This document shows positions 1 to 64,000 of a DNA stretch of 64,000 nt, one piece after another. Where the stretch lies: NCBI GenBank assembly GCA_039096225.1, contig JBBPEB010000014.1, forward strand, positions 947,501 through 1,011,500. The letters run 5' to 3'. A model generated the notes under the pieces. It worked only from the letters and a program-made list of their open reading frames with translations, was not told the DNA's origin and searched no databases. The DNA comes from Blastocystis sp. Blastoise. Lineage: Eukaryota > Sar > Bigyra > Opalinata > Blastocystidae. The position numbers and the translations under genes were made by a program. Each line of letters starts with the position of its first letter. Position 1 is the first letter of the stretch.

Positions 1-2146
1 GTTTTTAAATTTCCCAATTCCTTTTCAGACTCCTTTTCAACCTAATTCCTATATTATGGGCCGATATACAGGTGCTACTTCAGAATCTTATGGTATTCCA
101 AGTCAAAGAAATAATATTTATCAAAGTTCTGAGTTATATGAAAAATCTATTGAAAAGTTATTATTTCAAAGAATAAATATATTGAAACAGAAGAACGATT
201 TAACCGATAAGGCCAAGTTAATTATGTTTTTGAATTCTGTAGATAAACAGATATATCAATATTTTTATTCACTTTTTCATCATGGAATACTAACAAGTCC
301 TAAGAAAATTGAGTTATTTAGTACTATATGCCGTTATCAATCTATGTATTCAACAGAAATGTCTAATACATTCTTAACTACATTTAAACCGAAGGTTGAT
401 GAATATTTTCAATTATTAACTATGGATGAACAAGAAGCCATGAAATCGCATTCATTACAACTTGAACATGAAACATCCATTTTAAATAGTAATTCTAAAG
501 TATCAACAGAATCAAAAACGTATGGAATTTATTCATTTATTGTTTTTTTAGTGATATATTTTTTTTAATTATTTATTAATTATTTATTATAATTGTATAT
601 ATTTAGAGCTACATCCTCAGTTCCTGATAAATCAGTGAGTGATTCATTAAGTGTTGATGAAAAATTAGCTGTTCTTGTATATATATATATATATATATAT
701 TATAAATTTTTAAATCTAAAATACTATGATTAATTTTTGTTTTTTTCATGAGTTATATATCTATATATATATATATATATATATATATAGGCGCTTCAAC
801 AGATTATTAATTCTCCTAAAGATGAAAATCCTAGTAAAGATTCCTTGTCTGATATTAAAACTGTTGTAGATACTTCTTTAAGTGTGTCTTCTGAGCCTTG
901 TGTTATTACTTCTTCTATTCAAGAAGATAAACCTAAACCAGCCTCAACTCCATTAACATTAGATACTACAAGCATCAAGGATACTAAAGATATCAAAGAG
1001 AATAAAGTTAACGAAAATACTAAAGATATTAAAGATATCAAAGAGAATAAAGATATCAAAGAGAATATGGATACTAAAGATATCAAAGAAAATAAAGATA
1101 GTCAAGATAATAAAGATAATAAAAATAGCAAAATCATTAAAAATACTAAATTAATTGAAGAAGTTCCAAGAATATCTCCATCATTATCTTCAAAATCTCA
1201 AGGTTATGTTCCTATTAAAGAGAATTCTTCTAAGCATGTTCCAACTACTACTACTACTCATTCTCCTAGATCATATCAATCTAAATCTTCAAATTCATTA
1301 CGAAATACATTTCATTCTGATAAAGAAGAAGATTATTCTACTAATGCTTCTATTCCTACTATACCCCTTTCTTTAAAGAGATCCTCTTCTTCATTCCCAG
1401 ATTCCTATACATCTAAAAAAATATCAAATCCAATAACTACGTATATAGCTTCAAGTCCTTATTCTATACCTTCTAATCCTAAACAACAAGTTTATTATGA
1501 TTATTCTGCAATGTCTCTCATGTCACCCTCTCTCCCTAGAAATGAAACGTATTCACAAGAACAATTACCCTATGGTGGATATTGTATATATATATATTAA
1601 TAATAATATTATTATTATAAACTATATTATGTTTTATAATTATATATACTATATCAATTATTTTATTTATTATATATATATATATTTCAACTTCCTGTCA
1701 GGAATCCATCCACTATAAATGAAGAAAGTATATATATATATATATTAACTGTTATTTTTTTTTCATCTATTTACTTTTTAATATATATATATATATATAT
1801 AGTACCTTATGAGATGTATACTTCCTTAGTATCTTCTATGCCTACTCCTTATGCTTCTATGGAGCCTCCAGTTATGCCTATAGGTATTCCTACTACATCT
1901 ACACGTCCCTCTATTCCTTATACTACTCTATCTACTCCTCAAGATCCTTATAGTATTATGAAATATAAATATTTACCTTTCTCGTCTATACCTAATGTCT
2001 CTATTCATCCTTCTGCTTCTTCTTATATGGGTATTCCTTATACTCCTATATCAAATCTCTCTTTATATAATAATCCAAATCAATACCCTCCATTTGTTAA
2101 TAAGAATATTATGTATTCTATTCCTGAAGATCAATTCAGCAAATAA
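1..2146 (+). CDS. 3' part of an uncharacterised low-complexity protein
   Basis: The reading frame is open at the left edge, so the 5' end is missing. Exon ends I can support: first exon to about 517, then about 607-678, then from 791. The first exon encodes a helical-looking stretch. The exon from 791 encodes a lysine/aspartate-rich tract with repeats of KDIKENK, then Ser/Thr/Pro/Tyr-rich sequence. A last exon from about 1802 ends at TAA 2144-2146 with a proline- and tyrosine-rich tail. The splice between about 1587 and 1726 is not settled: the only clean AG (1699) puts the small exon out of frame unless an earlier donor near 1550 is used. I recognise no family. The protein is probably disordered after its N-terminal helices. 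Confidence 0.6.
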
Positions 2147-2954
2147 TATATTTAAAAAACAATGTTTTAAGTATTCTATATATATATATGTGAATATATG
2201 CATAATTTATACTATTTTCATTTCAGTTTTATCTTCTTTGTTAACGTTTATATCTTTTTTTTCTTTTTATTCATTATTCATATAACTTGATTGTTCCATA
2301 TATTTTTTTCTTTTCCTTTTTTTCTTTATAAATTATTTTATATATTCTTTCTTTTCATGATTTCTTTCTTTTCCCATCTATACCAATTCTTTATTCTTCT
2401 AATTCACATAAATAATAATATGAATTTTGTAATTCTCACATATTGTTTGAAAATCAGAATATTGTATTGTGTATCCTTTCTTTTTCTTTTCATATACACT
2501 ATATTGATTACTATTTAAATAAATTTTATTATTATATATCAACATTTCAATCATTATTTATTTTCTTTCCTTATATTTATATTGTACCTTATATATATAT
2601 TATAGTTTTTAGAATATAGTTAGATTTTATTTATTAACTGTATTTAAACTTTATGACTTTTTTATATGTTTCTTTTAGTTGTGGTATATATTATTTGTAT
2701 CTTTTTTTCTATCTTCATTTCTTAGGTATGAACTTATACATATATGTATACTATTATTTTCATGTACTATACGTACATCTATTTAATAATATTCTTTACT
2801 TCATTTTTCTTGATAGAGTTCTTCAAGTAATCATATTCATTCATCTTTGTTTTGTTGTTTTAAAGTTTTTTTTTATCATCATTATTGTCACACTGAAGAA
2901 AACCAATGAAACAAACAAAACAAGACAGGATCATGCATTGAATTGATAGTATAA
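2147..2954. other. Intergenic, convergent
   Basis: About 800 bases of T-rich sequence between two genes whose 3' ends face each other. The only ORFs here are hydrophobic runs of Phe/Ile/Leu/Tyr of the kind that T-rich DNA gives by chance, with no splice pattern linking them. No RNA gene seen. Confidence 0.5.
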
Positions 2955-3230
2955 CTACTTTTGTTGTGATAACTTTTGAATGATTGTCTCTTTTCGAAAT
3001 AATTCTAATTTTGCTGTATTGTATAATGTAGATATGTTCTTATTAACAATATTCACATCGTTCTCTAGTTTTGTAACTTTTTCTTTTAATTTTGAATTGT
3101 CATCCTTTAATTCTTTATTTTCTTTTAAAAGCTGCTGAATCAACTCATCTTTCTTTTGTAACTCACTTTTATGTATCTGTACATTCTTCTTTATACTCTT
3201 TATATCAATATCTGCATATATATCATCCAT
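2955..3230 (-). CDS. Small coiled-coil protein, FLASH-like N-terminal coil
   Basis: A single-exon ORF of 91 residues from ATG 3230 to TAG 2955. After an acidic start (MDDIYADIDI) the rest is a heptad-rich Lys/Glu/Leu/Asn coiled coil. Near the C-terminus it has the pattern NIS-x-L-x-x-TAKLEL-x-RKE-x-x-I. From memory this resembles the coiled coil near the N-terminus of the FLASH (CASP8AP2) family, which acts in histone pre-mRNA processing. The match is short and coiled coils converge easily, so this is a weak lead. It could equally be any small coiled-coil adaptor. The ORF is much less AT-biased than its flanks, which supports coding. Confidence 0.6.
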   Translation of the reverse strand: MDDIYADIDIKSIKKNVQIHKSELQKKDELIQQLLKENKELKDDNSKLKEKVTKLENDVNIVNKNISTLYNTAKLELFRKETIIQKLSQQK

Positions 3231-3704
3231 GAAAAATACTATAATTCAAATTAATGGAGTTTTTATGAAATTTTATTATATTCTTTGTCTATTTTTTTTG
3301 TTTATGTTTGTGGTGTATCTATGTGATTCAAAGGTAGAATAAAAATGACTTGTAAGTGAAAGTGGACTTTTTGTTTTCATTAAAAATTGCTTTCTTATCA
3401 TGTTTTTTTACCACATAAATAATACACAATTATACAGAACTATTCATCCAGAATATTCTCTATGAAAAACAAATTAGCTATATTTCTCTTGATTATTTTA
3501 TATAACATTCTTGTTTTTTTGTTAATACAATATTTTTAAGAAGGAAGAAAACATATATGAAGAACATCTGAAAGTGAAATCATTTAAAAACAAACAATAA
3601 AAAATTCTTATGATAAATTAATACAATACTGTCGTATAATCTATCATTACTCATCTTTAAAATCAGTTTTATTCTCATTTGTATACTAAAAAGGATATAT
3701 ATGA
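3231..3704. other. Intergenic
   Basis: About 470 bases with no ORF, RNA or repeat I can support. It holds the promoter side of the coiled-coil gene and the 3' side of the kinase gene. Confidence 0.5.
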
Positions 3705-5128
3705 TTATAATATAATATAGATCATACAAGGTCTAGGAGAAGGTGTATATCGTCGATATCGAAAAGAGCCAGATCCATAACCGCGGGAAGTCGTCGTATC
3801 TTGACCTGAAGGAGAACTGTGTATATTTTTTTTATTTATAGAAATATTTGTTAAATTTATATATATATGTACTCTAGATGAAGAAGGAGATCAAGTTTTT
3901 TATCTTCTTTTTCTTCTATGTAAATAAAAGAATAGAATAATAAATAGAATAGAAAATATTAATATATATATATTAATAATACAGAAAATATATATATATA
4001 CCTGATGTTTCAACATTAATATTTGATTGTGAGGCAGTTCTTCTTAATTGTTTTGAATGGATATATTGCACTGATTTCTCATGGGAAATAGGAGATTTTA
4101 AGAGATCGGAAGAAAGAGGAGCAAACGAAGGAATTGTGTCGATACTATATATAGGAAATAGTATCATAGAAAATATAGTTCATGAATATATGTATATATA
4201 TATACATTTCTTGAGGTGTTTCTAACATATATTGATATATAATATCTGTAATATGTTTCTATATATTACAAAATGAATATATGTTTTGTATACAAGGGAA
4301 ATAAGAATAATTGAATACTAATATATAGGGATAGAGTAATAAATCATAGATCGAAGGCCTCTTTTCAGGATCATCCTATATAGAATAAGAATATATTTAA
4401 TCTTTATATATATACATATATATATATATATATACATTCATCATGGATATACACAGTCGTTTTAAATCAAAAGAATATGGTCCTTCAAGTGGAGCATATT
4501 CATTGTGGGTAATTGCATACATTACCGCGGGAATATTAGATTGTTCAAAAGGTGGATGTAGAGTTAAACACTCATATAATATACAACCTATTCCCCATAT
4601 ATCTGATTTCTCATTATAACCGCGGTTTTTACATATTTCTGGTGATAAATATCGTGGTGTCCCAATTAATGTATGAGCTAACTATATATATATATATATA
4701 TAAGTAATACATGGAAAATAGAATTGAATATATATCATAATATATATATATATATATATATAGATTTAAAAATATACATCATTCTGAATAATTCGTGCTA
4801 CGCCAAAATCAGCTAATTTCAGTACATAACTAACTCTGTATGGATTTCGTTTCTTTTGAAACAATAAAGCACTTGCAGGAGACTCAAGATCTATATATAT
4901 ATATATATATATATAAACTACAATATTACTGAATAGCATAAATATATATATTCAATAAATAAAAATAATAAAAATAATAAATAAAGTATACATACCTTCA
5001 TCTTCTTTCTTCTCTATTTGATTATATTTTCGTTTACCTCCTTTTTTTACTAATACATTTGTAGGCTTTAAATCGCGATGTAATATATTCCTATAAAAGA
5101 AAATAACATAATTTAGAATAACTAGTAA

Positions 5129-5186
<58 letters not shown>

Positions 5187-5792
5187 CTTGAGTGTAAATA
5201 ATAAATAGCAAATAATATTTGAATAATCCATTCAATAATGATTTCTTCTTCTATATACATATCCACTGTCTCTTGAATTACCTTATAATTATATATAAAG
5301 ATATATATATATTCAAATAAATACAATAAAAATAAATACAATAAAAATAAATACAATAAAAATAAATACAATAAAATATAATAAATAAATAATAAATAAA
5401 TAATAAATAAATAAAAAAAAAATTATGTACATAAAAAATATATAAATAAAATAAATATATATATACCTGCTGTAATGTTCCTTCCTCAGCATATTCCATA
5501 ACAATACACATATATCCATCATTCTCAAAACTATCTTTATATTTAATGATATTTGGATGATCTAAACCTGAGAAAATCGATATCTAAAATACACAGTATT
5601 ATATATAAGATTATATTTTTCTATAAAAATCACTTCTTCTTGAATTCGATCTTGTTCTTGGTCATTTAGCTCTCTCATAGATTTCAAAAATTGTTTGATA
5701 ACAACAATATCATTATTCTCTTTTATTCTTGCTTTGTAAACGATTGCAGATGCACCTCGACCTATTATATCTTCAATCTCATACTTATTCAT
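3705..5792 (-). CDS. NEK-like serine/threonine protein kinase, 11 exons
   Basis: Exons on the minus strand: 5634-5792, 5467-5583, 5187-5281, 4996-5090, 4778-4890, 4436-4681, 4319-4375, 4206-4258, 4002-4144, 3873-3915, 3705-3816. Together they give 410 residues. Kinase landmarks: Gly loop GRGASAIVYKA (11-21), ATP lysine K33, HRDLKPTN from H128, DFGVAR from D183, then GTPRYLSPE and DIWGIGCILYE. The GTPRYLSPE pattern and loop sequences resemble NEK kinases. The C-terminal 100 residues are Ser/Arg-rich and look disordered. Two oddities: the intron at 5091-5186 begins GA instead of GT, although removing it is required to keep YLHSR-NILHRDL intact, and three copies of a CCGCGG word lie in exons. 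The kinase looks active if that intron is spliced. Confidence 0.85.
5091..5186 (-). other. Non-canonical GA...AG intron with 10-bp flanking direct repeat
   Basis: Read on the minus strand, the donor side is ...CACTCAAGGAATATATAT and the acceptor side is ...TTTTATAGGAATATATTAC. The run AGGAATATAT occurs at both junctions. Whichever way the boundary is slid along this repeat, no GT...AG choice appears. Removing 96 nt restores the kinase frame exactly across the catalytic loop. The interior is mostly (TA)n. Confidence 0.7.
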
Positions 5793-6485
5793 TTCAGCAG
5801 ACTAACTAAATTACTAATTCATTCAAATCATATATTTTAATGAAAAAAACGTCATTTAAAAATCTTCGTGTTTGTTTTCTTTTTTTAATGAATATAATAA
5901 TAGCATCTGAATAAGCACAAATAGATTCTATATTATTTGGAAATCATATCAAAGCAAAATCAATAGCGTTAGCAACTGAATCTGGACATTTCTATATAAA
6001 CTATCTTCTAATCTTGTTTTTTGTAAATGAAATAGAATAATTCTATTATGACATATAATCTGAAAACCTCTAATACCGATAAAGGATAAAAATGATATAA
6101 AGATACTAATTCACAGTGCTTCTATTGCTTGTTATATCAACTATTATAAATCCTACACTAATAAGACAATATAACAATACAGAGTCATCTTGAATGAAAT
6201 ATATTATAAAACATTGTGAGCTTACTCTTTCATAATTTGTGGCTTTTGTATCAAGAATAAGATTCTACGTTGCTCGTACTATTACTTAAAATAAAGCATA
6301 TACCTAAAAAATGAATATCTCGTTTATTTAATAGCAGAAACCATTCATTTATAAAAATATTTTATTTTTATATTGCACTTCGATACTCTTCTTTCAAATT
6401 TTATAATTCAAATTAGAATTCTTAGTAGTATTCAATGTTTCTATTTCTACACTTTAATTGCCACTAATCCCACTATAGGGTAGTT
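5793..6485. other. Intergenic, divergent promoters
   Basis: About 690 bases between two divergent starts (the kinase on minus, the BTB-LRR gene on plus). It must hold both promoters. I see no ORF and no clear shared element. Confidence 0.5.
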
Positions 6486-7590
6486 ATGAATGGAAAGAAT
6501 ACAGTCACTCTTGTGTTTTTATCTGGAAAAACATTGCAGACAACAGTTGAAAGCATAAACAAATATCCAAAGTCAAAATTATCGAAAACATTGGAGTCAC
6601 TTCGTCCATCTTCAAAAGAATGTACCTTAATAATTAATGAGGATTCAGATTCATTTAATTATATTGTTCAATATTTGAATGATGAACCTATTCATGTAGA
6701 ATCTCTATTACTTCATACTTCTTTTTCTATTCTTCTCTTGCTTCGTAAATATGATTTATTAGATACATCTTTATATTCACAAATTATTTCTCAAATTCAA
6801 AAAAACACCTTAAACTATTATATACAAAAATATCATATATTTATAAAATTTGCACATAATTCTATTTTATCCAATCCGTTAGATTTATCAATAACTCAAT
6901 GTCAACTATTATTAAAGAGTATATACATATTTTTTAAATATATCTAATCAATTATAGTTGTATATATTAAATAGCTGTTTATTTTTATTTATTATATTAT
7001 ATATATATCATAATTATTTAATTTTATATTAATATATATAATTAATAATTATACAATTTTATTTATTAATATATATATCGAATAATTATATATATAATGA
7101 ATAATTATTTAATTTTATATTAATATATATAATGAATAATTAATAATTTTATTTATCATTAATATATATATCGAATAATTATATATATCAATAATTGTAT
7201 AATATTATAACTACATAGGTTGTAGTATAACTGATGAAGACTTAATGGTTCTTCTCTCTTTCTTTATTAATATGAATAATAAATGTGAATGTATTCTATT
7301 CTATGGTATATTTATTTATGTATTTCAATTCTAAATATCTATGTATAGAGTGTAGTTTTACAAAAAGAAATGTTGAAACATTAATTTCTTTTATTCAATC
7401 AACAAATAACACATCAAAATTCCTCAGTTTTATTAGTATGTTTTTTTTCTTTATTTGTGCTATATATTCATTTTTTTTTATTGTTTTTATGTCGCTAAAC
7501 ATATATATAGATCCAATGATAGAGAGTTCGATGATGAATCAGTTTAGAAAAGTATTTCCTTTTAGTATAAATCAGTTTTCCTCCATGTAA
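6486..7590 (+). CDS. Short BTB/T1-like plus leucine-rich repeat protein
   Basis: Exons 6486-6918, 7219-7305, 7349-7435, 7511-7590 give 228 residues. The first 100 or so residues look like a BTB/T1-type fold (VTLVFLSGKTLQTT, then a helical part). The middle exons are both exactly 87 nt (29 codons) with phase-1 introns on each side, and each encodes one leucine-rich repeat. The same plan, an N-terminal BTB-like exon followed by one LRR per phase-1 exon, is found in the two giant genes at 12226-18388 and 22636-27869, so this is a short family member. The 300-nt first intron is large for this window and consists of imperfect tandem repeats, so repeat exons may have been lost there. The BTB assignment is from pattern only. 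Confidence 0.75.
6960..7205 (+). repeat. Imperfect tandem AT repeat inside intron 1
   Basis: Units built from TTAATATATATAATGAATAATTA-like and TTTATTTATTAAT-like words recur several times within the long first intron of the short BTB-LRR gene. No coding potential. Confidence 0.6.
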
Positions 7591-8095
7591 TACATATTGT
7601 TTTGTTCTTATTATGTTCGATACTCATGAATCAAATAATATATATGATGTGCAGTTATTATGCATATTATCTGAAATTACTATTATATCAAATAAAAATA
7701 AAATTAGTTAATAATTGATGAATAAAGGGGTATCTCGTGTTTTTATATATAGGAACCAAAATAATGCATTCAAAATGATACTTAGTCTATATATTCTAAA
7801 CAAGAGAGTTTGATTAAATAGAGTTTTGGTGATGGGGATGTTTCTAAACAACAAAACACTAAAGGCCATAAAAATAAGACTAATTAAAAATATGTTTTAT
7901 GACTATAACTACACAACTGACTTATAAGCAAACAATATAATAGAAAAGTTCTTTTAAAACGAGAAAAATGAAACTAGTGTTAAAGAAAACGAAATAATCA
8001 GAAATATCCTTCTTCTTTAAAAAGTTTATTTATTTCTTTATTAAATCATAAAGAATTGTAATATTTATTTAATTATATATTTTATATATTAGTGA
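7591..8095. other. Intergenic
   Basis: About 500 bases of AT-rich sequence. No supported gene or RNA. It contains the presumed promoter of the RS-rich gene. Confidence 0.5.
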
Positions 8096-11000
8096 ATGAT
8101 GAATTCGAATGAATTTGATGCGGATGATAAAGAAGAGGGTGAACTCAGTGATGATATTCCCCTTTCTGAACTTCCTGTAGCTGATATGATTCTTTCAAAT
8201 AAAGAAATTGAGGATAAACCTACTGTGAGTGAACAAACACCAAAAAATCAATATGTTTATCATCGTGATGACTCAAATTCAAAATCTAAATCCGATTATG
8301 AAGATAAAAATATAAAAGGTTCAGAAACCAAGTCAAAATCACAACATTCTATATACAAGTAATTTTTTAGTGTTATATAGGATCTAATTCATTATTCTAT
8401 TATCTAAATAGATATGAGGAGTCAAAGAGTTATTCTTCTAGAAATAATCATGCCAAATCGTCTTCAACTCGTCATAAATCATATCGTCATAGTCATCATC
8501 GTCGTAGTAAAGATAGTTATTCCTCTTCAAGTAGTGATGATGATCAATCGAGTTATGAAAAATATAAACAAAGAATGTTAGAAGAACTAAAAAGTGGAGA
8601 TAAAACATTATTAGAAGAAATATCGAAAGTTGTAAGTAATTATATTTAGGAATTGTTATAGTTTAATATTATGTATACTATAAATATAATTTATTTTTAT
8701 TTAATTATAGATTAAACCGAAATCAGAATCGAAAGAGAATGAAAATGAGTTATTAGTATATCTATATAATATTCTAATATATATATTTTTTATTCTTATA
8801 TTAGGATACTATAACTGTTGAGAATAAGGAATCCTCAATAGAAATTGAAAAATCAGATCAAAATGATGAAGTGAATTCAATAACATTTGATTCTAAACGT
8901 ATACAGGATTATTATTTTTATTAATGATTATTTTTATATTTATTATTATAGATATTTTTATATTTATTATTATATTTATTATTATATTTATTATTATACT
9001 TATTATTCCTTATTATTATACTTATTATTATTCTTACTGTTATTATTATAGATCCTTCTGTAGAGACAAAACCTACTGCTATTCCTGATGGATTCCGATT
9101 TGAAGAAGATGAAGATAATATTCACGGGAATCCAGCGATTATTGAGCCAATGGATATGCAAATAGCAGATTCTAATGAATCTACTCAAAATTCTTTATCT
9201 ATAAATGCAACAAATAATTCAAATGAAGAAACTATGAATTCAAACAATACATCAAATCTTATTGCCGTTCATTTATCTCAACCAATCAAATTGATGTCAA
9301 AACAGTATATATTTTCAAACTAATAATTTATTTTTTTTTTCTAAATAATTTAAAATTCTTGTTTATATATGTATATAATATAAAACATATAAAATATTAT
9401 TGCTAATATTATTATATAGAAATATTGCTGTCACCTCTCCGTTATCTTTATTCCAAAAGTATTTATATTTTATTTATATTTATTCATTTAATATATATTT
9501 ATAGAGATAAATCAAGTCAAAAAACGTATATATTTGTATTTAAATTATTATTATATATATATATAGTTCTTTATCAAAAAGTCGTTCTTCCAGTCGGTAT
9601 AAATTATTATATATTATATATTATTATACATTATTATATGTTCTTATTTATATATTTTTTTACTTTTTTCTTATCTATTTTTTATCTATTTTTTCTTGTA
9701 GTTCTCATTCCCGTGATTCTCGCAGCCTTTCCCGTGATAATTCATATTTAAACCGTGATTCTCATCATAGACATCATTCTCATCATGACGCTCACAGTAG
9801 TACGCGACGTTATAGAAATGATCCTCGTGACGACAGTCATCGTCACTATCGCAGGAAATACCGCAGTAGAAGCAGAGACAATTATTCTTATAGACACAAG
9901 GAAAGAAGCAATTCCCGCGATTCTTCTCGTAGTCATTCTAGATCCTTAAAGGAAAAAGAGGTCTATAATTTTGAAGAGAAAGAAAAGGATAAAAAGGAAG
10001 AAACACCTGTATCTAAAGAAACTGAAGTATATATTATATAGTATACTATTAATTATTATTTTTTATTCATTTTTTTTTATTCATATTTATATTATCAAAA
10101 TATATATGAAATCATACAATAATAATAATATAATTATATATTCAGGTGATTCCAGAACCTCCAGATATTCATAAACAGGCACGTGAGGCTGTTTTACTGG
10201 CACGTGAACGAGCTCGTCAAATCAAGATACGACGAGGTATTCTTATTGAAACGATCATTAATCCAGTGACAAATACTTCGTCAGAACCTACTACCGAAAC
10301 ACAATTAAACACAATTGATACAGTCCATTCAGAAGTAGCTACTACTTCAACTAATACTTCTCTTCCTCAAACAACTACTATAACAACAATAAATGAAAAT
10401 ACAAATAATTCTTCAAATGATATAATATCTTCTGACAAACAAACAACTGAAACACAAACTATATCGGATATATCAAAACAAGTAAAGAACGATATTATTG
10501 GAGATAGTCACGTGTATAGTGTAACCAACCTCAACGCACCAATCACTATTATTCAACCAAGTATTGTCACTACTTTTTAAAGAAATATTTCTATTTTTTT
10601 TATTATTTCTATCTATTTTTATTCTATGTCTTAATATATTCTCTTTTCTATTTATATATATATATAATTATATATATATATTTAATACTCTATGTTATAT
10701 TATCTTCTCTATATATAGAAATAGATTCTGAACCTTCTTCGCCTGTTATGGGTCTAAAGGAATCGAGTAATATCATTGGAGAATCTACTATAGATGATAA
10801 TAGTATTCCAGGAGAAGAATCTGAAACTATTTCTGTCCCTCTCCCGCCAACTATGATCCAACAGAATACTATTCCACCTGCAAATACATATACTTACCCT
10901 CAAAACTGGTACCCGTATATATATACATATACTATATATACTATATCTTATTATTATTCTACTCTTTTTCAAGTATATTGAATCCCATTATATCTTGGAT

Positions 11001-11204
11001 TTATCTATAGTCTAGTCATTCACATATATATAAACTTTTTCTTTCATTATTACTCTTCTCTCTCTAGGTATATGAATTATTCAACAATGATGCCTACTAC
11101 AACTACTGCTACCTTACCATCGATTCCCGCGGTTATGGCTCCTCAAGGAAGTCTGGATGCTATCAAACAATCAGCAGCCAAAGTGAGCAAAGAAGCTGCT
11201 GAAG

Positions 11205-11268
<64 letters not shown>

Positions 11269-11571
11269 TTATATTTATTATTATTATTATCATATTTAAT
11301 TAAATATATTATTTTATTGTTTTTGTTTTTTTTTTAATTAAGAAACTTTCTATGTATATATAATTTATATCTATCTAGCTGGGCTTAAGTTCTTCTTCTG
11401 CTTCTACTGCTGCTCCTATTGGCTATCCTGCTACACCATCTGCTTATTATGGAGCTTATAACTACCCTTCTTCCTATCCTTATTATTAGTATATATATAT
11501 ATATATTAAAAACCTCTTATGCAAATATAATATATAGTGGTATGCCACCTTCAATGCCTCCAGGAAATTAA
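8096..11571 (+). CDS. RS-domain nuclear protein, 14 exons
   Basis: Exons 8096-8358, 8412-8631, 8711-8755, 8805-8898, 9052-9304, 9420-9458, 9505-9525, 9567-9596, 9702-10026, 10146-10560, 10719-10908, 11068-11206, 11379-11488, 11538-11571 join in phase into 725 residues. The N-terminus is acidic (EEGELSDD), a motif common in RNA-processing proteins. Exon 2 and exon 9 carry Ser/Arg/His-rich segments (SRSSSR, SHSRDSRS, YRSRSRDN), i.e. an RS domain. After it comes a charged helix, AREAVLLARERARQIKIRRG, then Thr/Asn-rich and Pro/Tyr-rich tails ending MPPSMPPGN. I see no RRM. Likely role: a scaffold or SR-related protein in pre-mRNA processing, which is inference from composition. Exon 7 is only 21 nt. 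The transportin genes in the same window belong to the family that imports RS proteins; being neighbours need not mean anything. Confidence 0.8.
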
Positions 11572-12225
11572 TTATAATCATGACTATATGCTATTTTCGA
11601 TTATTTGTATATATAGATGTATATAAACTCTTTGCTTCATTGTTTATTATGTTTTATATATTATAACAATGGCTTTTTTTTCTTTTGTTTGTACTATTTG
11701 TTTTGTTTCTATAGTATTATTGCGATTTTTATCATAGATAGTATCTATAAAGTTTTTTAAATAGATAAAATCTCAATTTATTATATAACCATTATTTTTT
11801 ATTTAAGTATGTTTGATTGAATGAGTTTATAACAAGCTAATTTTATTAATGGCTTCATAACAATGATAGGAATATTTGTCACAGGATTAAAAATGAATTT
11901 CAATAAACAACAAACACATAATTCTATTATTATTCAATTAATAAAAAACAAAAATTGCAAAAAAATATATTTATAAAACAAAATTAATAACAAATAATAA
12001 TAGAAATATATATTTATATACCACTGCAGACATACATACTTATATATATTTTTGTAAATCACAATATAAAAAAATAAAGTTAACCCAATAATATTAAATC
12101 TCACATAAAATATTAATAATTGAGAATGAGAAAGTTGTGATTACAAAAACAATTTACTCTCAAAAAAATATATAATTATTAACCATACACTATTCTTTTT
12201 CTAGAAATATATATATATAAATATA
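11572..12225. other. Intergenic, convergent
   Basis: About 650 bases of T/A-rich sequence between convergent 3' ends. No supported feature. Confidence 0.5.
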
Positions 12226-14085
12226 TTAATATAATATAAAAAGTATACTTTTTCTTTTTGAGCATATTAAAGTTGAAGTGTTATCCACATAATTCTCATT
12301 CTGTTCTTGATCTATAACAGATATTTGTAAATTATATATATCATCGTGTGTTTCTAAAATAGAATGAATCGGAGAATTCATTGAATCAGAATTGACTTTA
12401 GTTCTTGTTACTAATGTATCCATAATTAATGGATTATTATTATTATTATTATTATATATAGTTGAGTGAGTATTGTTATTATTATTATTATTGTTATTAT
12501 TATTATCTGAGATATTATTCTCATTATTATTATTATTATTATTACTCGTCATAATAGTAGAAGATGTTTGTATTGCATTCATTATAGAATGATCTTTTAT
12601 ATTAATATCTTTACAAATATTTATTTCTATTTCCTTATTCGACTGATTATTTTGTTTCATTATATCTATATATTGAATAATATTCTTAATCATTTTTATA
12701 TATTGTTCATCACAAGTACCCTGATATTGTTTACTTTGCAATAACCGTGAGAAAAAAGGAACTAAAGAATCATACCAAGGAAGAGGAGCTGAAGGATCAA
12801 AAAGACTCTGAATGTAGGGGACCGGACAATTTGTTTTTGTTATGGATGGTAAAGAAGAGGAACTATATAATAATATAATAATATATTATTTGTTCATTAC
12901 AGGAAAAGATAATCATAAAATTATTAAATGAATATTTAAAGAATAGTAATATATATATATATATATACTGTACAAAGTATTGTCTCATATCTATATAATT
13001 ATTATCAGAAATATCATCAGTGAATGTAGAGAGTGGTTCTGCTAATATTCCCATGGGAAATCTGGTATTATCTTCAAGAGAAGTAGATGAATTCACTGAT
13101 AACGAATTAATAGCCAATAATTTTTTAATGTATTTTATTTGGATAGCATGATAAGCTTTCTGTAAATTATTTAAAATACATTCTTGAGTTACTGTTGGTT
13201 GGAAATCTATTTATATATATATAAGATACATATAAAAAAAAGTTCTTAGGATGCTAATAATAATAATAACAATATATATATATATTTCATAATAATAATA
13301 ATAATAATAATATATATAAAATTACCACGGAATTCTATATATTTCAGTTTGGGAAACACTCCTTCTCGAATTCGTTTATTGAGTAATAGAATAATATTCT
13401 CAGACAGAAATGGATTAGAAGGAGGAACTATATATATATATATATATATATATTATGATATAGATTTACGTGGAAAAACAATTTCATGAATATAGGGTAA
13501 GCAATGGTGTTCCATCTCTTGGAATACTGTTTCAAGAATAGAGACAGTTAAGTGAGTATCATTGAATACTATATAACAATCGTATATAATATAATAACAT
13601 ATTTTTCAATAAGCATTATATATATATATATAATAAATACAAAAGAATTCTAGTTTTGGTGGACACATTGTTTGTTGATTATAAATACATTGAAAGAATA
13701 AAGGAAGCTGCGAGAACGAGCAATCACAACTATTTACTAGAGAACAAAGAGAATAATAATATCCTATTATTAGATATAAAAAAAAAAGAATAAAAAAACA
13801 AGTTTATGATAGTATAATAATATATACAATCATTATTAAAATGGTGTAGAGTGAATTGATTGAACGCGCCCCTAGAAATGGCGCCAATGAGATGATTTTG
13901 GTGGCACTTCTGGAAATATTGATCTATATAAATAATGACCAAAGTAGTATATATTCTCTTTATATATATACGTATTATTGAGAATATATACCTGCATATA
14001 TAAATGTTTTTAAATGAATAAAATCTCCTGCAGTTAATTGATCGAGAAACGCAAGTATAGAAGACCAATAGGACTTTATAGATAC

Positions 14086-14121
<36 letters not shown>

Positions 14122-14177
14122 CATATAACTGTTTGAATAGGTATATCACCATGAGCGGCAATTGATATATTATCATG

Positions 14178-14220
<43 letters not shown>

Positions 14221-15176
14221 ATATATATACTTGATATATCAAGATTTAATAATCGCGGGAATGCACCTCTTCTACAAGCATATAAGAATTCTAGTAGTCC
14301 AGCTAATCCTAAACAATTACCTATATATTATGTTCTTTGTTTATGAACAGTTGAATACATTTAAATATAAAAATAAATTAAATAAATATAAATTAAAATA
14401 AATAAATAAAAATTTAAATAAATAATAATAAAAATAAATAAATAAAAAGAACAATAAATAAAAATAACAATAAATAAAAATATATAAATAAAAGTATAAA
14501 TAAAAAAAACATCTACCATCTAATGATAATGTTGTGACGTTAGCGAAATCCCCCTTTTTGAGGGTTTTAAATGCTTCTGCATAATGATTGGATTGAATAT
14601 TTTCGTTGACTGAAAGAGAGAAATAATATTTAGTGATAATATAATTATATACATAATTTATATTTATTACTTATATAGATAATTATATATAATATATATA
14701 TATGTACACATAAAAATAAGAGTTTCTAAATCCTTCATACCAGTAGCAATAGCAGCTAATAACCGTGGGAATAATTCAGATGGAAATGTAGATCCTATTA
14801 TTTATATATTAAAGAATTATAATAGATATATATATGTATACCTTTAAGTAAATATTGTTTTACATGTATAAATGCATTTCGTTGAATAGCTTTAATATAT
14901 GCATTCCATACTGCAGGAGTAAATATATTAACTATATATATATAGCATAGATGACTCATAAATAATATTAATATAATAACTATAATATATATATATACAC
15001 TTCATAATAAACTGTATATTTTTCATGTCTCCCTCGTGTAAAGAATTAAATATAACTATATACTCCTCTTCTGTCAAAGGTACTATATATATTATATTTT
15101 ATATATTATATATATTATATATTTACAGAAAAAGTTAATAATTGTTTCATCTTCCATTTGTACGTTATATGAATCA

Positions 15177-15214
<38 letters not shown>

Positions 15215-15317
15215 CCAATTATTTCAAAGTCTTCTAATAAAGGGAATACATTTTGTTTAATTGATTGAAGAATTATTAAAACACTTTCCAAAGTAATCTG
15301 AGTTACTATACAGGAAG

Positions 15318-15354
<37 letters not shown>

Positions 15355-15788
15355 TATAGATATATATACATCCAGTAAGAATAAGTGTTTTAATTGAAGG
15401 GAATTGATTTGGTTTAAAACGAGAGAAAACAGAAATAATACTTTCTGGAGTAATATCATAAGAACCTATATATATAGAATAATTAAAAAGAAAAACAAAT
15501 ATAATAAATATAATAAATATAATAAATATAATAAATATAATAAATAAAAGAAATGAACATAATAAATAAATATATACATCCAATAAGAAGGAATTCAAGA
15601 GAAATAGATGAAGATTCAGCCATTTTAAAGAAGGTCTTAAAACCGTTGTCAGACATACCTAATATTAACGAATAGTAACAATAAGCCATAATATTATTAT
15701 ATGTATATACCGCATATAGTCATTTTCTTAAGAGAAGGAAGTGTATTATTATTAAACCATTGAGTGGATTCTATGGATGTATCTATAT

Positions 15789-15829
<41 letters not shown>

Positions 15830-16423
15830 TATATATATATACTCCATATCATGCATAATGATTGAGTAGTCGTATAAAACCCTTCGCAAATAAGCTTAAT
15901 AATCGCGGGGAGAAGTGAATTAGGTATCATTTCCGCTATATAATGAATAAAAATATTCATATATATACAAAAAATAGTGTGTAAGAAAAAGTCTTTGATT
16001 TAGTTATGAAATGAATGATAGATATATATTAATTAAGAAGAATATTATTATATATATATACATGTAGAATCGATATGTTTAAGATGAGTAAATTCATGAT
16101 CACAGGCCATAGCGTCTAATATACGATTGCAATCAAATGTAGAATATCCTATATATATATATAGGATATAATTGTTGTGAGGATAGACAGTGTTTATATA
16201 TATATATATATATATATATGTATACTATTACAGTGAATAGTTTCTAGTTGATAAAGTACATTGTTTGCAGTAATAAATTGATTAATATGAAATAGAGGAG
16301 GAGGAGGAGCAGGAGTAAATGCAGGATCATCTAAATAATAATAATAATAATAATAATAATAAAGATAATAATAATAAAGATAATAATAATAATAATAATA
16401 AATATAATAAAAATATAAAATAC

Positions 16424-16463
<40 letters not shown>

Positions 16464-16851
16464 TTTGTTAATAATAATAATATACCTTGAGGAACAAGGT
16501 CGCATGCTATATCTATATCAATAAGAGAAGGAAAGTGGTCTGTTGTTAACAACGATAAAAAGAAATAGGATCCTCTTAATGCATCAATTTTACTCTGTAT
16601 ACCAACTATATACATATATAATAATAATAAGAATTATAATAATAATAATATACATGTATTTCTGAAACTAATGGATCGAATAGTATTAAAAGTAGTTGAA
16701 TAAAATAATATAGCAAGACAGAAGCATAGATCATTTACATTATAATTATTTTCTAATACTAAAGAGTCTACTGTATAATTACCATCAACAAGAAATTGAA
16801 AACGTTTCGCATTTGAATATGTGAATATATCCATCGTATCAATCTCAATAA

Positions 16852-16889
<38 letters not shown>

Positions 16890-18388
16890 CTAAATAAATA
16901 TATATATATACGATCATTAAAATAGAATGTTTTAATATTTTTAAAATAGTGTATTCGATAGAGAGAAATTAAGTAGATTCGTACAGGAATAGGAATACTA
17001 TGTGCAACTATATAGATAATAAATATATTATATATAATATATATACGTAGAAATTGAATTCCTTCTAATAAAAGACATGCTGGATTGGTTAAAATACTTT
17101 GAAAAATAGGAAATGAATTCATATCTCTTATTTTTAATTCTGATATATAAAAATATTGTTGAGAATCTTCTATATAATTGAATATTAATATTATTATATA
17201 TATATACGAGAAACACTGTTATTCTGTTTATATATAAGCCAAATGTTACATTCAAGCCATAATTTTAATTTATAAGTATATCGATCTATATATATATATA
17301 TTATCTGTTATAATATTAGCAGTAATGAATAACATATATAAATGATATATAATATATATATGTACAACAAATGAAATAATTATAGCAATCTTTGAATAAA
17401 TAAGGAATATTTAATGATAATGTATCATCAACATTTTTTTGTGAATAACAAAAACCTATATATATATAAATAAATAGTAAAGTCAATAGAGTATATGATA
17501 TTCATATAGTATTTAGCAAATAGAAGAATATATATATATATAATAAATACAGTTAAATCCTACAAATGTAACTTTAAATAATTTAAATATATCTTTGATT
17601 TCTATAAAGGAAGATATAGTATTATGTTCATTGAAATCTATATATAGAAATATTTATAACATAGAAAAAAAATTATATATTCGCAATAACTATAATCAAT
17701 TAGTTTTGAATATATGATAATAATAACTATTATTATATAATAATAAACAAAAAAAGAATAAATATAATAAGAATAATAAACATAACATAACAATAACAAA
17801 CATATAATATACTAAGAAAAGTGAACGAATAGTGTTTATCTAGGGTTAATTGCGATTCATTCACAATAGGTAAAAAAGTTTGTCCGTCATATTTCGCAAA
17901 ATAATAAAATTCAATATCTTCTGTTTTAGAGACTAAAATGTATAATTCATTTTGAGATTTATTCAAGTATGACAATAATTTTGCTTTTAAATAATTTAAT
18001 ATGGTATCTTGAATAGGAGATTGGGGTATTCCGAGATATAAAGGTATGCATAAATAGATTTCAACTAGTTCTGATACGGAGAAAGTATCTATTAAAGAAG
18101 GCTCATTTAATACAGAATAGACATTCTTCACAGACTCACTAGAAAAATCAATATATGGCAATTCACCTTCATCAAACTGATATTTGTTTTCATAGGATTT
18201 CATAAATACACAATCTGGATATTTCTGTAGAAATGACAATGGAATAGGAAACATAACTTCATCCTGAAACCGGAATTCTACTATAAAGACATGAATATGC
18301 AGATATTATATGTGATTTATTCATTGATTGAATTATTAGGTTTCTCATTTATTTATATATAATAGATACCTGTATTTTGATTATCCAT
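12226..18388 (-). CDS. Giant BTB/T1-like leucine-rich repeat protein, about 30 exons
   Basis: Starts at ATG 18388 in a 19-nt exon (18370-18388). Exon 2 (17813-18280) encodes a BTB/T1-like domain (FRFQDEVMFPIPLSFLQKYP). Then about 26 exons follow between 17640 and 13325, nearly all entering and leaving in phase 1 and each encoding one leucine-rich repeat of about 27-40 residues with the pattern F-P-x-L-x-x-L-x-I before the split codon. One exon around 12968-13206 ends in phase 2, and the last (12226-12864) encodes a tail with an Asn-rich tract, ending TAA. I followed the frame through every junction and met no stop, so this is one gene of roughly 1,250 residues. The repeats probably form a curved protein-binding surface; partners unknown. 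Introns are (TA)n- or (TAA)n-rich. GC-rich words near 14248, 14758 and 15896 are discussed in the findings. Confidence 0.8.
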
Positions 18389-19525
18389 TTCATTCACTAA
18401 TTTGTAATAGTAATTATTTTCTAATTCTGAGATGACCTATGATTTAAAGTTATATCAGTATCTTAAAACTCAATTGAAAATGAAAAAATTAATGCTAGCT
18501 AAGTTTATATAGGATTCTAAAAACACTAAACTAGAAAAACAATAATTCAGACTTTTCACAAATTAATTATTTTGTTGTTTTTGTTATATTTAGATGCTAT
18601 TTGATTATTTGTATATTTCTTTCTTATTCTAAATAGAGTCAAGAGAAGAACTATATATAATATATGTAAATATAAATAGGAGATGGTAGAATGTTTTTTA
18701 TATGTTGAAGTATGTTGATAACTTTATTATTTATTCTACAATAAATCAGTTGATGCATATATGGGTATGAAGAATTATTGACTATATTGATACAATTATA
18801 TTGATTTGGTCATAAAACATATCTATAATTCATTTATTTTTATGTCAATACACTTCTATAATATTGATAATAGCACAAGTTTATTGTATACATTTAATAA
18901 CAGGTTCAAAAACATTAATACAAGTAATTCTATTTCAGCGCAATCAAGAAAAGAAAAGTGATATGTGTTGTTCAAAACAAGTTCAGGTTCTCTATTTGTA
19001 AAGATATATTTATTAAAAATGTGAATACTATGAATAGAAAATGAAAATAATTTTTATTTGAAACATAGAATATTTCATGTTTGAGTAGAACAACTTGATA
19101 AGATTGTAATGAGTTAGATAAACAGAGAATTTCAATAAATTTGAATAACAAATCTAAAGAAAACTTCTGGGCCTTAAGTACAGCATCGTTAGATATGATG
19201 AATGAAACTAATAATGTGCAAGATGACAATAGTATTAATTAAATATCAAATGGAAATGACACAATTGTCTCTTCGTTAATATAAAAAGTTACCCTAGTTT
19301 CTTGTTAACGAAAACGAGAACCCATTGAAAACGAATATATCTTGAAGATTCTGTATTTTGATTTGCGCACGAAAAAAATAATCCAATAATATACTTAGAA
19401 TTAACTTGTTCATTAAAAAAGAGCAAGATGCCACAAAATTGCTATTCTTTAAAAAATAATTAAATCATAGTTTTCTTCATTTAAAGTGTTCATTTGAATA
19501 GTATCTCTTAATATAATCTCTAAAC
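18389..19525. other. Intergenic with one doubtful ORF
   Basis: About 1.1 kb between divergent genes. The only candidate is an 85-codon ORF on the minus strand (18972-19229) rich in Leu/Phe/Ser/Ile. Its first 60 codons look less AT-biased than chance would give, but there is no recognisable domain, so I do not call a gene. Both flanking promoters must lie here. Confidence 0.4.
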
Positions 19526-21381
19526 ATGTATTTCTTTATGGATATTATTTTATCATTTGATTAGGTATACAAATCTTGAAGAAGGTCGTTCTACTTCTTC
19601 TCATGCTATGCTTCCTTTACCTCATTCTATTCATACACCCCTTGTGACTCGTACGGAAAGTCATGATCATATTGATACAACTCCAAGAGTGTATATTTAT
19701 TTTGTTTTTCTTTAACTTACATTATTTTTTTCAACTTTAGTTCGTCCTCTTATCGAAGCAATCGTATTATTTATATACTTATTTCTTTTAATTAAAAAAA
19801 TTATATATATAAATAGGGTCTAATAAGAACAGTACAAATTCGAGTCAATTGTATATTTATTATTTTTTTTTTGTCTTATTTCATTTTTATTCATTTAATT
19901 TCTTTATGTATGCATAGGTCTTTGAATGCTACTCCAGAGAATGAGGAAGTATCTTTAGTTATAGATGATAAAGAGAAAGAAATGAATTCTTTAGATATTA
20001 ATAATAATGAAGAATGGGTTTTTGATGATAGTTTTGCAAGAGAAAAATTTAATCATGAATTGTATGTAATCAATAATGATTCTCTAATTAATATATATAT
20101 ATATAGGACAAATAAAGAGGTATATTCAATTCTGTTTCTATCATCATTCTTTGATAGAAAACTATATTATATTTATATTCTGTGAATAATAGTATATTAT
20201 AATCTATAGTTCGCTTTAGAGTTCTTTTATGAGAAACAATACGATTTCTGGGAACAGCATATGTCTATGCCACTTGATCGATATATACTTATAGGATGGC
20301 TATGTGCTAATTTAGTATTTATGTTATTATAAAATAATATTATGATTCTATTATTTTATTAATGTATATATGATTATATTATTTTATTAATGTATATATG
20401 ATTATATTGTTTTATTAAAATTTATATGATTATATTGTTTTATTAATGTTTATATAATTATATTATTTTATTAAAATATATATGATTATATTATTTTATT
20501 AACATATATATAATTATATTATTTGATTAAAAAAATATAATTATTATTCCTATGTATATTATATATAGATTGGTTTTAGCTTAGCGATTTGGCTTGTTTG
20601 CTATCTTTTTGATAATTTTTTCTTTTATATTTTTAATTGTGTATTAGCGATTCGACTATTAAGTATTCTTCTATGCCTCATAGGAGCCATTTTCTTCAAA
20701 ACTATCATTCTTAATATTATATCCTTTATATATTATTATACTTATTATACTAATTTTCTTTATTATACTAATTTTCTTTATTCTGCTCATTAAAGTCTCT
20801 TATTTTATCGTATATATACTATTTTGATATTATTTATGATCAAACACATCCTATTATTATTTCTTAATTACTTTACTGTGATTATTTTATGATAACATTT
20901 CTGGTTATAACTGGTATTATTCCAGGTTTATATGCTTTAGGATGGATTGTTTTATTTCTATTTTCATTACTTTTCTTCTGGATCTATTTAAAATCATGTG
21001 AACAAGGAGAATGCATGTTTTATGATTATTTTAATAGTGAACCTCTTCAAATATGTTTATATTTTTATATTCCACTTATTATTTGTGGAATCATTGAAAT
21101 CTATTTAATTAGAAGAATGAGAATCCATGAAATTCAAAACAAAAAAGGTATATATATATAATTTTTTTTTTAATTCTTCTATTTATTATATATCATTATG
21201 TTAAATAGTATTCAATTATATTTATATATGATCTACTAATTATATTACATACATAGAATACAAAGTATTTATGACTCTTGCTAATTATTTCACTCAATTA
21301 AATATTGCTTATGATCAATATATGAAAGAGTATAAAGAACAAATTAAGAAGAATGCTCTCAGTCCTGTTGAAGAAAACTAA
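19526..21381 (+). CDS. Multipass membrane protein with a start codon split by an intron
   Basis: Best model: AT at 19526-19527, intron 19528-19564, then exons 19565-19690, 19741-19763, 19817-19850, 19918-20061, 20107-20119, 20210-20314, 20569 onward (3' end unclear), then about 20926-21147 and 21257-21381 (TAA). Phases agree for the first eight exons. The N-terminal 120 residues are polar and acidic. From 20210 the chain passes into hydrophobic segments (IGFSLAIWLVCYLF, LLSILLCLIGAIFF, FLVITGIIPGLYAL, LFLFSLLFFWIYL, IPLIICGIIEIYL), so four to six membrane helices. The FLVITGIIPGLYAL stretch recalls DUF872/TMEM230-type proteins, but length and helix number differ. The junction between about 20750 and 20926 is unresolved. 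No function assigned. Confidence 0.6.
20330..20568 (+). repeat. Tandem repeat of about 32 bp in an intron
   Basis: Six or so imperfect copies of a unit like TGATTATATTATTTTATTAA plus TGTATATA fill the intron 20315-20568 of the membrane-protein gene. Confidence 0.7.
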
Positions 21382-21881
21382 GTATATTTGTTTGAGATAT
21401 ATACTAAACATCAACAACATTTATTATCTCTTCTTTATATATATATATTTCTAGTATATGTTTTCTTATCATATGTGTAATTATGTTTTAAAATAGTTAT
21501 TCTATTCTCTTTCTTTTGTATGAGTATTTATATATATATATATATACAGTTTGCTTTATTAAAATATATTCTTCCTTATTTTTATCAAACCAATAAAAAC
21601 ATATATTTTTTTATATATAAAAATTTATATTGACCCATTATTCTCTTATTGAAATATTCTCTTTCTTCAAATTATGTCCTGATATTATTCTTTTTTATAT
21701 TATCTTCGCTTCAAACATATACTTTTATATTCTTTTACTTATCATATTCATTATTTCTTATCGTGTTACACCATTTATTGTTCATCATTAGCTTCACATT
21801 GATGGTTTCGTTCTTCTTATTTCTGTTTTTCATATAAAAACATTTATTTAAAAAATATTTATTAAAAGAAATAATAAAAAT
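21382..21881. other. Intergenic
   Basis: About 500 bases, T-rich, no supported ORF. Ends at the tRNA-Val 3' terminator, a T run on the minus strand just below 21882. Confidence 0.5.
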
Positions 21882-21953
21882 GACTCCGCCGAGGATTGAA
21901 CTCGGGATCTCTCGCGTGTCAGGCGAGCGTGTTTGCCACTGCACTACGGAGTC
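21882..21953 (-). tRNA. tRNA-Val, anticodon GAC
   Basis: On the minus strand the 72-nt sequence folds as a cloverleaf: acceptor GACTCCG pairs with CGGAGTC, anticodon stem CTCGC/GCGAG, and the T arm is CCGAG-TTCAATC-CTCGG. The loop is CTGACAC, so U33 precedes anticodon GAC, which reads GUC/GUU (Val). The body resembles eukaryotic tRNA-Val (TAGTGCAGTGG in the D region, i.e. an A box). A run of five T follows as Pol III terminator. No intron. Eukaryotes usually have AAC here, so a G34 Val tRNA is unusual. Confidence 0.92.
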
Positions 21954-22635
21954 TACTGAAATTTTGTTCCTTGTATACATATACTATGATGAAATAATTG
22001 ATACTCATTTCTTTTTTTTTCTTATTTGAACCAAAACGTTTGGTTAAATTGATTTTATTGTAAAACCAATTATTTTAAAATCATAAACAATCTTTTCCGC
22101 ATATATCTTACCACATAAAATATCAAAATAAAGAAAAAACTTTGATCACAATTAAGAGTATATACATATCATAGTAAATATATGTTGTAAATGACACAGA
22201 AAAATTATTTATATCTTAATTATTCTAAAAGGACACCAATTCTGGATTATCCACATCTAGAAATGATAAAGCATGGATATAATATTGATAATCATAAATG
22301 TCAATGATCAAATAACATATTTCAAAAACTAAATAAAGAATTCATGTCAAATATAATGACAACAAAGAAAAAAGAAGAAACAGAATATGTAAATGTATCT
22401 TGGTTTTGATTCATTCTTTTTCCCCTAAAAAAATCCGATTAATTACGGGTCATTTCCTCGTTTGTGTGTTATCATTTCAGTTGCTTTTGACCTTCTATAA
22501 TACCTTAGCTATAAATATATATTTGGTTATAACTATAAATTATTGTTTTTCAAGTCGCTGCTATTGTCTTTGATATATTATTTCTGAATTTCTACCTTGT
22601 TTCTTAATCATTTTCTTCTCTAAGTGTGTTATTAG
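21954..22635. other. Intergenic
   Basis: About 680 bases. No supported ORF. It contains the upstream regions of tRNA-Val (minus) and of the BTB-LRR gene (plus). Confidence 0.5.
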
Positions 22636-25600
22636 ATGGAGGATATATATTATTTTCGTTTCTCTGATCATGAATCAATAACATTGTCGAAATCTTTCCT
22701 AGAAAAACATCCAGGTAGTTTATTTCATCGAATCATTGGATCTGAGAAAAAAGATGGATATTATCAAATTGATCATCCATTTATGGCATTAAATATGATA
22801 ATTAACTTATTTGATGTTCCTAATTATGATATAAAAGAGAAAAGTCAAATAGAATTGTGTGAAATACTGCACACTCTCATTATATACTTTCCAAATGAAG
22901 AATCTATTATAGAATCTATTTTTAATTATCTTATTATAAAACTTTGTCAATATTGTGAATATAATAATATAGTTTTTTATCCAAGTATATCTCCAAAATC
23001 GATTACTTATAAATATATATCACAAGAAAATCCCGAATATCATATTGTCTTTCATAGTATATTATTATATGTATTCTTTATATTATATATTTTTATTATT
23101 ATTATTTGTAATATATTATTATATGTATTATTTATAGTATATATATATTTTTATTATTTTTTGTAATATATGATTATATAAATTATAAGTATTGAAAATG
23201 ATAGAATTAATAATACTAATAATAATAATATATTATTAAATATATAGAACCATTAGATGAACTATATTATAATACCAAGAATTATACACATATGTTTCTT
23301 TCTTTGTTTAATATCACAGAAATATCTTTTGAATGTATATATATATATATTAGATAGATATATAGAGTTACCTTATAATCTCTTTCGATTCATTTTATTC
23401 TCATTTTTATATGTTATTCACGTTATTCTAATAAATAGTATTATAATGATGATTGTCCTTATTCTTGGTATATATAGATTCATTTAAGGGACTTTTACTT
23501 TTTGATTCCATTATAGATTGGGAATTAATTCAATTATTTAAAAACTTCACTCTATTTAAAATCATTAATTTAGGTATATATAATATATTTATAATTATAC
23601 CTTATAAAAAATATACAATTATCATTGTATATATATTATATAGATTTAGAGAAAGATCCTTCTGAGGAATATGATCCTGAAACTCTATTATTCTACTTTA
23701 AACAAGGGGTACATAAAGATGATAATCAATGTATATTATTATTATTATCTTTTTTTATTTATTTGAATAATAATTATTATTATATTCTATTCTATAGATA
23801 AAGATGACATTTCATATATTTATAAAGAAGAGTATAATTGTTTGTATTATAAATAATAAACTATATATATATATAGATTTGAGTTAAACTCTCCATATTA
23901 TAAACAATTGGTTTCCAATATAATAAATCCATTGAAAGATCAATATATAGAAGAATTCACTATATGTATTTTATTTTTTTCATTATTCTTTTTTTATATA
24001 TAATAACTACTGTTTTCTTGTATATATTTAAATAACTCTTTTGAGTTATTATTGTTGTTATATGTATATATATAGTATCTTCTGTGGATGGCACTGATAT
24101 GTCTGATATTGTCCATTTATTCAAAAAGAAAAAATATAAATACTTATATCGTCTTAAACTATCATCTGATTTTATTCTATTAAATACGCCTCCCAAACTA
24201 ATCAAGTCCTATATAACTGATTCTAGCTTGCAAAATATTAAGGAATTATATATATGTATATATACTATAATAAACTGTTATAACTTCTTTTTTTATATAT
24301 TTCAAATGTTAAATTTTTTTAATGTTCTTATTTCATAATTTTTTTCTCTCTTTTTTCTCTCTCTCTTTATATATATATATATATATATATATATCCTAGC
24401 TCTCAGTATATCTGCTGATGGTATATATTCACCAGCAACAAAGATGGCTATGAATCTCATTAAAAAGAATATATATCCACAACTTGAAAGCATACATTTA
24501 GGTATATAAACTATTCTATTTGTATTCTATTATATATAATAATAATAACTATATATATATATATATAGTACAACATACTCCAGTTGCTATAGATATGTTC
24601 TTCACTCCTTCCTCTAAATATCCATCTTTGAAATATATATATTGCTATCTCAATAATCATTGTATATAATTATATATAAGAACCATTCTATTATAACATA
24701 ATATTTTATATAATTATATTTAGATTTAATTGATGAAGAAGAAGATATAAAGTTATTTAAAAATATATATAAGAATACTAATGCTGTTGTTGTTTTTAAT
24801 TATCTTAATTTAGAATGTATATATATATATATTAAATAGTATATTTTTCTTTGTATACATTTATAGATAATCCTTATAATTATGATTATATAACACAATT
24901 AGCTACACTCGCACAAGCAAGACGTTTCTCAATCAATAATAAGTTAATTATTCCTGCACGTATAAATATAGTATTATTATTATTGTTATTATATTATTAT
25001 TATAACTATATGAGTCTATTATTATATAATAATATATAATATAGAAGACACAAATCAGAAGCGAAGCTCTCTACTCTTTCTTCTGTTTGAAGATACTGTT
25101 ATCCGTACGGTTAGTACATTAGATGTACCAGGTAATTCATGTTTTATATTCTTCACTTTATATATATCGTAATATTATTATTAATTTATTGTTGTCTTAT
25201 AATCCATTTGTATTATAATTAATGTGTATATCTTCTTTATTATTATTATAATTATTATGAATACTATTATTATTATATACTCAGGACAATCCGAGTGCTA
25301 TTTATGTTTAGCATCTATTCTCCAGCAGCATATATTCTCCAATTTCCAGTCTCTTACGTTAAACTGTATATATTTATACTTAAACTATACATATATATAT
25401 TGTATTAAATGTATTAATATATTTTATATGTTGATATTAGATTATTCTTCTATATATTAATATTAAATTATTCTTCTATATATTAATATTAAATTATTCT
25501 TCTATATATTAATATTAGATTATTCTTCTCTATAAACTTATGTTTAACTAATTAGATATATATTTATGTAGTTCCTAAATCTATTCCGGATCTACAAAAA

Positions 25601-26347
25601 ATCATGGTTATTTTATCTTCTTTTCCACCACAACACTTGCCCACTATTGATACTCTTTACATTGACTGTATATTATATATATATGTAATTATAATAATTA
25701 TTCTTATAAGATATTTTTATTGATTTTTTCTTATCCATGAAATATCTTTATATATTTTATATTATAATGTCTTATCTATTTTTATATATAGGTCGATATG
25801 TTCATAAAGAGCTAGTTATATGTTTATGTGAATATATAAAGAATCAGCAATTTACTAATCTTAAGAATATATATATTAAATGTATATATATGTATTTATT
25901 TATTTTTGAATATTAATTTCCTATGAGTCTATTAGTATTATTACATATAAATTTTTTATATAGGTACAGAATCGACTTTCAGTTTATCACCGTTATTAAA
26001 TGCAATGACAGCGACAACACTGCCACTTCTTCAATCTATATCTGTAACAGGTATATATATATATAATAATTATTATTATTATTAAAAATTATATATTATA
26101 TATTATATTTCTCATTATATTACACTTGTATATAAACAATTTATTCTTGTAATAACTTTTTTCCTATATATAATAGGTAACTATAATACATATTTGGTTG
26201 ATAATTTGTTTCTCTCTATAAATACTTCCTTCTCTTCCTGCTTAAGGGAACTTAGTTTTAATCGTATACATATATATTATATTATTAATATTAATATTAA
26301 TATAATACTATTAATAGTAATTATTATTATCATTTTTATTATTATTA

Positions 26348-26389
<42 letters not shown>

Positions 26390-27442
26390 GCTTAAATAGA
26401 TTTTAGTATAACTCCTTCATTTATGACTTCTTTCTTCTCTCTTCTTCATAATAAATATATTCAAAACCTTAAAGAACTCTCTTTCAATTGTATATATTTC
26501 TTAACTATCCTCTATATTAAACTATTCCTATTCTATTCTTCACTATATTATTCTACATAATATCTATAATACTATTGATATAGGTTGTTCTTCTACTCCA
26601 GAATGTATTACTATATTATCAAATGAAATTAAAAACTCATCTCTAGCATCTCTCTCTGTTCTTAGTATTATTGGTATATATCTTTTTATATTTATCTATT
26701 TATAATTTTATCTATTTATAATTTTATTTTTATTTTTCTATTATATTTTATTTATTTATATTTTTCTATTATATTTTATTTATTTATATTTTTCTATTTC
26801 TTCTTTTTATATTTGAATCAATTCAACTATAATAGTATTATATATTATATAGAATCATCAGATATCTCTTCTATTTCTTTTCTTCCTCTGATTCAAACTA
26901 TAAACAAAACGACTATGCCACTGTTAACATCTGTTATTATTGGTATATATATATATTATTTATTTATTCTCTTATTATATAGTATTCTCCCTATTATAAC
27001 TACATTAATAAATATTTATATATATAGATAATCAATCGATTCAATGGAAATATTCAACAGTTTCTTCTGAATTCGATATGGAATTAGAACATTCTAAAGA
27101 AGATATCTATAAGGATATTGAGTATCAAAAGAATATATATAAACTAGAACAGATATTAAAAGATAATCATAATCCAATTATTCAAGAATCCCTAAATAAT
27201 TTTATTTCATTTTATACAACATATTGCGAAACAATTCATCCTGACACAACATTATCCGATAGTGAGTCTTTTAGTAGCTTATCAGATGATATTATTGAAC
27301 ATTCTGAGATTCCCGTGGTTAAATGTGAATCTTCACAAACATCATTTCCTTCTATAAATCATAGTATATCAAGTACAATCAGTACAGATCATTCTACGAC
27401 TATTAATCAAAATATATCCTCAATACCTATGATTAGTACAGG

Positions 27443-27474
<32 letters not shown>

Positions 27475-27869
27475 TTCCTTTTATTCCTCCTTTTGTATCT
27501 ACTTGTTCGTATCCTCCCTCTAATACTCTTTATAAAGACATATCTATTAAAGAAAGAATGGAAAACATGCAGTATATAAAGAATCAACATTATAAGAATA
27601 TGGAAACAATTAAAAACTATATACCAACAACTGATATTATCATAAATAACTTCATTCAAAATAACTTATCTAATTCTCTTCTATATTCAGTAAATCCGAA
27701 CATAAATCATTCTATAATTAATAATTATCAGAATCCACAAATAAATAGTCAAACAATAGAAAACATACAAGCTCAAGAAATATCTAATCCAAAAAAAGAT
27801 TCTATTAATATAAAAAAAGAACCAAATAATGATAATAACCCAAAACGTCGTAAAGTCAATGAATCTTAA
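22636..27869 (+). CDS. Giant BTB/T1-like leucine-rich repeat protein with nuclear-type tail, 22 exons
   Basis: Exon 1 (22636-23056) encodes a BTB/T1-like domain (FRFSDHESITLSKSFLEKHP, then YYQIDHPFMALNMIINLFDV). Twenty exons follow up to 26942, almost all bounded by phase-1 introns and each encoding one leucine-rich repeat. The phase-2 junction near 23853/23878 is the only exception I found. The last exon, 27028-27869, encodes a 280-residue disordered tail with Ser/Thr/Asn/Ile-rich stretches and a basic PKRRK cluster near the C-terminus, a plausible nuclear localisation signal. Architecture matches the gene at 12226-18388 exon for exon in style, but the sequences are far apart, so the duplication is old. 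Likely a protein-interaction scaffold or an adaptor for a cullin ligase, which is only a guess from the BTB-like part. About 1,060 residues. Confidence 0.8.
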
Positions 27870-28527
27870 TTAATTAATTATATATAAGTATATATAATTA
27901 TATTAAACTTATTTTTCTTTTTCTTTTGTTATTATACTCTTTTACTAATATATATTTATATAACTGATTATTGTAGCTTTATTATATATTTGAATTGCTA
28001 TTACTTTTCTTCTTGGGGTCAGGCTATTGGGTTTATTTTATGATTGAGTGTAGTTTTTTATTTAAAAAAATGTTTTTTAAAGGAATATTAGCTTTAATAG
28101 TATTCACATATTAAAGATACATTTATATCAATATTCAACATCATGTAACTTGTACACCCTCTTTATATTCACAGAATTCAAGAAAAAAACATAAATGTTG
28201 AAGAATAAACGTTAGATATGTACTTGATAGCATTACAATTTAATATTACAATAGAACGGAATAATGTATCAAGCAATAGCTCCATTTTAATGAATGTAAT
28301 TACAAACAAATATGATCATTTTGTAATATTCTTTCAACAAATAATACAGATTCTTTAAGCCAAAAGTATTTATATCATTTATATACGTATTTCAGCAACA
28401 ATGACGTGGAGAAAATAACAAAACAATAAAAAAGCCGCGTTATTTTAAAGATACTGTTTCAGTCTTTATTCACATTCATTATCATTCTAATCAAAGTTAT
28501 AAGGGCTGATAAGGAATCTGCTCAATA
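27870..28527. other. Intergenic
   Basis: About 660 bases between two plus-strand genes. No ORF or RNA supported. Confidence 0.5.
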
Positions 28528-29047
28528 ATGAATAGTGATGAAGAAGCCTCTAGCCAAAGAAGCGATGATAATTCTATTCCTAAATCCTTCACTACAATAT
28601 TTTTAGATTTAATTGGTTGTATGAAATATGCAAATGATTACTCTTTGAAGCAACAGTCTTTGATTTTCTTTGATGAAGAAATTATTAAAAGTCTATTTAA
28701 CGCTTATAAAATACGATTTAGTGAGGATTTTGGTGAGCAGGTGATTGAAATCTATGGAATATTAGTTCTACCTGATATTCTAAATATAAGTTCTGTGGAA
28801 ATCATAATTTATCTTCAAAGAAACTTATATCCACGATCTATACCTGCTGTTTTAATCAACAATTCTTATTTAGCTTCTAATCAGAATTTAAGAGTTCAAT
28901 CTAATTTCTATAATGAAGATACAAGCTATATCAATAAGAATTTTTGGGATGAATGGAGAGATGTATATATAATTATTTAGTTAATGTAGATATTGTTAAC
29001 AGATACTATTCTTATTAATATATTCTAGTTAATAAATAAATAAATAA

Positions 29048-29079
<32 letters not shown>

Positions 29080-30596
29080 TCTTTAGACTAGTACATTTCA
29101 CTCAATGTTAATATCAATACAGCAATATGTTCTTTATTATATTCTCGTTTATTTTCAATATATTGAGTATACATCTCTTTCTACAACATTAAATAATTCT
29201 TATCCTCCTTTATTTAAATGTAAATATATATATATATATACCATGATTGATATTATATTATTTTACTCTACTTCTATCGTAATTTGACTTATCTTTAACA
29301 TATATATATATATATAATCCATAATACTTTATTCAATAGCATCATATGTATCTTCATCTTTATTCACGGGTATTATTCCGATAAACAATCTTAACAAGGG
29401 TACTGGCTGTAGAGTATATAAATGGTATATACAATAATATAGATCCTAACAATACTAAATACTATAAATATATATTATATTACTACTCTTAATATTACTT
29501 ATAGTATATATAAAGAAAAGACTGTTTGTTTAAAATGCCTTGAAAATCCATCATCTCCTCTCTCTATCGTTCACTTCTTAAGAGAAATATATTATCAAGA
29601 ACAAATTCATCACAAATATATTATTCAAGTATTCTTATATATATTTTATCACTCTCCCTCTCTCTATATATATATTGCCTTTATATAACTATTATTGTTT
29701 ATATTAGATATATGGAGTATCTGTCTATAAGAATCACTTATGTATATTAATGGAATATGCACATCAAGGAACACTCAGAGATTTATTACGTGGAAAGTAT
29801 TTATATATATGTTATATATATATAACTTTATATCAAAATAGTATTGTGATTATAAGATATCTTTATGTATAGTTATCATCAATATATATATAGTCCTAAA
29901 TATAAATATAAATCTTATAATAATGTTCCTATGAAAACTAGAAGACAAATATGTATTCAGATTCTTAAGGGTTATCAAATATTTTCAACATTAAATATAT
30001 GTCATCGAGATATTAAAGTATGTAAAATATACAGCTATTTATATATTTATATATATATGTTTTATTTTATTTTTTTTATTATTTGATTTAACTATATATT
30101 TACTATTAAATGCAATTTAATATATACTTCTAGATATATATTCTAAGCTAAATAATAATATTCTATAAAGCCAGATAATTTTGTGATTGATAATAACATC
30201 ATTAAATACTGTGATATGGGGTTTTCCAAAGAAATGAAAGATGATCTATGTAATCATACATTATGTGGTACAATTGAATACTGTGCTCCAGAAATCTTAG
30301 AATGTCAAGAATATAATAATAGTGTAGATATATACTCAATATCTCTCACTTTATATGAAGTTATTACTGGCCATTATTTATTTGAAGATCTCAGAAAGTC
30401 GATGAATCGTAATGAATTTCGAAAACGTATTGTATCGTTTACGACAGATATATATTTGTCTTATCAACTTCCTAATATATTACGTGATATGTTTCAAATA
30501 TGCATATTAAATAGAGATAGAAAACGACTTTCTATTAATGAACTTCTAGGAATCATTTCAAAATGGAATCCTAATGAAAAAGTGTCAATCTTATAG
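28528..30596 (+). CDS. UEV-like domain fused to a protein kinase domain
   Basis: Exons 28528-28962, 29087-29219, 29340-29424, 29505-29628, 29708-29796, 29873-30017, 30171-30596 sum to 478 residues in phase. Residues about 20-190 fit the plan of a UEV (TSG101-type, catalytically dead E2) domain: FDEEIIKSLFNAY, EIYGILVLPDI, YLQRNLYPRSIPAVLI, NKNFWDEWRD followed by a long helix. Residues about 200-478 are a kinase: VCLK with K228, MEYAHQGTLRDLL, HRDIKPDNF from H333, DMG (352-354) in place of DFG, GTIEYCAPEIL. Catalytic residues are present. A UEV next to a kinase in one chain is not an arrangement I know. It suggests a kinase recruited to ubiquitin or to ESCRT/PTAP-type partners (inference). The acceptor of the last intron is AAG rather than TAG. 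Confidence 0.75.
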
Positions 30597-30843
30597 TTTC
30601 TTATTTATAGTAGTTTTACATTATTCCTACAGTTATTCTCTTTTTTCTTTTATAATTTCTTCTGTTTGTGGCAATAACATAGATGCTATTTTGTTTTGAA
30701 TATAAAATGATGAATAATATAGTTACATTTTTCATGTTAAAAACTGTATGCTAAAATTAATTATTTTGCAAGTAGTCATATATATATTGGCATGTACATA
30801 TAATAGAGATTAACTTTAATAAGATATAGTTATGCAATAAACT

Positions 30844-31039
30844 TCCAGTGATAGTATTGAATAAAGTGATGAAATAGAGGAAAGAGATGATAGAGAAGAT
30901 GATAAGATTCTGGATATTGAATGAGATATAGAGAGAAGAGAATAGGATAATAATAGAATGAATAAAAATAAATAATTACGAATAAGTTTGAATAATGTTG
31001 AATATTCCAAGAGTTGATATTAGCTTTATAGATATTCAT
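30844..31039 (-). pseudogene. Truncated 5' end of the TMEM260-like gene
   Basis: Minus-strand copy of the first exon (30980-31039), first intron and the first 66 nt of exon 2 of the gene at 48228-51706. It stops at the outer breakpoint of the repeat, just before the conserved GGDNADF motif, and unrelated sequence follows. It cannot make a functional protein. Its presence shows that the left arm is the derived copy. Two substitutions relative to the right arm fall in its intron. Confidence 0.9.
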
Positions 31040-31492
31040 AGTAAAAAATATAAATAAAAAAAATAAATATAAAGCTAAATAAAAAAAATAAATAAAATAA
31101 AATTAAAAAATAGATAAAGATAGAAAACACATGAAATCAATGTGTGTTTTAGTGTTTTTAATAAGAATAAAAAAGTATATATATATATGATATTAAAAAT
31201 AAAAGAATTATGAATAATAATAATTTTTGAGAATAGAAAAAAAGAATAAATATTATATAATATATATTTATAAAAAAAAGAATAAAATAATAATAATAAA
31301 AACATAAAAAAATATGAATAGAATAAAATATAGATAAATGAGATGAATAAATAATAAAAAATAGAGAATAGATGAATGAATATAAATAAAAATAAATATT
31401 TGAATATTAAATAAATAATAATAAAGAGAAAGTAATAATAATAGAATAGATGATGATATGAAATAATGAAGATTTTTAGAATAAATAGAATC

Positions 31493-31564
31493 GCTTAGAT
31501 AGTATAGTTGGTCAGTACTCCACGTTGTGGCCGTGGTAACCCGTGTTCGAATCACGGTCTGAGC
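31493..31564 (+). tRNA. tRNA-His, anticodon GTG (left copy)
   Basis: 72 nt. Acceptor GCTTAGA pairs with TCTGAGC (one G-T pair), anticodon arm CCACG-TTGTGGC-CGTGG gives anticodon GTG, and the T arm is CCGTG-TTCGAAT-CACGG. D region TAGTATAGTTGGTCAGTA serves as A box. Five T follow directly as terminator. Identical to the copy at 47703-47774. No intron. Confidence 0.96.
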
Positions 31565-31896
31565 ATTTTTATTCTTTTATTCTTTTATTCTTTTATTTAT
31601 TTTATTATAAAATAATATATTTGTTATCAATTATATACTCTAAAATAAAATATAATTTTTAGAAAATAATAATAATAATCAAAATCAAAATAAGAATTCA
31701 AAAAACAAAATTTAAAAGAAATATTTAAAAAACAATCAAAAGAAAATTTCTTTTTTTTGATAGAAACAAGAAAGAAAAGAAAAGAAAACAGAGAAAAAAC
31801 AATAATTATTTTGTACTTGATTTTGATTTTTGTTTTTATTGTTATTTATTGCTTAATATTTGTTAATAAGATATACTAATAATAATAAAGATAAAA

Positions 31897-36613
<4,717 letters not shown>

Positions 36614-37136
36614 TATTATTTTATTCATTTTAATTTCTTTATATATATATATTTTTTTATTATTAAATGAAATCAAATAATATTTATATATATATTCTTT
36701 TCTCTTTCTTTCATTTATATATATTGCTTGCTATTTTTTTCACATTATTGTATATTAATTCATATTTATTATAGTTTTCATGTAAAGGTTATGTTGCTAT
36801 GTTATTATCGACAATAATAACAATATATATACAAACGTCTATATTTTAACAATTTTGTACAATATTTTTTTAAACAATACAAATATTTTATAATTATATT
36901 AAGAAAACAATAGAATTGAATAAAAATAAACAATAATATCTGTTACCAATAAGAAAAAGAAACGAAAACGAAATAAAAACGTCGAGTTAATTAATTTTTA
37001 TTAAAGGTAAAAATTAACAGATATGTATTTTTACATTATTTAAATAAAAATATATTAAAAAAATTATATATATAATATAAATGATAATAAAAATTAGATA
37101 CTTGCTGAGATTGTTATTATATAGAAATAAATTTCT
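36614..37136. other. Intergenic across the inner end of the left arm
   Basis: 3' flank of the left transportin gene. The inverted repeat ends at 36767, and unique AT-rich sequence follows up to the convergent Asteroid-like gene. No supported gene. Confidence 0.5.
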
Positions 37137-38157
37137 TTATTGTTGAGTGATGAACTTGAAAAGATTGTCAATTTCCTGTTCAATATCTTCATCATCATCA
37201 ATAAATGAGCTATATATATGAATATAATGATATGTATAGATAACGATATGTATATATATATACTCAAACATAGAGAAATCTTGATAGTTCTCGTCATCAG
37301 CAAGGAATGCATAAAGAGATATTAAATAGCCATAGCAAACATTCTAGAGAGAAAGAGGATACATAGAAGAATAAGAATAAAGAAGAATGACTATATACAT
37401 TAATATATCCCGATATGTTGAAGTAGAAGCTGGCAATGATGGAAAGAGAGTTCAGTATATACTATAGAAAGAAATATAATATAGGTGAAGAATCTATTAT
37501 ATATATATATACTTTAACTGTTTCATTAACTTCTATTATGCTATTATTCACAATGGGTTCTCCTTCATCTAAATATTCGTAAGAAAAAAATATATATAAT
37601 AATAAAAGGTGAATAATATATTAATATTGTAAATAAAACATTTAAATACATACATGCATGAATATGATTTGTATAAAGGCAGATGATAAATGTACGGAGA
37701 AGAAGAGGGTTTATATCAGGAATGTACTTATGAAGAAGACTAATTAAATAAATGAATAGATAGATATATATATATATATACATACTATATTAATTATATA
37801 AAAATATATAAAATCCAAAAATAATAAATAAAGATATCGAGAGAAGAATATAAGAAACTTATTATATATATATACAATAGGGAGACAGGTAAAAGTGGAT
37901 TAACATGAGTATAAATAGATGCATTATACTCATAGGTGGCCATACCAAAGAACTTAAAGAAGCTCTTCATGTTCTTATCAAAAGGTCTCGTTTGCATGTG
38001 AAGGAGGCAATGCAAAGGCACAAATATATCTTCAATAGTGTTTGAAGTGTTATCAAGAGGAAGATTCATAGGGTTCACATACTTCATGGTATTAACACAT
38101 ATATATCTCCATAAGATTTTAGAATCCTTCTATATATATATAGATGGTCACTGATGG

Positions 38158-38196
<39 letters not shown>

Positions 38197-39914
38197 AAGT
38201 ATTTCATAATAAATGTCTCATAGAATTGTCGAATAAAATCGATTAATGAATCTATATATATATATAGTATTTATCAAATATGTAGATAACAAATAATTAT
38301 AACATGAATAAATAATATTTACTAAAATAATAAAACATAAGAATAGAAAAAAAATATTAAACAAAATAACAATAATAAACTAAAATAACAGTTTTTACCT
38401 ATTTTGTTGCTAGTGGATAATCGCGGGACAGAAAAGATGCAGATATGATTAAATAGAAAGCAGTAGAGATCGGCGACTAAGGATCCCTCACAGAGATATT
38501 GAATAATGACTTTATACTCTTCTGTTTCTAGGAAATGATCCCAAATAAGTTTTGTATTTATTTGAGGGTTATTATACAAGCAATAAGGGTAATCATAATT
38601 TAATTGAGAGGAAAACAAATATAAATGATCATTTACCTATATATATGATTAATCATTTATATAATATATAATAATATACTTCTTTTTCATATTTACTTAA
38701 AGCATATGAACTAGGATGATATAGAAGTTGTTTTAATAAATAATATATATTATTATGATATTTAGAAATAAGTTCACCACGCTTCTGAAAGCTATCTATA
38801 AAAAATAAAAACATAATTTGATAAAAAGAGATAAGATAAAAAGAATAGATATACGATATATATTGTTATATTGATCTGAGATTTTAAATACTTCCGTTCC
38901 AGAGAGAACGCCAAAGAGCGGGAATTGAGCGATTGAGCACTTAACACGTTGGGAGACGAGTTCAGGAGAATAATAAGTAATCGTAAGAAGAGAATCTATA
39001 TGGAATATTATTATAATTATGATAAATAATATACATGATTCGTAAATTCTAATAATATATATATATATATATATATACTCTGATCAAATGAATTAAATTG
39101 TAATCCCTCTAAATCAGTCATATCAATATAACCACGAATATCGAACATAAATAAATCACTATCATTACCAATAACAAAGTAATTATTACGTTTGGCAATA
39201 CAAGCTAACTCACTAGAGAATATATTAATAAATTAATTATATAATGAAAAAACAAAGATAATACCATAATTGTTATGAATTCTTTCTATTATATATATAT
39301 ATATACCGATCTGCATCTTCCACTGAATTTCTTACTTCGAAATTATTACCATGTTTATGACTCAGTTTGATAAATATTTTAATAAGTAATTCATGTAACA
39401 CAATTGAAGGAACTAGAAAATATTTGTATATAAACTACATAAATAAAATAAACATACAAGAAAAACCTTTCGTAGGAGATAATTTACTATAATCTCTTTC
39501 AGATTCATTGACTGATTTTCGTCGTCGTTCATATTGAGTTGATAATCTATCTTCCACGAAGCCACCATCAAATATTATATTCTTGATATAAATATTATGT
39601 CTCATGAGGTTATTTAAAAATGTATCTATGTGCTTTTCAATGGCAGTAGGACAATCATCATCAAAAGGTTCATTACAACCAAAGTACATATGATGCTTAA
39701 ACGCACTTCCATTCATAACAACATAGTTCTTTACATTCGTATCACTAGATTTTTATAAATTCATATATTTACAGATATATCTTTGAAAATATAGGCACTA
39801 AACAAAAACTAAAAAGAAAATATACAGAGGAACTTTACAAGTAGCAGGTGAATAAGGTTTCCCCATTTTATCCTGCTTAGCGTCAATATATGTCTTTAAA
39901 CCACGAATACCCAT
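37137..39914 (-). CDS. Asteroid-like protein (XPG/FEN1-type PIN fold), 14 exons
   Basis: Minus-strand exons: 39826-39914, 39458-39744, 39307-39412, 39079-39212, 38855-38995, 38680-38795, 38399-38636, 38196-38251, 37876-38129, 37654-37739, 37513-37568, 37399-37461, 37264-37343, 37137-37209. They sum to 592 residues with all phases agreeing. The N-terminus MGIRGLKTYI is the start of the XPG-N/Asteroid fold. IIFDGGFVEDRLSTQYERRR matches the second conserved block, and RELACIAKRNNYFVIGNDSD followed by LFMFDIRGYI matches the XPG-I-like block of Asteroid proteins (ASTE1). In vertebrates ASTE1 is a structure-specific nuclease acting in double-strand-break repair choice. The key acidic residues DGG, E and DSD are partly visible, but I cannot say whether it is active. 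The C-terminal half is helical without a known domain and ends in a short acidic tail. Confidence 0.8.
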
Positions 39915-40236
39915 TGTCGTATTTGTATCAATACCTTATATAAAAAGCCTGAATATATATAAATATAAGTATCTTATGTAGAATATTCTTACCAGCGTTC
40001 TTTTAAAGAAACTATTGTATATCCTGACGAATACGCACAAAATACTCAAGGACGGAATGCAAACATTGAATACTTCTTAAAAATTTTCAGTTTCCCGAAT
40101 AATCGTAACTATTGTGTTTTATACAAAGGAAATTTACTTTTCAATCATTTAGCTGTTATTGAGAGGATTGGGATAAATTTATTAGTCAATATATCTATAT
40201 TCATCATATTTGATCTATCTAAAGAAAGATAAAAAA

Positions 40237-41747
40237 ATGGTTGTAGGGTTTAACGATATGTTTCTGTACAACTCGGTCACATTTATCTTGTTCTTTCTGG
40301 TATACGATAGAATAAAATGTTCTTATTATTTGTTTATGCCTTCTAACAGTTCTACAATGTATAGTGCATATTCCTGAGTGGTTCTTTGACGTATTCAATT
40401 CAAAGAAATTATTCTATAGCTCTGTTGCATATTCAGCATTTCCGTAACGGTGCTATGAGTGCGAGATATCGTATGAGTGGTTTGCAAAAGTCGATAATTC
40501 ACAGTCGTCAGTCATTAGTCACAATTCATTCGTCACCAGATGGAAATCAATTAATACAAACAAATCATGAATTTTCACCGTCTGTATTAAATTCTGTTCA
40601 TGTCTCTCTTCTATCTATTTCTGAGCATAACCATCTTTATAAGCATAAATTAGATGAGAAATATATGATTGGTGAACTTGTTTATATATCACGCAAATCT
40701 TATTTACATGATCTTGATGAAACACTTTATTTAGATCCAAATTATATGTCTATTCATGAAGAATTCAAAAATAATCAAAATCAATACTATTATTTTGCAC
40801 AACATAATGAATCGTTAATTCAAAATGAAAAACGATATCAATATAGTTCGTCCAAGTATACTATTCCCTCTTCTCTACGATTTTCCTTTTTATCCTTACC
40901 TTATCATGCAGATGATCGAATACATGATATATTTAATGGGTATTCAGTTATTCTATTTATTAAAACACGTCCAGATGGATTTGACAATCGTCAAGGTATT
41001 CGAGAAACATATGGGAATAATTCAGTAACAAGCAATATTATACGTTATTTCTTTGTGCTTGGAGTCAATCCTACACAGTTATCACTAATTAAAGATATTT
41101 ATGATGAACAAGCCAAGTATAATGATATTATTTTTGAGAATATTATTGATTCCTATCAGAATTTAACATTAAAAATGATGATGGTTGAAGATTTATATGT
41201 ATTATCCAACAGTCAAAATGAATTTATTCTATTTACAGATGACGATATATGTTTAAATACTAAGAAACTTATTCACTTCTTGGAGAAAAAGAAAGGTGCG
41301 TCACTTGTCAGTTCGTTTTCCTCCAATCAAATGTCTTCTTCTATTGGTATGATGAACAATTCTCTATCTCTATATGGCGGAGGGTGCTACTATCTAGATA
41401 AAAATAATAAGAATCCAGAGTCTCTTCATTATATTCCTCCATTTATTGTGAAGGAAGTTTATTATGTTTTTGGACCCTTAATTTATACTACTCCCGCGGT
41501 TATTCAGAAGCATGTTTCGGTCATGAGAACAATTCCCTACTGGTTTCATGTTGATGATGTCTTTATGGGTTATTTAACAAAACTAATATCTCAACGTATC
41601 TCTTTTGAATCTTCATTTATTATAAGTAGCTATGAAAAAGAACGATATACAAAAATTGAAGATAAAACCTCAAATGTTATGGCTCTTAATTATGTTCGTG
41701 GATATAACGATTATCATACTATTTGTACCACTGTCAATCATCTTTAA
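40237..41747 (+). CDS. GT31-family beta-1,3-glycosyltransferase, type II membrane protein
   Basis: Two exons, 40237-40299 and 40365-41747, give 481 residues. The small first exon supplies the signal anchor: LYNSVTFILFFLCIFLSG spans the junction and gives a single N-terminal membrane helix, as expected for a Golgi enzyme. The lumenal domain carries GT31 (PF01762) landmarks: RQGIRETYG, DSYQNLTLK, FTDDDICLN (DXD motif), then GPLIYTTPAV and VDDVFMGYL. It likely transfers galactose or GlcNAc in beta-1,3 linkage, with donor and acceptor unknown. This is the most intron-poor multi-kilobase gene in the window apart from the last exon of the surface protein. It lies in the spacer of the inverted repeat, its 3' end facing the right-arm transportin. 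Confidence 0.88.
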
Positions 41748-42567
41748 CTATATATATCTACATATTTTAATATTTTTACAATTATTCTATTATGGTTTTA
41801 TAAATATATATTTTATTATTCAATTGTATCGTATCTCACGAAATATTATGTAAATACGTGTTTACTCCTTATGTAGTTTTTATTTAATGAATATTTTGTT
41901 ATAAATCAAATATTATTGATGAAAGTGATTCTATTATTCTTTAATTACTCTTCTACTGTACATATAAGTACATGTAATACTTATATATTATAAACATATA
42001 TATATATATATAACTATTAAGTAATTTATCCACTTTATCCATTATTTTATTGTTAGTTTGTTATCTACTGGTTTTCTTTCTGCTTCCCTTTTGATTAATA
42101 CTTATTTGTGTATTTCTAAGAAATTACCAAGATTCTTGTTTTGTTTTTGTTTATGGCATTACTTGGCTTATTTAGTGTTATAGTGCCATAAAGATGAATT
42201 ATTTATGCTCATAATAATACTTATATCAAGTCTATAACAATATATATGACTTAATTAGATTCTATGTTTTAGAATATATAAAAAATAATTCATTTTATAT
42301 TTACATATAAAATATTTCATTAAAAGTTTCTATATAGTCAGGAAGATATGGACAAAAGTGTTTACAAAGCATTATAACTTACAAATATCTCAATTTTTAA
42401 ATCTATGAGACATTAAAATTTAAGTTACTGATATTAAGCAAAATTTGTTGCAATTCATAGCATTTATTAATATAAATTAATGACCACACATACTAAAAAA
42501 ACTAACACAAAATTAGTAGTAACCTGAATATAAAGGTATTCAATACTAGAATATGTTTAACATAAAC
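41748..42567. other. Intergenic up to the right-arm inner end
   Basis: About 800 bases of AT-rich sequence between the GT31 stop and the start of the right arm. No ORF or RNA supported. Confidence 0.5.
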
Positions 42568-42721
42568 AAATATGAATTAATATACAATAATGTGAAAAAA
42601 ATAGCAAGCAATATATATAAATGAAAGAAAGAGAAAAGAATATATATATAAATATTATTTGATTTCATTTAATAATAAAAAAATATATATATATAAAGAA
42701 ATTAAAATGAATAAAATAATA

Positions 42722-47370
<4,649 letters not shown>

Positions 47371-47702
47371 TTTTATCTTTATTATTATTAGTATATCTTA
47401 TTAACAAATATTAAGCAATAAATAACAATAAAAACAAAAATCAAAATCAAGTACAAAATAATTATTGTTTTTTCTCTGTTTTCTTTTCTTTTCTTTCTTG
47501 TTTCTATCAAAAAAAAGAAATTTTCTTTTGATTGTTTTTTAAATATTTCTTTTAAATTTTGTTTTTTGAATTCTTATTTTGATTTTGATTATTATTATTA
47601 TTTTCTAAAAATTATATTTTATTTTAGAGTATATAATTGATAACAAATATATTATTTTATAATAAAATAAATAAAAGAATAAAAGAATAAAAGAATAAAA
47701 AT

Positions 47703-47774
47703 GCTCAGACCGTGATTCGAACACGGGTTACCACGGCCACAACGTGGAGTACTGACCAACTATACTATCTAAGC
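47703..47774 (-). tRNA. tRNA-His, anticodon GTG (right copy)
   Basis: Exact reverse complement of 31493-31564, with the same flanks and the same T-run terminator on the minus strand. Lies between the divergent transportin (minus) and TMEM260-like (plus) starts. Confidence 0.96.
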
Positions 47775-48227
47775 GATTCTATTTATTCTAAAAATCTTCA
47801 TTATTTCATATCATCATCTATTCTATTATTATTACTTTCTCTTTATTATTATTTATTTAATATTCAAATATTTATTTTTATTTATATTCATTCATCTATT
47901 CTCTATTTTTTATTATTTATTCATCTCATTTATCTATATTTTATTCTATTCATATTTTTTTATGTTTTTATTATTATTATTTTATTCTTTTTTTTATAAA
48001 TATATATTATATAATATTTATTCTTTTTTTCTATTCTCAAAAATTATTATTATTCATAATTCTTTTATTTTTAATATCATATATATATATACTTTTTTAT
48101 TCTTATTAAAAACACTAAAACACACATTGATTTCATGTGTTTTCTATCTTTATCTATTTTTTAATTTTATTTTATTTATTTTTTTTATTTAGCTTTATAT
48201 TTATTTTTTTTATTTATATTTTTTACT

Positions 48228-51200
48228 ATGAATATCTATAAAGCTAATATCAACTCTTGGAATATTCAACATTATTCAAACTTATTCGTAATTATTTATT
48301 TTTATTCATTTTTTTATTATCCTATTCTCTTCTCTCTATATCTCATTCAATATCCAGAATCTTATCATCTTCTCTATCATCTCTTTCCTCTATTTCATCA
48401 CTTTATTCAATACTATCACTGGAGGTGACAACGCTGATTTTGTTATTACGTCTGTTAAAGGATCTATTCCACATCCACCAGGTATTATTATATTATTTAT
48501 AAAATAAAAACAAAAATTGTTGACGGAATTTAAACTTATTTAATGATTCTTTGCTTATTTAGGTTACCCACTTATTACGATATTAGGACATGCATTCATT
48601 TATTTATTTCCAAATACAAAAAATCCTGCATATCAATTAAATTTATTAGGCGGTGTATTTGGTTCATTGGTTTCCATATTTATTTTTGCATCGACCTATT
48701 ACCTAACAAATGGATCGCTTCTTTTTTCTTCATTATCATGCTGTAAAAATATTCATAATATATATATATATTTTATTTTATAGTTTTATTTTGTTTCAGT
48801 GATGTTACATGGTTGAATTCTGTTCAATTTGAAGTTTTTGCGCTTAACAATCTACTTCTTTCTATTATTTTTTATCTTTTAATAAAGATTAATTATTCAT
48901 ATTGGAAAGAAAACAAGCGAAGCTGTATCTGTTTAATTATATATATAATTAATAAAAGACTAGGTCTATATTATTCGTATCTTGGATCTTTATTTTGTGG
49001 CTTGGCTTTATGCAATCAACATACATGTGTATTTTATATATTTCCTTGGATATTAAATGTATTATATATTCTTTATTCTCAAAATATATTATTTCACCCT
49101 TTGTCAAAATCATTGAATTCAACTTCGTCATCTATTTCTAAACTAGACACTATATATCCATTATTTATATTGATAAGTCTATTTATATGTGGTCTTTCTC
49201 CGTATATCTATTTATATGTCGGTGCTTTAAATCCTTCTTTAAATTCATGGGGAAATACAGCAACACTTAAAGGTATATATATATTTTTTATTGTAGTTAT
49301 TATAGTTAGTACTTTTATTTATTTTAATTTATATATATTTATCATTGTTATTAAAAATAAAATTATTATTTTATTTTAATATATTAAGATACATTAGTTA
49401 TTTATTTATGTTAAATAATATATAAACTGAATATATGTATTATAATATATCTATATATCTATCTATTAGGATTTCTTATACATGTATTACGTCAAGAATA
49501 TGGTACATTTCAACTCTATTCAGATAAATCTACAGATTTCTCGACAAGAATAAAGAATTTCTTTCATGGCTTATATCTTTTCTTTCATTTTTATGATAAA
49601 GTATATATTAAATCTGTTTTTTAAATATATATTAAATATACTTTAAATCTATATATTAAATAATATATTAAATATGTATATTAGTTATTTATATTTATAT
49701 ATATTAGTCAACTTACTACGTGTGTCTTCCTTTTGCTTTTTATGCGATGTATATATATATAAAACCGAATAGCTTACATCAACGAAAAGAAGAAAAACAA
49801 ATATACAGTTTAAAACCATTATATGTTTGTATTGTTTTTTCTTTTTGGTTTTATATCTGTATTTTCCATTTCTTGGCCAATCTTCCATTAGAATTAAATC
49901 CATTGTATATATATATACATATATATAAATGAATCACAATTTATTTAGGTATTTGGGAGTTCAAAAACGTTTTTGGCTTCAGGGATTATTCTTATTATCT
50001 ATTTTAACTTCTGTAGGTCTATTTCATTTCTGTCAACTTATTCATGCTTTTATTAATAAATATACAAATAAGAGTATTAATAAGAATATAAATCCATCTT
50101 CAATATCCTCCTCAACATCGAATTCTATTACTTCTAAAAGACATTCTTATATTACTAAGGTCACTACATCTATTGGATATATTATTCTTGCTCTTTTTAT
50201 GTTTCTCTATATATTTCCAACTTATAATCATATACATACTATTACACATAATAATTATTATTTAGAATATTATGCAAAGAGTTATATTTCCTCTCTTCCT
50301 AAGAACAGCATCTATATTCTTTGGGGAGATTTACAACAATATAGTATTACTTATTTACATGAATGCTTACATTTCCGTGAAGATATTCTGATTTTATCTC
50401 TTTCTCTTGCCTCTTATGATTGGTTTATTCCTCAACAACAGAGAAATCTTCCGGGAATTGTGTTTCCAGGGATTATGTACCATCCTCTTGGACATAAATA
50501 TAAGAATTGCTATAATTTAAAGTATATACATTTTTATTTACAAAAAAATATATTTTATTTATATTTATATATCTCATATATATAGGGAGTTTATTGATGC
50601 TAATATAGACAATCATGATATATATATAGTAAATTGGTTTGAAGGTAAAGATGAGCCAAAAGAGTTCTATGATCTTCTACCTTTAGGATTAGGTTTTAAA
50701 GTATATATATATACTTCTATGTGTTTATATGTACATATCATTTTATATTTTGTAGCTTTTTTATTATAACACTAAATATAAATTTATATATGTTAATTTA
50801 TATAAACTTAAGTTAACAAAACACTATATTAATGTTATTTATGTATTATATAATATATAGGTCGTTCCTAAGCAGTTTATAGGTAGGAATGAATGGTTAG
50901 ACGAAGCTATTTCTTCGATGCCCTTATTTCAACTGCCTTCGAATCCAGATGATGATTCATTTGATAAATTACTTGTTACTGAAGTGTGGAACGCGAAATA
51001 TGTATATAGTTTTTATTATTCTAGAATTATTTAATATAATAAATTTTTATTCATAAATTATTTAATATAATGAACAATTATTCTAGGTTTATTTAATATA
51101 ATAAATTATTATTCTAGAATTATTTAATATAATTAATTATTATATAGACATTTATCAATTTCTTTTTAAGAAGCCCTAATCGTTATTCTTTGGATGATAT

Positions 51201-51706
51201 ACATAAACGAGTATACTAATATTCATTATATATATATATATATATATATTAATATATATATAGAAATCTTATGAAACAATAGAATTTATGTTAATTGATA
51301 CTATTCAGTATAATGAAACTATTTGGGACCATTATTATGAAGGCTATTTCTTTATTGGCTTTATTCATCAGAGTTTGTCACAAATGATACCAGCTCAATA
51401 TAAACATGATTCCCAATTGACTCAATTTTATTCAAATTATCATATATGTATAATGAGAGACGCATTCTCTATTTATTCTTCTTTTCCTTTATCTGATCCA
51501 AATCAAAAACAACAAGTATTTTTATTACTACTCTCTCATTATATAATAATACTAATTGAATATTAATTATATATATATATAATATTTAGGCAAACAAAGT
51601 ATATGACTATTATACTAAACAATGTAATGAATTTTGGAGAATGTATCCTCAATTACGTTCTAACTTTACTCCTACTTTTATTCCACAATCTATTCCAAAT
51701 ATATAA
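48228..51706 (+). CDS. TMEM260-like protein O-mannosyltransferase (DUF2723), 12 exons
   Basis: Exons 48228-48287, 48358-48481, 48563-48742, 48784-49272, 49470-49600, 49708-49904, 49949-50521, 50586-50700, 50861-51001, 51148-51210, 51264-51515, 51590-51706 give 813 residues, all phases consistent. The N-terminal half is multipass: the TM1 loop carries GGDNADFVITSVKG and PHPPGYPL, the diagnostic DUF2723/TMEM260 pattern, then TWLNSVQFEVFALNNLL and GLALCNQHT, followed by several helices. The C-terminal half is a lumenal domain (GDLQQYSITYLHECL, FPGIMYHPLG) ending NIPQSIPN-like with tetratricopeptide-like helices. Vertebrate TMEM260 O-mannosylates IPT folds of receptors in the ER. The Ig-like ectodomains encoded just downstream could be substrates, which is speculation from proximity. 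The first exon and part of exon 2 lie inside the inverted repeat. Confidence 0.88.
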
Positions 51707-53066
51707 ACAAAAAAAATCAAACAAAATCATTTGTAATATCTTTCTATTCAATATTTTCATAATATTATTATTCTGCATTGACTATTTTTGGAAAAATCTA
51801 CTTTTGATCATTTAGTGTGGTTTCTTAAAGTATATTCTTCATCTTCTTTTATATAATTTAGATGATTTCAACAACTACTCTATTCATAAATAATTCTTAA
51901 ACCTTAAAATGATAAATCACCAAATACTGACTATGCTAATAGGACATTAATAAGTTAATCTAAACTTGAAATCATAATTTTTATGTAAAAAAAATCATTT
52001 CCATAGATGAAATATCTATTCTTGTTTAAATAACTATTCGATTATAGTATACTATTCATTATCTCTTTGAAGCAAACAATTTTATCATGACACTCTTGGA
52101 TACATGATGAACACATTTATAATGACTAACTAAATCATTTGCGATAATATTAGAATAAGTATAAAATGCAACTACAACAAAAATGAAGACAAAAATAAGA
52201 AAACAAAGTTAATGATGACACCGTAATTAATTAAAAGAAAGTGCGTTGTTTTGCATTAATTCTCATTTCGTAAAAACTCTGTTTAAAGAATATAAAATAT
52301 ATGTTATCAAATGAATGAATCATAGTAGAAAATAAAATAACGTTATAAATCTATTTCATGTGGCTAGATCCAGAAATAGCAGACTTTTTTTTTATTCCTC
52401 TAAAACAAGGTCAGTATTGAATAATTGAAACTGGACATATTCATGAAGATTAGTGGTTAAAAAATAAAAGCCAATAAAACAGAGATAAAATTTTTATTTT
52501 TTTATGCGTCATTATATGTCTAATGACTAAAAAAATCATGGCAATTAAGCCAATTAGATACTATACTTGGGACAAGTCAAGAAAGAAAGATGACCCCATA
52601 TTCATGTTGAACAAATAGTGCGTCGAAGCATATAATAGGTCAATAAAAAAAACTCGAGAATTTATAGGGTCAAGGACATTATAGACTTATCCGATAATTC
52701 ACGGAACTCAAATGATTCCACAAATGTATATTTTGGGGCCATAAAATTCATCCGCCAAACTGTCGAAGAACATGCAGTATCGTAGACTTTTGAAAAAAGA
52801 TCTTTCTTGACGCAATATGTGTCATTTTATTCCTATTCTAGAATGTTGATAAGCCAATCATTTATCACAAGTTTATCTTATTCTTTTTATTGTTTAATTG
52901 TGTTCTTTATTTCCACGAAAAACACAATAAGAATGATTGGTAATAGAACATTTTAGCGGGAGGTGTCCTTCATTTTTGGATCTCGCCTGTTCCTCGGTAA
53001 TCTCTGTTGTTCTTTGCAGAGTGGAATGCAAATCATCTTCAACATATTTTTCTTTTTCTTTTAATC
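51707..53066. other. Intergenic, with a GC-richer noncoding stretch
   Basis: 1.36 kb. The part at about 52540-52800 is visibly richer in G and C than the other intergenic DNA here. It has short coding-like fragments on the minus strand broken by stops and shifts, and a 20-codon plus-strand ORF near 52360. No intact ORF and no RNA family recognised. Confidence 0.45.
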
Positions 53067-59605
<6,539 letters not shown>

Positions 59606-60560
59606 TAAAGTTAAAAACTGATTTGATCTATTATTTATTAAATATTTTTTTGCCTTTTTAAATCTATTTTATTTTTTTGCTTTCCTATTTTGATTTATTT
59701 ATAAAATTATATTGAAATTGTTAGTTTCTTTTTGATTATTTTAACCCCCTAATTCTATTTTGTTTTTTAATTAATATATATTGTTTTGTTATATCAAACT
59801 TTTATCAATAATAATTTATGTGAAATAACTTATATAAAGGAATATTTAATGTTTAATTCCATTTTTATACATAAACATAGAATAGTTTCAAGAAATATCT
59901 TAAGAAAAAGAAACTTTGTATAAATTTGTTTATAATTAATTATATCTTGTAGTATACAGTAAAATATAATCTATAAATTCTGGATGATCTGTATTAAAAA
60001 CATAGTAAAAGAATAAAGCTGTAATTATAGGTATTATTTATAATTCTTAATACTCACATTGATCTGAAGGCATTGTAAATACATTAAATACAGTATCAAT
60101 CGCAATTTAAAGTATATTCATATATTATTAGTTTGAAATTTTCTATTGTTGTCTATTAAATAGATACATATTCTCATTGTTTACAAGTACGATTATTGAT
60201 AAGTTCATTATTATGCTATAATGATACGAAAATAAGTCTTTATCATTTTTTTCAAATGTATCAATATTCTATTTTCAATACCTGACAAATTAAATGATAT
60301 TTTCACGAATATTTAAAAGAAAGTCTCTATTTTTTCATTTTTAAAAAAATGAATACTTGTGTCTTCTGCCCCTCGTCACAAATGAATCTCTCTTCATTGT
60401 TTTGTTGAATAATTCGTAAATTCCAATAAAAAGCATTCATTTTTTAGTATTTTCATTTGGTTTTAAACACATCAACAAGTTTCAGACACATTAAGAAAGT
60501 GTTTACTAGACTTGAGTATTTCTCATTCAATAGAGACTTTTTATTAATATTTATTATGTT
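59606..60560. other. Intergenic
   Basis: About 950 bases between the two surface-protein genes. AT-rich, no ORF or RNA supported. Confidence 0.5.
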
Positions 60561-63500
60561 ATGTTGTTAATAAAGTTTGTCGCACTATTCTTATGTGTGA
60601 TAATGGTGATTAGTATTTCTCATTTAGTGTTGAAAATTTATATTTTCTTGTAGGTGATGATTGTCAAGTTGATAGACTTCCTATTCATATCACAAGAAGA
60701 TATACACAACTTCCACAAGAGGAAAATGTAACATTTTATCAAATCAATGGAAATCAAAGAGAATTGATCTATAAGATGGTTGGGTCAGAAAAGGATATTA
60801 ATAGATATGAAGAATATGACTTATGTAGTAGTTCGCTATTGTATATGATGGTTATTGATGATGTGTATGTCAATAAATTGTTTTCATTAGTTTTTATATG
60901 TTCATTATTGAATATGATTTCTAATGAAATTACTGTATATAGTCATAATCACACATGGGGAATAAAGAACGATATTGGCTGGATTCAAATATCATATAAT
61001 AATATAATATTATTTACCTATCCTTTTTCTCCACATCCCATTCGATCTGTTTTTTCATTTACATATTCGTTTAGCCGTAAGTTATATATATATGTTTATA
61101 TCTTATGATTATGTATATTAAAAATAATAAAGTTGTATATTAAATTATTTATATATGTATTTTTTATTATGTTCATTATTTCATATACTTATTACAAAAT
61201 ATTATATATATATATATAGCTACATATTCTTTAATGTTAAATTCACAAACTTATTTATCACCAAAGACTTCCTTATTATCATTTTGGAATACAGATCAAT
61301 ATACTTATTATCCATGGAAAACAATACATTTTGGTGATTCTATATCGTATGGTAATTCTATTACTCATTATTATTTATGTATACAACACTTACCTATATT
61401 ATGTGAAAATGGTTCCTATATATTACAATTACAAACTAATCAAGGAATTATTCTATATTTTCAAGGAATAGAATATTATCGATATAATATGCCTATGTAT
61501 ATTAATATGAATATATATATATATTAAATATATTTATTAAATATATCTTTTATATTGTTTTCTATTTAAGGCTTATTTATATCTTTTTATCTAGAGGGAT
61601 TATATCAAATAATACGTATGCATTAAATAATATACAATTAACATCAAAACTCATGTATATATGCATAATATGTTTTTATATTATTATATATATTTCTTAA
61701 TAATTCTTCTTATTTATTCTATGAATAACTATATTTCTATATATATATATGTAATATAGTATTCAATTATCTGGTTATCTTTTTTCCTCTTCAAATCGTC
61801 TTCTTCTTGGTATTGAAACACATAAGGCATTATATTCTACTACTAATGATACTACCAACCTATTTATTACTCCATTATTATTTAATGATCCTATTGGTAT
61901 ATATTCTATATATAGTATAGTTATTCTATATATAAATATATATTATAATATTAATCTATGCTGAATCCTGCATATATAGATCATTATGCATCTATATTTA
62001 TGAATGGTACATCTTCATTATATATATTATCTATAAAACAAGAATCTCCAGAAGTTTTATTTGATGGAAATATATATACATCTCTTGTTCTTAATTATTC
62101 AAAAGCTGATATCATCTATTCATTTGGAAATAAGTATATATGTTTATTTATATATATATTTATATATCATTATTATCATTATTATATAGTTGTCATTTAT
62201 TAAATTTATATTCAATTGGTTCTTCATCTTCATTACAATATGGTGATCCTAAATCGTGGTCTTTATATGGATATACAATAAATCATGAATGGGAATTATT
62301 AGATAAAACATCAGATTATATATTTAAACAAAGAAATTATAGAGAAATAAGAGAAGTTAATAATATATTATGTTATACCCAATATAAATTAAGTATTGAA
62401 GATAGTTCAAATGAAGAGAATTTATCATTCTCTTTATTTGAAGGAATGTTTCATTCTACATTAGAGAAATCTATACAATTATATGAACATACCTTATTAA
62501 CAGGGTATATTGGAATCACGTATATATATGAAATACCTTCTTTTGAAAGTTATACGAATTATACTTCATCTTCTTTATTACCTAAAGGTATATATTTAAA
62601 TCCATTATCAGGTATTCTTGAAGGATATCCATTAGATAATGGTATATATATATATACTATTACTGCATACCATAAAATAACAAAGAAAAGTAGATCAACT
62701 ATAATAAAGACACAATTCTCATCATGTGATATTTCTCAACAACTTATAGAAATTAAAATAGAAGAATATAATTATTTTCCATATGATTATATCTCTATTT
62801 ATGCTATTGATGCAACTACTATAGATAATAAAGATAAACTTATTTATTTATCATATCCTTTTATATCAAATATTACTAGAATACAACGTTTCTGTTTATC
62901 TCCTGGTCTTTATAAAGTATATTTAGGTACTAAAAAAACATATTCATGGAAATCTGGTCATTCTATTGAATTTAATAAATGGAATTCTATTTTTGGATTT
63001 ATACATTTATATACGTATATCTATGATATATATAATGATAATAATTCTTTTATTATGAATACAAATGATGCAATTCCTGAACAATCAATCAATTGGCAAT
63101 ATACACAAAAAACACCACCAAATAATTGGATATCCCTCAGTCTACCACGTGATTTTCAACCCTATTTATGGAAAGAAAAACCAGTATCTACTTCATCTCG
63201 TTGGTATTTTAGACATATATTTACAATTCAAAATGAATTATTAGCTACTGGATTTATACTTGATATATATCGATATGGTGATGTTATTATTTATATTAAT
63301 TCGAAAATAATATTTAATACAAAAACCATGATATCTAAAATTCCCACGGATATATCATCTTTTTCAAAAGAGAATATTATGTCAATTATGGGTCCACTAT
63401 CCTATTTGCAAATAGGTGTAAATATAATATGTATTCTCTTTGAAAATCCTTCTTCATTAGAAATTCCTTTTGTTTTTTTTAATGTAAATATGAGATATAT

Positions 63501-64000
63501 ATATGATAATACATCTTCTATTCGTTATTCAAAATTCAAGTATCAAACTATACCTTTATCAGTAGATATAGATAATTTATTTGATAATAATGATGAAACA
63601 GAATGGATATCCGCGTTAGGAGTTGCTAATGATGTTAGTATTATTATTCAATTTCCTTTATATACTTATCAATATATTACACATATATGTCTTACTTCTG
63701 ATAATGGTATTTTATATGGTAATGATCCTACTGAATTCTATGTATATTCTAATAATTATACAGGTATTAATAATTTTATTCAAAGTTTTTCTAATATAAA
63801 ATTTAAGTCTAGAAAAGAAAAACAATGTTTTCATCTTTCTAGTATTCATCCTCCTTCAAATCAATATAGAATTCGTTTTACTAAATATATGAATCCTAAT
63901 AATAATTTTGTTTCTTTAAGTGAATTATCTTTTAATATATTAAGTTCTTCTATAAATATTCTTTCTATACCAAAATTACAATATATGAAAGATTATATTG
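60561..64000 (+). CDS. Second modular surface protein, paralogue of the previous gene (runs off the window)
   Basis: Likely start ATG 60561 (MLLIKFVALFL, a short signal sequence). A donor in the following codons joins exon 2 at 60654. Further exons: from about 61219 to 61496, 61595-61652, 61760-61895, 61979-62130, and one open exon from about 62190 past 64000. Whether 60865-60940 is an intron is unclear, since the frame stays open either way. Module order repeats that of the upstream gene: GWIQISYNN, ILYFQGIEYYRYNMP, PKSWSLYGY...WELL, LPKGIYLNPLSGILEGYP (He_PIG-like), then a second round with DVIIYINSKIIF. Identity is low and its codons are much more AT-rich than those of the neighbour, so the tandem duplication is old or expression levels differ. 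The C-terminus is not in the window. Confidence 0.78.

What the first reader, a model, noticed from the sequence alone, without database searches (positions are those of the whole stretch)
30844..48423. Six precise intron presence/absence differences between two near-identical gene copies
The transportin gene is duplicated in the two arms. I aligned the arms by coordinate pairing and saw no substitution in the exons and only two in the arm ends. Yet four introns exist only in the left copy (32307-32352, 35369-35424, 35795-35846, 35966-36013) and two only in the right (44771-44805, 43192-43242). That is 6 of 21 intron positions, while 15 introns are shared. Net bookkeeping closes exactly: 202 nt of left-only introns, 86 nt of right-only introns, and small repeat changes (2, 3, 1, 48 nt) account for the 68-bp length difference. 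Intron turnover here is far faster than base substitution, which is extraordinary and gives a direct view of intron gain or loss in progress.
Basis: seen in the sequence. Interest (0 to 1): 0.96.

Follow-up and report, generated by a model that had tools for sequence, protein, structure and literature searches.

The report
Twin genes losing different introns
In an unidentified AT-rich eukaryote, near-identical copies of genes differ by the exact presence or absence of short introns, which looks like intron loss caught in the act, although an assembly artefact has not been excluded.

Summary
The inverted arms (30844-36776; 42559-48423) carry an importin-13/transportin-3-type gene whose spliced coding sequences are identical (2703 nt). 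Of 21 intron sites, 15 are shared, 4 left-only and 2 right-only, all cut exactly at GT...AG. It is not unique to this gene: in the 33-Mb assembly, 4 of 5 intron-bearing gene pairs that I could read (three duplications) have at least one exact short-intron difference. In one stretch a 51-nt intron is the only difference in 3150 aligned bases. Two sites that relatives polarise are losses; one transposon site leans to gain. Unpaired introns are 35-57 nt; in the transportin gene they are biased to short introns and to the 3' end. The genome holds 18 near-complete reverse-transcriptase domains, and 12 genes of types usually highly expressed run without a break. Best explanation: recurrent precise loss of short introns through spliced mRNA/cDNA, with gene conversion keeping copies base-identical. 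An artefact from RNA-derived reads predicts much of the same pattern and needs raw reads to exclude.

The parts
30844..36776 (+). left arm of the inverted duplication (last 9 bases fade out)
42559..48423 (-). right arm of the inverted duplication
31897..36613 (+). left importin-13/transportin-3-like gene, 19 introns in the model
42722..47370 (-). right copy, 17 introns, spliced CDS identical to the left (end points transferred from the left arm by the alignment)
32307..32352 (+). left-only intron, 46 nt (site 3 of 21); 4-nt placement ambiguity AG|GT
35369..35424 (+). left-only intron, 56 nt (site 16)
35795..35846 (+). left-only intron, 52 nt (site 18)
35966..36013 (+). left-only intron, 48 nt (site 19); frame kept with no stop if unspliced
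44771..44805 (-). right-only intron, 35 nt (site 14)
43192..43242 (-). right-only intron, 51 nt (site 20)
34732..35264 (+). shared long intron (533 nt left, 581 right) holding a TTTATA microsatellite with a 48-nt length difference
31493..31565 (+). tRNA-His in left arm
47702..47774 (-). tRNA-His in right arm
36777..42558 (.). spacer with a Galactosyl_T gene (40365-41747); no other copy of it found in the genome beyond short repeat-like matches
53067..59605 (+). surface-type protein gene (He_PIG domains); its C22 paralogue carries one more 46-nt intron
54058..54059 (+). site of the intron absent in this copy but present in C22 (L034) and, at the same position, in the more distant C26 paralogue (L048): polarised precise loss

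Best explanation
This is recurrent, precise loss of short spliceosomal introns by the reverse-transcription route, seen in duplicated genes. Shown: exact absence between splice sites with the reading frame intact; recurrence at unrelated loci; sizes of 35-57 nt; a 3' bias in the transportin gene; loss polarity at two other sites; many reverse-transcriptase domains in the genome, ten with identical scores. Inferred: cDNA (or spliced mRNA used as repair template) pairs with the gene; introns bulge out as loops; small loops are sometimes resolved in favour of the intron-free strand, one loop at a time, while long loops stay. This would give the mosaic in which neighbouring short introns are lost from different copies and the long ones between them remain in both. 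Also inferred: gene conversion between copies erases base differences, so the intron differences may be older than the base identity suggests.
For: Exact junctions, 0-nt ambiguity at four of six sites. Of 12 transportin introns of 58 nt or less 6 differ, of 9 longer ones none (Fisher p=0.017; Mann-Whitney on lengths p=0.019); 3' bias by rank sum p=0.033, among short introns p=0.013; all 5 of the last 5 short introns differ against 1 of the first 7. Polarity: the C26 paralogue has an intron exactly at 54058/54059, the window copy lacks it; a diverged homologue of the 35-nt transposon intron is in L035, which is identical to L036. Other coding pairs: L054/L055 differ only by a 51-nt intron in 3150 aligned nt with 0 substitutions; L056/L057 by a 57-nt intron. 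In L054/L055 an HSP70-like gene has three introns by my reading, about 60, 190 and 84 nt, all shared, in line with the size limit. RVT_1: 18 of 21 matches are near-complete without a stop, 10 with identical score. Twelve genes of types usually highly expressed match without break or stop over 624-1824 nt: EF1A-like x2 and EF2-like, two tubulins, two actins, five HSP70s. Unequal divergence along one duplication (0/3150 against 44/1993) points to gene conversion. Published predictions of the model (3' bias, precise loss, short introns lost more readily): PMC2395259, PMC4683709, PMC4256211.
Against: The six transportin sites are not polarised; no relative with a readable gene was found. No reads or RNA. 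Only one adjacent pair (sites 18 and 19, right arm) is lost together, whereas a plain cDNA replacement predicts blocks. The intron lost in L054 lies four codons after the start, against 3' priming. Near-identical transposon copies L030/L031, L035/L036, L037/L038 and L039-L042 show no intron difference. Transposon site B is empty in three copies of a diverged subfamily (L049-L051), which by itself suggests gain. Presence and absence at sites A and B, and at B and C, occur in all four combinations, so recombination among copies is as possible as repeated loss. No intron-free third copy was seen for the 431 bases of the gene queried.
Confidence: 0.58

Rival explanations
1. Assembly artefact: reads derived from spliced RNA entered assembly or polishing, and short introns were deleted from the consensus of one copy or the other.
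For: It predicts exact splice-site junctions, identical exons, a size limit near 60 nt, 3' bias and intron-free consensus in highly expressed genes, all of which are seen. I have no reads and do not know how the assembly was made.
Against: RNA reads map equally to base-identical copies, so both should be cut alike; yet L054/L055 and the arms differ. In the transposon one site is empty in 6 of 8 copies while four intron-shaped neighbours of similar size are full in 8 of 8, though those introns are putative. The loss near the start codon in L054 fits 3'-biased RNA badly. At the transportin density of introns, with 9 of 21 over 58 nt, the twelve uninterrupted genes should keep long introns if only short ones had been removed artificially.
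Confidence: 0.2
2. Recent intron gain: short AT-rich introns inserted into one copy.
For: Transportin introns are AT repeats of one style; for the six sites gain and loss look the same. Transposon site B is empty in three diverged copies.
Against: Two sites polarised elsewhere are losses. No target-site duplication at four of six sites. The 35-nt transposon intron has no source within 3 mismatches over 30 nt in the genome.
Confidence: 0.14
3. Ordinary DNA deletion by slippage or end joining that happened to be exact.
For: AT repeats are deletion-prone; the 48-nt microsatellite change shows that such events happen here.
Against: No direct repeat at the edges of four of six unpaired introns, much as in the shared ones, where 13 of 15 have none. 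In the coding pairs read I saw no deletion that takes a splice site and leaves part of the intron.
Confidence: 0.03
4. Programmed or enzymatic precise excision of introns at DNA level, in the manner of eliminated sequences of ciliates.
For: Precise GT...AG absence from DNA with no scar.
Against: Nothing in the data requires it; boundaries are splice sites, and shared introns of the same kind stay in the DNA.
Confidence: 0.05

Closest known systems
Reverse-transcriptase (mRNA-mediated) intron loss, e.g. Dictyostelium (PMC4683709) and Cryptococcus (PMC2395259)
   Same: precise loss, 3' bias, reverse transcriptases present; shorter introns expected to go first
   Different: there inferred between species; here between copies with identical or nearly identical exons, as a mosaic in both copies
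Intron presence/absence polymorphism in Daphnia pulex (PMC4202315)
   Same: recent presence/absence states within one species
   Different: Daphnia cases are mostly gains (90), 61% with internal direct repeats, and losses at 7 loci; here the two coding or coding-like polarised cases are losses with exact edges
Recurrent loss of specific introns in grasses (PMC4256211)
   Same: small introns lost repeatedly at the same sites
   Different: between species (deep time, recalled) against near-identical duplicates here
Introners (PMC9860276)
   Same: short introns present in some copies only
   Different: no target-site duplication at most sites; no source found for the one intron searched

Membership tests
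Reverse-transcriptase-mediated intron loss | precise removal between splice sites, exons untouched | tested here: met
   also 43, 73, 77
Reverse-transcriptase-mediated intron loss | intron present in outgroup (loss polarity) | tested here: inconclusive
   met for the surface gene and transposon site A; site B points to absence as the older state; not testable for the six transportin sites
Reverse-transcriptase-mediated intron loss | bias to the 3' end | tested here: inconclusive
   transportin p=0.033, given short 0.013; the L054 case lies at the 5' end
Reverse-transcriptase-mediated intron loss | adjacent introns lost together | tested here: inconclusive
   one adjacent pair, sites 18-19 in the right arm
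Reverse-transcriptase-mediated intron loss | short introns lost preferentially | tested here: met
   other cases 35-57 nt
Reverse-transcriptase-mediated intron loss | reverse transcriptase available | tested here: met
   18 near-complete RVT_1 matches; activity not tested
Reverse-transcriptase-mediated intron loss | segments are spliced in mRNA | not testable with these tools
   no RNA; frame argument only
Introner-type gain | common element sequence or a source copy elsewhere | tested here: inconclusive
   one transposon intron searched, no source; the six transportin introns are simple repeats and were not searched
Introner-type gain | target-site duplication | tested here: not met
   placement ambiguity 0 nt at four of six, 1 and 4 at the others
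End-joining or slippage deletion | direct repeats at the deleted edges, or imprecise edges | tested here: not met

The most novel reading that the evidence does not exclude
In this lineage spliced RNA or cDNA is used so often as a repair template that short introns are edited out loop by loop at a per-intron rate above the per-base substitution rate, while gene conversion between copies corrects bases but spares intron-sized loops. Intron state would then drift independently of sequence, and the genome would be in the middle of losing its short introns.
Probability: 0.3. Interest if true: 0.92.

Novelty: new variant of a known kind. Interest (0 to 1): 0.76.

Why it matters
How introns are lost is normally inferred from comparisons between species, in which the traces have blurred. 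Copies with identical exons and different introns show the products before any base change, so junction precision, size limit, position bias and mosaic pattern can be read directly. If reads confirm it, this organism could be a system in which intron loss is frequent enough to be measured and its dependence on reverse transcriptase tested. If reads show an artefact, that is a warning for assemblies of intron-dense, AT-rich genomes.

Tried and rejected
Gain by an introner: disfavoured by missing target-site duplication and, for one intron, missing source. Slippage deletion: disfavoured by the edges. Transposon 35-nt intron as a gain: first read so from 8 copies, reversed when L035 showed a diverged homologue at the site. 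Dating the arms by base identity: dropped because of the C33 duplication. Identifying the organism: a protein search with the 900-aa product, in which only the 8000 best candidates were scored, found nothing; a 259-aa stretch of mitochondrial nad7 gave an unnamed ENA record at 93% and, as best hit with an organism name among the 120 listed of 6392, Polymyxa betae at 71%; left open. Window 1-20000 against the genome returned nothing, not even itself, so it is uninformative. In the kinase family search (126 of 351 candidates scored) I saw no pair of equal scores; constant offsets in the HSP70 search led to the C33 duplication. Other duplicates on hand, nine comparisons among the starts of C6, C7, C10, C11, C14 and C17, show no indel flagged as intron-shaped; they are largely repeats and their introns were not modelled. 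Exons next to transposon site A carry stops in all frames by my reading of one exon, so the transposon introns are putative. The other introns of the minus-strand gene in L054/L055 were not modelled, so that gene enters no count of sites.

Literature: PMC2395259 outline and one section; PMC4202315 abstract, outline and one section; PMC3652778, PMC4683709, PMC4256211 and PMC9860276 passages; other papers as search listing only. I saw no report of intron differences between base-identical gene copies in the listings of searches (25 of 42 listed; 12 of 13 listed); only openly licensed papers are held. Search 86, for polishing artefacts of this kind, returned nothing.
Full report
Setting. The window is G000:C8:947501-1011500 of a 33.3-Mb, 34-contig assembly. 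The window is 22% G+C. CCCTAA repeats stand at the starts of C4 and C17. Two contigs, C9 and C12, carry mitochondrial genes such as nad11, nad7 and rpl2 (names by my reading; nad7 borne out). The organism is not identified. A stretch of nad7 has a 93% relative in an unnamed ENA record; the best hit with an organism name among the 120 listed of 6392 is Polymyxa betae at 71%.

Observation. The two arms pair from 30844/48423 to 36776/42559. Separate gene models give 19 and 17 introns and an identical 2703-nt spliced CDS. The product resembles importin-13 (E 5e-8) and transportin-3 (E 3e-7) by sequence and has an Xpo1 domain. Junction placement is unambiguous at four of six. Five of six would break the frame or meet a stop if unspliced; the 48-nt one would not.

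Pattern within the gene. In order, the unpaired sites are 3, 14, 16, 18, 19 and 20 of 21. All are 56 nt or shorter. Of 12 introns of 58 nt or less, 6 differ; of 9 longer ones, none (p=0.017). Positions lean to the 3' end (p=0.033 over all sites; p=0.013 among short introns). All five of the last five short introns differ, against one of the first seven. The cut at 58 nt was chosen after seeing the data; the rank test without a cut gives p=0.019.

Other loci. (a) The surface-type gene at 53067-59605 and its C22 paralogue: exons 6/1264 different, 7 introns here and 8 there over the stretch read; the extra 46-nt intron is exact, and both spliced frames are open. A C26 paralogue, 67% identical in this part and 94% in the downstream exon, has an intron at the very same place, so the window copy most simply lost it. 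(b) A duplication on C33, about 366.5 kb apart. L054/L055 have 3150 aligned bases, no substitution, and one difference, a 51-nt intron four codons into a reading frame on the minus strand; a 51-nt overhang at the fetched end was set aside. The reading frame has no Pfam match at cut-off in the pieces tested. An HSP70-like gene in the same stretch has three introns by my reading, about 60, 190 and 84 nt, all shared. (c) L056/L057 in the same duplication, a protein-kinase gene: exons 18/1349 different; of 5 complete introns by my reading one, 57 nt, is unpaired. (d) A 7.9-kb element with CACTGGTAGGCA ends (by my reading) has three intron-shaped sites that vary among 8 copies. Site A (35 nt): full in L009, L011; empty in L010, L029-L033. 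Site B (38-39 nt, or about 52 if a first GT is used): full in L011, L030, L031, L033; empty in L009, L010, L029, L032. Site C (39-42 nt): full in L009-L011, L032, L033; empty in L029, L030, L031. At site A a diverged homologue stands in L035 and L036 and not in L037, so presence is the older state; in L039 the missing piece has the same length but the aligner did not place it on the splice sites. At site B the diverged copies L049-L051 and the closer L053 are empty, L052 unresolved, so there absence may be older.

Counts. Of five intron-bearing gene pairs that I read, four (transportin, surface gene, the minus-strand frame of L054/L055, kinase) differ by at least one intron and one (HSP70-like) does not. 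They come from three duplications. Over the four whose introns I modelled, 8 of 37 sites are unpaired (6 of 21, 1 of 8, 1 of 5, 0 of 3). Against the reading, near-identical element copies L030/L031, L035/L036, L037/L038 and L039-L042 show no intron difference, and nine comparisons of contig-end duplicates show no intron-shaped indel.

Rate. The arms look nearly undiverged in bases, which suggests an extreme rate. But on C33 one part of the same duplication differs at 44 of 1993 bases and another at 0 of 3150, of which the chance at the kinase exon rate is about 6e-19. Gene conversion is the natural reading, and the unpaired intron lies inside the homogenised part. So base identity is not a clock here. 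In the arms the large differences that persist are the six introns and one 48-nt microsatellite change, as expected if conversion spares large loops, or if the losses came after it. In the two pairs that still differ in their exons, one intron site in 8 at 0.5% and one in 5 at 1.3% are unpaired, still high. For comparison, a grass survey reports 883 presence/absence cases, with 25,535 intron sites analysed (PMC4256211, abstract and passages).

Mechanism. Exact removal, short size, 3' lean and loss polarity fit the reverse-transcription model as described in PMC2395259 and PMC4683709, which states that a long intron should disturb alignment with cDNA and be lost less often. The genome has the means: 18 of 21 RVT_1 matches are near-complete without a stop, 10 with identical score. 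Twelve genes of types known to be highly expressed (labels and expression from my knowledge) match without break or stop: two EF1A-like (663 nt each) and one EF2-like (675 nt), two tubulins (624 nt each), two actins (1107 and 1104 nt), five HSP70s (1815-1824 nt). Several share identical scores, so they are not twelve independent cases. Outside the matched stretches I did not check. Other members of these families are in pieces. At the transportin density of 21 introns in 2703 nt, stretches of this size would hold several introns each. The mosaic, with long introns kept between lost short ones and each copy lacking different sites, is not the block loss of a simple replacement. I propose resolution loop by loop in a cDNA/gene heteroduplex. 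PMC2395259 offers recombination between a loss allele and an intact one as another way to internal losses.

Artefact. If spliced RNA reads had been used in building the consensus, many of the same features would appear. Against it stand the difference between copies to which such reads map equally, the site-specific pattern in the element, the 5' case in L054, and the lack of long introns in the uninterrupted genes. None is decisive. I give it 0.2.

Verdict. The most likely process is known; its freshness, frequency and mosaic form I did not find described in the searches listed in Tried and rejected.

Noticed in passing
L009:2069-9955 (C21:1049068 onward) and other copies: A 7.9-kb element with inverted ends CACTGGTAGGCA, with a transcript-like strand of about 50-nt exons and about 50-nt introns whose exons seem non-coding.
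   Followed up: partly
C10, C13, C14, C29: Reverse-transcriptase domains with identical scores lie in tandem at about 8.5-8.6-kb spacing.
   Followed up: no
C33:701450-710100 and 1067810-1076608: A duplication about 366.5 kb apart with 97.8% identity in one part read and 0 substitutions in 3150 nt in another: patchy gene conversion.
   Followed up: partly
C9 and C12: Mitochondrial genes (nad11, nad7, nad9, nad5, rpl2 by my reading) on two contigs that share 972 identical bases in the parts read; taxon unresolved.
   Followed up: partly
L022:6081-10000 (C11): Large open frames that look to me like a Helitron-type replication protein; label recalled, not tested.
   Followed up: no
window 34732-35264: A shared intron made almost wholly of TTTATA/TTTTTA repeats, open in several frames, with a 48-nt length difference between arms.
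   Followed up: no
window 53067-59605 and the loci: A large family of surface-type proteins with Ig-like He_PIG domains, 67-95% identical to the window copy at DNA level; the C26 member is 94% identical downstream and 67% upstream, so mosaic.
   Followed up: partly
window 30165-30548 (+) and 4502-4864 (-): Protein-kinase domain matches from the genome search, one of them just outside the left arm.
   Followed up: no
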